From Paramagnetospirillum magnetotacticum MS-1 (GTDB lineage Bacteria > Pseudomonadota > Alphaproteobacteria > Rhodospirillales > Magnetospirillaceae), in assembly GCF_000829825.1 (NCBI RefSeq), contig NZ_JXSL01000030.1, positions 1,061,501 through 1,125,500 on the forward strand: DNA of 64,000 bases, in the 5' to 3' direction. The position numbers and the translations under genes are program-made. The first letter of the stretch is position 1, and each line of letters opens with the position of its first letter. The notes under the pieces are model-generated. The model saw nothing but the letters and a program-made list of their open reading frames with translations, was not told the origin of the DNA and did not search any database. Positions 1 through 64,000 of this stretch are shown here, piece after piece.

Positions 1-272
1 AGTTCAATCCGGCCATGCCCGAGGACGGCAAGGCCGTGCTGAAGACCATCCTGGGCCGCCGTCTCGACTATCTCGACAAGGCTCTGGGCAAGGGGCCATT
101 CCTGATGGGCGAGCGCATCACCGTGGCGGATTTCTACCTGTTCACGGTGTTCTCGTGGCTGCCGCGCCTGAAAATCGACACGGCGGCCTGGCCCCATGTG
201 GCGGCTTTGTGCGAGCGTATCAGAACCCGTCCCGCCACCCAGGCGGTGCTGAAGGCCGAGGGGTTGGCGTAG
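1..272 (+). CDS. Glutathione S-transferase, C-terminal part (5' end outside window)
   Basis: Only the last roughly 90 codons are present; the reading frame is open from base 3 with no need for the internal ATG at 15, so the gene begins before the window. What is visible is the all-helical C-terminal domain of a cytosolic glutathione S-transferase: a KGPFLMGERITVADFYLF stretch matches the family's N-capping box / hydrophobic staple region (G-x-x-x-T-x-A-D), followed by a short tail with a PATQAVLKAEG ending. The family conjugates glutathione to electrophiles or acts in disulfide and peroxide chemistry; the subclass cannot be told without the thioredoxin-fold N-terminus. An imperfect hairpin just after the stop may terminate it. 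Confidence 0.85.
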   Translation, partial: FNPAMPEDGKAVLKTILGRRLDYLDKALGKGPFLMGERITVADFYLFTVFSWLPRLKIDTAAWPHVAALCERIRTRPATQAVLKAEGLA

Positions 273-309
273 GATTGAAATTTCCGGCTTTGGCGGAAAT
301 CAATCTTTC
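273..309 (+). terminator. Imperfect stem-loop after the GST gene
   Basis: Directly after the stop codon, bases 273-286 pair with 294-305 (one two-base bulge, 7-base loop), followed by a short T-rich stretch. It looks like a weak intrinsic terminator for the GST transcript. A second, perfect hairpin lies further on at 348-368. Confidence 0.4.
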
Positions 310-347
310 GTCTTGGCACCCTCGGGTTTGATTCCTGAGTCCGTGAA

Positions 348-368
348 TGGCCGGGCAATGCCCGGCCA
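348..368. repeat. Perfect 9-bp inverted repeat
   Basis: TGGCCGGGC, three-base loop AAT, GCCCGGCCA. It sits between the convergent GST and DUF4197 genes, about 55 bases beyond the end of the latter. There is no T-run on either side, so it is more likely an mRNA 3' stabiliser or Rho-assisted end than a classical terminator. Confidence 0.5.
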
Positions 369-423
369 GGACCAGGGACGGAGGTTTTTCAACCAGGAGC
401 GCTTAGCCGCCGCCCCGGAATCC

Positions 424-1212
424 TCAGCCGCCGAAGACCTTCTTGAGAAGATCGGTGGAGCGGCTGGCCGGGTTGGTGCGGATGGCGGCCTCTTCCTGGC
501 CGAGATATTTGAAGATGCCCGACAGCGCGTAATCGAGCACATGGTCGGTCAACATGGACGGGCCGGATTTCAGCGCATCGCCCACCATGGGCAGGGTCTG
601 GGCGGCTCCGGCCATGTTGGAATAGGACTGCACCGCACCTGATTGCGACACGGTATTGTCCACCACAGGGCGCATGGCGGTGCGCAGATCGGGGGTCATG
701 CTGCGCTTGAAGTACGAGGTGGCGGCGTCCTGGGGGCCGTTCAGGATGCCCCGGGCATCATCGAGCGTCATCTTCTGCACCGCGTCCCAGAAAATCTGCT
801 TGGCCTTGGGCGTGGCGGCCTCGGCGGCGCGGTTGAGCTTCAGTTCCAGATCGTCGGCCATCTGCGACTTGCCCACCAGGGCCAGGCCTTGGCGGACCTT
901 GGCCAGTGTGTCGGGCAGCGGAATATGGACCGCCGGATCGCTGTTGAAGCCGTCGGAGCGCCCCAATTGGCCGGTGACCTTGTCGGCGGCGACGCGCAGC
1001 GCCTCCTTGAGGCCCGAACCGATCTCCGAGGTGGACAGCGACGAGCCCGCCGTGGCGCCGGACGAAGCGGACGAGCCTCCCACCCGTTGTTCCAACTCCT
1101 GCTTGACCAGGCCCTTGCCCATATCCATCAGGCTGCCCTGGGCGAGGGCCGGGGAGGCGCAAAACATCACGGCCGCGGCAGTCATGCACGCGGTCTTGGC
1201 GAACGGGCTCAT
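424..1212 (-). CDS. Secreted DUF4197 family protein
   Basis: 262 residues. An N-terminal signal peptide (SPFAKTACMTAAAVMFC, then SPALAQ with a likely cleavage after ALA-Q) is followed by a low-complexity Ser/Ala linker near residues 45-60 and then a helical domain that I recognise as DUF4197 (key stretches: LKEALRVAADKV, IPLPDTLAKVRQGL, FWDAVQKMTLDDARGIL, YFKRSMTPDLR and a C-terminal DHVLDYALSGIFKYLGQEE). The family is periplasmic and common in Proteobacteria; its biochemical role is not known to me. The ATG start agrees with the signal peptide. The gene ends 2 bases before... the stop of the upstream phosphatase-like gene (1215) so both are probably one transcript. Confidence 0.85.
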   Translation of the reverse strand: MSPFAKTACMTAAAVMFCASPALAQGSLMDMGKGLVKQELEQRVGGSSASSGATAGSSLSTSEIGSGLKEALRVAADKVTGQLGRSDGFNSDPAVHIPLPDTLAKVRQGLALVGKSQMADDLELKLNRAAEAATPKAKQIFWDAVQKMTLDDARGILNGPQDAATSYFKRSMTPDLRTAMRPVVDNTVSQSGAVQSYSNMAGAAQTLPMVGDALKSGPSMLTDHVLDYALSGIFKYLGQEEAAIRTNPASRSTDLLKKVFGG

Positions 1213-1214
1213 TC

Positions 1215-2048
1215 TCAGGCCTCCAGAATTTGCAAGATGGTGCCGTCGGCACCGAAGCAGGCGGCGGTCAGGGTGCCCCCCTGGCCTGAACCGGAATCAA
1301 GGGTGGCGGAGAAGGGACCGAAGGTCGCGCCGCCCTTGCGGCGGTCGGCGCCGCGCACCACCAGTTTGAAGCCGGAATAAGGCTCGTCCAGACCGGCGAA
1401 CAGGCTGGAGCCCCACCAGAAGGCGTCCACCTGGGCCGAAAGCGGCCTTGTGGGATCGAGACCGGCATGGGTGAACAACAGCACGTTGTCGTCGGTGAAG
1501 GCGGCATGCTTCAGCACGCTCATCAGCGTGGTGTGGCCGTCGTAATTACGCATGGTCTGGCGCAACTGGCTGGTCCAGCGGGTCAGCGCCAGGATGCCCT
1601 CGCGGATGGCGTTGCTGCCCTCTTCCACCGAGCCGCCATAGGCGGCGATGGTGGGCGCGATGCCGTGATCGACCATCCAGCGCAGTACTTCCGCGGGATT
1701 GGGGGCGAACTGCAATTGCAGCAGCTTCTGCCACATCTCTTCCTGGGTGCCGCGCAGATAGACCACATCCTCGACCTCGACGCCGGGCTGGGCGATGAAG
1801 GAGCGGCGGAAGGTCAGCAATTCGTCGATGGTCTGCAGCACCGGGGCACCGCAGCCCAGGTAATCGCCGAGATAGACCAACTGGTCCCCCGGCCGCATTT
1901 CCTGGGCAAGGCGGGCATGAAGGGCGCACAGCCGGGCATGCTCGCCCCTGACGGCGGCGACGGCCCAGATACGGGCGCCGCCCCGCAAGGTGGCGAAGAC
2001 GTTGGAATCAGCCAGAGTCGTGGACGGCCGGTCGGCTTCGACGTTCAT
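1215..2048 (-). CDS. PPP-type metallophosphoesterase fold protein with degenerate active site
   Basis: 277 residues from the ATG at 2048 (an in-frame extension upstream has shadow-like composition). The protein follows the layout of bacterial PPP phosphatases, but the metal ligands are mostly gone. The GDxHG block reads AAVRG (residues 31-35), GDxVDRG reads GDYLGCG (61-67) and LRGNHEEM reads LRGTQEEM (98-105). Only the first Asp of the second block and the late THAG motif remain intact. The rest of the fold, including the WWG segment and the C-terminal region that covers the active site, is full length and has normal codon use. I therefore infer a maintained pseudoenzyme, perhaps a binding or scaffold protein, rather than an active phosphatase. 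The neighbours are CarD upstream and the DUF4197 gene downstream, all on the same strand. Confidence 0.7.
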   Translation of the reverse strand: MNVEADRPSTTLADSNVFATLRGGARIWAVAAVRGEHARLCALHARLAQEMRPGDQLVYLGDYLGCGAPVLQTIDELLTFRRSFIAQPGVEVEDVVYLRGTQEEMWQKLLQLQFAPNPAEVLRWMVDHGIAPTIAAYGGSVEEGSNAIREGILALTRWTSQLRQTMRNYDGHTTLMSVLKHAAFTDDNVLLFTHAGLDPTRPLSAQVDAFWWGSSLFAGLDEPYSGFKLVVRGADRRKGGATFGPFSATLDSGSGQGGTLTAACFGADGTILQILEA

Positions 2049-2103
2049 ATATCCGCTCGGGTTTTGCAACCGGACGACATGGTCGCAGTCACCGAGGCAA
2101 ACA

Positions 2104-2598
2104 TCAAGCCGCTTCGAGCAGGCCCTGCAGCTTCTCGGTCGCCGCCTGGGTGTCGATGCGCTCCACCGCCGCCAGTTCCGACGCCAGCCGTTCGAGCGCG
2201 GCCTCGTAAATCTGGCGCTCGGAATAGGACTGGTCGGGCTGGTTGGCATTGCGGTGCAGGTCGCGGACCACCTCGGCGATGGAAACGGGATCGCCGGAAT
2301 TGATCTTGGCCTCGTATTCCTGGGCGCGGCGGCTCCACATGGTGCGCTTGACCTTGGCGCGGCCCTTGAGGGTGGAGAGCGCGGTATCCATGACCGAGCG
2401 CGAAGACAGCTTGCGCAGGCCCGACTTCTGGGCCTTGGTCACCGGCACGCGCAGCGTCATGCGGTCGCGGTCGAAGGTAATGACGAACAATTGCAGCTTC
2501 ATGCCGCCGATTTCCTGGGTCTCAACGGCCACCACCTGGCCCACGCCGTGGGTGGGGTAAACCACATAGTCGCCCTGGGTGAAAGAAACGATCGTCAT
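2104..2598 (-). CDS. carD: CarD family transcriptional regulator
   Basis: 164 residues. The N-terminal RNA-polymerase-interacting domain is easily seen (FTQGDYVVYPTHGVGQV, residues 5-21), followed by the typical FVITFDRDRMTLRVPV strand and a helical C-terminal DNA-binding part (SRRAQEYEAKINSGD, SERQIYEAALERLASELA). CarD proteins bind the RNA polymerase beta subunit and stabilise open complexes at many promoters, including rRNA genes. I take the ATG at 2598 because it begins exactly at the family N-terminus; an in-frame ATG 20 codons upstream gives an unrelated extension. The gene has a long leader (see the promoter-like element at 2763-2797). Confidence 0.92.
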   Translation of the reverse strand: MTIVSFTQGDYVVYPTHGVGQVVAVETQEIGGMKLQLFVITFDRDRMTLRVPVTKAQKSGLRKLSSRSVMDTALSTLKGRAKVKRTMWSRRAQEYEAKINSGDPVSIAEVVRDLHRNANQPDQSYSERQIYEAALERLASELAAVERIDTQAATEKLQGLLEAA

Positions 2599-2762
2599 CT
2601 TCAACAATTCCCTCGACAGAAGGTCCGGATCCGGCAAAAGCGCCCGATACGCCCACACAGAGACGAAAGATGTTCGCCAGCCTCGCCCTTGACGGGCTGG
2701 TTCAAATCTCGCAGCTTGTCTTGGTGGGCGAACTCCCGCCCCGATGGCTTTGCCAATAAGGT

Positions 2763-2797
2763 GTCCGTCGGCACAGTTCGACGGACTTGCCCTTATA
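2763..2797 (-). promoter_or_regulatory. Candidate carD promoter -10 and palindrome at the transcript start
   Basis: Reading the minus strand, a TATAAG hexamer (2797-2792) is followed at once by a perfect 8-bp inverted repeat, GTCCGTCG with partner CGACGGAC (2763-2770 and 2779-2786, 8-base spacer). If TATAAG is the -10, transcription starts near 2786 and the palindrome covers about +1 to +23, either as an operator or as a 5'-end hairpin of the carD mRNA. The -35 region is poor. The leader to the carD ATG would be about 185 nt. Confidence 0.4.
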
Positions 2798-2842
2798 GCA
2801 CAGGCGCCTTCCGTGAAGAACAGGAAAATTCCCCAAAGGCCT

Positions 2843-2873
2843 GCGTTTGCGCCGTCTCTCCATGCGCAAACGC
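2843..2873. repeat. Perfect 10-bp palindrome overlapping the fdxA hairpin
   Basis: GCGTTTGCGC (2843-2852) and GCGCAAACGC (2864-2873) with an 11-base spacer. Its right arm shares three bases with the left arm of the hairpin at 2871-2905, so in RNA the two structures would compete. Function unknown; a protein-binding site is equally possible. Confidence 0.5.
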
Positions 2874-2905
2874 CGCGCCACGACCCTCTGGGTCTTGGCG
2901 CGGCG
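2871..2905 (-). terminator. Long hairpin after fdxA
   Basis: CGCCGCGCCA (2871-2880) pairs perfectly with TGGCGCGGCG (2896-2905), and inside it GACCC pairs with GGGTC around a TCT loop. The single C/T mismatch lies between. It starts 26 bases after the fdxA stop on the minus strand and is followed by only three T residues, so it is a plausible but T-poor intrinsic terminator. Confidence 0.55.
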
Positions 2906-2931
2906 CCCGCTACAATATCTTGCGAAGAGGA

Positions 2932-3261
2932 TCAGCGGCCCGGCTTGGGCGACAGCAGCTTGGCCTTGTCGGGCTTGCCCTTCCAGTCGTCGGCATCGGC
3001 GGGAGCATCGCCCTTGCGGGTGATGTTGGGCCATTCGCTGGAATACTGGCGATTGGTGTCGGTCCAGGCGGCGGCGGCGGGATCGGAATCCGGGAAAATG
3101 GCCTCGGCCGGGCATTCCGGCTCGCAGACGCCGCAGTCGATGCATTCGTCGGGGTTGATCACCAGGAAGTTCTCACCCTCGTAGAAGCAATCCACCGGGC
3201 AAACTTCGACGCAGTCCTGATACTTGCACTTGATGCAATTCTCGGTGACGACGTAAGCCAT
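2932..3261 (-). CDS. fdxA: Seven-iron ferredoxin FdxA
   Basis: 109 residues. The N-terminal half carries two cysteine clusters, [19 protein letters not shown] (from residue 8) and [13 protein letters not shown] (from about residue 38), which is the standard arrangement for one [3Fe-4S] and one [4Fe-4S] cluster in the FdxA family. The charged C-terminal tail (about residues 60-109: [20 protein letters not shown] and beyond) is the extension usual in alphaproteobacterial FdxA. It is a soluble low-potential electron carrier. The ATG at 3261 gives the canonical [14 protein letters not shown] start; the longer in-frame extension has no family support. The gene is monocistronic by the look of it, ending in a long hairpin. 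Confidence 0.95.
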
Positions 3262-3387
3262 GTCGTTCTCCAATATCCCTTGAAACCGTGATGCGGCGGG
3301 CAAGGATTGCCTGCGGCGGAACAAAATCCGGCGGAAGCGATATCACAGTCACCCTCCAGGCTCAACCCTGGCGGGGCTAGGGTCATT

Positions 3388-4143
3388 TCACGGAACCGGA
3401 TTGCGCAGCCTGACCGGCGTCCGCTTGCCGCGCCGGGCAATGAGGTTGAGGATCTCGATCCCTAGGGAAAAGGCCATGGCGAAGTAGATATAGCCCTTGG
3501 GCATGTGGAAGCCCGTACCGTCGGCCACCAGGGTCGCGCCGATCAGCAGCAGGAAGGACAGCGCCAGCATCTTGATGGTGGGATGGCGCGCGATCAGGGC
3601 CGACAGCGGATTGGCGGACGCCACCATCACCACCGAGGCCAGGATGACGGCGGCCACCATCACCCACAGGTCGCGGGCCATGCCCACGGCGGTGATCACC
3701 GAGTCCAGAGAGAAGACGATGTCGAGAACGGCGATCTGGGCGATCACCGCCGCCAGGCCCGCCGAAGCCGTCGCCGCGCCATCGGACGGGGCATGCTGCT
3801 CCTCGCCTTCCAGGCTGCCGTGGATTTCGTGGGTGGCCTTGGCCACCAGGAAGGTGCCGCCGCCGATCAGGATGATGTCGCGCCAGCTGACCGGGTGATC
3901 CCAGACCATGAAGACCGGATCGACCAGCCCGACGATCCAGCTGAGCGAGGCCAGAAGTCCCAGGCGGGTCAGGACCGCGAAGGCCAGGCCGAGGCGCCGC
4001 CCCAGGGGACGCTGATGCTCGGGCAGGCGGTTGGAGATGATGGCCAGATAGACCAGATTGTCGATGCCCAGCACGATTTCGAGCAGCGCCAGGGTCGTCA
4101 GACTGATCCATATTTCGGGATCCGAGATCCAGGCCATGATCAT
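3388..4143 (-). CDS. TerC family integral membrane protein
   Basis: About 251 residues with seven or so hydrophobic segments. It shows the TerC hallmarks: an early LLEIVLGIDNLVYLAI segment with conserved Asp, and a later IAVLDIVFSLDSVITAVGM segment with a second acidic pair, consistent with metal-ion transport. TerC relatives take part in manganese export and metal loading of secreted proteins, or tellurite resistance in some species; which applies here is not visible. Three ATG codons occur in six codons (4149, 4143, 4137). The GAGG ribosome site ends directly before 4149, so 4143, with a 6-base gap, is the best start. The gene is divergent from the PAS-GGDEF-EAL gene. Confidence 0.85.
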   Translation of the reverse strand: MIMAWISDPEIWISLTTLALLEIVLGIDNLVYLAIISNRLPEHQRPLGRRLGLAFAVLTRLGLLASLSWIVGLVDPVFMVWDHPVSWRDIILIGGGTFLVAKATHEIHGSLEGEEQHAPSDGAATASAGLAAVIAQIAVLDIVFSLDSVITAVGMARDLWVMVAAVILASVVMVASANPLSALIARHPTIKMLALSFLLLIGATLVADGTGFHMPKGYIYFAMAFSLGIEILNLIARRGKRTPVRLRNPVP

Positions 4144-4250
4144 GATCATCCTCGAGATTGCTTGGACTGAAGGGAATGTACGGGATTCGGGCCGCGAGTC
4201 CACGCCCCGAACCCTTAATTCCGAGTAACCTTGGCCGAGGCATTTGGGTT

Positions 4251-4277
4251 TTGACCGCGGCCGAAACCCCCTATACC
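4251..4277 (+). promoter_or_regulatory. Candidate promoter of the PAS-GGDEF-EAL gene
   Basis: TTGACC (4251-4256) and TATACC (4272-4277) with a 15-base spacer, slightly short. A start site near 4284 would place the in-frame TTG at 4279 outside the mRNA, which supports the GTG at 4330 as the true translation start. Confidence 0.4.
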
Positions 4278-4329
4278 ATTGCGGCGAATACATGTTTTGC
4301 ATATTCCCGTCCGAAAAGAGGGACCTGGG

Positions 4330-6894
4330 GTGACGAAAAGCAAGGACTCGGCCCAAGATGGGGGTTTGGCCGATCGGGCGCCCTGCGCTCCGAGTGAGGC
4401 GCTGCCGCGCCTGGCCGAGGCCGAGGCGCGCCTGGACGGATTGACCGCCAACCTGCCCGGCTTCGCCTTCCAGCGCATTCTTTCCAGCGATGGGGCCATA
4501 CACTATCCCTGGTTCAGCGCCAGCATCCGGGCGGTGCTGGGCTTTGCCGCCGAGGCCATGGGCGTCAATTCCCAGGGCTGCCTGCATGCCGTCCATTGGG
4601 CCGACCGCGATGCCCATCTGGCCGAGATCCGCCGTTCCGCCGCGGATCTGGACACTTGCCGCGAGGAATTCCGCGCCATTACCGCCCATGGCGAGGTCCG
4701 CTGGCTGAAAGGCGCCGCCGAACCCCGGCGTCAGGAGGACGGTTCCGTCCTCTGGGACGGGGTGATGGTGGATGTCACCGACGGACGCCGCGCCGAGCTG
4801 CGCCTGGAAATGCTGATGGACCATGCCGGTGATTCGCTCATCGTGGTGGAAACCGACGGCACCATCGACAGCGTCAATGCCGCCGCCGAGGCCTTGTTCG
4901 GCTGGACCATGGCGGAGCTGGCGGGCCGCCCCTTCAACACCTTGCTGCCGCAATCGCTGCATCACGACGATCTGCTGGAATCCGCCGAGGTTTCGGCGGG
5001 CGGTATTGTGGGCGGCGGCGCGCGCGAACTCATGGGATTGCGCAAGGACGGCTCCACCTTCCCCCTGGAACTGTCCACCACCGAGGTCCGGCTGGAAGGC
5101 CAGCGCCTGTTCATCGGCATCGGCCGCGACATCACCGAGCGCAAATTGACCGAGGCGGCGCTGCGCGAATCCGAGGAAAGGCTGCGCGCCATCGCCGCCA
5201 ATGTCCCCGGCATGGTCTTTCAGCGAGAGCTGCGCCCCGATGGTAGTCTTTCCTTCTCCTATGTGAGCGAGGGCTGCCGCGCCATCTTAGGCCTGGGACC
5301 AGAACAGTTGATGGACAATCCGCAGTTGTTTCTGGCGCTGATTCCCGAGGACGAGCGGCAAAGCTTTTATGCCGGGCTGGGCCGCTCGGCCCGGACCATG
5401 GAGCCTTTCGACGAGGAAATGGCCGTCCCCGGAAGCGATGGCCGCCGCCGCTGGCTGCGCGGCCAGTCGCGCCCGACCCTGCGGGCCGGCGGCAATGTGG
5501 TCTGGGATGGGGTGATGCTGGACGTCACCGACAGCAAGCTGGCGGAACAGCGTCTGTCCTTCCTGGCCTATTTCGATCCCCTGACCCGGCTGCCCAACCG
5601 CACCGCCTTCCTGGAGCGCTTCGCCGCCGCCCGCGAAACCGCCGCCCGCGACCAGACCATGCTGGCCGTGGTCAGCGTCGGCCTCGATCGGCTGGGCATC
5701 ATCAACGCCACCATGGGCCACGGCATCGGTGATCAGGTGCTGATGGCGGCAGGCGATCTGCTGCGTGCCGCCCTGTCGCCCAACGACGTCATCGCTCGGA
5801 CTTCGGGCGACCGCTTCTTGGTGCTGATCACCGGGCTGGGCTCCAAGCGCGAGGCCATGGACGCCCTGGACCGCCTGCGGGGCTCGGCCCATGCCACGGT
5901 GGCTGCGGCCGGACAGGATTTCGATGTTTCCGCCGCCATGGGTGCGGCGCTCTATCCCCGAGACGGCGAGGATCCCGAGACCCTGATCAAGAACGCCGAT
6001 GCCGCCCTGCAATTGGCCAAGGCGCAGGGACCAGCCTCTTTTCAGATGTTCACCAAGGAAATCAGCGCGCGAGCCGCCAAGACCCTGTCGCTGCAGACCC
6101 GCCTGCGCCGCGCCATCGAGCATGGCGAGCTGACCGCCCATTACCAGCCCCAGGTGGACCTGGCGGGCGGTAATGTGGTGGGCATGGAGGCCCTGGTCCG
6201 CTGGAACAGTCCGGATCTGGGTATGGTCTCGCCCGTCGATTTCATCCCGGTGGCCGAGGAATCCGGCCTGATCGACGGCATCTGCGAATTCATGCTGTGG
6301 GAATGCACGCGCCAGAACAAGCAATGGCAGACCGAGGGATTGTCGGCCATCCCCGTGGCGGTCAACGTCTCGGGCCGGCAGTTCCAGTATGCCCGGCGCC
6401 TGCTGTCGGCCTGCGAGAGGGCCCTGGTGGATAACCATCTGGACAGCCGCTGGCTGGAAGTGGAACTGACCGAAAGCTCAGCCATGCGCGACGCCGACAA
6501 CGCCATCGTCGTGGTCAATCAGCTGAAGGAGATGGGCATCGCCTGCTCCATCGACGATTTCGGCACCGGCTATTCCTCGCTCTCGGTCCTGAAGCGTTTT
6601 CCCATCGCCAAGCTGAAGATCGACCGTTCCTTCGTTCTGGACGTCACCACCGACCCCAACGACGCCGCCATCGTCGACGCCATCATCGCCATGGCCAAGG
6701 CGCTGCGGCTCAAAGTGGTGGCCGAAGGCGTCGAGCATCAGGCGCATCTGGATTTCCTGCGCAATCTGGGATGCGACCAGATCCAGGGTTATTTCTTCAG
6801 CCGCCCACTGCCCGCCGAGGGCATGCGCGCCCTGCTGGCCGAGGGGCGGCGTCTGAAGATGCCGAATCCGGAGCGTCTTACCGTTGACGCTTAG
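4330..6894 (+). CDS. PAS-PAS-PAS-GGDEF-EAL cyclic-di-GMP phosphodiesterase
   Basis: 854 residues from a GTG preceded by GAGGG; an in-frame TTG at 4279 would add 17 residues but overlaps the likely promoter. Domains in order: three PAS sensors (about 30-155, 158-272, 280-402), GGDEF (about 415-570) and EAL (about 595-845). No transmembrane segment is seen, so it should sense a cytosolic signal or bound ligand. The GGDEF signature reads TSGDRF (491-496), so cyclase activity is unlikely. The EAL domain keeps EAL itself (620-622), the IDDFGTGYSS loop (742-), KIDRSFV and the late EGVE motif, so it should hydrolyse c-di-GMP. In such fusions a degenerate GGDEF often binds GTP to activate the EAL domain. 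A second c-di-GMP enzyme with an intact GGEEF lies at 24940-26007. Confidence 0.9.
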   Translation: MTKSKDSAQDGGLADRAPCAPSEALPRLAEAEARLDGLTANLPGFAFQRILSSDGAIHYPWFSASIRAVLGFAAEAMGVNSQGCLHAVHWADRDAHLAEIRRSAADLDTCREEFRAITAHGEVRWLKGAAEPRRQEDGSVLWDGVMVDVTDGRRAELRLEMLMDHAGDSLIVVETDGTIDSVNAAAEALFGWTMAELAGRPFNTLLPQSLHHDDLLESAEVSAGGIVGGGARELMGLRKDGSTFPLELSTTEVRLEGQRLFIGIGRDITERKLTEAALRESEERLRAIAANVPGMVFQRELRPDGSLSFSYVSEGCRAILGLGPEQLMDNPQLFLALIPEDERQSFYAGLGRSARTMEPFDEEMAVPGSDGRRRWLRGQSRPTLRAGGNVVWDGVMLDVTDSKLAEQRLSFLAYFDPLTRLPNRTAFLERFAAARETAARDQTMLAVVSVGLDRLGIINATMGHGIGDQVLMAAGDLLRAALSPNDVIARTSGDRFLVLITGLGSKREAMDALDRLRGSAHATVAAAGQDFDVSAAMGAALYPRDGEDPETLIKNADAALQLAKAQGPASFQMFTKEISARAAKTLSLQTRLRRAIEHGELTAHYQPQVDLAGGNVVGMEALVRWNSPDLGMVSPVDFIPVAEESGLIDGICEFMLWECTRQNKQWQTEGLSAIPVAVNVSGRQFQYARRLLSACERALVDNHLDSRWLEVELTESSAMRDADNAIVVVNQLKEMGIACSIDDFGTGYSSLSVLKRFPIAKLKIDRSFVLDVTTDPNDAAIVDAIIAMAKALRLKVVAEGVEHQAHLDFLRNLGCDQIQGYFFSRPLPAEGMRALLAEGRRLKMPNPERLTVDA

Positions 6895-7044
6895 ATCTTA
6901 GAAACGTCATAATTTCAGATAGATACGGCACACTACCTCGTGCATCTTATCAACGGCCAACATTGGCAGTTGACGGAATTGATCGTTTCGCCCTATTCAT
7001 TTCGGGTGGGTGAGGGCACCCGTTCCGACCGTCGAATCCGGGCC

Positions 7045-7809
7045 ATGAAAGATCATAGCGCGACCGCCGCCGCCAATCCGGTGAAGCATTCCTACACCAT
7101 CCCCTGCGCCAGCGCTTTCCGCGACGCGGTGGACAAGCTTGCCCTGCGTCGGCGGGTCAATGTGGGCGATATCGCCCGCTCGGTCCTGCTGGTGGTGCCA
7201 CCCGAGACCATCGCCGCCTATCCCGATCCCGGCGAGCCCGAGCCCGAGGACCGCGAGACCGTCATCCTCAAATCCGGTCCGGCCGAGGGACGCCCCTGGC
7301 GGCGCAAGCCCCGTCTTCAGGTGCGCATGGCGCCGGGCTACAGTGTCGAGGCCATTCGCCGGGCCCTGGCCATGGCCCTGGCCTTGGCCCAGGGCGATGT
7401 GCGGTTGAGAGTCGAACGGCCGGGCGAAGAGGTCACTGCCGCTCCTCCTCCTCCTCCTCCTCCTCCTCCTCCGCCGCCGCCGCCTTCCCAGGCCGAGCCC
7501 GCCTTTCCCAAGGTGGAACGCCGCCGGGGCGTGCGCGAGCAGGCCACCGCCATCGCCAGCGCCAACGAGGAAATCGAGCGCCTGCGCGCCATCATCAACG
7601 TGCTGTCTTTCGAGCCCTTGCCGGGCGGCGTGATGACGCGGGCCGACGCGCTTCACATCCTGGGCTTCCCGCCCGGCGCAACCCCTGACCGGCGCATGGT
7701 GCGGGCCAAGTTCCGCATGCTGGCCACCATCCACCATCCGGACAGCAATCACGGCAATCACCACCGCATGAGCCAGCTCAACCAGGCCATGGAAGTGCTG
7801 GCGGATTAA
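7045..7809 (+). CDS. J-domain protein with polyproline linker
   Basis: 254 residues from the ATG at 7045; a GTG at 6940 would add 35 residues without visible domain. The N-terminal part (1-125) is unfamiliar to me: it has a short basic region, a PDPGEPEPEDRE acidic stretch and an RAL-rich helix. Residues 134-147 are fourteen consecutive prolines coded by nine CCT, four CCG and one CCT codons. A predicted coiled segment (EQATAIASANEEIERLRAIINVL) leads to a C-terminal J-like domain: DALHILGFPPGATPDRRMVRAKFRMLATIHHPDSN, with the HPD tripeptide at 231-233, and an ending NQAMEVLAD. J domains stimulate DnaK ATPase, so this is probably a DnaK co-chaperone with a private client. It is followed by the terminator of the facing gene. 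Confidence 0.75.
   Translation: MKDHSATAAANPVKHSYTIPCASAFRDAVDKLALRRRVNVGDIARSVLLVVPPETIAAYPDPGEPEPEDRETVILKSGPAEGRPWRRKPRLQVRMAPGYSVEAIRRALAMALALAQGDVRLRVERPGEEVTAAPPPPPPPPPPPPPPSQAEPAFPKVERRRGVREQATAIASANEEIERLRAIINVLSFEPLPGGVMTRADALHILGFPPGATPDRRMVRAKFRMLATIHHPDSNHGNHHRMSQLNQAMEVLAD
7444..7485 (+). repeat. Trinucleotide tract coding polyproline
   Basis: Nine uninterrupted CCT units (7444-7470), four CCG (7471-7482) and one CCT. A run of identical triplets this long can gain or lose units by replication slippage, changing linker length without a frameshift. Confidence 0.9.
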
Positions 7810-7830
7810 GACCCAAGGCTGCTCATCATG

Positions 7831-7859
7831 AAAAAGCCCGCCCCTTCTGGGGGCGGGCT
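7831..7859 (-). terminator. Intrinsic terminator of the Bax-inhibitor gene
   Basis: On the minus strand a 10-bp GC stem (AGCCCGCCCC with its complement, 7835-7844 and 7850-7859, five-base loop) is followed by TTTTT (7835-7831). It lies 25 bases after the stop at 7884 and between two convergent genes. Confidence 0.9.
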
Positions 7860-7883
7860 CGTTCGTTTCATCGTGGCCGGCGG

Positions 7884-8606
7884 CTACTCGTCGCGGCGCA
7901 CGCCCATGAACTGCAGCAAGAACATGAACAGATTGATGAAGTCCATGTAGAGCTGCAAGGCGCCGAACACCGCCTTCTTCGAGGCGACTTCGCTGTCGTC
8001 GCCCTCCCAGTACATCTGCTTGATGTTCTGGGTGTCGTAGGCGGTGAGACCCGCGAAGATCAGCACGCCCGCGGCACTCATCACGAAGTGCAGCATGGGG
8101 CTGGCCAGGAAGATGTTGACGATGCCGGCGATCATCAGGCCCCACACGCCCATGATCAGGAAGCTGCCGAAGCCCGACAGGTCCTTCTTGGTGGTGTAGC
8201 CATAGAGGCTGAGGCCCGCGAAGGCCGCCGCGGTGATGAAGAACACGCGGGCCACCGAGGCGCCGGTGAACACCAGGAACACCGAAGCCAGCGAAGCACC
8301 CATCAGACCGGCATAGACCCAGAACAGGGTCGAGGCGGTCGAAGCGCGCATGCTGTCGATCTTGGCGCTCATGAAGAACACCAGACCCAGCGGAGCCAGC
8401 ATGAACACCCATTTGAGTGGCGAGTAGACGGCGATGGCGGTCAGGGCAGGAACGCTGGCGATCACCCAGGCGACGATGCCGGTGAGAGCCAGGGCCGAGG
8501 CCATGTAGTTGTACACACTCAGCATGTACTGCCGCAGACCCACGTCGATCTGAGACGCCTCCGCCTGGGCGGCACTCATGTATCTACGGTCTGATCCGAA
8601 AGCCAT
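7884..8606 (-). CDS. Bax inhibitor-1 / YccA family membrane protein
   Basis: 240 residues, seven hydrophobic segments, and the family's C-terminal pattern (TAYDTQNIKQMYWEGD, then LQLYMDFINLFMFLLQFMG). Bacterial BI-1 homologues are inner-membrane proteins; YccA of Escherichia coli binds the FtsH protease, and BsYetJ is a pH-dependent calcium leak channel, so a role in membrane protein quality control or ion leak is possible here. The start at 8606 is chosen for AAAGGA at the right distance; an ATG six codons upstream is a worse fit. It has a promoter-like element of its own at 8644-8671 although it follows the ybbP gene on the same strand. Confidence 0.9.
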   Translation of the reverse strand: MAFGSDRRYMSAAQAEASQIDVGLRQYMLSVYNYMASALALTGIVAWVIASVPALTAIAVYSPLKWVFMLAPLGLVFFMSAKIDSMRASTASTLFWVYAGLMGASLASVFLVFTGASVARVFFITAAAFAGLSLYGYTTKKDLSGFGSFLIMGVWGLMIAGIVNIFLASPMLHFVMSAAGVLIFAGLTAYDTQNIKQMYWEGDDSEVASKKAVFGALQLYMDFINLFMFLLQFMGVRRDE

Positions 8607-8643
8607 GGTCGTTCCTTTGAACACTCAGTTGAACCTGCCCACC

Positions 8644-8671
8644 AATATGAGGCAGTTCCCGAAAGAATCAA
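8644..8671 (-). promoter_or_regulatory. Candidate promoter of the Bax-inhibitor gene
   Basis: On the minus strand TTGATT (8671-8666) and CATATT (8649-8644) with a 16-base spacer, about 38 bases before the ATG at 8606. It fits the housekeeping sigma factor moderately. Confidence 0.4.
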
Positions 8672-8683
8672 GTTACCGGATTT

Positions 8684-11257
8684 TCACTCGTTTCTTAGCA
8701 ACGGCGCCGCCTTGGCCCCCAACGCCTTCCAGGTCCCGATGAAGCCTGCCAGCAGACTGGCGGTGACGCAGGCCGCCAGCGTCGCCGCCGTGGCGCCGGG
8801 CAGGAACACCCAATCGGTCTTCATGACGTAGAGCAAAATGGCGCGCGCCGCCATGGACCCCACCAGGGCGGCGGCCAGACCGGTGACCAGGCCGATCAGG
8901 GCGAATTCGGCCAGATGGGCCCGCCATAGCTGGCCGCGGGTGGCGCCCAGCACTTTGAGGACCACCGCTTCCCACACCCGGCGGCGGTGCCCGGCCATCA
9001 CGGCGCCTGCCAGCACCAGGGCCCCCGCCGCCAGGGTCACCAGACCGGCAAGGCGCACCGCCAGATCGGCCTCGGCGATGATGGACTTGGCGGCGTCCAG
9101 CACCTCCTTGACCCGGATGGAGGAAACATTGGGCAAATGGTCGGTGACCGCCTTTTCCACCATGGAATCCATGTCGGGGGCGGTACGCAGGCTGGCGATG
9201 TAGGTGTGGGGCGCGCCCTCCAGGGTGCCCGGCGACAGCAGGAAGGCGAAGTTCATGGTGAGGTTGGACCAGTCGATCTGGCGCAGATTGGCGACCTCAA
9301 CCTCGATCTCGCGGCCCAGCACATTGAGCCCCAGCCGGTCGCCAACCTTGAGCCCAAAGCCCTTGGCCACGGCGGCGTCCACCGAGGCCAGCGGCGCGCC
9401 CCGGTAATCCTCGGGCCACCACTGGCCCGCCACGATGCGCGCGCCGGGGGGAGGTGATGCCGCCATGGACAGGCCGCGATCGCCCCTGGCCGCCCACTGC
9501 GTCTCGGGCGCGATACTCGCCTGTCCCACCGGTACGCCGCCAATGGAGGAAATGCGGCCCCGCACCAAGGCGGCCTTGGACAGGATTGAGGCCGGATCGG
9601 TCTGGCTCACCACCCGCTCCAACATGTCGATCTGATCGGGCTGGATATCGATGAAATAGAAGGACGGCGCCTGTTCAGGCAGTCTTTCGCCGAACTGGGC
9701 GGCCAGATTGCCCTCCACCAGGGCGATGGTCACCAGCACGGAAAGCCCCAGACCCAGGGACAACACCATGCCCACCACCGCCGAACCGGGGCGGTGCAGA
9801 TTGGCCAGGGCCATGCGCCAGGTGGGTCCGGCTTTCTTTCCATGCCGGGCCGCCAGGACCGCCGCCGCCTTGGACAAGGCCCAGGCCAGGGCGCGAAACA
9901 GCACCAATGTGGCCGCCGCCGCGCCCACGAACCAAGCGGCCAGGGGGCGGTTGGCGGCCGACACAACCGCCAGCCCGGCCAGCCCGCCTGCGGCCAGGAC
10001 CAGCGCGGCCAGGACGGGTTTGCCGATCCGTCCCGGCTCGGGCGCCACCAGACGGCGGAACAGCACGGCCGCCGGAATTGCCTTGGCACGCGCCAGGGGC
10101 CACAGGGTGAAGACCAGGGCGGAGAGCGCACCGAACCCGGCGGCGATCATCAGCGGGCGGGGATAAAGCCCGACCTTGAGTGCCAGGGGAATGCGCTCGG
10201 CGCCTAGTTCCGCCACCAGGGGCACCAAACCGGCACCCGCCGCCAGCCCCAGCAGGATACCGATCGCGGCCAGCAGGCCCACCAGCAGGAAATAGGTGGC
10301 GAAGATCAGATTGGACGGCGCGCCCAGGCATTTCAGGGTGGCGATGGTGCCGATACGCCCGTCCAGATAGGCTTTGACCGCATTGGCCACGCCGATCCCG
10401 CCCACCAGTAGGGCGGTCAGCCCCACCAGGGCCAGGAAGGACGCCAGGATATCGAGGAAGCGGCCCACGCCCGGCGCGGCCTCGGCGGCGTCGCGCATCT
10501 GCCAGGGCGCCTCGGGAAAGCGCCGGGCCAGTTCGGCCTTTGCGGCGGGCGTCCCGCTCGGATCGGGCAGGAGAAGGCGCAAGGTGTAACGCACCAGGGA
10601 GCCGGGGCGGATCAGGCCGGTGGCCTCCACCGCCCGCTTGTCCACCATCAGCCGGGGGCCGAAGGACAGGGCCGTGGCGATGCGATCGGGTTCCTTGACG
10701 ATGACGGCGGTGATGCGAAAGACGGCATCACCCACAGCAACCCGGTCGCCAAGCTTCAGCCCCAGGCGGTCCAGCAGATTGGCCTCGGCCGCAGCACCCC
10801 ATGCGCCGTCGTGGAAAGCGAAGATGCCCTCACCCCGCCCCTCCTCCAGCTCTGCTGGGGGAGGGAGGGACCCGCGCAGCGGGGGGGAGGGGGCCAACTC
10901 CAATCTCCCCACCAGGGGATAGGTTTCATCGACGCCCTTCAGTTCCACCAGGGAGCGGCGCGTATTGCCGTCCACCTGAATCATGGCCCGCATCTCGAGT
11001 CCTTGGGTGACCTTTCCCAGGCCCGAAAGAACCTCCAGCATGTCGGGAGCAAAGGGCTGGTGCGTCTGGCGGATATCCAGATCACCGCCCAGCATGGCGC
11101 GGGAGTCCTCGGCCAGCGCCGCATCGAAGGCGGCGCGCAAGCTGCCTGCTCCGGCAATGGCCGCCACCCCCAGGGCGAGACAGGCGACCAGCACCCGGAA
11201 GCCCTTCAACCCGCCGCGCAATTCCCGCCGCGCAAAGGTTAGCGCAAGACGGATCAC
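8684..11257 (-). CDS. ybbP: YbbP-like ABC transporter permease (FtsX/MacB type)
   Basis: 857 residues. The start is a GTG at 11257 whose first bases overlap the stop of the ATPase gene (GTGA), typical of translational coupling. The N-terminus (RLALTFARRELRGGLKGFRV, then a hydrophobic ACLALGVAAIAGAGS) and the two FtsX blocks (about residues 260-400 and 740-850, with ATLKCLGAPSNLIFATYFLL and VVLKVLGATRGQLWRAHLAEF) are those of the large YbbP family, which has about ten membrane spans and two periplasmic domains. With YbbA it forms an ATP-driven exporter or lipid/lipoprotein extractor of uncertain substrate. The ybbA-ybbP pair next to tesA is the same arrangement as in Escherichia coli. A GC-rich palindromic element appears to be inserted in frame near 10827-10893, adding about 20 residues (SPPLRGSLPPPAELEEGRG). 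Confidence 0.88.
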   Translation of the reverse strand: MIRLALTFARRELRGGLKGFRVLVACLALGVAAIAGAGSLRAAFDAALAEDSRAMLGGDLDIRQTHQPFAPDMLEVLSGLGKVTQGLEMRAMIQVDGNTRRSLVELKGVDETYPLVGRLELAPSPPLRGSLPPPAELEEGRGEGIFAFHDGAWGAAAEANLLDRLGLKLGDRVAVGDAVFRITAVIVKEPDRIATALSFGPRLMVDKRAVEATGLIRPGSLVRYTLRLLLPDPSGTPAAKAELARRFPEAPWQMRDAAEAAPGVGRFLDILASFLALVGLTALLVGGIGVANAVKAYLDGRIGTIATLKCLGAPSNLIFATYFLLVGLLAAIGILLGLAAGAGLVPLVAELGAERIPLALKVGLYPRPLMIAAGFGALSALVFTLWPLARAKAIPAAVLFRRLVAPEPGRIGKPVLAALVLAAGGLAGLAVVSAANRPLAAWFVGAAAATLVLFRALAWALSKAAAVLAARHGKKAGPTWRMALANLHRPGSAVVGMVLSLGLGLSVLVTIALVEGNLAAQFGERLPEQAPSFYFIDIQPDQIDMLERVVSQTDPASILSKAALVRGRISSIGGVPVGQASIAPETQWAARGDRGLSMAASPPPGARIVAGQWWPEDYRGAPLASVDAAVAKGFGLKVGDRLGLNVLGREIEVEVANLRQIDWSNLTMNFAFLLSPGTLEGAPHTYIASLRTAPDMDSMVEKAVTDHLPNVSSIRVKEVLDAAKSIIAEADLAVRLAGLVTLAAGALVLAGAVMAGHRRRVWEAVVLKVLGATRGQLWRAHLAEFALIGLVTGLAAALVGSMAARAILLYVMKTDWVFLPGATAATLAACVTASLLAGFIGTWKALGAKAAPLLRNE
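10827..10893. repeat. Palindromic GC-rich element inside ybbP
   Basis: The plus strand reads CCCTCACCCCGCCCCTCC, CAGCTCTGCTGG, then G-rich complements ending GCGGGGGGGAGG. Outer arms CCTCACCCCGC and GCGGGGGGGAGG and inner arms CCTCCAGC and GCTGGGGGAGG pair imperfectly. Its base composition breaks sharply from the surrounding gene. Such C-rich/G-rich palindromes are usually dispersed extragenic repeats; here it keeps the reading frame open. Confidence 0.55.
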
Positions 11258-11943
11258 GGCTTGATCTTCCCGTCCTCGACCCGGACCACCCGCGAGCACC
11301 GCGCCGCCAGGGTGTCGTCATGGGTGACCAGCACCAGGGCGGTGCCGAAGCGGGCGTTGAGATCGAACAATAGATCCATCACGGCGCGGCCCGTGACGCC
11401 GTCCAGATTGCCGGTGGGCTCGTCGGCCAGCAGCAGTTTGGGACGTGGCGCGAAGGCGCGGGCCAGGGCGACGCGCTGCTGCTCGCCGCCCGATAGCTGG
11501 CCGGGATAGTGGGTTGTCCTATGTGCCAGTCCGACCCGGCCCAGTTCTTCCGCCGCCGCCCCGAAAGGATCGGCATGTCCGGCCAGTTCCAGGGGCACCG
11601 CCACATTCTCCAGGGCGGTCATGGTGGGAATCAGGTGAAAGCTTTGAAAGACGATGCCGATCGTATCACGGCGAAAGCGCGCCAGAGCGTCCTCGTCCAT
11701 GGGGCCGAAATCCTGGCCTTCCACCACCACCTTGCCGGAAGAGGGGCGTTCCAGCCCGGCCATGATCATCAGCAAGGTGGACTTGCCCGAGCCCGAGGGG
11801 CCGACCACGCCCAGGGTCTCGCCCGCCGCCACCTGCAGGTCGATGGCATCGAGGACATTGACCTCGCCCGCCAGGCTCGCCAAGTTGAGACTGATGGCCT
11901 CCAGCGAAACCAGGGGAAGGCCGTTGATGGGACGCTGATGCAT
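11254..11943 (-). CDS. ybbA: YbbA-like ABC transporter ATP-binding protein
   Basis: 229 residues, one nucleotide-binding domain of the LolD/MacB/YbbA class. Walker A GPSGSGKST, Q-loop VFQSFHLIPTMTALENVAVPLEL, signature LSGGEQQRVALARA, Walker B LLLADEPTGNLD and the switch histidine in LVTHDD are all intact. It powers the coupled YbbP permease downstream, whose GTG overlaps this stop. The ATG at 11943 faces tesA in a divergent promoter region of about 115 bases. The N-terminal extension before the domain (MHQRPINGLPLVSLEAI) is short, as usual. Confidence 0.92.
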   Translation of the reverse strand: MHQRPINGLPLVSLEAISLNLASLAGEVNVLDAIDLQVAAGETLGVVGPSGSGKSTLLMIMAGLERPSSGKVVVEGQDFGPMDEDALARFRRDTIGIVFQSFHLIPTMTALENVAVPLELAGHADPFGAAAEELGRVGLAHRTTHYPGQLSGGEQQRVALARAFAPRPKLLLADEPTGNLDGVTGRAVMDLLFDLNARFGTALVLVTHDDTLAARCSRVVRVEDGKIKP

Positions 11944-12060
11944 GCGGGGGCGACTCTCTTGGGCAATCGGGGCAAGTTGGGCAGAATAAACCGCAACAGG
12001 CGCTGGGTCTTGCGATATGGGGCCGTCCTGACTCTTGTCAATCTACTGGGAGGAGGCGCC

Positions 12061-12636
12061 ATGGCCCGTGCCGCGACCACAAAACGCATCCTGGCCCTGG
12101 GAGATTCGCTCACCGCCGGGTTCGGCCTGGCCCCCGAAGAGGCCTTTCCCGCCCGGCTGGAGCGCGCCTTGCGGGCCGAGGGCCGCGACGTCACCCTGAT
12201 CAATGCCGGTGTCTCGGGCGACACCACGGCGGGGGGCAAGGCCCGTCTGGACTGGGCCCTGGCCGCCAAGCCCGATCTGGCCATCCTTGAACTGGGGGCC
12301 AATGACGGGCTGCGCCGTCTCGATCCCGCCCTGACGCGGGCCAATCTCGATTTCATCTTGAAGCGTCTGGAGGCGGCGGGGATTCCGGTTCTGTTGGCTG
12401 GCATGCTGGCCCCGCCCAATTACGGCAAGACTTTTGAGGCCGAGTTCAAATCGGTCTTCACCCATCTGGCCGCCTCCCATGACGTGGTCTTCTACCCTTT
12501 CTTCCTGGACGGCGTGGCGGGCGAGGCGCGTCTTTGCCTGCCCGACGGCTTGCATCCCAATGCCAGGGGCGTCGATCTCATCGTCGAGCGCATCCTTCCC
12601 TCGGTGCGCAAATTGCTGGAAAGGGTAAAGCCGTGA
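12061..12636 (+). CDS. tesA: TesA-type SGNH arylesterase / acyl-thioesterase
   Basis: 191 residues from the ATG. Block I ILALGDSLTAG (Ser16), block II INAGVSGDTTAGG, block III LELGANDGLR and block V LPDGLHPNARG give the full Ser-Gly-Asn-His catalytic set of TesA-like hydrolases, which cleave acyl thioesters, aryl esters and lysophospholipids, usually in the periplasm. The ATG has a strong GGGAGGAGG site. However, the frame is open upstream and the codons before it encode RNRRWVLRYGAVLTLVNLL followed by GGGAMARA, a convincing signal peptide with an AxA site, reachable from TTG codons at 11977 or 12010. A secreted form from such a start is likely and the given start is the conservative one. It is divergent from ybbA and coupled to the FIST gene downstream. 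Confidence 0.9.
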   Translation: MARAATTKRILALGDSLTAGFGLAPEEAFPARLERALRAEGRDVTLINAGVSGDTTAGGKARLDWALAAKPDLAILELGANDGLRRLDPALTRANLDFILKRLEAAGIPVLLAGMLAPPNYGKTFEAEFKSVFTHLAASHDVVFYPFFLDGVAGEARLCLPDGLHPNARGVDLIVERILPSVRKLLERVKP

Positions 12637-13745
12637 CTGCCGATCCCGCCGATCCCTTCCGCGTCGCCTACGCCAAGGCCGATCATTGGGGCATCGCCGC
12701 CAAGGCCTGCCTCGACCGTTTGACACCGATTCCGCCGGGCGCCAATTTTGGCTTTCTCTACGCCACCGAGGCCTTCGCCCTCAATCTCTCCTCCATGCTG
12801 ACCTTCCTGCGCGAGACCACCCGTATCGAGCATTGGGTGGGCGGTGTGGCGCCCGGCCTATGCGTCGAGGATGCGGAGATCCGCGATGAAGGCGCCGTGG
12901 CCGCCATGATCGGCCATCTTCCCCCCGACCAGTTCCGCGTCTTCATCGGCGATGCCGCCGATTGGGCCAAGCGCCATTTTCCCTGTGTCGGGCTGGTCCA
13001 TGGCGATCCGCGCGACCCGGATGTCCCCAAGGCCGTCACCGATCTGGCCGCCGAGGCCGGTTTTCTGGCCGGGGGCCTGATGTCGGCATCGGGCCCGGCC
13101 GCCCAACTGGCCGGGATCGCCACCGATGGCGGTCTGGCCGGTGTGCTTCTGGGTTCAGGGATAGAGGTGCTGACCGGTATGACCCAGGGCTGCTCGCCCT
13201 TAGGGGAAGTTCACACCGTCACCGAATCCTGGCAGGGCGTGGTCATGGCCCTGGACGGCCGCCCGGCGCTTGACGTGCTGAAGGAGGAGGTGGGCGAATT
13301 GCTGGCCCGCGATCTGCGCCGCATCGCGGGCTACATCCATGTGGGCCTGCCCGCCGAGGGCGACGACAGCCATGATTATCAGGTCCGCACCCTGATCGGC
13401 ATCGATCCCGGCCAGGGCTGGATCGCCATCGGCGAGCATGTGGAGGAAGGCGGCCGACTGATCTTCGTGCGCCGTGACGCCAACGCCGCCCGCGCCGATC
13501 TGCGCCGCATGCTGATCGGTCTGAAGGAGCGGCTGGACGGCCGCCCCATCCGGGCGGGGCTTTACGTCTCGTGCACCGGGCGCGGCGAATACATGTTCGG
13601 CCATAAGGACGCCGAACCGGAATTGCTGCACGAGGTGCTGGGCGATTTCCCCCTGATCGGCTTTTTCGCAAATGGCGAGATCAGCCGCGACCATCTCTAT
13701 GGTTTCACCGGCGTGCTGACCCTGCTTCCGGGACCCAGACCGTGA
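12633..13745 (+). CDS. FIST N/C domain sensory protein
   Basis: 370 residues, starting at a GTG that overlaps the tesA stop (GTGA). The N-terminal half matches the FIST N domain (ANFGFLYATEAFALNLSSMLTFLRETT, WVGGVAPGLCVED, and the central GGLMSASG and GVLLGSGIEVLTGMTQGCSPLG) and the C-terminal half matches FIST_C (VFVRRDANAARADLRRML, AGLYVSCTGRGEYMFG, PLIGFFANGEI). FIST domains are proposed small-ligand sensors, possibly for amino acids, and are normally attached to or encoded near signalling proteins. Here no kinase or cyclase partner is present; it stands between tesA and thpR in one tightly coupled operon. Confidence 0.88.
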   Translation: MTADPADPFRVAYAKADHWGIAAKACLDRLTPIPPGANFGFLYATEAFALNLSSMLTFLRETTRIEHWVGGVAPGLCVEDAEIRDEGAVAAMIGHLPPDQFRVFIGDAADWAKRHFPCVGLVHGDPRDPDVPKAVTDLAAEAGFLAGGLMSASGPAAQLAGIATDGGLAGVLLGSGIEVLTGMTQGCSPLGEVHTVTESWQGVVMALDGRPALDVLKEEVGELLARDLRRIAGYIHVGLPAEGDDSHDYQVRTLIGIDPGQGWIAIGEHVEEGGRLIFVRRDANAARADLRRMLIGLKERLDGRPIRAGLYVSCTGRGEYMFGHKDAEPELLHEVLGDFPLIGFFANGEISRDHLYGFTGVLTLLPGPRP

Positions 13746-14278
13746 TCCGCCTGTTCGTGGGGATCGGGTTCGACGAGGAACTGAGCGCGCGTATGGCCGC
13801 CTTGCAGCGGGGCCTGCCGGGTGCGCGTTGGGTCGATCCCGCCGATCTGCATCTGACGCTGCGCTTCATCGGCGAGGTGGCCGAGGATCTGGCCGAGGAA
13901 ATTCACCTGGGACTCGCCGCCCTGGCCGAACCGCCCTTCGCCTTGACTCTGAGCGGGCTGGGCCTGTTCGGCGACCGCCATCGGGCCCACACGCTGTGGG
14001 TGGGGGTGGAGCGCTCGGACGCCCTGTCTCGCCTGGCCTCGCGTATCGAATCCGCCGTGGTTCGGGCGGGTGCCTCGCCCGAGCCGCGCAAATTCAATCC
14101 CCATGTCACCCTGGCCCGCCTGAAAGACACCCCGTCGGGACGCCTCCAGGATTTCATCGACGCCAGCGGTCCTTTCCGTGAAGAGCTGGTGGCGGTGGAG
14201 CGGTTCACCCTGTTCCGCTCGACCCTTGGCCGTCAGGGTGCCCATTACGATGCCTTGGAACATTACCCCCTGGGGTAG
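13742..14278 (+). CDS. thpR: RNA 2',3'-cyclic phosphodiesterase (LigT/ThpR)
   Basis: 178 residues starting at a GTG that overlaps the FIST stop by 4 bp. Two HxTx motifs, HLTL (37-40) and HVTL (121-124), are the catalytic tetrapeptides of the 2H phosphoesterase superfamily, and the opening MIRLFVGIGFDEEL and ARWVDPADLHLTLRFIGE are typical for ThpR. It opens 2',3'-cyclic phosphate ends of RNA. Third gene of the tesA-FIST-thpR operon. Confidence 0.93.
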   Translation: MIRLFVGIGFDEELSARMAALQRGLPGARWVDPADLHLTLRFIGEVAEDLAEEIHLGLAALAEPPFALTLSGLGLFGDRHRAHTLWVGVERSDALSRLASRIESAVVRAGASPEPRKFNPHVTLARLKDTPSGRLQDFIDASGPFREELVAVERFTLFRSTLGRQGAHYDALEHYPLG

Positions 14279-14355
14279 GCCCACATCTTGGGTCGAAGTG
14301 GCAAAACGCAAACATTCCCTTGTTCAAGGCCAGTCTTCACAGTATTTTCAAAGCC

Positions 14356-14880
14356 ATGATCGGATCGCCTTTCCGCATTGCGCTGTGCCTTGCCGTCGCT
14401 CTCGGGGCGGCGGCCTGTACGCGCGGCACGCAATTGCCGCCCTCCTCGGCGGCCAATGCCAATGGCGAGCAGCCCGCCAATTTTCAGCTGGTCACCGATA
14501 TTCCCATTCCCTCGGGCGCCACCATGGATAACGAGCGCTCGCTGATCCTGTCGGACCGCGACCGATGGACCGGTCGGGTGGTGATGACGCTGTACAATTC
14601 CGCCAATGAAGTCACCGCCTTCTACCAGCAGCAGATGCCCAATTTCGGCTGGCAGCCCATGATGAGCGTCACCGCCGAGACCAGCGTGCTGACCTATGTG
14701 CGCGGCGACCGTGCCGCAACCGTGCAGGTGGAACGGCGCACCGTTTACGGTTCCCTGGTTTCGGTCACGGTGGCGCCCAAGCAATCGGATGGCGGCGGAA
14801 GCTTTGAATCTGCCCCGGCACCGCGCTCGGCGCCTTCAAGCTCGATCCGTTCGGAACAACTGCCTCCGCCCAAGCGCTGA
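14356..14880 (+). CDS. Predicted outer-membrane or periplasmic lipoprotein, unknown function
   Basis: 174 residues from the ATG at 14356 (a TTG at 14320 would lengthen the n-region by 12). A lipoprotein signal is clear: FRIALCLAVALGAAAC with the lipobox LGAAAC ending in Cys21. The mature part has a compact domain (ITDIPIPSGATMDNERSLIL-like strand, RVVMTLYNSANEVTAFYQQQMPNFGWQPM, then AATVQVERR) of about 110 residues that resembles small lipoproteins of Rhodospirillales with no assigned role, and a disordered Ser/Pro-rich tail. A bidirectional terminator follows. Confidence 0.75.
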   Translation: MIGSPFRIALCLAVALGAAACTRGTQLPPSSAANANGEQPANFQLVTDIPIPSGATMDNERSLILSDRDRWTGRVVMTLYNSANEVTAFYQQQMPNFGWQPMMSVTAETSVLTYVRGDRAATVQVERRTVYGSLVSVTVAPKQSDGGGSFESAPAPRSAPSSSIRSEQLPPPKR

Positions 14881-14891
14881 GACGGCGCAGC

Positions 14892-14917
14892 AAAAAAGCC
14901 CCCAAAGGGGGGCTTTT
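14892..14917. terminator. Bidirectional intrinsic terminator
   Basis: AAAAAAGCCCCC, loop AAA, GGGGGGCTTTT. The A-run on one side and T-run on the other let it serve the lipoprotein gene (plus) and the small minus-strand gene ending at 14943. Confidence 0.9.
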
Positions 14918-14942
14918 CGCAATCGGCCAAGATGTGCCAGCC

Positions 14943-15182
14943 TTATAAGAGGCGTCCGCGCACCTCGGCGATCAAGGTTGTCAGGGATTCGAGGGCCACG
15001 CCGTCGCGATCCATCAGGCGATGGATGATGGGGTCGGCCATGACTTCGTCCAAGGTCGGTTCCGCGCAGCCTTCGTAATAGGCGATGGCAAGGGCGGAGC
15101 GACCGCCGGGCGCGGGGCCAAGACGGCGCACGCCACGGAACTCGGCCGGTTGCGGGGTGGATCTGTACGCGCCTGACAGCAT
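14943..15182 (-). CDS. Small conserved-looking hypothetical protein
   Basis: 79 residues. The C-terminal half, TLDEVMADPIIHRLMDRDG followed by VALESLTTLIAEVRGRLL, has the look of a conserved helical module: a DEVMxDP-hhhxLMxRDG pattern and an amphipathic end. The N-terminal half is basic and Pro/Gly-rich. I do not recognise a family with a known role. The start at 15182 is the only ATG; the gene ends beside a bidirectional terminator and is divergent from the EamA permease across an AT-rich gap. Confidence 0.55.
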   Translation of the reverse strand: MLSGAYRSTPQPAEFRGVRRLGPAPGGRSALAIAYYEGCAEPTLDEVMADPIIHRLMDRDGVALESLTTLIAEVRGRLL

Positions 15183-15361
15183 GGCAGCCCCCTATTTCCG
15201 GATTTCAACACAAGACGGACTATACAGTAGTTGCCGAAGAATTTACAGAGTCACTTTGGTATCAATTATTTTACTTTTATGTAAACGATCGCAGTGCGGC
15301 AAGTATTGCTGCGGCGCAATAACTATCTGATATGGACTGATCCAGAAGCACATCATATGGG
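15183..15361. promoter_or_regulatory. AT-rich divergent intergenic region
   Basis: Bases 15210-15300 are much richer in A+T than the neighbours (for example ATCAATTATTTTACTTTTAT). It separates two divergent genes and must hold both promoters, but I cannot choose hexamers with confidence. Confidence 0.4.
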
Positions 15362-16285
15362 ATGGCGCGCTCGGGTTATCAAGAAGGTGCGGTCACGGTG
15401 TCATCGGATTTTAACAGTCCCGGCCTTGCGCGCTCCCATCACGGGGCCGGTATCGCCGCCATGCTGGCCGCCACCTCGCTGTTTGCCGGCATGGATGCGA
15501 TGGCCAAGCTGCTGATGGCCGAGTATTCGGTTATTCAGGTGCTGTTTTTCCGGGCCGGATTCGGCTTGATTGCGCTGATACCCCTTTTGTGGCGCGGCGG
15601 CATGGGCGTCATCGTCACCGCCCGGCCCTGGGCGCATGTGGCGCGGTCGGGCATCGCCCTGGTGGCGGTCAGCTGCTTCTTTCTGGCCATTCACCGTTTG
15701 CCCCTGGCCCAGGTCACCGCCATCGGCTTTGCCGCGCCGTTGCTGATCACCGCGCTTTCGGTTCCGCTTCTGAAGGAGCGCGTCGCCCTCGGCCACTGGC
15801 TGGCGGTGGCGGTGGGATTTGGCGGTATTCTCATTGTGGCCGGTCCCGATGCCTGGAGCGGAGATCTGCTGGGGGCCGGGGCGGCGCTGGCCTTGGCCGG
15901 GACCTTTCTCTACGCCCTGGCCATGGTGCTGATGCGCGATATGGGGCGCACCGAGGCGGCGGTAACCACGGTATTCTGGTTCTCCATCCTGACCATTGTG
16001 CTGACGGGGGCGGCGCTTCCCCTGGTGTGGCGGGCGCCCGACGCCCAGGCCTGGGGCCTGTTCGCCGCAGCCGGAATCCTGGGCGGCGTGGCCCAACTGC
16101 TGATGGCCCGTGCCGTGCGTCTGGCCCCGGCCTCGGTGGTGGCGCCCTTCGACTATTTCCACATCATCATGTCGGCCAGCCTGGGCTGGTTGCTTTTCGC
16201 TGAGATTCCAAGCCTCAACACCCTGACCGGCGCCCTGGTGGTCGTGGGGTCCGGGCTTTACGTGCTCAGACGCGGCGGGAAATAG
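15362..16285 (+). CDS. EamA/DMT family transporter
   Basis: 307 residues with about ten hydrophobic segments in two five-helix EamA repeats (about 30-155 and 165-300). Typical landmarks are AMLAATSLFAGMDAMAKLL at the start of repeat one, LPLAQVTAIGFAAPLLITALSV with the nearby ERVALGHW loop, and FDYFHIIMSASLGWLLFAEIPS in repeat two. Members export or import small metabolites (amino acids, nucleotides, S-adenosylmethionine); the substrate cannot be inferred. The ATG at 15362 lacks a ribosome site. A GTG at 15398 lies 10 bases after AAGAAGG and may be the real start, which would remove 12 residues and no domain. Confidence 0.88.
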   Translation: MARSGYQEGAVTVSSDFNSPGLARSHHGAGIAAMLAATSLFAGMDAMAKLLMAEYSVIQVLFFRAGFGLIALIPLLWRGGMGVIVTARPWAHVARSGIALVAVSCFFLAIHRLPLAQVTAIGFAAPLLITALSVPLLKERVALGHWLAVAVGFGGILIVAGPDAWSGDLLGAGAALALAGTFLYALAMVLMRDMGRTEAAVTTVFWFSILTIVLTGAALPLVWRAPDAQAWGLFAAAGILGGVAQLLMARAVRLAPASVVAPFDYFHIIMSASLGWLLFAEIPSLNTLTGALVVVGSGLYVLRRGGK

Positions 16286-16372
16286 ACACAATCTCCTTGG
16301 CCCACCGGCCTGGCCCGCGTATGCTCTGGCTGAGACACAACGAAGTCGCATAATCTTTTGTCGGAGGGAGTA

Positions 16373-17143
16373 GTGCCAAAGCCCTTTTCCGCCATGGTGA
16401 TCGCCTGTGCCCTGGGATGTCTTCCCACGGGGGCCGGGGCCCATTTCCAGGAGCTGATTCCGTCTTCCGACATCGTGGCAGAGCAGGGCTCCCGCGACAT
16501 CCGCCTGGACCTGGCCTTCACCCACCCCATGGAGATGGGGCCGGTGATGGAGATGGCGCTGCCGGTGCGGTTCGGCGTCTTGAGCGGCGGCAAGGCCCGC
16601 GATCTAAAAGCGGATCTCAAGCCCGCCAAGCGGGATGGCAAGACGGTATTCGGGGCCGAGTTCCGTTTCGAACAGCCCGGTGATCATGTCTTCTATGTGG
16701 AGCCCGCACCCTATTGGGAAAAGGCGGAGGGCAAGTGGATCATCCATTACGCCAAGGTGGTGGTGGATTTCGCGGGCGGCGGCGGCTGGGACAAGCTGGT
16801 CGGGCTGCCGGTGGAGATCGAGCCCCTGGTCCGGCCCTATGGCCTGTGGACCGGCAATTTGTTCCGGGGAATCGTGCGCAGGAACGGCAAGCCCGTTCCC
16901 TTCGCTGAAATCGAGGTGGAGTGGCGCAATGACGGTTCGGTCAAGGCCCCGTCCGATCCCTTCATCACGCAGGTGATCAAGGCCGATGCCTCGGGCCAGT
17001 TCGCCTATGGCCTGCCGCGCGCCGGATGGTGGGGCTTCGCGGCCCTGGTGGAAAGCGAGAAACCGGCCAAGAGCCCAGAGGGCAAGCCCGCCAAGACCGA
17101 ACTGGGCGGCCTGATCTGGGTGCGCGCCCAGGATATGAAGTAG
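16373..17143 (+). CDS. nikK: Periplasmic DUF4198 nickel-uptake component NikK-like
   Basis: 256 residues from a GTG with GGAGG five bases before. Signal peptide FSAMVIACALGCLPTGAGA, then a mature protein beginning HFQELIPSSD. It belongs to DUF4198 (FTHPMEMGPVMEMALP, EPAPYWEKAEGKWIIHYAKV, a C-terminal beta domain with GKPVPFAEIEVEW and GFAALVES). Proteins of this type, called NikK, accompany nickel ECF importers in Proteobacteria and are thought to present Ni2+ in the periplasm. The exposed His at the mature N-terminus is compatible with metal binding. First gene of nikKMLQO; the next starts 16 bases on. Confidence 0.82.
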   Translation: MPKPFSAMVIACALGCLPTGAGAHFQELIPSSDIVAEQGSRDIRLDLAFTHPMEMGPVMEMALPVRFGVLSGGKARDLKADLKPAKRDGKTVFGAEFRFEQPGDHVFYVEPAPYWEKAEGKWIIHYAKVVVDFAGGGGWDKLVGLPVEIEPLVRPYGLWTGNLFRGIVRRNGKPVPFAEIEVEWRNDGSVKAPSDPFITQVIKADASGQFAYGLPRAGWWGFAALVESEKPAKSPEGKPAKTELGGLIWVRAQDMK

Positions 17144-17158
17144 GGGAGAAACCAACAC

Positions 17159-17758
17159 TTGGCCCATATTCCCGATGGCGTGTTGTCCGGTCCGGTGCTG
17201 GTGGCGGGGGGAATCCTTGCCGCGGTCGGGGTGGCGCGCGGGCTGAAGGAATTGGAGCCGGAGCGGATTCCCAAGGTGGCCATGCTCTCGGCGGTGATGT
17301 TCGTGGCCTCGCTGATCCATCTGCCCGCCGGTCCGGCCTCGGTGCATCTGCTGCTCAACGGTATGGCTGGGATCATGCTGGGCTGGGCCGCCTTTCCCGC
17401 CCTGCTGGCCGCCTTGCTGTTGCAGGCGGTGCTGTTCGGGTTCGGCGGCTTGCTGGTGCTGGGCGTCAACACGGTTAACATGGCGGCGCCCGCCGTCCTG
17501 GCCGGGCTGATCTTCCGCCGCTTGGCCAAGGATGCGTCGACGCGCCGAATCGCCATGATCGCCGCCCTATGCTCGGGCGGGGCCGTGCTGCTGACGGGCG
17601 TGATGGTGGCGGGGTCCCTGGCGGCTTCGGGTCGCGAATTCGAGGCCGCGGCGCGGCTGGTGGTGTTGTCCCATCTGCCGGTGATGGGGATCGAGGCGGT
17701 CTTTGCCTCCGCCGCCATCGGCCTCTTGGCGCGGGTCAAGCCGGAGGCGCTGGCATGA
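17159..17758 (+). CDS. nikM: ECF nickel transporter substrate-binding membrane subunit (NikM/CbiM family)
   Basis: 199 residues, six or seven hydrophobic segments, N-terminus AHIPDGVLSGPVL matching the CbiM/NikM metal-binding N-terminus HIPDG. The usual second-position His follows Met directly; here an Ala lies between (TTG start, then GCC CAT). If the initiator Met is removed, which an Ala at position 2 favours, the mature chain starts Ala-His and the metal ligand is back at position 2. Other ligands, HLPAGPASVHLLLNG (His pair near 59-67) and the NTVNM segment, are in place. It binds Ni2+ (Co2+ in CbiM) and hands it across with NikQ and NikO. A weak GGGGAG site precedes the TTG. Confidence 0.88.
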   Translation: MAHIPDGVLSGPVLVAGGILAAVGVARGLKELEPERIPKVAMLSAVMFVASLIHLPAGPASVHLLLNGMAGIMLGWAAFPALLAALLLQAVLFGFGGLLVLGVNTVNMAAPAVLAGLIFRRLAKDASTRRIAMIAALCSGGAVLLTGVMVAGSLAASGREFEAAARLVVLSHLPVMGIEAVFASAAIGLLARVKPEALA

Positions 17759-18273
17759 GAAGACTGGCCGCCATTCTCGTTCTGCTGCTTTGGGCCGCGC
17801 CCTCCCAGGCCCACAAGCTGAAGCTCTTCGCCTCGGTGGAAGGAAACGACATCGTCGGCTCGGCCTATTTCGTCGGCGGTGATAAGGCCGCCGGTGTTCC
17901 CGGCCGCATCGAGGGTGCCGACGGATCGCCGCCGCTGGCCTTTACCACCGGACCCGACGGCGGCTTTCGCCTGGGCGTGATGGCGCGCATGGATCACACC
18001 ATCTCGGTGGAATCCGAGGACGGCCATGCCGCCCGGTTCATCATCCGCGCCGAGGACTTGCCGCCCTCCCTGCCCGAGGGCAAGCTGATGGCCGCGCTGC
18101 CCGAGACGTCCCAGATTGAAGCGGCCATCGCTCGGCAGATCCGTCCCTTGCGCGAGCAGTTGGACGCTTATGAATCGCGGACCCGCCTGCATGACGTGAT
18201 GGGCGGAATCGGCATGATTTTCGGCCTGTTCGGCTGCTGGGCCTGGCTGCAATCGCGGCGGAGGGGATCATGA
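17755..18273 (+). CDS. nikL: NikL-like auxiliary subunit of the nickel ECF importer
   Basis: 172 residues, ATG overlapping the nikM stop (ATGA). Signal peptide RRLAAILVLLLWAAPSQA, mature start HKLKLFASVEGNDIVGSAYFVGGD, then a small periplasmic beta domain, an amphipathic helix (EAAIARQIRPLREQLDAYES) and a single C-terminal membrane span (GGIGMIFGLFGCWAWLQS). This layout, with a His right after cleavage and a C-terminal anchor, is that of NikL, which replaces NikN in some nickel-type ECF systems. Confidence 0.82.
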   Translation: MRRLAAILVLLLWAAPSQAHKLKLFASVEGNDIVGSAYFVGGDKAAGVPGRIEGADGSPPLAFTTGPDGGFRLGVMARMDHTISVESEDGHAARFIIRAEDLPPSLPEGKLMAALPETSQIEAAIARQIRPLREQLDAYESRTRLHDVMGGIGMIFGLFGCWAWLQSRRRGS

Positions 18274-19001
18274 GCCTGATGGAACGCCTCGATCCCCGCA
18301 CCCGTCTGGTGGCGGCCCTGCTCTTCGCCTTGGCAGAGGTTCTGGTGCCTTCCCTGGCGGCCCAATGCGCCGGATTGGGGCTGGCCGTGACCGCCGCCCT
18401 GGCGGCGCGCCTGCCTTTGGGCGCCACCCTGCGCCGTCTGCTCGGCCTGGAAGGCTTCATGGCCGTGGCGCTGGTTATGCTGCCTTTCACGGTGCCGGGC
18501 CAGCCGCTATTCAGCCTGTGGGGGCTGGACGCGTCGCAAGAGGGGCTGCTCCGTGCCGCCGGGATCGCCATCAAGGCCAATGCCGTGGCGGTGGCGCTGT
18601 TCGCCCTTCTGGGCGCCATGGAGATGCCGGTCCTGGGCCGCGCGCTTGGCCGTCTGGGAGTGAGCGGGCGTTTCGTCCATCTGTTCTTGTTCACCACCCG
18701 CTATTTGTCGGTGATGGAGGAGGAATACCGCCGTCTGCGCCTTGCCATGCGGGCCAGGGCCTTTCGCCCGCGCACGGGCCTGCATTGCTGGCGCTCCATC
18801 GGCTATCTGTTCGGCATGCTGATGGTGCGGTCCCTTGAGCGGGCCGAGCGTATCGATGCCGCCATGCGGTGCCGAGGATTCACGGGCCGCTTTCCCACCC
18901 TGGAGGACGATGTCGAGGCGGGGCCGGGCCGTGTGGATCTGGGCTTCGGTGCGGCATCGGCGGTTGGGCTGGCCCTGGTCATCGCCGTGGGGATGGTGTG
19001 A
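18270..19001 (+). CDS. nikQ: ECF transporter coupling subunit (NikQ/CbiQ family)
   Basis: 243 residues, ATG overlapping the nikL stop. Opening SLMERLDPRTRLVAALLFAL is the CbiQ signature, several membrane helices follow, and the cytosolic coupling helices carry LRLAMRARAF and AAMRCRGFTGRF, the two A-x-R-G-like motifs that dock the ATPase. It transmits ATP-driven movement to NikM. Confidence 0.9.
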   Translation: MSLMERLDPRTRLVAALLFALAEVLVPSLAAQCAGLGLAVTAALAARLPLGATLRRLLGLEGFMAVALVMLPFTVPGQPLFSLWGLDASQEGLLRAAGIAIKANAVAVALFALLGAMEMPVLGRALGRLGVSGRFVHLFLFTTRYLSVMEEEYRRLRLAMRARAFRPRTGLHCWRSIGYLFGMLMVRSLERAERIDAAMRCRGFTGRFPTLEDDVEAGPGRVDLGFGAASAVGLALVIAVGMV

Positions 19002-19642
19002 CGCTGATCCGTCTCGAAACTGTTTCGCATGCCTTCGACGCAGCCCATCCGGTGCTGGACGGCGTGGATTTCTCCCTGGATTCCGGGGAGAGGGTGGCTT
19101 TGCTGGGCGCCAATGGCAGCGGCAAGACCACGCTTTTGCATGTCATGGTCGGTCTGATCCGGCCCCAATCCGGGCGGGTTCATGCCTTTGGGCGCGAACG
19201 CCGCGCCGAATCCGATTTCGTCGAGGTCCGCGCCAAGGCCGGGCTGTTGTTCCAAGATGCCGACGACCAGTTGTTCTGCCCCACCGTGGCCGAGGACGTG
19301 GCCTTCGGTCCGCTCAATCTGGGCAAGAGCAAGGCCGAGGCGCGCCATATCGTCCATGCGGTACTCGACCAGCTGGGCCTTGCGGCCCTGGAGAACCGGG
19401 TCACCCACAAATTGTCGGGTGGGCAAAAGCGTCTGGTTTCCCTGGCCGCCGTGCTGGCCATGGAGCCCGAGGCCTTGCTGCTGGACGAGCCGACCAATGC
19501 TTTGGACGAGGCGACGCGGGCAAGGCTGCTCGACATCCTGGCCGGGCTGCCCCAGGCCATGGTCATCGTCTCCCACGACCGCGAGGTGATCGAGCATCTG
19601 GCCACGCGGCGGGTGAGCCTGGAGCGTGGGATTCTAACCTGA
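18998..19642 (+). CDS. nikO: ECF transporter ATPase (NikO/CbiO family)
   Basis: 214 residues from a GTG overlapping the nikQ stop. Walker A LGANGSGKTT (37-45), Q-loop LLFQDADDQLFCPTVAEDVAFGP (the DDQLF form is typical of CbiO), signature LSGGQKRLVSLA, Walker B ALLLDEPTNALD and switch His in IVSHDRE are intact. It is somewhat shorter than many CbiO proteins, lacking a C-terminal extension. The last 9 bases overlap the end of the convergent orphan gene at 19634. Confidence 0.92.
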   Translation: MTLIRLETVSHAFDAAHPVLDGVDFSLDSGERVALLGANGSGKTTLLHVMVGLIRPQSGRVHAFGRERRAESDFVEVRAKAGLLFQDADDQLFCPTVAEDVAFGPLNLGKSKAEARHIVHAVLDQLGLAALENRVTHKLSGGQKRLVSLAAVLAMEPEALLLDEPTNALDEATRARLLDILAGLPQAMVIVSHDREVIEHLATRRVSLERGILT

Positions 19643-20830
19643 AATGGAAACCGGCTTGGAGGTCGGGCCCAGAGCGTCCAACGCCTTCTTCAGGCGGGGC
19701 TGCGAGTCGAGGCGCGCCGCTCCGGCCTCGACGCCGCCCACATAGGCGGTGGACAGCAAGGCGGAATAGACCCGCTTCATGTCATCCAGGCAAGGGGGCG
19801 GCGTTTCCGCGTTGGTCAGGCGGTCGGCCAGCTTGCGGGCGGCGTGGACCTGGCCGCTCTGGCAGAAATCCTGTTTGAAGCGCTGTTCGCCCAAAGTGGT
19901 GAAGGCGATCATCAGGAAGGCGGTGAAGCGGCGGATATCGCCGCCCAGCACCGGCAGCAGCGCGCGGATCACGTCCACATGGGTGGCCGCCACCTGAGAA
20001 ACGGCGCGGCGAACCTGGGACGTTTCAGATTTGGGGAACAGACGGGCCAGATCCATCTGCTGGACCACCCGCCACAGCATCTCGGGCTCCACCTCATCCT
20101 TGCCAGCCACCAGCAGGCGTCTGGCGTCGTCGAGCAGCAGCGGCACCCGCCCATCGCGCGGGATGTTGCCTGGCGCGCTCAGCGCCTGCAACTCGGCGGC
20201 CTCGCGGATATCGAGCAGGCGCGAGCCCAGATCGCTGACTACCGAGGGGCTCATGGGCGTGTAATGGGGGATCAGCATCACCTGCCAATCAAAGCGCAGA
20301 TAATCGCGGATGACCTGGTACAGGGCTTCGGACCGGGCGTGGGGCTTGGCCGCGGGCTTTTTCGGCGGCGGCGGATGGGCCAGCCCCAGGGCGACGGCCA
20401 TGCGATTCATGACCGATTGCTTGGGCGGCGGAATCTGGAACCTGGCGCGGAAGTCCAGCTTGGCGCGGAAATAGCGGCGCGCCGAGGCCCGCACCACCAA
20501 GGCCACCGCCTCGGCCAGGGTGCGGCCGCAGGCCAGGACGTCCTTATCCTGGGTGATGGGCCGCTTTTGGGCGTCGGTGACCACATGGGCGAACAGTTCG
20601 GGGCGGGTTCTGAACAGGCGCAGGCACTCGTCCAGCATCTTGGGATCGTTCATGGCCTTGTCATAGGCGGCGTTGCGCGGCAGTCCCTTGAGCGCCAGGA
20701 CTTCATTGCGCAGAACGCCGATGACCGGTCCTTCCAGCGCGGCCCGAATGGCCTCGATGCCAGGATCGGCATTGGACCACTGCGTACTGGGGCTGGAATT
20801 CCCTTTGCTCGTCTCTTTGCGCCCAGACAT
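19634..20830 (-). CDS. Orphan mostly helical protein, function unknown
   Basis: 398 residues from the ATG at 20830 (GTG at 20839 also possible). I do not recognise a family. The chain is predicted soluble and mostly helical, with a Pro-rich spacer (HPPPPKKPAAKP, about residues 153-165) that separates an N-terminal part (LRNEVLALKGLPRNAAYDKA, RARFQIPPPKQSVMNRM) from a C-terminal part (YLRFDWQVMLIPHYTPMSPSVVSDLGSRLL, MLWRVVQQMDLARLFP, RALLPVLGGDIRRFTAFLMIAFTTLGEQRF). There is no signal peptide or membrane span. Codon use is like the neighbours, so it is not obviously recent. It is convergent with nikO and divergent from the His-rich gene. Confidence 0.6.
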   Translation of the reverse strand: MSGRKETSKGNSSPSTQWSNADPGIEAIRAALEGPVIGVLRNEVLALKGLPRNAAYDKAMNDPKMLDECLRLFRTRPELFAHVVTDAQKRPITQDKDVLACGRTLAEAVALVVRASARRYFRAKLDFRARFQIPPPKQSVMNRMAVALGLAHPPPPKKPAAKPHARSEALYQVIRDYLRFDWQVMLIPHYTPMSPSVVSDLGSRLLDIREAAELQALSAPGNIPRDGRVPLLLDDARRLLVAGKDEVEPEMLWRVVQQMDLARLFPKSETSQVRRAVSQVAATHVDVIRALLPVLGGDIRRFTAFLMIAFTTLGEQRFKQDFCQSGQVHAARKLADRLTNAETPPPCLDDMKRVYSALLSTAYVGGVEAGAARLDSQPRLKKALDALGPTSKPVSISG

Positions 20831-20839
20831 ATCGTTCAC

Positions 20840-21089
20840 ATCTCAAGTCAATACATTCACATTCGGTTCACGCTACGCTCATAATCATGCAATTTCAACC
20901 AACTTAATTGGATGATAATTAATATCCCTTAGGTATGTTGGGCGATAATTTTATGAATACATGACACAAAGTTTGAATAAAATTTTATCTAATTTTATTA
21001 TTTATGCTTCCTATAATTTCCCGTCCGCCGTTCCGATTCTCAGCGCGACGGAGTAGAATGGGGGCTCGTCACAGCAGCGGGAGAGGCAG
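20840..21089. other. AT-rich intergenic island
   Basis: About 250 bases, very A+T-rich between 20875 and 21020 while both flanks are GC-rich. It contains an inverted repeat TTAATT / AATTAA (20904-20909 and 20917-20922) and the probable promoter of the His-rich gene. It may be a site for nucleoid proteins or a trace of foreign DNA. Confidence 0.6.
20973..21001 (+). promoter_or_regulatory. Candidate sigma-70 promoter of the His-rich gene
   Basis: TTGAAT (20973-20978), 17-base spacer, TATTAT (20996-21001). The expected start near 21008 leaves a leader of about 80 nt before the ATG at 21090. A second -10-like TATAAT occurs at 21012-21017 without a good -35. Confidence 0.5.
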
Positions 21090-21380
21090 ATGCACGGCGG
21101 CCATCATCACGACGACGACCGCGGGCATGAGCACAAACATCAGCATGCCCACGAACACAGTCACGTTCATGCTCATCCCCATTCCCACGCGGACGTGACC
21201 CATAGCCATGCGCACGCCCATAGCCATGCGCATGAACACCTGCACCAGCACTCCCATCCCCATGGGCATGAGGTTGACGGTAGCCACGGCCACGATCACG
21301 AGCCTGCCAAGCACGCCTGGAAGCCGCACGAGCACAAGCACGCCGATGACGAGCTCGGCGGTCATGATCACGAGCATTGA
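21090..21380 (+). CDS. Histidine-rich putative metal-binding protein
   Basis: 96 residues, 37 of them His by my count, mostly as alternating H-x pairs (for example EHKHQHAHEHSHVHAHPHSH from residue 14), plus Asp and Glu, no Cys, one Trp, and no signal peptide or membrane span. The start has a strong GGGAGAGG ribosome site seven bases before the ATG, so it is expressed. The composition is that of a Ni2+, Zn2+, Co2+ or Cu2+ buffer, comparable in principle to Hpn of Helicobacter, but I cannot align it with a named family. The nickel ECF importer ends about 1.4 kb upstream, which makes nickel storage the first guess. An AT-rich promoter island precedes it. Confidence 0.75.
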   Translation: MHGGHHHDDDRGHEHKHQHAHEHSHVHAHPHSHADVTHSHAHAHSHAHEHLHQHSHPHGHEVDGSHGHDHEPAKHAWKPHEHKHADDELGGHDHEH

Positions 21381-21392
21381 TGGGGTTTGGAC

Positions 21393-22250
21393 TTAGTCCT
21401 CGTTTTCCAACGAGGCGACGTAGCGCAACCCGTCCAGCGCGGTGTCGAACCAGTCTTCGCGGGTTTCGTCCTCGGCATGGACCAGATAGGCCGGGCGGCG
21501 GAATTCCGGCGCTCCGGTCACTTCGAACAGGCGGCCCGCCGACAGATAGGAACGCACCACCCGCATGGGGAAATAGCCGGTGCCGCCATAGGCCAGGACA
21601 TGCTGCAGCCCCAAGGCCCCCAGCCCCACCTGGACGGCAGGCGTTTTCATATCGGGAAAGGCTTGGCTGTGGGCGGCGCGGAATTCCGGACCCCAATCCA
21701 CGAGCACATAATCCTCGTCCCAATCCGATACGGCGCGGCGCCGGGTCGAGACCAGGACCAAGCGCTCTTCCAGCAGCTTTTCGATATGCAGGCCGGGCCG
21801 CGACAGGGGCGAATACATGACGCCCAGATCGAGCATACCCTCGATCAACTGGCGCATCAGCTGATCCGAGCTTCCCACCTCGGCCTTCAGCGCCACGTCG
21901 GGCATGGCGGTACGCATCCACGGAATCCACTGGACCAGCAGGCGGTCCCACAAGGAGAACTGGCCGCCCACATTCAGCACGGTGCGAAAGCCCGCGGGCA
22001 GTGCCAGTTCCTGGCGCGCCTGTTCCCAGACCCGGACCATGGTGGTGGCGTAGCGGCGAAACTGCATGCCAGCGGCGGTCAACTGGGTGCCCGACTTGGA
22101 ACGCACGAACAAAGGCCGCCCCAATTCGTCTTCCAGCGCCTTGATGCGCATGCTGACCGTCGACTGGGTCACCGAGAGGCGTTCGGCGGCCTTGTTGAAG
22201 TTGCCGGTGTCGACGATTTCCAGGAAGGTGCGGGCGAGATCGATATTCAT
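21393..22250 (-). CDS. LysR family transcriptional regulator
   Basis: 285 residues. The winged helix-turn-helix is at 2-60 (FLEIVDTGNFNKAAERLSV, then TQSTVSMRIKALEDELGRPLF), followed by a periplasmic-binding-like effector domain (VGGQFSLWDRLLVQWIP, MLDLGVMYSPLSRPGL, GTGYFPMRVV). The inducer is unknown. It lies convergent to the His-rich gene, 12 bases apart, so it does not obviously control it. A perfect 12-bp palindrome lies about 110 bases upstream of its start. Confidence 0.92.
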   Translation of the reverse strand: MNIDLARTFLEIVDTGNFNKAAERLSVTQSTVSMRIKALEDELGRPLFVRSKSGTQLTAAGMQFRRYATTMVRVWEQARQELALPAGFRTVLNVGGQFSLWDRLLVQWIPWMRTAMPDVALKAEVGSSDQLMRQLIEGMLDLGVMYSPLSRPGLHIEKLLEERLVLVSTRRRAVSDWDEDYVLVDWGPEFRAAHSQAFPDMKTPAVQVGLGALGLQHVLAYGGTGYFPMRVVRSYLSAGRLFEVTGAPEFRRPAYLVHAEDETREDWFDTALDGLRYVASLENED

Positions 22251-22361
22251 AGTGCGGCCGGAACGAGGGCAGCACGATGCTGCACTGCAATAGATGGCAG
22301 CGTTTTATCTGAACCGCGCGAGAAGTTCAACTAGCTCGCGGTCTGTAATCGGAAAGTTTGA

Positions 22362-22390
22362 TGCATGGGTGGGGATCGCCCACCCATGCA
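22362..22390. repeat. Perfect 12-bp palindrome between hpf and the LysR gene
   Basis: TGCATGGGTGGG (22362-22373), five-base loop, CCCACCCATGCA (22379-22390). It begins 13 bases after the hpf stop on the minus strand, so it could end the hpf mRNA, but there is no T-run. It also lies upstream of the LysR gene and could be an operator. Confidence 0.65.
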
Positions 22391-22402
22391 GGCAGGAATG
22401 GC

Positions 22403-22765
22403 TTAGGCGTTCGCCCGAGCCTTGACGTTACCGCGGCTGCGGTCGACATATTCCTTCAACTGGCGCTCCATGCCGGCAAACGCCTCGCGCAGCGCCACAT
22501 AGATATCCTCATTGACATGGCTGTCCTTGGGATCGCGCTTCACCACCAGTTCGTCACCGGGGACCGTCAGGGCGAGACGGATATGGAAGGGCTCGCCCTT
22601 GTGGTGCAGGTTCGAGGTGTTCTTGTGGTGCTGCTCGATCACCACGCGGCAGCTGGTGATGCGATCGAAGAGATGCTCCAGTTTGGCCACCTTTTCGCGG
22701 ATGCGGGTTTCGACAGCATCGGAATGATCGACACCGTGAAAGGTGATCTGGAGGGGAATCTGCAT
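22403..22765 (-). CDS. hpf: Ribosome hibernation promoting factor (short form)
   Basis: 120 residues from the ATG at 22765, which has GGAG six bases upstream; an ATG four codons earlier is a worse choice. It has the S30AE fold (IPLQITFHGVDHSDAVETRIREKVAKLEHLF, CRVVIEQHHKN, FHIRLALTVPGDELVVKRDPKDSHVNEDIYVALREAFAGMERQL). With no long C-terminal dimerisation domain it is a short HPF/YfiA type, which binds the 30S subunit in stationary phase. Alphaproteobacteria more often carry the long form, often beside rpoN; that context is not present here. Confidence 0.9.
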   Translation of the reverse strand: MQIPLQITFHGVDHSDAVETRIREKVAKLEHLFDRITSCRVVIEQHHKNTSNLHHKGEPFHIRLALTVPGDELVVKRDPKDSHVNEDIYVALREAFAGMERQLKEYVDRSRGNVKARANA

Positions 22766-22860
22766 CAACGTCTCCATTCTCTCGGTTCGCCCTTGCCGGG
22801 CTTTATGGGCGGCGGCCGGGCGACTCGGTTCCTTTATAAATCCCGCCGTCTGGGCGGGAC

Positions 22861-22888
22861 CTTGAAGCTCGGGGCGCCATACATAGCC
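22861..22888 (+). promoter_or_regulatory. Candidate heat-shock promoter of htpG
   Basis: CTTGAAG (22861-22867) followed 17 bases after CTTG by CATAG (22882-22886), close to the alphaproteobacterial sigma-32 pattern (CTTG, 17-18 bases, CYTAT). The distance to the htpG start is about 140 bases. The match is partial. Confidence 0.3.
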
Positions 22889-23025
22889 ATTTACAATGGC
22901 CTTGGCAACGTCCGGAGCGAACCTTCATTGTCTCGGAGAATCGCGGCACTTGCAAGCTGGCGCAGCTCCCCTCATATCAGAGCGCCCATTCATGCAACCC
23001 CTCACTTCCGGGAGATGGAACCGTC

Positions 23026-24897
23026 ATGGCCGAAGAAAAGCGTCAATTCCAGGCAGAAGTCGGCAAGCTGCTCGACATCGTTGTTCACTCGCTCTACTCC
23101 AACAAGGAGATTTTCCTGCGCGAGCTGATCTCCAACGCCTCGGATTCATGCGATCGGCTGCGCTATGCCGCCATCACCGAGCCCGATCTGATGGCCGGAG
23201 ACTCCGAATTCCGCATCCGCCTGATCCCCAATAAGGACGCGGGCACGCTCACCATCGTCGATAACGGCCTTGGCATGAGCCACGATGAGCTGATCGCCAA
23301 TCTGGGCACCATCGCCAAGTCGGGCACGTCGGAATTCCTGTCGCGCCTGACCGGCGACGCCAAGAAGGATGTCAGCCTGATCGGCCAGTTCGGCGTCGGC
23401 TTCTATTCCGCCTTCATGGTCGCCGAGGAGGTCACCGTCATCTCGCGCAAGGCTGGCGAGGCCAAGGGCTGGAAATGGGTGTCCGACGGCAAGGGCGAAT
23501 TCACCGTCTCGCCCGCCGACGACGCGCCGCGCGGCGCTTCGCTGACCCTCAAGCTGCGCGACGGCGAGACGGAGTTCCTCGACGCCTTCCGCCTCAAATC
23601 CATCGTCAAACGCTACTCCGACCACATCGCCATTCCGGTGAGCCTGAAGGACGGCGAAAAGGTCGAGGAGACCATCAACGCGGCCAGCGCGCTCTGGACG
23701 CGCTCCAAATCTGAGATCACCCCGGAGCAGTACAAGGAATTCTACCACCACGTCGCCCATGCCTTCGACGAGCCGTGGAGCACCCTGCACTACAAGGCCG
23801 AAGGCGCCATCGAATATACCGGCCTGTTGTTCATCCCGTCGTCCAAGCCCATGGACATCTTCCACCCTGACCGCAAGCAGCATGTGAAGCTTTATGTGCG
23901 CCGCGTCTTCATCACCGATGATTGCGAGGAATTGCTGCCCCCTTACCTACGTTTCGTCCGTGGCGTGGTGGACAGCCAGGACCTGCCCCTGAACGTCAGC
24001 CGCGAGATGCTGCAGCACAATCCCGTCCTGTCCAAGATCCGCAGCGGTCTGGTCAAGCGCATCCTGGGCGAGCTGAAGAAGAAGTCCGAGGATGCGGACG
24101 GCAAGTATGACGAGTTCTGGGCCGCCTTCGGCCCGGTGCTGAAGGAAGGCATCTACGAGGATTTCGAGCGCAAGACCGATATCCTGGAACTGTGCCGCTT
24201 CCGCTCCACCCATGGCGAGGGCCTGACCACGCTCGCCGATTACGTGGCCCGCATGAAGGAAGGCCAGGACGCCATCTACACCATCACCGGCGACGATCTC
24301 GAGCAGTTGAAGAAGAGCCCGCAGCTGGAAGGCTTCAAGGCCAAGGGCGTCGAGGTGCTGCTGCTTACCGATCCCATCGACGAGTTCTGGGTCTCGGCGG
24401 TGCACGCCTATGCCGAGAAGGAGTTCCGCTCGGTGGCCGCCGCGGGCGCCGATCTCTCCAAGGTCAAGGCGCCCGAGGGCGCGGAGGACAAGAAGGAAGA
24501 CGAAGCCCCCGCCGACGAACTCACCACCTTGATCGAGGCGGTCAAGCTGGCCCTGGGCGAACGCATCAAGGATGTGCGGGCGTCTGAACGCCTGACCGAA
24601 TCCGCCGTCTGCCTGGTGGCCGCCGAAGGCGAGATGAGCATGCATCTGGAAAAGATGCTGCGCGCCCACAACCAGTCGCCGGGCGAACGTCCCCGCATCC
24701 TGGAAATCAACCCCCGCCACGCCCTGATCAAGGGCCTCGCCGCCCGCGTCAAGACCGGCGGCACCGATTCCGGCCTGGAAGACGCCGCCTTCCTGCTGCT
24801 CGATCAGGCCCGCATCATCGAAGGTGAACCCCCCGCCGACCCGGCCGCCTTCGCCCGGCGCATGGTGTCGGTCATGGAAAAAGGGTTGCTGGGGTAA
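23026..24897 (+). CDS. htpG: Chaperone protein HtpG (Hsp90)
   Basis: 623 residues, full length. The GHKL ATPase domain shows LRELISNASDSCDRLRYAAI (Asn/Asp for ATP and Mg), IVDNGLGMSHDEL, GTIAKSGTSEFL and GQFGVGFYSAFMVA; the middle domain shows GLLFIPSSKPMDIF, VKLYVRRVFITDDCEELLP and PLNVSREMLQHNPVL with the catalytic-loop Arg; the C-terminal dimer domain ends MVSVMEKGLLG. It assists late folding and stress recovery in the cytosol. A GGGAGATGG site precedes the ATG. It is convergent with the diguanylate cyclase. Confidence 0.97.
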   Translation: MAEEKRQFQAEVGKLLDIVVHSLYSNKEIFLRELISNASDSCDRLRYAAITEPDLMAGDSEFRIRLIPNKDAGTLTIVDNGLGMSHDELIANLGTIAKSGTSEFLSRLTGDAKKDVSLIGQFGVGFYSAFMVAEEVTVISRKAGEAKGWKWVSDGKGEFTVSPADDAPRGASLTLKLRDGETEFLDAFRLKSIVKRYSDHIAIPVSLKDGEKVEETINAASALWTRSKSEITPEQYKEFYHHVAHAFDEPWSTLHYKAEGAIEYTGLLFIPSSKPMDIFHPDRKQHVKLYVRRVFITDDCEELLPPYLRFVRGVVDSQDLPLNVSREMLQHNPVLSKIRSGLVKRILGELKKKSEDADGKYDEFWAAFGPVLKEGIYEDFERKTDILELCRFRSTHGEGLTTLADYVARMKEGQDAIYTITGDDLEQLKKSPQLEGFKAKGVEVLLLTDPIDEFWVSAVHAYAEKEFRSVAAAGADLSKVKAPEGAEDKKEDEAPADELTTLIEAVKLALGERIKDVRASERLTESAVCLVAAEGEMSMHLEKMLRAHNQSPGERPRILEINPRHALIKGLAARVKTGGTDSGLEDAAFLLLDQARIIEGEPPADPAAFARRMVSVMEKGLLG

Positions 24898-24911
24898 AGT
24901 GAAGGAAAAGT

Positions 24912-24933
24912 GCGAAGGGACTCGTCCCTTCGC
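24912..24933 (-). terminator. Stem-loop between htpG and the diguanylate cyclase gene
   Basis: GCGAAGGGAC and GTCCCTTCGC pair perfectly over 10 bp. On the minus strand it begins 7 bases after the cyclase stop and is followed by CACTTTTCC, giving a short T-run; on the plus strand it is T-poor but could still end htpG mRNA. Confidence 0.6.
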
Positions 24934-24939
24934 GCATCC

Positions 24940-26007
24940 CTATTCCTCCGCCACCACCCGATTCCGGCCCGCGTGTTTGGCGCGGTAGAGGGCCTGATCG
25001 GCGCGTTCCAGCAGGGTGTCGATGGTCAGATCGCCTTCGCGCAATTGGGCGACGCCGATGCTGACGGTGAGCTCGAACAGTTCGCCCTTGGCGGGGCGGA
25101 CCACCAGTTCCGCGACGGCGGCGCGCAGGCGTTCGGCGATGACGCGGGCGCCGTCGGGGCCGGTATTGGGCAGGGCCACGGCGAATTCCTCGCCGCCGAT
25201 GCGGCCCAGGATGTCGTATTCGCGCAAGGATAGACGGCAGGCATTGGCGAAGGCCTTAAGGGCCTCGTCGCCTGCGGCATGGCCCCAGGTGTCGTTGATG
25301 CGCTTGAAATGATCGATATCGAGCGCCAGCAGGGCGAAGGAGCGGCCCATGCGCCTGGCATGGTCCAGTTCCAGCCCGGCCAGATGCTCGAAATGGCGGC
25401 GATTGGCGGTTTGGGTCAGAGAGTCGCGGCTGGCCAGTTCCTCCAGCTCGGCCATATGGCGGCTGGTATCGCAGAAGGCGCCCAGCGACAGGGCCAGATC
25501 CTCGATACCGCCATCGGGCGCCAGCACCACGGGCACCCGGTCGATGACCAGACGCAGCAGCGCCTCGGGCCCTTGGGCGGGTGGCGGAGAGTCCACTGGA
25601 TAGGCTCCCACCACCAGGCGGCCATCTTTGGCGGGCAGGACCAGACGCTGCCAGGTCTGGGGCAGGTCCTGGCCGAACAGGGCGGTGTAGGAGCGCCACA
25701 GGGGGCGGTTGGTGCGGCGCACGAAGCCGTATTCGAATTCCAGCATGAAACGCCGGTCGGCGGGCAGGATATGGGCGGGCAGCAGGTCGATGACCTCGCC
25801 CGTCAGGTCCTGGCCGAAGCAAGCGGCGAAGGCCCGGCCATAATGGGCATAGCGGTTGGCGCCGTCTTCGGCCTCGATAACCAGCAGATGATCGGCATGG
25901 GGAGCGAAACGCAGGGCTGGATCGCCGCCCGCCGTCTCGTGCTTGCGCCACAGAGCCAGCAGGTCGGACAGCCGGGAATCCATCACTTTCGCAACCAGAT
26001 CACGCAT
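24940..26007 (-). CDS. PAS-like sensor diguanylate cyclase
   Basis: 355 residues. The N-terminal 170 residues form a PAS_5-like sensor region (LSDLLALWRKHETAGGDPALR, HADHLLVIEAEDGANRYAHYGRAFAACFGQDLTG, HILPADRRFMLEFEYGFVRRTNRPLWR); this resembles the sensor modules found widely in Rhodospirillales. A linker leads to a complete GGDEF domain with RDSLTQTANRRHFE, LALDIDHFKRINDTWGHAAGDEAL and the active-site RIGGEEFAVAL. The inhibitory RxxD site is RLSLREYD at a shifted position, so product inhibition is uncertain. It should make c-di-GMP, opposite to the EAL protein at 4330. GAGG precedes the ATG. Confidence 0.92.
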   Translation of the reverse strand: MRDLVAKVMDSRLSDLLALWRKHETAGGDPALRFAPHADHLLVIEAEDGANRYAHYGRAFAACFGQDLTGEVIDLLPAHILPADRRFMLEFEYGFVRRTNRPLWRSYTALFGQDLPQTWQRLVLPAKDGRLVVGAYPVDSPPPAQGPEALLRLVIDRVPVVLAPDGGIEDLALSLGAFCDTSRHMAELEELASRDSLTQTANRRHFEHLAGLELDHARRMGRSFALLALDIDHFKRINDTWGHAAGDEALKAFANACRLSLREYDILGRIGGEEFAVALPNTGPDGARVIAERLRAAVAELVVRPAKGELFELTVSIGVAQLREGDLTIDTLLERADQALYRAKHAGRNRVVAEE

Positions 26008-26142
26008 GGAACCTCACACTTGCCACGCCCTACTGGTACCACAGGAACGGGCTTCGGACCAGTTTCAGCCATCCATGGATCATTGGCCGGAAACTGCGTA
26101 TCGTGTGCTCCCGTGTCCCTGGATGGGTAGGAGGTCCCCGTC

Positions 26143-27090
26143 TTGACCCGCGTCAACGCGACGGATGATCCCAAGAGTCAGGTTGGGTCCATGTCCGGCC
26201 TGCCCCGAACCCTGTTTCTCGCCACCCGGCCCATGTTCCTGCCCGCTGCTCTGATTCCGGTGGTGGTGGGAAGCGCATGGGGCGTGCACCGCGCCCATTC
26301 CCTCGATCCTGCGGCCCTGGCCCTGGCGGCGATGGCCATGGCCTGTCTGCATGCGGGCGCCAATGTGATCAACGACGTGGGCGACGAGCTGAATGGCGCC
26401 GACCGCCTCAATCACGACCGCATCGCCCCCTTCACCGGCGGCTCTCGCTTTATTCAGGACGGCAGTCTCGGCCTTAAGGCCATGGCGGTCTGGGGTGTGG
26501 TGCTGCTGCTGGCGGCGGGCGGGCTGGGCGGCGTTCTCAGCCTGACCAAGGGCCAGGGAGTCCTGGCCTTCGGGCTGGTGGGCTGCACCCTGGCCCTGGC
26601 TTATTCCCTTCCGCCGTTCAGCCTGGCATCGCGCGGACTGGGCGAGGTGGCGGTGGCGCTGGGCTTCGGCCTGCCGGTAGCCGCCTGTGTCTGGCTGCAA
26701 AGCGGCGGAATCGGGTTGGAGGCGCTGCTGTGTTCGGCCATCACCGGCGGCTGGACCGCCGCCATCCTGATCGTCAACGAGGTGCCCGATCTGGCCGCCG
26801 ACGCCCAGGCGGGCAAGCGCACTCTGGTGGTGCGCTTGGGGATCAAGGGAGCGCCCTCGCTCTATCTCTCTGTCCAGGCGGTGGCTTCGGCCCTGATGCT
26901 GGCGCTGGGCTGGCTGGCGCAGTTGCCGCCCTGGGTGGTGGTGCCGCCCTTGCTGGCCATGCTGGCCGCCCTGGCCGCCACCTTGCTGATGGCGGGCGGA
27001 CGGGCGGGCCAGTTGGCCGCCATCCGCATCACGCTGGGGATTCACCTGCTGGGGGGACTGAGCCTGGCGGGGGCGGCGTTCCTGGGATAG
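26143..27090 (+). CDS. UbiA family prenyltransferase (MenA-like)
   Basis: 315 residues, eight or nine membrane helices. The two aspartate-rich motifs of the family are present: NVINDVGDELNGADR for prenyl diphosphate/Mg2+ and NEVPDLAADAQAGKRTLVVRLG. The LALAYSLPPFSLASRGLGEVAVALGFG stretch is typical of MenA-type enzymes that prenylate 1,4-dihydroxy-2-naphthoate, but no other menaquinone gene is here, and related proteins act in other quinone or lipid pathways. The start is a TTG with GGAGG nine bases before; an ATG at 26191 would also begin before the first helix. It is divergent from the cyclase gene and followed by repeats. Confidence 0.85.
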   Translation: MTRVNATDDPKSQVGSMSGLPRTLFLATRPMFLPAALIPVVVGSAWGVHRAHSLDPAALALAAMAMACLHAGANVINDVGDELNGADRLNHDRIAPFTGGSRFIQDGSLGLKAMAVWGVVLLLAAGGLGGVLSLTKGQGVLAFGLVGCTLALAYSLPPFSLASRGLGEVAVALGFGLPVAACVWLQSGGIGLEALLCSAITGGWTAAILIVNEVPDLAADAQAGKRTLVVRLGIKGAPSLYLSVQAVASALMLALGWLAQLPPWVVVPPLLAMLAALAATLLMAGGRAGQLAAIRITLGIHLLGGLSLAGAAFLG

Positions 27091-27205
27091 GCGGGGCTTT
27101 CGCCCCGGGCCCCAATCGGGAGGCCCGGCCTCCCGAACCCACCCGTTATTTATGAATCAAAAGGGGGTCCGGGGCATTCGCCCCGGATAGGTTTGGGCGA
27201 TAGCC
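27091..27205. repeat. Hairpin-rich intergenic repeat element
   Basis: Stem GGGGCTTTCGCCCC, then the palindrome CGGGAGGCCCGGCCTCCCG and a right-hand stem CCGGGGCATTCGCCCCGG separated by an AT segment (TTATTTATGAATCAAAAGG). It fills the space between the convergent UbiA and ychF genes. The modular build suggests a dispersed extragenic palindromic element that can also end transcripts. Confidence 0.6.
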
Positions 27206-27224
27206 CTATATCCGCAATCCCGAA

Positions 27225-28328
27225 TTACACGTTGAACAGGAAGTGGAAGATATCGCCGTCATTGACGACGTATTCCTTGCCCTCCAGGCGCATCTTGCCC
27301 GCTTCCTTGGCGCCCGCTTCGCCGTTACAGGCGATGAAGTCGTCATAGGCGATGGTCTCGGCGCGGATGAAGCCGCGTTCGAAATCGGTGTGGATGACGC
27401 CTGCGGCCTGGGGGGCCTTGCAACCCTTCTGGAGCGTCCAGGCGCGGGCCTCCTTGGGCCCGACGGTGAAGAAGGTGATGAGGTGGAGAAGCTCGTAACC
27501 GGCGCGGATGACGCGGGCCAGGCCCGTCTCCTCCAGGCCCAGGGTTTCGAGGAATTCCTTGCGCTCGTCTTCCGAGGCTAGCTGGGCCACTTCGGATTCG
27601 ATGGCGGCCGAGATCACCACCGAGCTGTTGCCCTCGGCGGCGGCGAACTTGGCCACGGCTTCGGAGAACTTGTTGCCGGTGGCGGCGCTGGCCTCGTCCA
27701 CGTTACAGGCATAGACCACCGGCTTGACGGTCATCAGGCCCAGCGTCTTGGCGATGCGGCGCTCTTCTTCCGAGTCGAAGGTGACGGTGCGGGCGGGCTT
27801 GCCCTCACGCAATACGGCCAGCAGCGGGGCCATGACATCGACCTGGGCCTTGGCTTCCTTGTCGCCGTTCTTGGCCTTCTTTTCCAGGGGAACGATACGG
27901 CGCTCCAGGCTGTCGAGATCGGCCAGCATCAGCTCGGTCTCGATGGTCTCGGCATCCCTGACCGGATCGACGCTGCCTTCCACATGGGTGATGTCGCCGT
28001 CTTCGAAACAGCGCAGCACATGGACGATGGCGTCCACCTCGCGGATATTGGCCAGGAACTGGTTGCCCAGGCCTTCGCCCTTGGAGGCGCCGCGCACCAG
28101 ACCGGCGATATCGACGAATTCCAGTTGGGTGGGGATTTCCTTCTGGCTCTTGCCGATGACCACCAGCCGGTCCAGGCGGGGATCGGGCACCGCCACGCGG
28201 CCCACATTGGGCTCGATGGTGCAGAAGGGGTAGTTGGCCGCCTGCGCCGCCGCCGTGGAGGTCAGCGCGTTGAACAAGGTGCTCTTGCCCACATTGGGCA
28301 GGCCGACGATACCGCAATTGAAACCCAT
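27225..28328 (-). CDS. ychF: Redox-regulated ATPase YchF (Obg family)
   Basis: 367 residues. G1 GLPNVGKST (9-17), G3 [20 protein letters not shown] and the YchF-specific G4 equivalent YACNVDEA, plus the C-terminal TGS-like domain ([35 protein letters not shown], ending [11 protein letters not shown]). YchF binds ATP in preference to GTP and the ribosome, and is linked to oxidative stress. Third gene of rplY-pth-ychF, the usual order, four bases after pth. Confidence 0.97.
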
Positions 28329-28332
28329 GGAC

Positions 28333-29037
28333 TCAGTCCTTCCTGGTGATCTTGATCATGGCCGCCTTCAGCGCCTCGGCGAGGCTGCCTGCGGACGGCG
28401 GGGGGGAAACGGATGCCGGAGCGGAGGCAGGCGCCGCCTCGGCGGCGGGCTTTTCCTTTTTCGGTTTGGGCGGCGCGGTGAGATGGGCCACGCGGGTCAT
28501 GAAGCCGGTATCGTCGCCCGAGACCAGCATGGGAAATGTATCGGCCACCGCGTCGAGAACGGGGATCAACCAGGCCTCGTCCGCCTTGGCAAAGTCGTGC
28601 AGGACGTAACCCGACACCAGATCGCGGTCGCCGGGATGGCCGATGCCCATGCGGACCCGGCGGTAATTCTGCCCCAGATGGGAGTCGATGCTTTTCAGCC
28701 CGTTATGGCCGCCCGCGCCGCCGCCGCGCTTGACCTTGAGACGGCCCGGCGCGATGTCCAGCTCGTCATGTAGCACGACGATGTCATCCACCGGCACCTT
28801 GAGAAAGCGCGAAGCCGCCGCCACCGACTGGCCCGACAGATTCATATAGGTCTGGGGCTTCAAGGCGATGACCTTCCGGCCTTCGATGACTCCTTCGGCC
28901 ACTTCGCCCTGAAACTTGGCGCGCCACGGCCCAAAGGAATGGCGGCGGACGATCACGTCCGCCGCCATGAACCCGATATTGTGCCGATTCCTGGCATAGT
29001 CGGAGCCGGGATTGCCCAGTCCGACCAGCAGGATCAT
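28333..29037 (-). CDS. pth: Peptidyl-tRNA hydrolase with long C-terminal tail
   Basis: 234 residues. [20 protein letters not shown] with the catalytic His19, [38 protein letters not shown] and [10 protein letters not shown] are all canonical. It releases tRNA from peptidyl-tRNA. It is about 40 residues longer than the Escherichia coli enzyme because of a Pro/Ala/Lys-rich tail (from PPKPKKEKP, residue about 190) that ends in a short helix [13 protein letters not shown]; such tails occur in several alphaproteobacteria. The ATG directly abuts the rplY stop codon (TAA ATG). Confidence 0.96.
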
Positions 29038-29646
29038 TTAGTCGGCAGCCTCGGTCTCGGTGGTCTCGGCGCGGGCAACGGTGGGAGCCGCGATAGAGGC
29101 CACGGTGGCGCCGCTCGCCACATGGTAGGGCTTGGCGCCGGCGGGCAGCTTCAGATCCTTCAGATGGACCGAAGCGCCGATCTCCATGCCGTCGAGATCG
29201 ATGAGGATCTCGTGCGGGATGTCTTCGGGGCTGCAGGTAATCTCGATTTCGTGCAGCTCGACGTTCAGCACGCCGCCCTTCTTGATGCCCGGGGACTTGG
29301 CTTCGTTGGTGAAGTGGACCGGCACCTTCACATGGATGGCGTGGTCAGCCGAGACGCGCATGAAGTCCACATGGATCGGCTGGTCGGACACCGGATGCAT
29401 CTGGACGTCGCGGGCCAGGCACAGATGCTTGCCGTCCTTGCCGAGATCGACATTGAACAGCTGGGTGAAGAAACCAGTCTTGCTGATCTGGGCCCAAACC
29501 ACGCGGGGGTCCATCTGAATGCAGATGGCGGCCTTCTTGTCACCATAGATGACACCGGGAACCTTACCGGCACGACGAGTGGCACGGGCGGCCCCCTTTC
29601 CGCTTCCGTCGCGCAGCTCGGCGGCGATGGCGATTGCTTCGGACAT
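29038..29646 (-). CDS. rplY: 50S ribosomal protein L25/general stress protein Ctc
   Basis: 202 residues, the long Ctc form. The N-terminal 5S rRNA-binding domain (ELRDGSGKGAARATRRAGKVPGVIYG) is followed by the TL5 C-terminal beta domain (VDFMRVSADHAIHVKVPVHF, GGVLNVELHEIEITCSPEDIP, ASVHLKDLKLP). A charged Ala/Glu-rich tail closes it. The ATG at 29646 has GGAG eight bases upstream. First gene of rplY-pth-ychF. Confidence 0.96.
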   Translation of the reverse strand: MSEAIAIAAELRDGSGKGAARATRRAGKVPGVIYGDKKAAICIQMDPRVVWAQISKTGFFTQLFNVDLGKDGKHLCLARDVQMHPVSDQPIHVDFMRVSADHAIHVKVPVHFTNEAKSPGIKKGGVLNVELHEIEITCSPEDIPHEILIDLDGMEIGASVHLKDLKLPAGAKPYHVASGATVASIAAPTVARAETTETEAAD

Positions 29647-29706
29647 TGTTCTCTCCTGACAAACGTATATGAGCGCGGCCTCCAGGGGTGCCACGCGGAA
29701 GCGGGT

Positions 29707-29735
29707 CGTTTACACCGGTTGCGCCCGGTTGGCAA
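29707..29735 (-). promoter_or_regulatory. Candidate promoter of rplY-pth-ychF
   Basis: On the minus strand TTGCCA (29735-29730), 17-base spacer, TAAACG (29712-29707), about 60 bases before the rplY ATG. The -10 is a weak match. Confidence 0.4.
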
Positions 29736-29779
29736 GGGTATCTAGACTCCTTTCGTTCCGCTGATTTAAGGTCGAGCCC

Positions 29780-29824
29780 ATGACTCTTGCCTTCCCACCC
29801 TTCGATTTCAGCCGTCCGCGATGA
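29780..29824 (+). other. Possible 14-codon leader ORF before the MFS gene
   Basis: ATG at 29780 with AAGG upstream opens 14 codons (MTLAFPPFDFSRPR) whose TGA overlaps the MFS start in ATGA. The MFS ATG itself lacks a ribosome site, so translation could be coupled to this short ORF. No attenuator hairpin is seen. Confidence 0.3.
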
Positions 29825-31032
29825 CGGGGTCGGCGCGCGACGTCCTGGCGCTGAGGCGGTTCCGGTGGTTCCTCTTGGCCCGGCTGTTATCGTCCCTGGC
29901 CCAGCAGATGGCCACGGTGGCGGTGGGATGGCTGGTCTATGATATTTCCAACGATCCGCTGCAACTGGGTCTGGTCGGACTGGCCCAGTTCGTTCCCGCC
30001 CTGGGGCTCACCTTGCCCGGCGGCCATCTGGCCGACCGGGTTGACCGCCGCCTTATCCTGCTCTCGGCCACGTTGCTCACCATGCTGGCCATGGGTGGTC
30101 TATTGGCACTCAGCCTTTCGGGCAGGCCCGGCCTGCATGCCATCTTCGCTGTGATGGCCCTGCTGGGCGCGGTGCGGGCCTTCTGGGCTCCGGCGGGCCA
30201 ATCCATGACCGCCATGCTGGTCGACCGCCACCTGCTCAGCCGCGCCGTGGCGCTGAACTCCACGGTCTGGCAGATCTCGGTGATCGTCGGCCCGGCCATC
30301 GGCGGCCTGCTTTACGCCCTGGGCCCGGCGGCGGTGTTCGCCACCGCCACCCTCCTGCTGGCCGGGGCCAGCATCGCCGCCTTTCTGCTCGATCCCATGC
30401 CCGCGCAGGAAAGGGGCGAGCGGAGCCATATCTTCGACGGCATCCGCTTCGTGAAAAGCCGTCCCGAGATTCTGGGCTCCATCTCGCTGGACCTGTTCGC
30501 CGTGCTGCTGGGCGGCGCCACCGCCTTGCTGCCCATCTATGCCCGCGACATATTGATGACCGGGCCGCTGGGCCTGGGCCTGTTGCGCAGCGCCCCGGCG
30601 GCGGGGGCGGCGCTCTCCGCCCTCTGGCTGGCCCATCGCCCGCCCGAACGCCATGCGGGGCACAAGCTGTTCATCGCCGTGGCGCTGTTCGGGCTGGGCA
30701 CCGTGGTCTTCGGCCTGTCCACCAGTTTTCCGCTGTCCATGGCTGCCCTGGCAGTGTTGGGCGCCGCCGATATGGTCAGCGTGGTGCTGCGTCAGACCTT
30801 GGTGCAGATCAACACCCCCGACGACATGCGCGGCCGGGTCAGCGCCGTCAATCTGGTCTTCATCACCGCCTCCAACGAACTGGGCGAGTTCGAATCCGGT
30901 GTGGCCGCCGCCCTGCTGGGCACCGTGCCCGCCGTGGTATTGGGCGGCGTGGGTTGCCTGGTGGTGGCGGGGCTGTGGGCGTGGCGCTTTCCCGCCTTGC
31001 TGAAGTTCGAATTGCCCCGGAGCGGAGCATGA
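29821..31032 (+). CDS. Major facilitator superfamily transporter
   Basis: 403 residues with twelve hydrophobic segments. The loop 2-3 motif GGHLADRVDRRLIL (motif A) and the second-half counterpart are those of drug/metabolite MFS exporters related to EntS and the MFS_3 group (FRWFLLARLLSSLAQQMATVAVGWLVYDIS, ALNSTVWQISVIVGPAIGGLL). The substrate is not predictable. There is no ribosome site near its ATG, which overlaps a 14-codon upstream ORF. The HD hydrolase gene starts within its last codon. Confidence 0.9.
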   Translation: MTGSARDVLALRRFRWFLLARLLSSLAQQMATVAVGWLVYDISNDPLQLGLVGLAQFVPALGLTLPGGHLADRVDRRLILLSATLLTMLAMGGLLALSLSGRPGLHAIFAVMALLGAVRAFWAPAGQSMTAMLVDRHLLSRAVALNSTVWQISVIVGPAIGGLLYALGPAAVFATATLLLAGASIAAFLLDPMPAQERGERSHIFDGIRFVKSRPEILGSISLDLFAVLLGGATALLPIYARDILMTGPLGLGLLRSAPAAGAALSALWLAHRPPERHAGHKLFIAVALFGLGTVVFGLSTSFPLSMAALAVLGAADMVSVVLRQTLVQINTPDDMRGRVSAVNLVFITASNELGEFESGVAAALLGTVPAVVLGGVGCLVVAGLWAWRFPALLKFELPRSGA

Positions 31033-31628
31033 TCCCTTTCCCCGAGTCCCGCCTTGCCGCCCAGATGAGCTTCGTGGTCGAGATCGACAAGCTGAAGACC
31101 ATCCTGCGCCAGACCCTTCTCACCGATTCGTCGCGCAGGGAAAACGATGCCGAGCATTCCTGGCACATCGCCACCATGGCCTTCCTGTTGGCCGAATATG
31201 CCGACGAGGCAGTGCAGATCGGCCGGGTGGCCCGCATGCTGCTGATCCACGACATCGTCGAGATCGATGCCGGCGACACCTTTATTCATGACGAGGCCGG
31301 GAATGAGGACAAGGAGGAGCGGGAGCGCAAGGCGGCAGCGCGCCTGTTCGGCCTGCTGCCCCCCGATCAGGCCGCCGAATACTCTGCCCTGTGGCAGGAA
31401 TACGAAGCGCGGGAGACGGCGGATGCCCGCTTCGCCGACGCGCTGGACCGTCTCCAGCCGCTGCTTCACAATTTCGAGACCGAGGGCGGCACCTGGAAGC
31501 CCCATGGCGTCACGCGGGCCAAGGTGGACAAGCTTCTGCCCCGCATCGAGGCAGGCTCAAAGAGATTGGGCGCCTATGCCCGCGCCCTGGTGGACGAGGC
31601 GGTGCGGCGAGGCTATCTGGCGCCTTAG
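31029..31628 (+). CDS. HD domain hydrolase (YfbR/HDDC2-like)
   Basis: 199 residues, ATG overlapping the MFS stop by 4 bp. It has the metal-binding HD pattern: H in ENDAEHSWHIATMAFLL, HD in LLIHDIVEIDAGDTF, and a distant Asp near ARFADALDRLQPLLHNF. The family includes deoxynucleoside 5'-monophosphatases. I infer a phosphohydrolase acting on nucleotides; the substrate is not shown. GC and codon use are ordinary. Confidence 0.88.
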   Translation: MIPFPESRLAAQMSFVVEIDKLKTILRQTLLTDSSRRENDAEHSWHIATMAFLLAEYADEAVQIGRVARMLLIHDIVEIDAGDTFIHDEAGNEDKEERERKAAARLFGLLPPDQAAEYSALWQEYEARETADARFADALDRLQPLLHNFETEGGTWKPHGVTRAKVDKLLPRIEAGSKRLGAYARALVDEAVRRGYLAP

Positions 31629-31672
31629 CGCTTGTCTCTCCTTTGGGCTGAGCCGCAGACGGTTCGCGCCGT

Positions 31673-32263
31673 TCACTCCACCCGGCATGCCTCGTCGAAA
31701 TCCAGGCGCGGGCCCCTGGGATACAGTCCGGCGGCATCGCCATGGCCGATATTGACCAGGAAGTTGGAGCGCAGTGTGGTGCCCTTGAAGAAGGCTTCGT
31801 CCAGCTTGGCGTTGTCGAAGCCGCTCATGGGGCCGCAATCCAGGCCGATTGCGCGCAGCGCCAGGATGAAATAGGCGCCCTGCAATGTTCCATTCCGGAA
31901 GGCGGTGGACTGGATCATGGCCTCGTTGCCCACGAACCACGCCCGCGCATCCGCATGGGGGAACAGCTTGGGGAGTTGCTCGTAGAACTCCATGTCATGG
32001 GCGATGATGGCGGTGACCGGAGCGGCCATGGTCTTGTCCAGATTGCCGGGCGCCAGGGCGGGCTTCAGCCGTTCCTTGGCTGCGGATGAGCGCACGAAGA
32101 CGACACGCATGGGCTGGCAGTTGACGCTGGTGGGCCCCATGCGGGCCAGATCCCAGGCTTGGCGCAGCAGATCGTCGGAGACCGGAGCCTTCGTGAATTT
32201 CGAGTAGGTGCGGGCCTTGGCGAACAGCCTGTCCATGGTCGCCTGATCGAGATCACCGCTCAT
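31673..32263 (-). CDS. rutE: RutE/HadB-like nitroreductase (malonic semialdehyde reductase)
   Basis: 196 residues from an ATG with GAGAGGCGG before it. The FMN-dependent nitroreductase fold is visible ([91 protein letters not shown]). It matches the RutE group, which reduces 3-oxopropanoate in uracil degradation; with no other rut gene near, a general NAD(P)H-dependent oxidoreductase role is equally possible. Confidence 0.85.
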
Positions 32264-32351
32264 ATCCGCCTCTCCTCTTGAAGTTTCACCCGCGAATGGG
32301 GCAAACATCCACAATGTAGGCTCCGAGAGGGGGGCCAAACAGGGGGTTATT

Positions 32352-33362
32352 TTGAAACAGTCTGTTGTCTTGGCGTTGTTGCTGTGCCTGGCATCGCTGG
32401 TTCCCAATTCCGCCGCAAGGGCGGCCGAGTCCGCCGTGGTGCTGGCCTATCACCGCTTTGACGACGACCGGGTCCCGGCGCTGAACACCACCACCGAGTT
32501 GTTGGCCGCCCATGTGGCCGAGTTGAAATCCGGAGGCTATGCGGTGCTGCCCCTGGCCGAGATGGTCTCGGCCCTGCGCGCTGGCCGCGCCCTGCCGGAC
32601 AAGGCGGTGGCCATTACCGTGGACGAAGCTTCGGCGGGGTTTTATGCCGGGGCATGGCCGCTGCTGAAGAAGGCGGGTCTGCCCGTCACCTTGTTCCTGG
32701 CCACTGACGAGGTGGATCGCGGCGGGCCCGAGGTGATGACCTGGGGTCAAATTCGCGACCTCGCGGCGGCTGGCGTGGAGATCGGCGTGCAGGGCGCGGC
32801 GCGGCTGCGCATGTCCAAGGTTTCAAGCGAACAGATCTCCGCCGATCTGGTCCGCGCCAAGGCCCGCCTGGACAAGGAACTGGGCAAGTCCACCGAACTG
32901 TTCGCCTGGCCCTGGGGCGAGGCCAGCGCCGAGGCCGAGGATGTGCTGCGCCGCTCTGGCATCGCCGCTGCCTTCGGCCAGCATTCGGGCGCCGCCTGGG
33001 CCAAGGGCGATCCGTTCTTCCTGCCGCGCTTCGTCCAAAGCTCGGCCTATGGCGATATGCAGCGCTTCCGGCTGTCGGTGCGCTCGCTGCCCCTGCCCGC
33101 GGTGGACATCACCCCGGAAGATCCCGCCATCAAGGTCAATCCGCCCGCCTTCGGCTTTACCCTGGCCGAGGACGTGCCCGGCATCGACGGGCTGTCGTGC
33201 TTTGCCTCCCATCAGGGTCAGGTCAAGGTGGAGCGCCTGGGGCCGCGCGTGGAAGTGCGCATGTCCAAGCCCATTCCCTCGGGCCGGGGGCGGCTGAACT
33301 GCACCGTTCCCGCCCTGGAGGGGCGCTGGCGCTGGTTCGGCTGGCAATTCGCGGTGCCCTGA
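32352..33362 (+). CDS. Secreted polysaccharide-deacetylase-like protein lacking key residues
   Basis: 336 residues from a TTG (AGGGGG upstream) with signal peptide [22 protein letters not shown]. The NodB fold is recognisable: [11 protein letters not shown] (29-39), [12 protein letters not shown] (82-93), [16 protein letters not shown] and [15 protein letters not shown]. But the catalytic/metal Asp pair DD reads DE (91-92) and the zinc-binding H-x3-H motif reads QGAAR (147-151), so both His are lost. The canonical relative is PgaB/PelA-like esterase. The C-terminal 110 residues form a separate, probably carbohydrate-binding beta domain. I infer a non-catalytic periplasmic glycan-binding protein. 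Confidence 0.8.
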
Positions 33363-33364
33363 GG

Positions 33365-33480
33365 CCGACTTGAGATGAGTGAAACTCATCGCAGGTCGGA
33401 TAGGCCCAAAGGGCCGCGCCGCTTATGCGGCGGAAGCCAAGCGACCCGGAGGGCGCGCCCGGCGATTGAGGGCATTGGCC
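33365..33480. repeat. Cluster of hairpins after the deacetylase-like gene
   Basis: A 35-base hairpin (33365-33399, 16-bp stem with two mismatches, GAA loop) is followed by GGCCC-AAA-GGGCC (33403-33415) and CGCCGC-TTAT-GCGGCG (33417-33432). The array lies between convergent genes and looks like a dispersed repeat with terminator function. Confidence 0.6.
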
Positions 33481-33488
33481 TTCAGGCC

Positions 33489-34055
33489 CTATTCCTCGAG
33501 GGCCGCGTCCCAGTAGAGGAAATCCATCCAGGTCTCGTGAAGCTCGTCCTTCACATGGGCGCAGTGCTTGGCCGCCACATCCATCTGGTAGGGCGTGGGG
33601 GTGAAGGGCCTGCGGTTCAGATGCATGCCCGCCTCGCGCAGGGATTTGGCGCCCTTGCGCAGATTGTCGGCGGCGCAGCAGGTGACGATGTTGTCCCAGG
33701 TGGTCTTGCCGCCCTTGGACCGGGGGATCACATGGTCGAAGGTGAGGTCGCGGGTATCGAAGACCTTGCCGCAGTACTGACAGCGAAATCCGTCCCTCAG
33801 AAAGACGTGATAGCGCGTGAACGAGACGCTTTTGCGGCGATGATAATCCTTGAGCGCCACCACCGAGGGGATCTGGAACGACCGGCTGGCCGATCTCACC
33901 ACCAGTTCATAGGCGCAGACCTGATGGACGCGGTCCTTGAGGACGGCGACCAGGGCATCCTGCCACGACCACACCGACAGCGGTCCCCAGCTCAGGGGCT
34001 GCATATCGGCGTTGAGGACAAGGGTCTTCAACCCAGGCAGGCCGAGATGGCTCAC
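33489..34055 (-). CDS. HNH endonuclease family protein
   Basis: 188 residues. The central HNH module is complete: CQYCGKVFDTRDLTFDHVIPRSKGGKTTWDNIVTCC, with zinc CxxC pairs, the DHV motif and the WDN Asn. The N-terminus (LKTLVLNADMQPLSWGPLSVWSWQDALVAVLKDRV) is the one found in a conserved alphaproteobacterial group of standalone HNH proteins of unknown biological role. No restriction partner or phage gene is nearby. Confidence 0.92.
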   Translation of the reverse strand: MSHLGLPGLKTLVLNADMQPLSWGPLSVWSWQDALVAVLKDRVHQVCAYELVVRSASRSFQIPSVVALKDYHRRKSVSFTRYHVFLRDGFRCQYCGKVFDTRDLTFDHVIPRSKGGKTTWDNIVTCCAADNLRKGAKSLREAGMHLNRRPFTPTPYQMDVAAKHCAHVKDELHETWMDFLYWDAALEE

Positions 34056-34212
34056 GGTGAACCTCCCCGGCGGGGAGCCGCGGGCGTCAGGGAAGGATGG
34101 CTGTCAAAAGCAAGCAAACCCTTCTCCCTTTCAACGAGAGACATTCACAAAATATAGTATCCGCTATTGTTGTTCCATACCCCTTTTCGTGATGGTTGGG
34201 TTACGTAGGTGT

Positions 34213-34884
34213 TCAGGAAATGCCGAAGACCTGGCCCAGGAAGCCCAGCGCCATCTGGGCGCCGGGACCATCGATGCCGTGGCCCAAACCGGGCCGCAAC
34301 TCGGTCAGGACTGGCACGCCGACGGCGGCCAGGGCCTGTTCGGCGGCCTTCAGACAGTTGGGATTGACCACCTCGTCATCCTCGCCGTGAATCAGCAGGG
34401 TGCGGGGCCGGGCGGTGATCTCCTTGGCCAGGGTGTCGGGATCGACCAGGGCGCCGGAGAAGCCCACCACCGCCGCAGGGGCAACGGCGCGGCGCAGCGC
34501 GACATGCAACGCCATCATGGTCCCCTGGCTGAAGCCGATCAGCGCCACGTCCGAGGGCTGCACGCCCCACAGGGCGGTCTGTTCGTCGATATAGGCTTCG
34601 AGGATGGGGGCGGTGGCCCGGACGCCAGCCGAAATGGCGGGAATGGCGCGGTCCTGAAGGCTGAACCACTGGCGGCCGAACGGCGCCATGTCAAAGGCGA
34701 AGGGCGCGTCGGGAGCCACGAAAGCCGCATCGGGCAGGATGGTGGCGAAGAACGGCGCCAGTTCAATGAGGTCGGAACCATCGACCCCCACGCCATGCAA
34801 CAGGACCACCAGCTGGGCGGCGGGTCCGCCCGAGGCGGGCTCCACCGAGGGACCGGACAGTTTCACGGGAGACGGACTGGACAT
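34213..34884 (-). CDS. Alpha/beta hydrolase, carboxylesterase/phospholipase type (YpfH-like)
   Basis: 223 residues from an ATG with AGGAG six bases before; an ATG six codons upstream is less likely. VVLLHGVGVDGSDL forms the oxyanion region, GFSQGTMMAL is the nucleophile elbow, HGEDDEVV carries the acid and GLGHGID the catalytic His. It belongs to the Abhydrolase_2 family of small serine esterases acting on short acyl esters or lysophospholipids. Stands alone, minus strand, next to gluQRS in the divergent direction. Confidence 0.9.
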   Translation of the reverse strand: MSSPSPVKLSGPSVEPASGGPAAQLVVLLHGVGVDGSDLIELAPFFATILPDAAFVAPDAPFAFDMAPFGRQWFSLQDRAIPAISAGVRATAPILEAYIDEQTALWGVQPSDVALIGFSQGTMMALHVALRRAVAPAAVVGFSGALVDPDTLAKEITARPRTLLIHGEDDEVVNPNCLKAAEQALAAVGVPVLTELRPGLGHGIDGPGAQMALGFLGQVFGIS

Positions 34885-34962
34885 ATTGGCTCCTGACGTC
34901 ACGATTTGGAGTCATTATGGTATGGTTCACCGCAACTGTCCCGTCAAAGCTGACGCCTTAGT

Positions 34963-35805
34963 GTGACCATTACCCGCTTCGCCCCCTCTCCCACCGGAGA
35001 ACTGCATCTGGGCCACGCCCATTCCGCCCTGTTCGCCTTCGCCGAGGCACAGGGAGCGAGGGGACGATTCTTGTTGCGCATCGAAGATATCGACCGCACC
35101 CGCTGCCGCCCCGAATTCACCCAAGCAATCCGCGCCGATCTTTCCTGGCTGGGCCTGGACTGGGAAGAGCCGGTGCGTATTCAGTCAGAGCATTTCGAGG
35201 ACTATCGCGCCGCCCTGGACCGAATCGACGCCATGGGTCTGCTCTATCCCTGCTTTTGCACGCGCAAGGACATCGCCCGCGAGGTCGAAGGCGCCGGTAA
35301 CGCCCCCCACGGCCCCGATGGCCCGCTCTATCCCGGTCATTGCCGCCTTCTTTCCCAAGCCGAGCGGACGGCGCGGCGGGAATCGGGGCAATCCTTCGCC
35401 CTGCGCTTGGACATGGCCGAGGCGGTGCGCCGTGCCGGGCCCCTGGTCTGGCATGATCGGGACCAGGGCGAGCAGATCGCCCGGCCAGAGTTGTTCGGCG
35501 ATGTGGTGCTGGCGCGCAAGGACATTCCGGCCAGCTATCATCTGGCGGTGACCGTGGACGATGCACTGCAAGGGGTCACCCTGGTGACGCGGGGCCAGGA
35601 TCTGTTCGAGGCCACCCATGTGCACCGGCTGCTGCAGTCTCTGCTCGGTCTGGCCGTGCCCGACTATCGCCATCACCGCCTGCTTACCGACGAGAGCGGG
35701 CGGCGCTATGCCAAGCGCGACCGTTCGCTGACGCTGAAGGCCCTGCGCGAGGCAGGCCGCACGCCGCACGAGGTTCGTGCCCTGGCGGGGTTCGGGGGGA
35801 AATAA
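34963..35805 (+). CDS. gluQ: Glutamyl-Q tRNA(Asp) synthetase
   Basis: 280 residues from a GTG. RFAPSPTGELHLGHAHSALF carries the HIGH-like signature, LRIEDIDRTR follows, CFCTRKD with the later YPGHC gives the zinc site, and YAKRDRSLTLKALR replaces KMSKS. The absence of an anticodon-binding domain (length 280 against about 470 for GltX) marks it as GluQ-RS, which glutamylates queuosine at position 34 of tRNA-Asp. Confidence 0.95.
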   Translation: MTITRFAPSPTGELHLGHAHSALFAFAEAQGARGRFLLRIEDIDRTRCRPEFTQAIRADLSWLGLDWEEPVRIQSEHFEDYRAALDRIDAMGLLYPCFCTRKDIAREVEGAGNAPHGPDGPLYPGHCRLLSQAERTARRESGQSFALRLDMAEAVRRAGPLVWHDRDQGEQIARPELFGDVVLARKDIPASYHLAVTVDDALQGVTLVTRGQDLFEATHVHRLLQSLLGLAVPDYRHHRLLTDESGRRYAKRDRSLTLKALREAGRTPHEVRALAGFGGK

Positions 35806-35847
35806 TTGGCGACCAGCCGGGGCGGGAACACGGCAAAACCCATCGCC

Positions 35848-36618
35848 TTAGCCCTTATGCGCCACCATGAACAGGCGGCGGAAGGGCAGAAGGGTCCGGC
35901 CGTCGGCGCGCGGCGGATAGGCGGCCTGGATACGTTTGGCGTATTCGGCCAGAAAGCCGGTGGCCCAGGCGCCCTCCACGGCATCCATCAGCGGGCGCAG
36001 CGCGGTGCCCTTGGTCCAGGTCACCACCGGGTTGTCGCCTTCGAGCACATGCAGATACTCGGTCTCCCAGATGTCGATCTGGGCTGAATGAGGGGCCAGC
36101 AGGTCGTAATAAAAGGAGGGCTCGCCCACGGGAAAGCGGGCGGCGAGAGGAGCCAACGTCTCGGCCCATGGCCCGGCGGCGGCGGCCTCGGCCATGATGG
36201 TGTGCGACGCGGCGTAGTGGTTGTGCGGCATCTGCACCGCCAGCACGCCGCCCGGACTCACCCGTTCCATCAGCTTGGGAAACAGGGTCTCGTGCCCGTC
36301 CAGCCAGTGCAGAGCGGCGTTGGAGAACAGGATATCCACCTCGCCGCCACTGTCCGCCCAGGATGCGGCGTCGGTGAGGAGATAGCGCACCGCGCCGCCG
36401 TGATCGCGCGCCGTCATCAGCATTTCGGGTGAGGAATCGATGCCGATGACATCGGCTTCGGCCCAGCGCTCCTTGAGGATGCGGGTCACATTGCCGGTGC
36501 CGCAGCCCAGATCCACCACGCGGCGCGCATCGGCCAGATCGATGCGCGCCATCAGGTCGAGCGCCGGGCGCAGGCGTGGCTGGGCGAAGGCGGAATAAAT
36601 GGCGGGGTCCCAGGCCAT
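35848..36618 (-). CDS. tam: Trans-aconitate 2-methyltransferase
   Basis: 256 residues from an ATG with AGGAG. The SAM-binding site [27 protein letters not shown], and FSNAALHWL are seen, and the opening [26 protein letters not shown] and the late [17 protein letters not shown] and [29 protein letters not shown] are those of Tam. The enzyme methylates trans-aconitate, an inhibitor of aconitase. It is divergent from rpmH. Confidence 0.92.
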
Positions 36619-36694
36619 GGCGGCTGCTCCTGCATTTCCGAACCCCAGCAGTGTAGCGGGATGCGCGGCCACTTCAACCGGTACAAACCCGGCG

Positions 36695-36723
36695 TTGACT
36701 CTTCGGTTCGCCCAGCTTATACA
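36695..36723 (+). promoter_or_regulatory. Promoter of rpmH-rnpA-yidD-yidC
   Basis: TTGACT (36695-36700), exactly 17 bases, TATACA (36718-36723): a strong housekeeping-type promoter. The start would be near 36730, 36 bases before the rpmH GTG. Confidence 0.75.
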
Positions 36724-36765
36724 CGTCCGCTCATTTTCAAGTCCGTTCAGTTTGGAGTACCTCCC

Positions 36766-36900
36766 GTGAAGCGTACCTATCAGCCGAGCAAGCTCGTCCG
36801 CGCCCGCCGCCACGGCTTCCGCGCTCGTATGGCCACTGTCGGTGGCCGCAAGGTCATCGCCAACCGCCGCCGCCAGGGCCGCAAGAAGCTGTCTGCTTAG
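36766..36900 (+). CDS. rpmH: 50S ribosomal protein L34
   Basis: 44 residues, [20 protein letters not shown] through [18 protein letters not shown], the canonical L34. The start is a GTG with GGAG eight bases upstream; the frame extends upstream but without family support. First gene of a classic rpmH-rnpA-yidD-yidC cluster with a strong promoter. Confidence 0.97.
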
Positions 36901-36907
36901 GTCTTAC

Positions 36908-37297
36908 ATGGCCGCGCGGCTTGATCGGCTGAAGAAACGGGCCGATTTCCTGCGTGTCGCGGCCTTGAGACGAAAGTGGGCGGCGCCGGGTCTGATTCTT
37001 CAGGCCGCGCCCGCATCCGGAACGGATCTGCAAGCCGACTCGATCAGGGTCGGCTTCACCGTTTCCAAGAAGGTGGGCAATTCGGTATGCCGTAACCGGG
37101 CCAGACGCAGGCTTCGGGAAGCGGTGGCCCAGGTTTTTCCGGCTCATGCCGTTGCTGGCCTCGATTACGTGGTGATCGGGCGCAAGGAGACGCTGGAACG
37201 GCCATATTCTCTTCTCTTGCAGGATTTGCTGGCGGCGTTAAAACGTGTCGGCGCGCTGCAAAAAGTGGCGCCCGTAACAGAGCAGGCGGAAACATGA
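36908..37297 (+). CDS. rnpA: Ribonuclease P protein component
   Basis: 129 residues. RLKKRADFLRVAA, the GFTVSKKVGNSVCRNRARRRLREAV RNR motif and DYVVIGRKETLERPYSLLLQDL are typical. It binds the RNase P RNA and helps in 5' tRNA processing. The ATG lies 7 bases after the rpmH stop. Confidence 0.96.
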   Translation: MAARLDRLKKRADFLRVAALRRKWAAPGLILQAAPASGTDLQADSIRVGFTVSKKVGNSVCRNRARRRLREAVAQVFPAHAVAGLDYVVIGRKETLERPYSLLLQDLLAALKRVGALQKVAPVTEQAET

Positions 37298-37563
37298 ACC
37301 CCATCGGTCTGGTGATGCGCGGCCTGATCCGCCTGTACCAGCTGCTGCTGAGCCCGGTGCTGCCGGCCAGCTGCCGGTTCACGCCGTCATGCTCCGCCTA
37401 TGCTATGCAGGCCATCCGTGACCACGGACCCGTGGGCGGCTCCTGGCTTGGCCTGAAACGTATCTGCCGCTGCCACCCCTGGAACGACGGCGGCTATGAC
37501 CCCGTTCCTCCCGCTCATACCGAAAGAGGCGGCACTTTGTGTCCGTCGCGACTGCCGGAATAG
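37294..37563 (+). CDS. yidD: Membrane protein insertion efficiency factor YidD
   Basis: 89 residues, ATG overlapping the rnpA stop. LIRLYQLLLSPVLPASCRFTPSCSAYAMQAI and GLKRICRCHPWNDGGYDPVP are the YidD motif set, with the three conserved Cys. It aids YidC-dependent insertion; amphipathic and membrane-associated. Confidence 0.96.
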   Translation: MNPIGLVMRGLIRLYQLLLSPVLPASCRFTPSCSAYAMQAIRDHGPVGGSWLGLKRICRCHPWNDGGYDPVPPAHTERGGTLCPSRLPE

Positions 37564-37569
37564 GATGAC

Positions 37570-39306
37570 ATGAACGACCAGCGCAATCTCTTCGTCGCCA
37601 TCGCCATTTCGGTCGCCATCCTGATCGGCTGGCAGTACTTCTTCCCGACGGCCAAGCCGCCGGTGGAGCAGGCCGCGCAACAGCAGGCCGCCGAGGTCAA
37701 GGCTTCGGCTCCGGCCAATGTGCCCAGCCCGGCCACGGCATCCAGCCCGGCCCAGGTGCCCGGTACGCCCGCCGCCGCCGCCCAGACCGGCGCCTCGCGC
37801 AACGAGGCGCTGGGCAAGAGCCGCCGCATCGCCATCCAGACCCCGTCCATGCATGGCTCCATCGCGCTGACCGGCGCGCGCATCGACGACATCACCCTGG
37901 TCAAGTACCGCGAGACCCCGGCCGCCGATTCCGCCGAGATCGACCTGATGTCGCCCGCCGAATCGCCCGAGCCCTACTGGGCCGAGTTCGGCTGGGTCGC
38001 CACCGATGCCAATGTCAAGGTTCCGGGGCCCGAATCCGTGTGGCAGGCCCAGGGCACTGGTCCGCTGACCCAGGCTTCGCCCGTGGTTCTGACCTGGGAC
38101 AACGGCGAGGGACTGCGCTTCGTGCGTACCTATACCGTGGACGAGAACTATATGTTCGGCGTCACCCAGCGCGTCGAGAATTACGGCACCAAGGCGGCGT
38201 CGCTTCACCCTTATGCCCTGCTGGCCCGCACCGGCACGCCGCATGTGGCGGGCATGTATATCCTTCACGAAGGCCCGCTCGGCGTGTTCGACGGCACCTT
38301 GAAGGAGATGAAGTACGACGACCTCAAGAAGGAAGGCTCGGCCCGCTACAAGACCACCGGCGGCTGGGCGGGCATCACCGACAAGTACTGGCTGACCGCC
38401 CTGGTGCCCCCGGCCAAGACCGAAATCACTGGCCGTTTCGTGCATCAGCGTCTGGGCAATGCCGACCGCTATCAGGTGGATTATCTGGCTCCGGCCCGCG
38501 TGATCGAGGCGGGCAAGACCGAGGAAGCCGGGTTCCATCTGTTCACGGGCGCCAAGCAGGTCAGCCTGCTGGACGGTTATGGCGAAAAGTTCGGCATCGA
38601 CCGTTTCGACCTCGCCATCGATTTCGGCTGGTTCTACTTCCTGACCAAGCCCTTCTTCTATCTGCTCCAGATGCTGCACAGCGCGCTGGGCAATATGGGG
38701 CTGGCCATTCTGGCGCTGACCGTGATCTTGAAGCTCGCCATGTTCCCGCTGGCCAACAAGTCCTATGTGGCCATGGGCAAGATGAAGAAGCTGCAGCCCA
38801 AGGTGCAGGAACTCCAGGCCCGCTACGCCGACGACAAGATGCGTCTGCAGCAGGAGATGATGGCGCTTTATAAGGCCGAGAAGGTCAATCCCGTCTCGGG
38901 CTGCCTGCCCATCATGGTGCAGATTCCGGTGTTCTTCGCGCTGTACAAGGTGCTGTTCGTCACCATCGAGATGCGCCACGCGCCGTTCTACGGCTGGATC
39001 AGCGACCTGTCGGCCCAGGATCCCACCAACATCTTCACCCTGTTCGGCCTGATTCCCTGGACGCCGCCCCACATCATGCATCTGGGCGTCTGGCCGCTGA
39101 TCATGGGCATCACCATGTATTTGCAGCAGAAGCTCAATCCCCAGCCCACCGATCCGGTGCAGGCCAAGATGATGCAGTTCCTGCCCCTGATCTTCACCTT
39201 CCTGCTGGCCAATTTCGCCTCGGGTCTGGTGATCTACTGGGCATGGAGCAATACGCTGTCGATCCTCCAGCAATGGGTGATCATGAAGCGCGCCGAGGAG
39301 AAATAG
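37570..39306 (+). CDS. yidC: Membrane protein insertase YidC
   Basis: 578 residues. One N-terminal anchor (LFVAIAISVAILIGWQYFF, 6-25), an Ala/Pro-rich linker, a large periplasmic beta domain (about 75-350) and the C-terminal five-helix insertase core starting at DLAIDFGWFYFLTKPFFYLLQML. The core keeps GCLPIMVQIPVFFALYKVL and PLIFTFLLANFASGLVIYW. The alphaproteobacterial architecture is complete. It inserts and folds inner-membrane proteins with or without SecYEG. The 3' end (GAGGAG) also serves as the ribosome site of engB. Confidence 0.97.
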   Translation: MNDQRNLFVAIAISVAILIGWQYFFPTAKPPVEQAAQQQAAEVKASAPANVPSPATASSPAQVPGTPAAAAQTGASRNEALGKSRRIAIQTPSMHGSIALTGARIDDITLVKYRETPAADSAEIDLMSPAESPEPYWAEFGWVATDANVKVPGPESVWQAQGTGPLTQASPVVLTWDNGEGLRFVRTYTVDENYMFGVTQRVENYGTKAASLHPYALLARTGTPHVAGMYILHEGPLGVFDGTLKEMKYDDLKKEGSARYKTTGGWAGITDKYWLTALVPPAKTEITGRFVHQRLGNADRYQVDYLAPARVIEAGKTEEAGFHLFTGAKQVSLLDGYGEKFGIDRFDLAIDFGWFYFLTKPFFYLLQMLHSALGNMGLAILALTVILKLAMFPLANKSYVAMGKMKKLQPKVQELQARYADDKMRLQQEMMALYKAEKVNPVSGCLPIMVQIPVFFALYKVLFVTIEMRHAPFYGWISDLSAQDPTNIFTLFGLIPWTPPHIMHLGVWPLIMGITMYLQQKLNPQPTDPVQAKMMQFLPLIFTFLLANFASGLVIYWAWSNTLSILQQWVIMKRAEEK

Positions 39307-39308
39307 CC

Positions 39309-39959
39309 CTGAGCGACGCTCTCATCAGCGACGACAACGAGAAGGCCAGCCTCATCGAGGCTGGCCGCTTGCTGTTCGCGCGTGAATGCACCTTCATGCA
39401 GGGTGCGTCGGGCCTGGATCATCTTCCCGCCGCCACGCTGACCGAAGTGGCCTTCGCCGGGCGCTCCAATGTGGGCAAGTCCTCGCTGATCAACGCGCTC
39501 ACGGGCCGCAATACCCTGGCGCGGACCTCCAACACGCCGGGCCGCACCCAGGAACTGAACTTCTTCAATCTGGGCGGACGGCTGGTGCTGGTGGACATGC
39601 CGGGCTATGGCTTCGCCCAGGCGCCCAAGGGGCTGGTGGAGAAGTGGACCCGGCTGGTCAACGGTTTCCTCAAGGGCCGCTCGGTCCTACGCCGCGCCGT
39701 GGTGCTGGTGGATTCCCGCCACGGGCTCAAAGACAGCGACCGCGACATGATGAAGATGCTCGACAAGGCCGCCGTGGTCTATCAGGTGGTCCTGACCAAG
39801 GCCGACAAGCTGAAGGCCTCCGAATTGGACGCCGTCCAGGCCAGGACGCTCGAGGAAATCAAGTCCCGCGTCGCCGCCCATCCCTCCCTGATCGTCACCA
39901 GTTCGGAAAAAGGAACCGGCATCCCCGAACTGCGCGCCGAACTCGCCTCTCTCGCCTGA
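39309..39959 (+). CDS. engB: Ribosome biogenesis GTPase EngB (YihA/YsxC) with uncertain start
   Basis: 216 residues as annotated. GRSNVGKS (51-58), the SNTPGRTQ switch, DMPGYGFA and TKADKL are G1-G4, all canonical for EngB, which assembles the 50S subunit. The start is odd. No ATG, GTG or TTG occurs between 39273 and about 39366. The family N-terminus ([14 protein letters not shown]) begins before the internal TTG, and the ATG at 39273 would lie 34 bases inside yidC without a ribosome site. A CTG at 39309 stands eight bases after GAGGAG and two bases after the yidC stop, so I favour a CTG start. Confidence 0.9.
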
Positions 39960-39972
39960 GGAGCCAGATTCC

Positions 39973-40893
39973 ATGAGCACCACCGACTCCGCCGATATCC
40001 TGCATGACCGCAAGGCCTGGCTGGACCGCGCCAAGACCTTGTCCGAGGCGCTGCCCTTCATGCGCCAGTTCAATGACGAGACCCTGGTCATCAAGTTCGG
40101 CGGCCATGCCATGGAATCCGACGACCTGGCGCGCCTCTTCGCCCGTGACGTGGTGCTGTTGAAGCAGGTGGGCATCAATCCGGTGGTGGTCCATGGTGGC
40201 GGTCCGCAGATCGACGCCATGCTCAAGCGCCTGAATATCCAGACGCCGCGTGTCGATGGCCTGCGCTATACCGACGAGGCCACCGTCGAGGTGGTGGAGA
40301 TGATCCTGGCGGGCAAGATCAACAAGCAGATCGTCTCGGCCATCAACGAGGCGGGCGGTTTCGCCGTGGGCCTGTCGGGCAAGGATGGTCATCTGATCCG
40401 GGCGCGCAAGCTGCGCCGCACCAAGAAGGACCCGGATTCCAATATCGAGAAGGTCCTGGATCTGGGCTTTGTGGGTGAGCCCGCCGAGATCAATCCCCAT
40501 ATCCTCAACCAGTTCAAGACGTCCGACACCATCCCGGTGATCGCTCCGGTGGGCATGGGCGGCGCGGGCGAGACCTATAACATCAACGCCGACACCGCCG
40601 CTGGCGCCATTGCGGGCGCCACCAACGCCAAGCGTCTCCTCATGCTGACCGACGTGGCGGGCGTGCTGGACAAGTCGGGCAATCTGATCCCGGAAATGAC
40701 CGCCGCCCAGGTCCATGCCTATATCGCCGACGGCACCATTTCGGGCGGCATGATCCCCAAGGTGGAGACCTGCCTGGACGCGGTCAATCAGGGCGTGGAC
40801 GGCGCCGTCATCCTGGACGGGCGTGTTCCTCACGCCATCTTGCTGGAACTGTTCACCCCCCACGGCGTGGGCACGCTGATCAAGGCTGGGTGA
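39973..40893 (+). CDS. argB: Acetylglutamate kinase
   Basis: 306 residues. [10 protein letters not shown]-type Lys-Gly-Gly site ([13 protein letters not shown]), [13 protein letters not shown], the [31 protein letters not shown] nucleotide site and [18 protein letters not shown] are all canonical. The N-terminal helix ([16 protein letters not shown]) is the form found in arginine-sensitive hexameric enzymes. It catalyses the second step of arginine synthesis. The ATG has GGAG upstream and lies 13 bases after engB. Confidence 0.97.
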
Positions 40894-40917
40894 GGCGGAA
40901 CGGCTTAGGTCGCGTCA

Positions 40918-41036
40918 ATTCACACGGATGGACACGGAGGCGGCGCTATCGCGCCGTCACGGATGAACAGGATTATTCAAAAGTCCGTGTTCATCCGTGC
41001 TGCCGCGTAGCGGCCTCCGAGTCCATCCGTGTTCCA
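40918..41036. repeat. Nested inverted repeat element after argB
   Basis: Outer arms: ACACGGATGGACACGGAGGC (40922-40941) pairs with GCCTCCGAGTCCATCCGTGT (41013-41032) with one mismatch. Inner arms: CACGGATGAAC (from 40958) and GTTCATCCGTG (to about 40999). The arms also resemble each other (CGGATG/CATCCG cores), so the element is a duplicated palindrome. It fills the gap between convergent argB and the purine permease. Confidence 0.8.
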
Positions 41037-41046
41037 TGAATAATCC

Positions 41047-42345
41047 CTAAACGCTGCCCAGCAGCACGAACTTCAGCACGAAAGCCCCAGCCAGCAGCCA
41101 TACAGCCGGGCCGACATCGCGCGCTTTGCCGCCCAGAAGTTTGACCGCCGCATAGGTGATGAAGCCGAAACTGATGCCGTGGGCGATGGAAAAGGTGAAG
41201 GGCATGGCCAGGGCCGTTACCAGGGCGGGCACCGCCTCGGTGATGTCGTCCCAGGCGATATCGGCCAGGGAACGGGCCATCAGGCAGGCCACGAACAGCA
41301 GGGCCGGTGCGGTGGCATAGGCCGGAATGGCCGCCGCCAAGGGGGCCAGGAACAGGGCGGCCACGAAGAAGAGGCCCGTGACCACGGCGGCAAGCCCGGA
41401 GCGGCCTCCGGCATTGATCCCCGAAGCGCTTTCGATATAGCTGGTCGTCGTCGAGGTGCCGAGGATCCCGCCCGCCATGGCCGCCAGTGAATCGGCGATC
41501 AGGGCGCGGCCCAGGCGTGGAAGCCTTCCCCGCTCGTCCAGCATGCCCGCCCGATGGGCCAGGCCGATCAGGGTTCCGGCATTGTCGAACAGATCCACGA
41601 ACAGAAGGGCGAAGACGATGGTCACCAGCCCCAGATTCAACGCGCCCGCCACATCCATCTTGAGGAAGGTGGGGGCCAGGGAAGGCGGCCAGGCGGCGAT
41701 GCCGCCGAACGGCGTGACCCCCAGCGCCATGCCCGCCGCGGCCGTGCCCAGAATGCCGATCATGATGGCGCCCGGCACCTTGCGGGCCTCGAGACCCACC
41801 ATCACCATAAAGCCACACACCGCTAGCAAGGGCTCGGGCCGGTTGAGATGGCCCAGCGTGATCAGCGTTGCCTTATGGCCCTCGATCAGCCCCGCATTCT
41901 CAAAGGCGATCAGCCCCAGGAACAGGCCGATTCCCGCCGAGATGGCCAGTTTCAGGGATTGCGGCACGGCATTGATGATGGCTTCGCGCACCTTGGTCAG
42001 CGCCAGGATCAGGAACAGAACGCCCGAGACGAAGACCGCGCCCAGCGCCACCGGCCAGGGCACGCCCATGCCGATGACCACGCCATAGGTGAAATAGGCA
42101 TTGAGCCCCATGCCAGGCGCCAGGGCGATGGGGTAATTGGCCAGTAGCCCCATGGCTATGCTGCCCAGCGCCGCCGCCAGACAGGTCGCGACGAAGACCG
42201 CCCCCTTGTCCATACCCGTCTCGGCCAGCATGGCCGGATTGACGAAGATGATATAGGCCATGGTCAGAAAGGTCGTCGCCCCGGCCAGCGCCTCGGTGCG
42301 AAGACTGGTCCGGTGCCCGGACAGATGAAACAGGCGTTCCAGCAT
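41047..42345 (-). CDS. NCS2 family purine permease (guanine/hypoxanthine type)
   Basis: 432 residues from the ATG at 42345; the in-frame ATGs upstream have no ribosome site at good distance. TEALAGATTFLTMAYIIFVNPAML, APGMGLNAYFTYGVV, DLFDNAGTLIGLAHRAG and STTTSYIESASGINAGGRSGLAAVVTGLFF are the hallmarks of the AzgA/PbuG group of NCS2 transporters, with fourteen helices in two repeats. It likely imports hypoxanthine, guanine or adenine by proton symport. It is divergent from the HPP gene. Confidence 0.92.
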   Translation of the reverse strand: MLERLFHLSGHRTSLRTEALAGATTFLTMAYIIFVNPAMLAETGMDKGAVFVATCLAAALGSIAMGLLANYPIALAPGMGLNAYFTYGVVIGMGVPWPVALGAVFVSGVLFLILALTKVREAIINAVPQSLKLAISAGIGLFLGLIAFENAGLIEGHKATLITLGHLNRPEPLLAVCGFMVMVGLEARKVPGAIMIGILGTAAAGMALGVTPFGGIAAWPPSLAPTFLKMDVAGALNLGLVTIVFALLFVDLFDNAGTLIGLAHRAGMLDERGRLPRLGRALIADSLAAMAGGILGTSTTTSYIESASGINAGGRSGLAAVVTGLFFVAALFLAPLAAAIPAYATAPALLFVACLMARSLADIAWDDITEAVPALVTALAMPFTFSIAHGISFGFITYAAVKLLGGKARDVGPAVWLLAGAFVLKFVLLGSV

Positions 42346-42462
42346 GGTTCCATATCCCTTGCTTTCCGGAATCGACATCACCCTTGACCCTCATCATGGA
42401 AGAGTTCGGGAATAAAGTTGTATTTTCGCCCCTCTTTTTCGAACCGGCCAGAGGGAGACCCC

Positions 42463-42975
42463 ATGCCCCGTCGCTTCATCCATCGCCATCAGTCGCGTCA
42501 GTGCCTGCCCTGTTGGGCCAAGGCCGGTCTGGGTGTGGTCCTGGCCTTGGGAGTGGTGGCCTTTCTGGATCAGGCGGGCGGGGCTCCGCTTCTGGCCGCC
42601 CCATTGGGCGCTTCGGCGGTGCTGGTCTTCGGAATGCCGGAATCACCGTTGTCGCAACCCGCCAGCGTGATCGGCAGCCACCTGATCGCCACGTCCATCG
42701 GATTGCTGTTCGATCAATTCCTGCCGGGCGGCTGGATCAGCATGGTCTTTTCGGTGGCGGTGGTGATGGTGGTGCTGGCAGGCCTGCGGCTGACCCATCC
42801 GCCAGCCGGTGCCGACCCGCTGGTGGTCATGCTGAGCCATCCGGGATGGGGATTTCTGCTTTTGCCGGTGCTGGCCGGGGCGGTCACCTTGGTGGCGGTG
42901 GCCGTGCTGATTCACCGCCTGCCGCCTCGGGCGATCTATCCGCTGCCCATCCAGGATCCGGCGGGCGGCGGCTGA
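42463..42975 (+). CDS. HPP family membrane protein
   Basis: 170 residues, four hydrophobic segments, with the family motif THPPAGADPLVVML. ATG at 42463 preceded by GAGGGAG. HPP proteins are small integral membrane proteins; a cyanobacterial and plastid relative is a nitrite transporter, but the role here is not shown. An N-terminal motif HRHQSRQCLPCW has a CxxC pair that is unusual for this family. Confidence 0.82.
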   Translation: MPRRFIHRHQSRQCLPCWAKAGLGVVLALGVVAFLDQAGGAPLLAAPLGASAVLVFGMPESPLSQPASVIGSHLIATSIGLLFDQFLPGGWISMVFSVAVVMVVLAGLRLTHPPAGADPLVVMLSHPGWGFLLLPVLAGAVTLVAVAVLIHRLPPRAIYPLPIQDPAGGG

Positions 42976-42978
42976 CGG

Positions 42979-43440
42979 TTACTCTTCTGAACCGCCGCGA
43001 TCGGATAGGGCCTTGGCCAGATCATAGATGCGGCGGCGCACGTCGGGATCAGTGATGCTGTAGTAATTGCGCACCAGTTCCAGGGTTTCGCGGCGCAGGC
43101 GGGGATCGGCCTCGGCGGCGGCGGGCTCCTCCTTGGGAGGCTCGCGCACCATCTGCACGGGCGACAACCCCTTGGTCTCCTCGGCCATGTCTTCGAAGAA
43201 ATAGGAAATCGTCACCTCGAGCGAGCGCGACAGATCGAACAGTCGCGAACAGCTGATCCGATTGGCACCGCGTTCGTATTTCTGCACCTGCTGGAAGGTA
43301 AGACCGATCATCTCGCCAAGTTTTTCCTGGCTGAGACCCAGCAACGTCCGGCGCAGGCGCATGCGAGAGCCCACATGGACATCAATCGGATTGGGCGCCC
43401 CGGCCGGTGTGCGGCCTCGATTTGCCTTTCTGCGCGGCAT
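42979..43440 (-). CDS. XRE-type helix-turn-helix regulator
   Basis: 153 residues. The HTH_3 domain is at about 19-75 (VGSRMRLRRTLLGLSQEKLGEMIGL, then TFQQVQKYERGANRIS). A charged linker and a C-terminal helical region (LELVRNYYSITDPDVRRRIYDLAKAL) follow. This architecture is widespread and multi-copy in alphaproteobacteria. Its targets are unknown. GAGGGAAAC precedes the ATG. Confidence 0.9.
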   Translation of the reverse strand: MPRRKANRGRTPAGAPNPIDVHVGSRMRLRRTLLGLSQEKLGEMIGLTFQQVQKYERGANRISCSRLFDLSRSLEVTISYFFEDMAEETKGLSPVQMVREPPKEEPAAAEADPRLRRETLELVRNYYSITDPDVRRRIYDLAKALSDRGGSEE

Positions 43441-43721
43441 GTTTCCCTCTGATCCATGAAGCGCCCAATACTTGCTCTAGTAATTTCACAAAGGCAAGGG
43501 GGAAAGATCGCCCGAAATAATGGAAAAACCAACAAGTAAGCCCGACATACACACACCCGGATTCAAACTCTATCTATTTGACAACCGTTTGGAGGTGGCT
43601 GTGCTGGGAAGACCCAATGGATGTGCTCTAAACCCACCCTTTGGCATCCGATTTCGATTGATAAGGTTACTGTATGCCTTAAGGTTAGGCCTGCTGGCTA
43701 TTTGCTTTGGGTCGCTGCTAT
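43441..43721. other. Low-GC intergenic region between the XRE gene and rlmI
   Basis: About 280 bases of lower GC than the neighbours. A 76-codon open frame (43520-43750) runs through it, but with atypical codons and no ribosome site. I do not call a gene. The XRE promoter must lie in the first 80 bases. Confidence 0.45.
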
Positions 43722-44927
43722 TCAATCCAACTGGAAAAGCTGAGCCTTGAGATAGGCGCTTTCGGGTAGCCAGGGATGGACGGGATGATCGGGGGCGGCT
43801 CCGGCACTGCGCAGGATGCGGCCCGATCGTCCGGCCAGATGCAGCCCATGGCCGATTTCCTCGGCGAAGGTGTCCGCTGGCATATGGTGGGAGCAGGAGG
43901 CGCAGAGAAGGAAGCCGCCCGGTTCCACCAGGGCGGCGGCCAGGCGGGCCATCTTGCGGTAGCCCTTGGCTCCGGCGCCTAGATCCTTGCGCGATTTGAC
44001 GAAGGCGGGCGGGTCGGCGACCACTACTCCGAAACGCTCGCCCGCCAGGGCCATGCGTTCCATTTCGGCGAAGGCCTCGGCGCGCACGGTGCGGACTTCA
44101 ACACCATTAAGGCGCGCCGCCTGATCGGCCAGGGCCAGGGAATGCTCGGAACGGTCCACGGCGACGGTCTCGGCCGCACCGGCCATGGCCGCCTGCACGG
44201 CGAAGCCGCCCGCATAAGTATAGACGTCGAGTACCCGGCGGCCTTTGGCCAGACGGGCGACAAAGGCGCGGTTGTCGCGCTGGTCGAAGAACCATCCGGT
44301 CTTCTGGCCGCCGGTCAGGTCGGCGACGAAGCGGCAGCCGTTTTCCATCAGTTCCACCGGACCATCCACCTGGCCGAGGACGACCTCGTGATGCTGTTCC
44401 AGGCCTTCGAGCTTGCGCACCGGGCTGTCATTGACCAGGACCACGGCGCGAGGCGCCAAGACCGTCTTCAGGGCGTCGAGCAAAGCGGGCAGCAGACTCT
44501 CCATGCCCGCGGTATTGGTCTGCACCGCCAACACATCGCCGTAGCGGTCGATAATGAGGCCGGGCAGCCGGTCGGCCTCGGAATGGACCAGCCGGTAATG
44601 GGGGGTCTCGAACAGGCTCTGGCGCAAGGCCAGGGCGGCGCTCAGCCGTTCGGCCAGAAACAAGGAATCCACCGTGTCGGCGGCCCGGCGCGACAGCACG
44701 CGCGCGGCGATCAGCGAATGGGGGTTGAAGGTGGCCACGCCCAGGCGCTCGTCGCCCGCATCCATCAGGGTGACGAGGCTGCCGGGCGGCAGCGCCTTGG
44801 CCTCGGCGCCCATCTCGATCTCGTTGGAAAAGACCCAGGGATGACCGGCCCGTAGGCGCTTCGAGCGCCCCTTGGCCAGGCGGATCACGGGACGGGCGGC
44901 GGGCTGGTCGGGATGAATTTGTGTCAT
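43722..44927 (-). CDS. rlmI: 23S rRNA m5C methyltransferase RlmI-like
   Basis: 401 residues from the ATG at 44927. An N-terminal PUA domain (VIRLAKGRSKRLRAGHPWVFSNEIE), the EEHGLxxxVD-like middle (YRLVHSEADRLPGLIIDRYG) and a Rossmann methyltransferase (GGQKTGWFFDQRDNRAFVARL, VLDVYTYAGGFAVQAAMAGA, VVADPPAFVKSRKDL, LCASCSHHM) match RlmI, which makes m5C1962 in 23S rRNA. The NPPY-like motif is DPPAF and the CSCS-like motif is CASCSHH. Confidence 0.92.
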   Translation of the reverse strand: MTQIHPDQPAARPVIRLAKGRSKRLRAGHPWVFSNEIEMGAEAKALPPGSLVTLMDAGDERLGVATFNPHSLIAARVLSRRAADTVDSLFLAERLSAALALRQSLFETPHYRLVHSEADRLPGLIIDRYGDVLAVQTNTAGMESLLPALLDALKTVLAPRAVVLVNDSPVRKLEGLEQHHEVVLGQVDGPVELMENGCRFVADLTGGQKTGWFFDQRDNRAFVARLAKGRRVLDVYTYAGGFAVQAAMAGAAETVAVDRSEHSLALADQAARLNGVEVRTVRAEAFAEMERMALAGERFGVVVADPPAFVKSRKDLGAGAKGYRKMARLAAALVEPGGFLLCASCSHHMPADTFAEEIGHGLHLAGRSGRILRSAGAAPDHPVHPWLPESAYLKAQLFQLD

Positions 44928-44993
44928 GGCGGGCACTCTACGTCCGGGAATCGTTATAGCCAAGGGCTTGGACCACCTGAAAATCGCCATACT

Positions 44994-45007
44994 TTGATAT
45001 ATGTCAA
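44994..45007 (+). promoter_or_regulatory. FNR/FixK-type binding site upstream of ccoN
   Basis: TTGATATATGTCAA is a perfect TTGAT-N4-GTCAA dyad, matching the FNR/FixK consensus (TTGAT-N4-ATCAA) at nine of ten positions. It is centred at 45000.5. A -10-like CATAGT at 45030-45035 predicts a start near 45042, which puts the site at -41.5, the class II activator position. Confidence 0.85.
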
Positions 45008-45029
45008 TGGCGGCCCTGTCGTCCGTCGG

Positions 45030-45035
45030 CATAGT
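45030..45035 (+). promoter_or_regulatory. Candidate -10 element of the ccoNOQP promoter
   Basis: CATAGT, with no good -35, as expected for a class II FNR-dependent promoter whose activator covers the -35 region. The leader to the ccoN ATG is about 110 nt. Confidence 0.5.
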
Positions 45036-45151
45036 GCGCACACTTGAAGCAAAGAACCAACCGGCCGCCATCGGCCCCGGGGGCATGGTGTTGCCATGGA
45101 CCGGCCGGATGCTTCGGGTGGACCCTTTTCCGGTCGAAACAGGAGTTCGGC

Positions 45152-46606
45152 ATGAGCATCAACACTGAAGCCACGCCCTATCGCGACGACGTGATCAAGA
45201 AGTTCACGATCGCCGCGATTTTCTGGGGCGTCGTGGGCTTCCTGGCGGGCGATTTCATCGCCCTGCAGTTGGCCTTTCCCGTTCTGAACCTCGATCTCGA
45301 GTGGACCTCGTTCGGGCGCCTGCGTCCCGTTCACACGTCTGCCGTGATCTTCGCGTTCGGCGGTAACGTTCTTTTCTCCACTTCCCTGTACATCGTGCAG
45401 CGCACCTGCCGTGCCAGCCTGTTTGGCGGCGCTGGCTTGGGCAACTTCATTTTCTTCAACTTCCAGGCGCTGATCGTCGTCGCCGCTCTGACCTATGTGC
45501 TGGGCTTCAGCCAGGGTCAGGAATATGCGGAGCCGGAGTGGTGGATCGATCTGTGGCTCACCGTCATTTGGGTGGCCTATCTGATCGCTTTCGCCGGCAC
45601 CATCATGAAGCGGAAGGAACCCCACATTTATGTGGCCAACTGGTTCTTCTTCGCCATGATCCTGACCATCGCGATGCTGCATCTGGGCAACAACATTGCC
45701 GTTCCCGCCGTCATCTTCGGCGGCAGCTGGATGAAGAGCTACAACGTCTTCGGTGGCGTTCAGAACGCCATGACCCAGTGGTGGTACGGCCATAATGCGG
45801 TGGGCTTCTTCCTGACCGCCGGCTTCCTCGGCATCATGTACTACTTCGTGCCGAAGCGGGCCGAGCGTCCGGTCTACTCCTACCGTCTGTCCATCGTGCA
45901 CTTCTGGGCGCTGATCTTCCTGTATATCTGGGCTGGTCCGCACCACCTGCACTACACCGCTCTGCCCGATTGGGCGCAGACTCTGGGCATGACCTTCTCG
46001 GTGATGCTGTGGATGCCCTCCTGGAGCGGCATGATCAACGGCCTGATGACGCTCTCGGGCGCCTGGGACAAGCTCCGGACCGACCCGGTCATGCGCTTCC
46101 TGGTCTCCTCGGTGGCGTTCTACGGCATGTCGACCTTCGAAGGTCCGATGATGTCGATCAAGGCGGTGAACTCGCTGTCGCACTACACCGACTGGGGCAT
46201 TGGCCATGTGCACTCTGGTGCTCTGGGCTGGGTTGCCTTCGTTTCCTTCGGCGCTCTGTACTATCTGGTTCCCAAGCTGTGGGGCCGTAAGGAGCTGTAC
46301 TCGCTGAAGCTGGTGGGCGTCCATTTCTGGATCGCTACCGTGGGTATCGTCTTCTACATCACTGCCATGTGGATCTCCGGCATCATGCAGGGCCTCATGT
46401 GGCGTGCGTACGACAGCCTCGGTTTCTTGCAGTACTCGTTCATCGAGACTGTCGAGGCCATGCGTCCGTACTACATGATCCGTGCTCTGGGCGGCTTGCT
46501 CTTCGTCCTCGGCTCGCTGGTGATGGTCTACAACGTTATCAAGACCATCAAGGGTGACGTCGCTGCGGACGAGGCTGTTGCCTCCCCCGCCGGCGCGGCT
46601 CGTTGA
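45152..46606 (+). CDS. ccoN: cbb3-type cytochrome c oxidase subunit I
   Basis: 484 residues, twelve membrane helices. The haem b and binuclear-centre His ligands are placed as in Cco[15 protein letters not shown], the HLGNNIAVP helix, [31 protein letters not shown] with the CuB His pair, and [18 protein letters not shown] for haem b and b3. The helix with YGHNAVGFF holds the CuB His and an upstream Tyr. It reduces O2 with high affinity. The ATG at 45152 has AGGAG upstream; the frame extends upstream without support. First gene of ccoNOQP, under an FNR site. Confidence 0.97.
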
Positions 46607-46619
46607 GGAGACCCGACCC

Positions 46620-47342
46620 ATGTTCAAGCATCACGCAAAGCTCGAAACCAACATCTTCTTCCTGGCTGTCGGCATCCTTCTCACGATCGTCGTCGGTGGC
46701 CTGGTTGAAGTCGTGCCGCTGTTCTCGATCGAATCGACGATCGAGAAGGTGGATGGCGTCCGTCCCTATTCTCCCCTGGAGCAGAAGGGCCGCGACATCT
46801 ATATCCGCGAAGGCTGCTACAACTGCCACAGCCAGATGATCCGTCCGTTCAAGGACGAGGTCGAACGCTATGGCCATTACAGCCTCGCGGCCGAGTCCAA
46901 GTACGATCACCCCTTCCAGTGGGGCTCGAAGCGTACCGGTCCCGATCTGGCCCGCGTGGGTGGCAAGTACACCGACGATTGGCAGGTCCGTCACCTCACC
47001 AACCCGCGTGACGTGGTCCCCGGATCCATCATGCCGGGCTATAGGCACTTGGCTCGTCCGCTGGACTACTCCGACATCCAGGCCAACATGAAGGCTCTGC
47101 GAGTTGTCGGCGTGCCCTATACGGACGCGCAGATCGCCAACGCCAAGAAGGACCTGGAAGAGCAGGTGTTTGCGGATCCGGCTGCCAAGCCGGCCGTTGC
47201 CGCCAGCTATCCCAAGGCCAAGATTGGTTCGGCCACCGGGAATGCCAAGGTCACCGAAATGGACGCCTTGGTCGCCTATCTGCAAGTGCTGGGTACCATG
47301 GTCGATTTCTCGACCGTGAAGCCCGAGGCAATCCGCCGCTAG
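46620..47342 (+). CDS. ccoO: cbb3-type cytochrome c oxidase subunit II (mono-haem cytochrome c)
   Basis: 240 residues. One N-terminal membrane helix (FFLAVGILLTIVVGGLVEVVPLF), then a periplasmic cytochrome c domain with CYNCH (66-70) and the axial Met in PGSIMPGY. It passes electrons from CcoP to CcoN. The start lies 13 bases after ccoN with GAGGAG before it. Confidence 0.97.
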   Translation: MFKHHAKLETNIFFLAVGILLTIVVGGLVEVVPLFSIESTIEKVDGVRPYSPLEQKGRDIYIREGCYNCHSQMIRPFKDEVERYGHYSLAAESKYDHPFQWGSKRTGPDLARVGGKYTDDWQVRHLTNPRDVVPGSIMPGYRHLARPLDYSDIQANMKALRVVGVPYTDAQIANAKKDLEEQVFADPAAKPAVAASYPKAKIGSATGNAKVTEMDALVAYLQVLGTMVDFSTVKPEAIRR

Positions 47343-47355
47343 AGGAGTACGGAGT

Positions 47356-47517
47356 TTGTTCGTCGCTTTCGTCGACAATATACTCCGGCCCTTCTGGGTC
47401 TTGTGGGTGATGATGATCTTCACCGGGGTTGTTTTCTATGCCTACTGGCCGAAGAACAAAAGTCGGCTTGAAGACTACGGAAACATCCCGTTGAGGGACG
47501 ACAATGAGGAGCGCTAA
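47356..47517 (+). CDS. ccoQ: cbb3 oxidase small subunit CcoQ
   Basis: 53 residues from a TTG, seven bases after GAGGAG. FVAFVDNILRPFWVLWVMMI and TGVVFYAYWPKNKSRLEDY form one membrane helix followed by a basic then acidic tail with the YWPKNK motif of CcoQ/FixQ. It stabilises the core complex. The gene was found by translating the gap between ccoO and ccoP; it is 2 bases from ccoP. Confidence 0.93.
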   Translation: MFVAFVDNILRPFWVLWVMMIFTGVVFYAYWPKNKSRLEDYGNIPLRDDNEER

Positions 47518-47519
47518 CA

Positions 47520-48380
47520 ATGGCGACCATTGAAAAGGACTCGGTGTCCGGTCAGAACACTACCGGTCACGAGTGGGACGGCATCAAGGAGTTGAATACT
47601 CCTCTGCCGAAGTGGTGGGTCTACGTTTTCTGGGCCACCGTCGTGTGGGCCGTCGGCTACTGGGTGGCTTACCCGGCTTGGCCGCTGGCCAACGGTTTCA
47701 CCAAGGGCTTGCTGGGCTATTCGTCCCGCGGTGAGCTCGACAACGAGCTGGCGGCTCAGAAGAAGAGCCGTTCGGCCTGGCTGTCCAAGATCGAGGCGTC
47801 CGACGTGGCCGTCATCGAAAAGGACAAGGACCTGCTGCGCTATGCCATGGCCGGCGGCAAGATCGCGTTCAACGAGAACTGCGGTGCTTGCCACGGTGTC
47901 GGCGGCGTCGGTGCCTATGGCTATCCGACCCTGGCCGACGATGAATGGCTGTGGGGCGGTACCCTGGCCGACATCGAACAGACCATCAAGTTCGGTGTCC
48001 GTAACGCCAACGCCAACTCGCGTCAGAGCGAGATGCCGAAGTTCGGTGTCGACGGTGTGCTCAAGCCCGAGCAGATCTCTTCCGTCGCCGACTACGTGCT
48101 GTCGCTGGCGTCCAAGGCTCCGGCCAAGGGCTCGGCGGGCGAGACCGTCTACGCTGAAAACTGCGCCGTTTGCCACGCCGAGGATGGCTCGGGTATGGCC
48201 GCGGTGGGTGCTCCTGCCCTGAACAACCAGATCTGGTTGTACAAGGGGACCAAGGACGCCATTGTCGCCCAGGTGACCAAGCCCAAGCACGGCTCCATGC
48301 CCGCTTGGTCCGAGCGCCTGGATGCCAGCACCATCAAGATGCTGGCTGTCTACGTCCACAATCTGGGCGGCGGCAAGTAA
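47520..48380 (+). CDS. ccoP: cbb3-type cytochrome c oxidase subunit III (di-haem cytochrome c)
   Basis: 286 residues. N-terminal TTGHEWDGIKELNTPLPKWW motif of CcoP, one membrane helix (VYVFWATVVWAVGYWVAYPAW), and two cytochrome c domains with CGACH (121-125) and CAVCH (215-219), each with a later Met ligand (SEMPKFG and GSMPAW). It receives electrons from soluble cytochrome c. Last gene of ccoNOQP. Confidence 0.97.
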   Translation: MATIEKDSVSGQNTTGHEWDGIKELNTPLPKWWVYVFWATVVWAVGYWVAYPAWPLANGFTKGLLGYSSRGELDNELAAQKKSRSAWLSKIEASDVAVIEKDKDLLRYAMAGGKIAFNENCGACHGVGGVGAYGYPTLADDEWLWGGTLADIEQTIKFGVRNANANSRQSEMPKFGVDGVLKPEQISSVADYVLSLASKAPAKGSAGETVYAENCAVCHAEDGSGMAAVGAPALNNQIWLYKGTKDAIVAQVTKPKHGSMPAWSERLDASTIKMLAVYVHNLGGGK

Positions 48381-48729
48381 GAGTGTAAGTGGGGGGACTG
48401 ATGGGGTGTGTGCCTGGAAACAGGTGCGCACCCCATCGGCATATCTGGCTCCCGGTTCGACCCACCTGCGGAGACGCAGGGTAAGCGTGACAAAACAAGC
48501 ATTCTAGATTCGACGATTTTGGAGTATCACAGCCGCGTAGTGACCTGCCCTTGCAATCCAAGCCATGGATCAAGAGCATAAGCAGGCTGCTAAGTAATTG
48601 AATCGTGCGGCTATTCTGAAGTTCCCAATATGCTGGAAACATCAGAATGGCCGCACCAGGGGGAGCGGTCGTGAACCACGCCCCTCACCCCGCCGTCTGG
48701 CCCCTTTCGCAGTAGAGCGTTTGCATATC
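48381..48729. other. 349-bp region between ccoP and ccoG
   Basis: No gene is supported. It begins with a strong stem-loop (48401-48436), has a small CTGCG/CGCAG stem near 48468, and otherwise shows no clear element. No second FNR box matching TTGAT-N4-ATCAA was found, so ccoGHIS may depend on read-through or on a promoter that I cannot identify. Confidence 0.5.
48401..48436 (+). terminator. GNRA-capped hairpin after ccoNOQP
   Basis: ATGGGGTGTGTGCCTG, GAAA loop, CAGGTGCGCACCCCAT: 16 pairs including three G-U wobbles in RNA. There is no T-run, so it may stabilise the 3' end of the cco mRNA and only partly terminate. Confidence 0.6.
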
Positions 48730-50187
48730 ATGGCCTCCCCGAAGATTGATCCGACCCTGAAGACAACCGCCGGTGACGGCGACGGCCCGGCCTATGCCGA
48801 GACGGTGATGATTCATCCGCGAACGGTGAAGGGCGTTTTCAGGAACTGGAAATGGGCGGCCATGGTCGTCTTGCTGGCGGTCTATCACATCGCGCCTTTC
48901 CTGCGCTGGGATCGCGGGCCCGACGCACCCAGCCAGGCCATTCTGGCCGACATGGCCGGGCGGCGCGGTTACTTCTTCTTCCTGGAGATCTGGCCGCAGG
49001 AGGTCTACTACATCACCGGCCTGCTGTTCATGGCGGCCATCGCCCTGTTCTTCATGAGCTCGCTGGCGGGCCGTATCTGGTGCGGATTTTTCTGCTTCCA
49101 GACGGTCTATACCGACCTGTTCATGTTCGTCGAACGTCTGGTGGTGGGCGATCGGGCCAAGCGCATGGCGCTCGACCGCGCCAAGTGGAGCGGTGACAAG
49201 CTGGTCAAGAAGACCATCATCAACGCCGTCTGGCTGGTGATCGCCGCGTCCTGCGGCATCGGCTTCACCCTGTATTTCGGCGATGCGCCCACCATGCTGC
49301 GCGACATTTTCGCCGGTCGGGAAAGCACCGCCGTCTATGGCGCCATCGCCGTGGTCGGCGGCGGCTGTTTCCTGCTGGCCGGTTATGCCCGCGAGCAGGT
49401 CTGCCTGTATATGTGCCCCTATTCGCGCTTCCAGTCGGCCATGTTCGACGAACATTCGCTGATCATCACCTATGAGGAATGGCGCGGCGAACCGAGGAAG
49501 CCCATCCGCAAGGGTGAAAGCTTCGAGGGCCGCGGCCACTGCATCGACTGCAGGATGTGCGTCGCCGCCTGCCCCACCGGCATCGACATCCGCGACGGCA
49601 TCCAGATGGCCTGTATCGGCTGTGCGCTGTGCATCGATGCCTGCGACACCATGATGGACAAGTACAAGCTGCCGCGCGGCTTGGTGACCTGGGATTCTTC
49701 GGCCAATCTCGAAGCGCGCGCCAAGGGTGACAAGACCCGTATCCGTCTGATCCGCCCGCGCACCATCGTCTATATGGCCATTCTTTCTGCTGTCGGCGCG
49801 CTGATGATCTTCGGTCTGTCGTCGCGCAAGACGTTCGATATCAATGTCTTGCACGAACGCGCGCCGCTCTTCGTCCAGTTGTCGAACGGTTCCATCCGCA
49901 ACGGCTATACCGTCAAGATCCTCAACATGGTGCGTGAGAACCGCGAGTTTGAACTGAGCCTGTCGGGCATCGACGGCGCGTCCCTCGACGTTGTCGGCGG
50001 CGCGGCCTCGGGCGGCAAGGCCACCCTCAAGGTGGACCCCGATGCGGTGGGCACCTATAACATCTTCGTGACCATCCCCGCAGACAAGTTGCAGGCCAAG
50101 CGCACCCCACTGTACTTTATCCTGCGCGAGACGGCCAAGGGTGGCTCCAACCGTCTCGAATCCCTGTTCGCCAGCCCGGAGAGATAG
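48730..50187 (+). CDS. ccoG: Cytochrome c oxidase accessory protein CcoG (FixG)
   Basis: 485 residues from the ATG at 48730 (the open frame before it is unrelated). About five membrane helices, a FixG N-terminal part (GRRGYFFFLEIWPQEVYYITGLLF, GRIWCGFFCFQTVYTDLFMFVER), two [4Fe-4S] clusters in GHCIDCRMCVAACPTGIDI and ACIGCALCIDACD, and a C-terminal Ig-like domain (VLHERAPLFVQLSNGSIRNGYTVKI). CcoG is a cupric reductase in cbb3 maturation. First of ccoGHIS. Confidence 0.96.
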   Translation: MASPKIDPTLKTTAGDGDGPAYAETVMIHPRTVKGVFRNWKWAAMVVLLAVYHIAPFLRWDRGPDAPSQAILADMAGRRGYFFFLEIWPQEVYYITGLLFMAAIALFFMSSLAGRIWCGFFCFQTVYTDLFMFVERLVVGDRAKRMALDRAKWSGDKLVKKTIINAVWLVIAASCGIGFTLYFGDAPTMLRDIFAGRESTAVYGAIAVVGGGCFLLAGYAREQVCLYMCPYSRFQSAMFDEHSLIITYEEWRGEPRKPIRKGESFEGRGHCIDCRMCVAACPTGIDIRDGIQMACIGCALCIDACDTMMDKYKLPRGLVTWDSSANLEARAKGDKTRIRLIRPRTIVYMAILSAVGALMIFGLSSRKTFDINVLHERAPLFVQLSNGSIRNGYTVKILNMVRENREFELSLSGIDGASLDVVGGAASGGKATLKVDPDAVGTYNIFVTIPADKLQAKRTPLYFILRETAKGGSNRLESLFASPER

Positions 50188-50676
50188 ATGGACATGACCG
50201 AACAGCGTAAGCCCGGCTGGTGGTACCCCTATATCTTCGTCGGCGGCTTCATGGTGGTGCTGATGGTGAATCTCACCATGGCCTATTTCGCCAACAGCAC
50301 CTTCTCGGGCATCTCCACCGAGCGGCCCTATGAAAAGGGTCTGGCCTTCAACCAGACCCTGGAAATGGCCCGCAAGCAAGAAGCGCTGAACTGGGCGGTC
50401 GATGTGCAGGTGGAGCCCGCCGCCAATCACGGCGCCCATATCACCATCACCTATAAGGACGCCGCCGGTCATGGCATCGACGGCATGGAGGTGAAGGCCC
50501 TGTTCGTGCGTCCCACCGCCAAGGGCCATGACCGCGAGGTGCGCCTTGCGCCCGTGGGGCCCGGCACCTATGCCACCCATCAGGAACTGCCCCTGGCCGG
50601 GGTCTGGGATCTGACCCTGCTGGCCACTGGCAAGGAGATCCCCTACTCGATCCTGCGCCGTATCGTGGTGCCGTGA
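50188..50676 (+). CDS. ccoH: FixH/CcoH oxidase assembly protein
   Basis: 162 residues, ATG directly after the ccoG stop with GGAGAG upstream. One N-terminal membrane helix (WWYPYIFVGGFMVVLMVNLTMAYFA), the FixH motif (RPYEKGLAFNQTLEMARKQEALNW) and a periplasmic beta domain. Needed for stable cbb3 assembly. Confidence 0.94.
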   Translation: MDMTEQRKPGWWYPYIFVGGFMVVLMVNLTMAYFANSTFSGISTERPYEKGLAFNQTLEMARKQEALNWAVDVQVEPAANHGAHITITYKDAAGHGIDGMEVKALFVRPTAKGHDREVRLAPVGPGTYATHQELPLAGVWDLTLLATGKEIPYSILRRIVVP

Positions 50677-53021
50677 CCGAGGCTGCGCTTTGTCGCCATT
50701 GCGGGGGACCCATGCCAGCCGATTTGGCCGGGGCGTTCTGCTGCCGGGGCTGTGAGGGCGCCTATCATCTGGTCGAAGGCCTGGGGCTCGAACAGTATTA
50801 CGCCCGCCGAAGCACCGATCCGGCGGCGCGGCCCCTGCGTCCCGACGATGACGCCGGGAACTACCACGACTTTTCCGCCCATGTCAGCTTCGACGAGGCC
50901 AAGGGCGAGGCTGGCCTTCATCTGATGATCGAGGGGCTGCATTGCGGCGCCTGCATCTGGCTGATCGAATCCCTGCTGAACAAGCAAAAGGGCGTGACCT
51001 GGGCGCGGGTCAACATGACCACCCGGCGCCTGGTGGTGCGCTGGCGGCCCGATGAGACCGAGCCCGGCACCCTTCTGGCCCCGGTGATCGGCGTGGGCTA
51101 TCGCCTGGTGCCTTTCGATCCCGAGCGATTGGGTCTGGAAACCCAGCGCCAGGAAAAGGAATTGCTGCGCGCCATGGCCATTGCCGGCTTTGCCGCCAGC
51201 AACGTCATGCTGCTGTCGGTCTCGGTCTGGGCCGGGCACTTTTCCTATATGGGTCCGGCGACCCGCGACCTGATGCACTGGATCTCCGCGCTGATCGTCC
51301 TGCCCGCCGTGGCCTGGTGCGTGCGGCCCTTCGCCCGCTCGGCCGTTGCCGCGCTTCGGGCCGGGCGCACCAATATGGATGTGCCCATCACCATCGGTGT
51401 GACGCTCGCCAGTTTGATGAGCCTGTGGGAGACCATTCACAGCGGCGAATACGCCTATTTCGACTCGGCCATCACCTTGCTGTTCTTCCTGCTGATCGGC
51501 CGCTATCTGGATTCCAGGGCGCGGGGCAAGGCGCGGACCACGGTGGAGCATCTGCTGGCGCTGGACGCCGTGGCGGTCACCGTGCTGGAACCCGACGGCA
51601 GCCAGCGCATGCTGCCGCCGCATAAAGTGGCGCCCGGCTCCAAGATTCTGGTGACTGCGGGCGAGCGAATCGGCGTCGATGGCCGCATCTATGACGGCCG
51701 CTCGGATGTGGATACCAGCCTGCTGACCGGCGAGAGCTTGCCCGTGCCGGTTACGGTGGGTGCCCAGGTCTTCGCCGGGACCATCAATCTGTCGGCCCCA
51801 CTGCGCCTGGAAGTCTCGGCGGTGGGCGAGCGCACCTTGCTGGCCGAGATCGTGCGCATGATGGAGGTGGCCGAACAGGGCCGCGCCCGTTATGTCGCCC
51901 TGGCCGACCGGGTGTCGCGCTGGTACGCCCCCGTGGTGCATGTGGCCGCCCTGCTGACCTTCACCGGCTGGACCGTCTTCACCAATACGCCCTGGCAGGA
52001 AGCCTTGCTTTATGCCGTGGCGGTGCTGATCATCACCTGTCCCTGCGCCCTGGCCCTGGCCGTTCCGGTGGTCCAGGTCATCGCCTCGGGCCGTCTCATG
52101 CGCCAGGGTGTGCTGGTTAAATCGGCCACCGCGCTGGAACGCTTTGCCGATGTGGACACGGTGGTGTTCGACAAGACCGGCACCCTGACCCTGGGCAAGC
52201 CCAGCCTGACCGAGGACGGCGCCTGGACCCGCGATGATCTGGCGGCGGCAGCCGGTCTGACGCCCGCCTCCCGTCATCCCTTGGCCCGCGCCATCACGGC
52301 GGCCTGCCCCACCGCCCCACTGGCCGAAGGCGTGCTGGAAGTGCCCGGCATGGGGCTAGAGGTCCCGGCCCAAGGCATCCGCCTGGGCAGCCGCAAATTC
52401 GTGGGTGTGGCTGACGATGCTGCCGGGGACGGCCCGGAATTGTGGCTGTCGCGTCCGGGTCGGGCGCCGGTGCGCTTTTCCTTCTCCGACGCCTTGCGCG
52501 CCGATGCCGTTGCCGTGGTGGCCGAACTGCGCCGTATGGGGCTGTCCCTGGAACTGCTGTCGGGCGACCGCCCGGCGGCTGCCGCCAAAGTGGCCGAGGC
52601 CTTGGGTCTGACCGAATGGCGGGCGGGATGCACGCCGGGCGACAAATGCACCCGTCTGGCCGAATTGGCGGAGCAGGGCCGCAAGGTCCTGATGATCGGC
52701 GACGGTCTCAACGATGCACCGGCCCTGGCCGCCGCCCATGTCTCCATGTCGCCGTCCTCGGCCGTGGATGTCAGCCAGACCGCCGCCGACGTGGTGTTTC
52801 AGGGCGGACGCCTGGCTCCGGTCATTGAAACCCTTGAGGTGGCCCGCCTGTCGCGCATTCTGGTGAAGCAGAATTTCGTACTGGCGCTGGGCTATAACCT
52901 CTTCACCGTGCCCCTGGCCGTGGCCGGATTGGTGACGCCGCTCATCGCCGCGATTGCCATGTCCACCTCGTCACTGGTAGTAATTGGAAACGCCCTGCGT
53001 CTTTCGCGCCGGAGAGGTTAG
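50673..53021 (+). CDS. ccoI: Copper-transporting P-type ATPase CcoI (FixI)
   Basis: 782 residues, GTG overlapping the ccoH stop. An N-terminal Cys-rich extension (CRHCGGPMPADLAGAFCCRGC) precedes an HMA domain with CGAC (91-94), eight membrane helices, the CPC ion site (456-458), phosphorylation site DKTGTLT (Asp500) and hinge GDGLNDAPALAAA. The short linker and CPC place it with CopA2/FixI pumps, which export Cu+ for insertion into CcoN. Confidence 0.96.
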   Translation: MTEAALCRHCGGPMPADLAGAFCCRGCEGAYHLVEGLGLEQYYARRSTDPAARPLRPDDDAGNYHDFSAHVSFDEAKGEAGLHLMIEGLHCGACIWLIESLLNKQKGVTWARVNMTTRRLVVRWRPDETEPGTLLAPVIGVGYRLVPFDPERLGLETQRQEKELLRAMAIAGFAASNVMLLSVSVWAGHFSYMGPATRDLMHWISALIVLPAVAWCVRPFARSAVAALRAGRTNMDVPITIGVTLASLMSLWETIHSGEYAYFDSAITLLFFLLIGRYLDSRARGKARTTVEHLLALDAVAVTVLEPDGSQRMLPPHKVAPGSKILVTAGERIGVDGRIYDGRSDVDTSLLTGESLPVPVTVGAQVFAGTINLSAPLRLEVSAVGERTLLAEIVRMMEVAEQGRARYVALADRVSRWYAPVVHVAALLTFTGWTVFTNTPWQEALLYAVAVLIITCPCALALAVPVVQVIASGRLMRQGVLVKSATALERFADVDTVVFDKTGTLTLGKPSLTEDGAWTRDDLAAAAGLTPASRHPLARAITAACPTAPLAEGVLEVPGMGLEVPAQGIRLGSRKFVGVADDAAGDGPELWLSRPGRAPVRFSFSDALRADAVAVVAELRRMGLSLELLSGDRPAAAAKVAEALGLTEWRAGCTPGDKCTRLAELAEQGRKVLMIGDGLNDAPALAAAHVSMSPSSAVDVSQTAADVVFQGGRLAPVIETLEVARLSRILVKQNFVLALGYNLFTVPLAVAGLVTPLIAAIAMSTSSLVVIGNALRLSRRRG

Positions 53022-53182
53022 TGGACAATCTGTTGATGCTGATTCCCGTGGCCCTGGGTTTGGGCTTCGTGGGGTTGCTCGGATTCCTGTGGGCTTTGAA
53101 GTCTGGTCAGTTCGATGACCTGGACGGGGCGGCGCACCGCATTCTTTTCGATGACGACGAACAGCCCAAGACCGGGGCCTGA
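53021..53182 (+). CDS. ccoS: cbb3 oxidase maturation protein CcoS
   Basis: 53 residues, starting at a GTG that shares one base with the ccoI stop. One membrane helix (LMLIPVALGLGFVGLLGFLW) and the hallmark FDDLDGAAHRILFDDDE tail. CcoS is needed for cofactor insertion into CcoN. Found by translating the gap between ccoI and the regulator. Confidence 0.94.
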   Translation: MDNLLMLIPVALGLGFVGLLGFLWALKSGQFDDLDGAAHRILFDDDEQPKTGA

Positions 53183-53187
53183 GGGGA

Positions 53188-53946
53188 ATGGGTAGCCTGA
53201 ACATGCCGCCCCTCGACTTCGACGCCCAAAAGACACCGCATATCGCCGACTTGCGCTCGCCCCAGTGCCGCAACTGCGACATCGTGCGCGAGATCGCCTT
53301 TTGCGCCGATCTCTCCCCGGACGAGGTCAAGCGTCTGGCCACCGTGCGATGTCATGCGGCGCTGCCCGCCAGCTTCACGGTGTTCCGTGAAGGCGACGAG
53401 GTCGATCACGTTTATTCCATCTCCGCCGGGGCGGTGAAGCTGTACAAGCTGATGCCCGACGGACGGCGCCAGATTATCGGCTTCCTGTTTTCGGGCGACC
53501 TGTTCGGCTTAGGCATCGATGGCGGCTATTGCTACACCGCCGAGACCATCACACCGACCCATCTGTGCCGCTTCACCCACCGCAAGTTGGATTCCCTGAT
53601 CGCCGAGATCCCGAGGCTCGAGCGCCGCATGTTCACCATGGCGGTCAAGGATCTCGTCTCGGCCCAGGACCAGATGCTGTTGCTGGGGCGCAAGACGGCG
53701 CGGGAAAAGGTCGCCACCTTCCTGCTGCGGCTGTCGCGGCGTTCCATTCAGATGGGCTTGCCGCCCAGCCCGGTGGCGCTGCCCATGAGCCGTGCCGACA
53801 TCGCCGATTATCTCGGCCTGACCATCGAAACGGTCAGCCGCACCTTCACTCAGCTCAAGCGCGACGGCATCATCGGATTGCCAGCATCGGGTCATTGCAT
53901 CGTCAATGACTGGGAAGCGCTGCGCGAGTTGGCCGAAGGCGGCTGA
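53188..53946 (+). CDS. fnr: FNR/FixK-type oxygen-responsive regulator
   Basis: 252 residues with GAGGGG before the ATG. N-terminal Cys27, Cys30 and Cys39 plus Cys115 form the C-x2-C...C pattern with a distal fourth Cys expected for a [4Fe-4S] FNR. A cNMP-binding-like beta roll follows ([43 protein letters not shown]), then a helix-turn-helix with [28 protein letters not shown]. The E-xx-SR recognition helix is the FNR one that reads TTGAT-N4-ATCAA, which matches the box at 44994. It is placed right after ccoS, closing a probable self-contained oxygen circuit. Confidence 0.93.
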
Positions 53947-53993
53947 GCCCCCACCTATCCTTTACACTGCCCCCAAGCGAAAGAGGCCCTCCG

Positions 53994-54818
53994 GTGAGCA
54001 CCGAAGTCAGGATCAAACGCATCACCACGCGCGACATCCGCGCCCGCAAGGGGGCCGAGCCGCTGGTGGTGCTGACCGCTTATACCGCCCCCATCGCCCG
54101 GCTGCTTGATCCCATCTGCGATATCTTGCTGGTGGGCGATTCGCTCGGCATGGTGGTTTACGGCATGGAGACCACGCTGGGCGTCACGCTCGACATGATG
54201 ATCAATCACGGCGCCGCCGTGGTGCGCTCGTCGTCCAAGGCCTGCGTGGTGGTGGACATGCCCTTCGGCTCCTACCAGGAGAGCCGGGAACAGGCCTTCC
54301 GCAATTGCGCGCGGGTGATGGCGGAAACGGGCTGCGCCGCCGTCAAGCTGGAAGGTGGCCGCGAACTGGCCGAGACCATCCGCTTTCTGGTGGATCGGGG
54401 CATTCCGGTGTTGGCCCATATCGGCCTCAAGCCCCAGGCTGTGCATGCCGCGGGCGGTTTCCGTGCCCAGGGCCGCCTGGAAGCCGAGGCCGAGGCCATC
54501 CGCGACGATGCCCGCGCCATCACCGAGGCCGGTGCTTTCGCCGTGGTGGTGGAGGGCACGGTCGAGCCTGTATCGCGCGCCCTGTCGGCGGAAATCAGCA
54601 TTCCCACCATCGGCATCGGCGCCTCGCCCGCCTGTGACGGGCAGGTGCTGGTCATCGACGATCTGGTAGGGCTGTTCGACGACTTCACCCCTAAATTCGT
54701 CAAGCGCTATGCCGATCTGCGGCCCCTCATCACCGAGGCGGCCCAGCGCTATGCCGCCGAGGTCAAGGCCCGCAGCTTTCCCGGCCCTGAGCACTGCTTT
54801 GGAATGCCGAAGAAATGA
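53994..54818 (+). CDS. panB: 3-methyl-2-oxobutanoate hydroxymethyltransferase
   Basis: 274 residues from a GTG (AAGAGG upstream). [60 protein letters not shown], the VKLEGG motif, HIGLKPQ and [21 protein letters not shown] are canonical PanB. It makes ketopantoate, step one of pantothenate synthesis. Four-base overlap with panC. Confidence 0.97.
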
Positions 54819-55669
54819 AAGCGCCCGTGACCATCGTCCGTAGCGTCGCGGCCTTGCGCGCCCAGATGGGCGGCTGGCGCGACCAGAAACTCTCGGTCGC
54901 CCTGGTTCCCACCATGGGGGCGCTGCACGAGGGGCATCTGTCCCTGGTCCGGCGCGGACTGGAACTGGCTGACCGCGTCGTCGCCTCGGTCTTCGTCAAT
55001 CCCACTCAGTTCGGTCCCAACGAGGATTTCGCCCGCTATCCCCGCCAGGAGGAACTGGACGCCGCCGCCCTGACCTCGGCCGGATGCCATTTGCTGTTCG
55101 CACCCGATGTGGCCGAAATGTACCCGGAAGGCTTCGCCACCACGGTTTCGGTGAGCGGCGTCTCGGAAGGGCTGTGCGGCGCGGTGCGCCCCGGCCACTT
55201 CGCCGGTGTGGCCACGGTGGTGACCAAGCTGTTGCTGCAATGCCTACCCGATGTGGCGTTGTTCGGCGAGAAGGACTACCAGCAACTGGCGGTGATCCGC
55301 CGCTTTGCCCGCGATCTCGACATTCCCGTGCGCATCGAGGGCGTGCCCACGCTGCGCGAGGATGACGGCCTCGCCATGTCGTCGCGCAACGCCTATATGT
55401 CGCCGGAACAGCGCACCATCGCCCCTTGGCTGATCCGGGCCTTGACCGGTATCGCCGACGGCCTGAGGGCCGGGGCCAAGGCCGAGGATCTCTGCCCCAT
55501 GGCCGCCTCGGGGCTGCTCAGGGCAGGGTTCGATTCGGTGGATTACATCGAAGTGCGCGACGCCGCCACCCTGGGGCCCGCCGATCTCCTGGACCGCCCT
55601 CTTCGCATTCTTGCCGCCGCCCGCCTGGGCAAGACCCGGCTGATCGACAATATCGGGGTGGAGCCCTGA
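54815..55669 (+). CDS. panC: Pantothenate synthetase
   Basis: 284 residues. [18 protein letters not shown] with the HxGH motif, [33 protein letters not shown] and MSSRNAYMS (KMSKS-like) are complete. It joins pantoate and beta-alanine. Ends panBC, followed by a strong terminator. Confidence 0.97.
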
Positions 55670-55717
55670 GAAAGCGGAGTATCCGCCCCAGGCATGCCTA
55701 GACAGGTCTCAAGCAGA

Positions 55718-55750
55718 ACCCCCCCGAAGCCGCGGCTTCGGGGGGTTTTT
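55718..55750 (+). terminator. Intrinsic terminator of panBC
   Basis: CCCCCCGAAGCC and GGCTTCGGGGGG (12-bp stem with a very tight central loop) followed by TTTTT (55746-55750). Confidence 0.92.
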
Positions 55751-55766
55751 CATGAAAACCGGATCT

Positions 55767-56252
55767 TCAGTGATGCATGGTCATGGGGCCATGGCCGCTC
55801 CTGCCGCCCATTCCGGGCATCAGATCGTCGGCGATCTTCTGCTGTTCCAGGCTGAGCGAGGCGTAGAAGGCGGTCATGGCCGGGACCATTTTGCGCAAGA
55901 CATCGGCGCGGGCCTCGGCGACCTGCTGCATGCGGCCCATGCGCTCGGGCATGGTGGACAGCTTTGACGGATCGGTCTTGTCGTCACAGACCTTGCGCAT
56001 GGGAAGGGATGCTTCCTTCAAGGTCTCGGTCAGTTGCTTGAACTCGGTCTTCTGGGATTCGGAGAGCTTCAGCTTCGCTTCGGTATAGGCCATATGGGCC
56101 GCCATACGGGCGTCCATGTCGCCGCACAGGCTGCTCATGCGCTCGACGGCGGTGGAACGCGGTGCGGGATCGGCGGCGCGCGCCACGTTCACCAGGGCGG
56201 CAAGGCCAAGTGCGATGGCGACGGATGCGGTCAGAATGGTAATGCGGCTCAT
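55767..56252 (-). CDS. Periplasmic Spy/CpxP-like LTXXQ protein
   Basis: 161 residues. Signal peptide RITILTASVAIALGLAALVNVARA, then a helical chaperone-like domain with an LTXXQ-like repeat (LSESQKTEFKQL and LSLEQQKIADDL). Two Cys (in SSLCGDMDAR and RKVCDDKTD) could form a disulfide. The C-terminus HGPMTMHH is His/Met-rich and may bind metal. Relatives are periplasmic stress or metal-tolerance factors (Spy, CpxP, ZraP). Confidence 0.85.
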   Translation of the reverse strand: MSRITILTASVAIALGLAALVNVARAADPAPRSTAVERMSSLCGDMDARMAAHMAYTEAKLKLSESQKTEFKQLTETLKEASLPMRKVCDDKTDPSKLSTMPERMGRMQQVAEARADVLRKMVPAMTAFYASLSLEQQKIADDLMPGMGGRSGHGPMTMHH

Positions 56253-56352
56253 GGGGCACCTGTGAACGGGTGAATTGCAATGACTCCGTTCTACAGGGGC
56301 CGGGTAACTCCAGAATGTCGCTTGGTCGGGCTCTTGGTAACAGAGGGTAACG

Positions 56353-57699
56353 TTACCGCCGCTCCGAGGTGAAATCGAAGGCAGCGGTCAGGTCGTTGGC
56401 TACCGCATCGCGGCGGCCCAGGGGGGGCAGCCCGAAGCGGGTCTCGATCAGCTTGAGGATCGAGGTGGTGTCGTAGACGGTGTGATCGACGAAGCCGCGT
56501 TTTGCATAGGGCGAAATGATGAGGGCGGGGATGCGGGTGCCGGGACCCCAACGGTCCCCCTTGGGCGGGGCCACATGGTCCCAGAATCCGCCATTCTCGT
56601 CATAGGTGATGATGATGGCGGTGTCCTTCCACAAGGCACTGGCGCGGATGGCGTCCACCAGACGGGCCGCCTTGGCATCGCCGCTGGCCAGATCGGCATA
56701 ACCGGGATGCTGGTTCTCATCGCCCACCGGCTTGTAGAAGACGACGCTTTCCAGTCTGCCCGCGGCGACGGATTCGAACAAAGGGGCCTCGTCCTTCAGG
56801 TGCCTGGCCTTGGCTTTGGTTCCCTCGCCGGTGCTGGCGAAATAGACGAAGGGCTGGTGATGGTACTGGAAGTTGCCTTGGTTGCGCCCTTCCAGGGCGG
56901 CAGCATAGCCGCCGGAATACCAGGCCCATGACACATTCTTGCCGCTCAGCCGGTCGCCGATATTGGGGGCGGTTTGGGGCGGCAGGCGCTTGGCAAGATC
57001 GGTGGCCGAAGGCGGATAGGGCGGATAGAACGAGAAGATAGTGTTGACCGGATAGCCGTCGGGGGTAACCGCGCCGTCTTTGACCAGATGGCCGTCGCCA
57101 TCGAGTTGGGCGCGGATGGAGGCCGGAGCCGCCTCATATTGCGGGGTGCAGGCGCAGATCAGCCAGAAGTGGTTCAGGAACGAACCGCCGAAGGCCGCCT
57201 GAAAGAAATTGTCGGCCAGGGTGAACTCGCGGGCCAGTGCCCATAGCCGGGTGTTCGAGGTGTCGTAAGTGCCCATAACCAGGCCACCGGCATCGGACCA
57301 GGCGGCGAATTTGTCGTTCCGGCCGCCATTGATCTGTTCCATGTTCTGGTAGAAGCGGTGGACCAGATCCCTGTGCTTTTCGCTCTGCCCCACATGGGGC
57401 CCGATGTCGAACGGGGCGTTGGCTATTTGGGCGGGAAAGCGCGGGTCGGGCTGTTTGGTCTTTTCGTCCAGAATGGGGGGGAGCACGGTATAGGGCTTGC
57501 CCTCTCTGTCGACCTGAACAGGGGCGCCTTTGGCGGCCTCCAGTCCATCGGCGCCGGGGAAGCGTCCGAACATGTTGTCGAAGCTGCGGTTTTCCAGATA
57601 GATCACCACGATGTGGTTGATCTTCTCCACGCCCCCGGAAGCCGCCTGGGCCGGAACGGCGGCCAGGATGGCGAAGACGAGAAGCAGCACTCGGGTCAT
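56353..57699 (-). CDS. Secreted phosphoesterase of the phospholipase C / AcpA family
   Basis: 448 residues. Signal peptide TRVLLLVFAILAAVPAQA; mature domain with IYLENRSFDNMFGRFPGADGL (catalytic Glu/Asn/Thr-region near 33-45), KPVGDENQHPGY, ITYDENGGFWDHVAPP and PALIISPYAKRGFVDHTVYDTTSILKLIE. These are the motifs of the PLC/acid phosphatase family that hydrolyses phospholipids or phosphomonoesters outside the cytosol. Possibly phosphate-regulated; no Pho box was found by eye. Confidence 0.92.
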   Translation of the reverse strand: MTRVLLLVFAILAAVPAQAASGGVEKINHIVVIYLENRSFDNMFGRFPGADGLEAAKGAPVQVDREGKPYTVLPPILDEKTKQPDPRFPAQIANAPFDIGPHVGQSEKHRDLVHRFYQNMEQINGGRNDKFAAWSDAGGLVMGTYDTSNTRLWALAREFTLADNFFQAAFGGSFLNHFWLICACTPQYEAAPASIRAQLDGDGHLVKDGAVTPDGYPVNTIFSFYPPYPPSATDLAKRLPPQTAPNIGDRLSGKNVSWAWYSGGYAAALEGRNQGNFQYHHQPFVYFASTGEGTKAKARHLKDEAPLFESVAAGRLESVVFYKPVGDENQHPGYADLASGDAKAARLVDAIRASALWKDTAIIITYDENGGFWDHVAPPKGDRWGPGTRIPALIISPYAKRGFVDHTVYDTTSILKLIETRFGLPPLGRRDAVANDLTAAFDFTSERR

Positions 57700-57759
57700 G
57701 GCGCCCCCTTACGGTAAGGACAGAAGTCTAACCCGTGATCGTGGGGAGGGTCGTGACGG

Positions 57760-58206
57760 TTAGATGAACAGCATGGCTCCGGTCTTGGACGCATCGGCCA
57801 GGAAGGTGACCACGCCGCCCTTGGTCACCGGCACATCGGGGCGCAATCCGTCGGGGTCCATGCCCAGGGCCTTCAGACCCATTTCGCAGACCATGAAAGT
57901 GACGCCCAACGCCACGCAGGCTTCCAGCAATTCCTCGAAGCGGCCCACACCCTTGGCCTTGAAGCTGTCGTCGACCCATTTGGCGGCGCGCCCATCCGAG
58001 CATTTGAGCCGCGTCCAGGCGGGCTGGGAGTCGGGAAGGGGCTTTTCCAGGGCGCGGCCCGCCCACATGGTGAAGAACAAGGTCACGGGCGTATTCGACG
58101 CAATGGCCGCGGCCGCCATCACCAGGGCGTAGTGGATACGGTCGAAATCGCCGGAAAACACCACGATGGACAGCTTGTCAGGCGAATTGCGCTCAGCCGC
58201 AGACAT
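57760..58206 (-). CDS. DsrE/DsrF-like sulfur-relay protein (DsrE2 type)
   Basis: 148 residues from the ATG at 58206, with GGGAG eight bases before it inside the moeB end. The DsrE fold is visible (KLSIVVFSGDFDRIHYALVMAAAAIAS, VTLFFTMWAGRAL), with the conserved Cys in FMVCEMGLKALGM near residue 107 that would carry persulfide, a second Cys in LLEACVALG and another in RLKCSDG. The 14-base overlap with moeB suggests coupled translation and a shared sulfur pathway. Confidence 0.85.
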   Translation of the reverse strand: MSAAERNSPDKLSIVVFSGDFDRIHYALVMAAAAIASNTPVTLFFTMWAGRALEKPLPDSQPAWTRLKCSDGRAAKWVDDSFKAKGVGRFEELLEACVALGVTFMVCEMGLKALGMDPDGLRPDVPVTKGGVVTFLADASKTGAMLFI

Positions 58207-58993
58207 TACTGGTGCTCCCATGGGCCGACAAATCGGTGATGGTGGGGTGGTCGCCGCATAAGGGGCAGCCCGGATCACGCGGCACCCGCACCGTGCGCCA
58301 TGCCACCGACAAGGCGTCGTAGATCACCAGCTTGCCCGCCAGCGACTCGCCGATGCCCAGCAATTCCTTGATCACCTCGGTGGCCTGCATGGCCCCCATT
58401 GTGCCAGCGATGGCGCCCAGGACACCGGCGCTGGAACAGGTGGGCACATGGCCTTCGGGCGGGGCTTCGCGGTAGATGCAGCGATAGCAGGGCCCCCCCG
58501 GCTTGTAGGTGGCAAGCTGTCCGTCAAAGCGAAGGATGGCCGCCGAGACCAGGGTCTTGCCCTCCAGCCGCGCCGCATCGTTGACCAGGAAGCGGGTGGG
58601 GAAGTTGTCGGAGCCGTCGGCCACCACCTGGAAGTCGCGGAAGATTTCCCGCGCATTATCCTTGTCGAGGCGCGCCCGGATGGGCACCACACGCACATCG
58701 GGATTGATGTCAGCCACGGCCGATGCCGCACTGGCCACCTTGGCCATTCCGACGTTAGAGGTGCGGTGGATAATCTGGCGCTGCAGGTTGGACAGTTCCA
58801 CGTCGTCGTCGTCGATCACCCCGATGGTGCCCACTCCGGCGGCGGCCAGATAGAGGATCACCGGCGAGCCCAAACCGCCCGCCCCGATCACCAGGGCGGA
58901 GGAGCCGAGAAGCTTGGCCTGTCCGATACCGCCCACCTCCGGCAGGATGATGTGGCGGGCGTATCGGTGGATCTGCTCCTCGGTGAAGTCCAT
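58193..58993 (-). CDS. moeB: MoeB/ThiF family adenylyltransferase
   Basis: 266 residues. Nucleotide site ALVIGAGGLGSP, DDDDVELSNLQRQIIH, DGSDNFPTRFLVND, the zinc pairs CYRC and CPLC, and VPTCSSAGVLG with the putative catalytic Cys are intact. The family adenylates the C-terminal Gly of ThiS or MoaD. No thiS or moaD gene is near; the partner is the overlapping dsrE-like gene, and cysK lies on the upstream side. Confidence 0.93.
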   Translation of the reverse strand: MDFTEEQIHRYARHIILPEVGGIGQAKLLGSSALVIGAGGLGSPVILYLAAAGVGTIGVIDDDDVELSNLQRQIIHRTSNVGMAKVASAASAVADINPDVRVVPIRARLDKDNAREIFRDFQVVADGSDNFPTRFLVNDAARLEGKTLVSAAILRFDGQLATYKPGGPCYRCIYREAPPEGHVPTCSSAGVLGAIAGTMGAMQATEVIKELLGIGESLAGKLVIYDALSVAWRTVRVPRDPGCPLCGDHPTITDLSAHGSTSNVCG

Positions 58994-59002
58994 AAGGTGG
59001 TC

Positions 59003-59042
59003 CCTAAATAAAAGTCACCCCCGGAGATGATCCGGGGGTGAC
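59003..59042 (-). terminator. Intrinsic terminator of cysK
   Basis: GTCACCCCCGGA and TCCGGGGGTGAC, perfect 12-bp stem with a 5-base loop (59014-59042), followed on the minus strand by TTTTATTT. It lies 28 bases after the cysK stop. Confidence 0.92.
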
Positions 59043-59070
59043 GAATATACAAGAAGGTACCGCCCCAGCC

Positions 59071-60030
59071 CTAGACCTGATCGAACAGGGCAGTCGACAG
59101 ATAGCGCTCGGCGAAGCTGGGGATAATGGCGACGATCACCTTGCCCGCATTCTCGGGACGCGAGCCCAGTTCCAGGGCGGCGGCGATGGCCGCACCCGAG
59201 GAGATGCCCACCGGAACGCCTTCCAGCTTGGCGGCCTTGCGCGCCGTGGACAGCGCCGTCTCGTTGCCGATCTGCAGGATTTCGTCGATCACGCCACGGT
59301 CCAGGATGTCGGGCACGAAGCCCGCGCCGATGCCCTGGATCTTGTGGGGGCCGGGGGCGCCGCCGGAAAGCACGGGGCTGTCCTCGGGCTCGACGGCCAC
59401 CATCTTGAGGCCGGGCTTGCGGGCCTTCAGAACGCGGCCGATGCCGGAAATGGTGCCGCCGGTGCCGACGCCCGAGACGATGATATCCACCTTGCCGTCG
59501 GTGTCGTTCCAGATCTCCTCGGCGGTGGTGCGCTCGTGGATGGCCGGGTTGGCGGCATTCTTGAACTGCTGCGGCATGATGGCGCCCGGCGTGGAGGCCA
59601 GAAGCTCTTCCGCCTGGCGCACCGCGCCGGTCATGCCCTTGGACGCCGGGGTCAGCACGATTTCGGCGCCCAGGAGCTGCAGCATCTTGCGGCGCTCCAG
59701 CGACATGCTTTCGGGCATGCAGAGGATCAGCTTGTAGCCCTTGGCGGCGGCCACGAAGGCCAGGGCGATGCCGGTATTGCCCGAGGTCGGCTCAATGATG
59801 GTGCCGCCCGGCTTCAACTGGCCCGACTGCTCGGCCGCCTCGATCATGGCAAAGCCGATGCGGTCCTTGACCGAGGCCAGCGGATTGAAGAATTCCAGCT
59901 TGCCCAGGATATCGGCCTTGGCACCGGATTCAGCGGCCAGGCGCTTGAAGCGCACCAACGGCGTGGCGCCGATCGTGTCGATGATGCTGTCGTAAATCTT
60001 GCCGCGGAAAGCGGGGGTGGAAGCGCTCAT
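59071..60030 (-). CDS. cysK: Cysteine synthase A (O-acetylserine sulfhydrylase)
   Basis: 319 residues. [14 protein letters not shown] Lys55 in [31 protein letters not shown], and [18 protein letters not shown] plus [11 protein letters not shown] are canonical. It makes cysteine from O-acetylserine and sulfide. Promoter and palindrome at 60054-60083 and a cysteine-poor Rrf2 regulator gene just upstream suggest sulfur control. Confidence 0.97.
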
Positions 60031-60053
60031 CTCATATTCCCCACAAAAAGTTT

Positions 60054-60083
60054 GTAGTACATCGCATAACTACATAGTATCAA
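60054..60083 (-). promoter_or_regulatory. Candidate cysK promoter with overlapping operator
   Basis: On the minus strand TTGATA (60083-60078), 18-base spacer, TACTAC (60059-60054). An inverted repeat GTAGT-N10-ACTAC (60054-60073) covers the spacer and -10, as expected for repression by the neighbouring Rrf2 protein. Confidence 0.4.
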
Positions 60084-60085
60084 GG

Positions 60086-60541
60086 TTAGATGATGAAGTC
60101 CAACTTCTGATGCGCCTCGCTGGGGATGCCGTCCTTGTAGGCGCGCATGCACAGCTCGTCGATGGAGATGGCGTCCAGGCGGGCCATGATTTCCTCGGTG
60201 AGATCGCCCCACATGGGGCGGATGACCTGCTTGCCCAGTTCCGAGGCGGGCATGTCCTGATAAGGATCCTCGGCGGTTTCCAGGGCGCGGACAACGCGGA
60301 CCACCTCGCCCACCGAAATGCGGCGGCGCTCGCGGGCCAGGCGATAGCCGCCCCGGGGCCCGCGCACGCCCACCAGGATACCGGCCCGGACCATCTGCTG
60401 CAGGGTCTGTTCCAGATAGCGGCGCGGAATGCCCTGGCGGCGTGTGATCTCGCGGCTTTGCACCGGTTCGCCGCCAGCGTGATAGGCGATGTCGAGAACC
60501 GCCTCGATGGCGAACAGCATTTTCTTGGAAGGCCGAAGCAT
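60086..60541 (-). CDS. Rrf2 family regulator (CymR-like)
   Basis: 151 residues. Rrf2 winged helix-turn-helix ([49 protein letters not shown]) and the wing [14 protein letters not shown]. The three-Cys cluster of IscR is absent (a single Cys near residue 132), so it is not an Fe-S sensor. It is closest in type to CymR, which represses cysteine genes in complex with CysK. cysK follows 55 bases downstream. Confidence 0.88.
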
Positions 60542-60546
60542 GTGGT

Positions 60547-61005
60547 CTAGCCCTTCTTTCCCGTTCCCGTGGAGCCAAAGCCCCCGGTCCCCCTTTGGGT
60601 GTCGTCCAAACTGTCCGTCTCGCGCCAGACGGCCCGCGCCACGGGGGCGATCACCATCTGGGCGATGCGCATGCCGCGCGAAATGGCGAAGGCGGTCTGG
60701 CCCAGATTGATGAGGATCACGCCCACCTCGCCGCGGTAATCGGCGTCGATGGTGCCTGGCGCGTTCAGCACGGTGATGCCGTGTTTGATGGCCAGTCCCG
60801 ACCGGGGCCGCACCTGCGCCTCATAACCCTCGGGCAGGGCGATGGAAAAGCCGGTGGGAACCAGGGCGCGCTCGCCCGGCGCCATCAGGATATCGGCGGG
60901 AAGACAGGCCATCAGGTCCATGCCCGCCGCATGCGCCGTCTCATAGGCGGGCAGGGGCAGGTCGGCGGCGTGGTCCAGGCGCTTTATCAGAACTTCGGCC
61001 ATCAT
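60547..61005 (-). CDS. dut: Deoxyuridine 5'-triphosphate nucleotidohydrolase
   Basis: 152 residues. Motifs: [42 protein letters not shown] and the C-terminal [10 protein letters not shown]-loop-like motif V. It removes dUTP and supplies dUMP. ATG overlaps the coaBC stop (ATGA). Adjacent to the Rrf2 gene, 5 bases apart. Confidence 0.97.
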
Positions 61006-62207
61006 GCTTTCCCCAAGGCCTTGGCGATGCGTTCGGCCAGTTTGCGCGCCACCTCCTCCTTGCCCATGGCGGGCCAGGATTCGACTCCGTCGCTATCTAA
61101 GACATGCACCGTATTGGCGTCGCCGCCGAATGTGCCGGTTCCCTCGGACACATCGTTGGCGACGATCCAGTCGCAGCCCTTTCGCGCCAGCTTGTCGGCG
61201 GCGTGTTCCATCAGCTTTTCCGTCTCGGCGGCGAAGCCCACCACCAGAGTGGGGCGCAAGGGGCCTTCGGCCTTGGAGACGGTCATCAGGATATCGGGAT
61301 TGGGAGTCAGTTCGATGGTGGGCGGCGGGTCGCCCACCTTTTTCTTGCGCTTCTCGGTTGCGCGGTTGGCCACCGTCCAGTCGGCCACGGCCGCCGCGCA
61401 GACCACCACATGGGCGGGCAGGCGGGACCGCACCGCGTTCAGCATCTGCACGGCGCTTTCCACCTTGACCACGGCGAGGCCGGTTGGATCGGGAATGGAT
61501 ACGGGGCCGCTGACCAGGGTGACCTCGGCGCCCAGCGCCGCCAGGGCCGAGGCGATGGCGTGGCCCTGCTTGCCCGAGGAACGGTTGGCGATGAAGCGCA
61601 CCGGGTCGATGGCCTCACGGGTCGGGCCGCTGGTGACGATGGCCTTCACCCCCTTCAAGGGGCCGTCGGAGAGCTGGGATTCGATGGCGGCCAGGATCTC
61701 GGCGGGTTCGGCCATGCGGCCCGCACCCACCTCGCCGCAGGCCAGATCCCCAGCGCCAGGGCCGATACGCGTCACGCCGCGCGCTTCCAGCGTCGCCATG
61801 TTGGCCCTTGTGGCGGGATGCTCCCACATCATGGTGTTCATGGCGGGCGCCACCAGGACCGGTTTGTCGGTGGCCAGTAGCGCGGTCGAGGCCAGATCAT
61901 CGGCGATACCGGCCGCCATCTTGGCCAGGAGATTGGCGGTGGCGGGCGCGACCACAACCAGATCGGCCTCGCGCGATAGGCGGATATGGCCCATCTCGGC
62001 CTCGTCGGTCAGCGAGAAGGTCTCCTGATAGACCTTGTCGCCCGAAAGCGCCGCGACGGAAAGCGGCGTCACGAAATTGGCCCCGCCCTTGGTCAGGATG
62101 CTGCGCACCGAACAGCCCCGGTCCTTGAGGCGGCGGATCAGCTCCAGCGACTTATAGGCGGCGATGCCGCCCGAGATGATGAGAAGAACCCGCCTGCCAT
62201 CCAGCAC
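61002..62207 (-). CDS. coaBC: Bifunctional phosphopantothenoylcysteine decarboxylase / synthetase
   Basis: 401 residues. Coa[16 protein letters not shown], catalytic His74 in [22 protein letters not shown] and the [10 protein letters not shown] flap. Coa[26 protein letters not shown] and KxxxFAAE (VGFAAET). It performs two steps of coenzyme A synthesis, a link to the panBC operon in this window. dut follows. Confidence 0.97.
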
Positions 62208-62290
62208 TGTGAAGCCTCAAAAAAATACGGTGGCGTTGTGTGGTTAAGCGTAGCGGGTGCGGGGCGGGGGTGCAAGGGGGGAGTCGGCCC

Positions 62291-62330
62291 AAAAGAAAAA
62301 CCCCCTCCCGTTGCCGGGAGAGGGGTTTCC
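62291..62330 (-). terminator. Intrinsic terminator of groEL
   Basis: On the minus strand AACCCCTCTCCCG, loop, CGGGAGGGGGTT (one bulge), followed by TTTTTCTTTT. It lies about 35 bases after the groEL stop. Confidence 0.9.
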
Positions 62331-62361
62331 TTTAACGCAGGTAAGCGTTGGTTGGCGGGAC

Positions 62362-64000
<1,639 letters not shown>

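Follow-up and report, generated by a model that had tools for sequence, protein, structure and literature searches.

A conserved histidine-rich protein encoded near nickel importers in Paramagnetospirillum magnetotacticum and its relatives is a candidate nickel buffer

Nickel-binding histidine-rich proteins are best known from Helicobacter. The alphaproteobacteria have CooJ, a small histidine-rich nickel protein with a histidine-rich tail that belongs with CODH. Hpn and Hpn-2 of H. pylori are small, cytosolic, extremely histidine-rich proteins tied to nickel; Hpn (7.08 kDa), whose histidines are clustered into stretches, sequesters nickel at 5 Ni per monomer (PMC4671568, from the part of the paper available to us). 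In cable bacteria, the membrane exporter RcnA carries a nickel-linked loop of 100 to 123 residues with 33 to 53 histidines, and the same source, in its accessible sections, names CooJ as a CODH accessory protein (PMC11247825). Nickel uptake in H. pylori has a gatekeeper in SlyD, which likewise binds metal and acts on a nickel importer (PMC7840056, in excerpt); SlyD differs in being a PPIase chaperone built of folded domains.

The protein described here is encoded in a window of 64,000 nucleotides (the whole stretch of DNA that was analyzed) from P. magnetotacticum MS-1, the features of which are collected in Table 1. It resembles Hpn in combining a very high histidine content with a small size, no membrane segments, and a putatively cytosolic location, but its histidines alternate with other residues along a stretch of about 50 positions. 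Whereas the histidine loop of RcnA is part of an exporter, this is a free protein encoded beside importers, and the tail and CODH association that describe CooJ set that protein apart as well.

Table 1. Features of the P. magnetotacticum MS-1 window, with positions counted from its first nucleotide
Feature	Position	Strand	Basis or remark
nickel-importer box AGTCGCATAAT	16344..16354	+	ahead of nikK
nikK (DUF4198)	16358..17143	+	Pfam
nikM (CbiM family)	17159..17758	+	Pfam, NCBIfam
nikL candidate	17755..18273	+	position only; 0 families in Pfam
nikQ (CbiQ family)	18270..19001	+	Pfam, NCBIfam
nikO, ATPase of nickel ECF importer	18998..19642	+	Pfam, NCBIfam
P401, divergent 401-aa gene between nikO and His-rich gene in the window's genus	19634..20839	-	
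promoter-like TTGAAT-17-TATTAT	20973..21001	+	consensus match only
palindrome ATAAAATTTTAT	20977..20988		inside spacer of promoter-like sequence
ribosome-binding site GGGAGAGG	21079..21086	+	read from sequence; 3 nt 5' of ATG
His-rich protein gene	21090..21380	+	96 aa, 37 His; ORF, homologues, alignment, dN/dS

Translation of the gene (MHGGHHHDDDRGHEHKH...HDHEH) reproduces the composition given in the first-pass annotation, 37 histidines among 96 residues (38.5%) and no cysteine. The histidine codons comprise 19 CAC and 18 CAT, and the richest stop-free stretch of 96 codons in the other five frames of the window holds 16 histidines. The strong ribosome site that the annotation had described was located as GGGAGAGG, and its AT-rich promoter agrees with a GC content of 30% at 20881 to 21035 (65% for the whole window) and with the promoter-like sequence, one of three such sites in 20820 to 21480, where the shuffle mean is 0.8. 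Its statement that no named family fits holds for Pfam and NCBIfam, neither of which has a family matching the protein at E ≤ 1; no signal peptide was seen on inspection by eye, and a literature search confined to papers readable without a subscription returned no paper naming the protein or the box described below. A 102-aa open reading frame lies antisense to the gene at 21069 to 21377 (−) and is probably a by-product of its CAC and CAT codons.

The homologues and the substitution pattern of the open reading frame are those of a real gene. Full-length homologues, 71 to 80% identical in the alignment, are present in 14 of the 17 genomes of the genus, the window genome included; this count leaves out weak second matches (E 0.15 to 0.94) and the matches in G002 (0.0025) and G003 (0.94). 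Among the eight of these 14 sequences that are identical in length, dN/dS ranges from 0.06 to 0.33 (22 of 28 pairs computable), indicating purifying selection. Strong profile matches occur in 29 of 55 genomes of the bacterial family, referred to below as carriers; a match in G035 (E 4.4e-4, residues 40 to 76), which would be the 30th, was left out. At the order level, 36 of 317 genomes have a match, seven of them outside the family, and a separate scan of public genomes returned eight loci, all from Paramagnetospirillum, Magnetospirillum, or Phaeospirillum. The 29 aligned proteins share 39 invariant columns and contain 35 to 40 histidines each (35 to 41%).

The first-pass annotation had linked the gene to nickel through a single association, the nikKMLQO importer ending about 1.4 kb upstream. 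That distance is accurate (1,447 bp from the end of nikO to the ATG), and the comparison with relatives makes the nickel link stronger. Outside the genus, a nickel importer lies beside or near the gene in all 15 carriers, and in 12 of these 15 the gene is directly 3′ of nikO on the same strand, with a gap of −8 to +35 bp. Association is not exclusive to NikKMLQO: in L128, a NicO permease gene (PF03824) ends 1 bp upstream; in L121, a NicO gene is about 550 bp upstream, separated from the histidine-rich gene by a hemerythrin gene on the opposite strand; and in L127 a HupE/UreJ gene (PF04955) is divergent from the histidine-rich gene and 83 bp away. Within the genus, 10 of 14 genomes have a same-strand nikO 1,436 to 1,522 bp upstream, with P401 between on the opposite strand; the stretches examined around the gene in the other four (L053, L055, L057, and L059) contain no nik genes, and nikK-nikM are located elsewhere in those genomes. 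The search for homologues beside metal genes in relatives was clearly positive and points to nickel, and we consider the nickel link established by this neighborhood. No recognized nickel gene adjoins any of the seven homologues found in the order but outside the family; for each of them, one neighbor was compared with Pfam (no family matched in two cases), and the other neighbors were judged by eye. A distant histidine-rich homologue in L223 (7504 to 7806, −) is directly 3′ of ychF; the window has a ychF about 6 kb from its own gene, and a link between the two arrangements is perhaps chance.

Because the gene, conserved in magnetic spirilla and related bacteria, is usually beside a nickel importer, its product probably holds and buffers nickel in the cell. 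We favor, with moderate confidence, a cytosolic Ni(II) buffer produced together with the importer as the likeliest reading, given the position beside three unrelated importers, the number of histidines, and the example set by Hpn. The metal buffer that the first-pass annotation had proposed thus gains from the NikKMLQO, NicO, and HupE neighbors outside the genus, while the distant homologues without nickel neighbors, together with the four genomes of the genus in which nik genes are not nearby, argue against it.

The distribution of the nickel regulator NikR (PF08753) bears on a different role. NikR is encoded in 19 of the 55 family genomes, in 0 of 29 carriers and 19 of 26 noncarriers (Fisher p = 2.3e-9, with genomes counted as independent and kinship ignored); seven genomes have neither gene. 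In four genomes (G002, G003, G038, and G045) the nik genes occur with NikR and the histidine-rich gene is absent, and in G003 and G038 NikR follows nikO, in the place that the histidine-rich gene takes in carriers. Such a pattern could be produced by a nickel-loaded import regulator that replaces NikR, senses cytosolic nickel, and either closes the importer or works through the regulator of the box. We consider this very unlikely. The four NikR-type operons form one clade (support 100) in a tree of 26 nik operons, four of them partial (G004, G005, G007, and G014), in which deeper nodes have support of 48 to 64; G002 and G003 fall in this clade despite belonging to the window's genus. The operons therefore look like a swap of one cassette for another, and the anticorrelation represents few independent events. 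Moreover, of seven carriers from outside the family, two (G185 and G249) do have NikR, the AlphaFold prediction has no DNA-binding fold, and H. pylori has NikR and Hpn together (PMC4671568, in the part available). Hpn differs in this respect from the protein studied here, the gene for which lies in importer operons and, within the family, only in genomes without NikR.

High histidine content is no proof of nickel, since the in vitro ligands of Hpn also include Zn, Cu, Co, and Bi (PMC4671568, same part). The protein might instead buffer cobalt, zinc, or copper, with its proximity to importers explained by import of cobalt, alone or mixed with nickel. Cobalt is the predicted substrate of some NikKMLQO systems (PMC2667541, in the portion accessible), the distant homologues lack nickel neighbors, and two NikR-type nik loci, those of G038 and G045, have cbi neighbors: cbiD adjoins both operons (L203 and L206), and cbiJ also adjoins that of G045 (L206), a hint that the NikR-type cassette may be linked to cobalt or B12. 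These cbiD neighbors, however, belong to loci without the histidine-rich gene. NicO, which Pfam names for high-affinity nickel transport, and HupE as neighbors also speak against another metal, as do the second CbiM locus in the window genome and an Rfam search of window positions 10000 to 30000, which found no cobalamin or NiCo riboswitch at E ≤ 1. On balance, we judge a buffer for another metal to be improbable.

AlphaFold predicts two strands, at residues 13 to 33 and 36 to 56, with a pLDDT of about 91 for residues 21 to 50 and low values elsewhere (mean, 69.4; pTM, 0.32). Ten histidine positions in residues 13 to 31 and ten in residues 38 to 56 are histidine in all 29 sequences, and the odd spacing from His33 to His38 (5, once 11) is kept in all 29; in the seven distant homologues, the turn spacing varies by eye. 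If the strands form a tight hairpin, the model suggests that the ten histidines of one strand face the ten of the other: under the assumed pairing i+j=69, all ten pairs are His-His in all 29 sequences and would lie on one face of a beta-hairpin. The predicted hairpin may be a habit of AlphaFold with alternating sequence. Comparison of the family with solved structures gave two chance-level matches only (E 0.34 and 0.43).

Beyond the predicted strands, the tail residues W77, K78, P79, and H80 are invariant in all 29 aligned proteins and could form a docking site. This feature would suit a nickel metallochaperone that, instead of storing Ni(II), carries it from the importer to the assembly of hydrogenase or urease, a role that draws on the same neighborhood evidence as the buffer and on the contacts of Hpn and Hpn-2 with HypA/HypB and urease (PMC4671568, again from the part available). 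Among the neighbors examined, however, none was recognized as a hydrogenase, urease, hyp, or ure gene, and we regard a chaperone as rather unlikely.

The importers associated with the histidine-rich gene also share an upstream element. Of the 29 carriers, 27 have GTCGCATAA ahead of a nickel importer (nikK in 25, NicO in G017, and HupE in G046); the other two are accounted for by G011 and G034, in which the sequence examined excludes the importer start. The four NikR-type operons lack the box and have GTATGA..TCGTATTAC-like sequences instead. The longer AGTCGCATAATNTT is present in 29 exact copies in 25 of the 55 family genomes, all of them carriers, compared with 0 copies of the reversed control pattern. 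These copies precede nikK (22), genes for TonB-dependent receptors (4), NicO (1), HupE (1), and in one case nothing recognized. The window genome has one exact copy of AGTCGCATAATNTT, at 16344, and no exact box was found upstream of the window's own histidine-rich gene. The box AGTCGCATAAT also occurs at L121, L127, L225, L237, L238, L244, and L252, in NikR-free genomes.

Upstream of the histidine-rich gene itself, 12 of the 14 genomes of the genus have the palindrome core TAAAATTTTA no more than 300 bp away; the core is farther upstream in L059, ahead of an inserted open reading frame, and the exact core is absent from L055. A scan of the window genome for ATAAAATTTTAT with up to three mismatches gave 15 matches, against 2 in the reversed control. 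We rejected the palindrome as the mark of a regulon, as eight inspected loci had no common theme.

P401 is the nearest upstream divergent gene to the histidine-rich gene in 13 of 14 genomes of the genus; in L059, an open reading frame of 205 aa separates the two. It belongs to a paralogous family present in 54 of the 55 family genomes, with up to 11 matches each. Its predicted model is all-helical (pLDDT, 81.8), with no Pfam match over the cutoff and no fold match in the PDB at E ≤ 0.001 (best, 1.7). P401 was rejected as a functional partner: it is not beside the histidine-rich gene in other genera, and its orthologues in G002, G003, and G008 have no adjoining histidine-rich gene. The order of nik and histidine-rich genes is probably old, with P401 having entered in the window's genus.

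Together, these observations lead us to infer the following course for the favored Ni(II) buffer. Ni(II) would be imported by NikKMLQO, or by NicO or HupE in relatives, while the histidine-rich protein would be expressed as part of the importer operon in most relatives and, in the window's genus, from a promoter of its own. Incoming Ni(II) would be caught in the cytosol on the histidine rows of the protein, which would thereby keep free Ni(II) low and later release the metal to the makers of nickel enzymes. More tentatively, and with somewhat less than even confidence, we propose that the family has two exchangeable cassettes. One would consist of nik and NikR with a GTATGA..TCGTATTAC site; the other would pair an importer (nik, NicO, or HupE) and the histidine-rich sink with the box AGTCGCATAAT, read by a nickel regulator with control over TonB receptors as well. 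The histidine-rich protein would then be a histidine-ladder hairpin that buffers NikR-free nickel homeostasis.

The shared box provides a means of tracing its regulator in laboratory strains. The protein belongs to a family named in neither Pfam nor NCBIfam. Its association with three unrelated nickel importers, and the absence of NikR from every carrier in this bacterial family, suggest that these bacteria have a different way of handling nickel.
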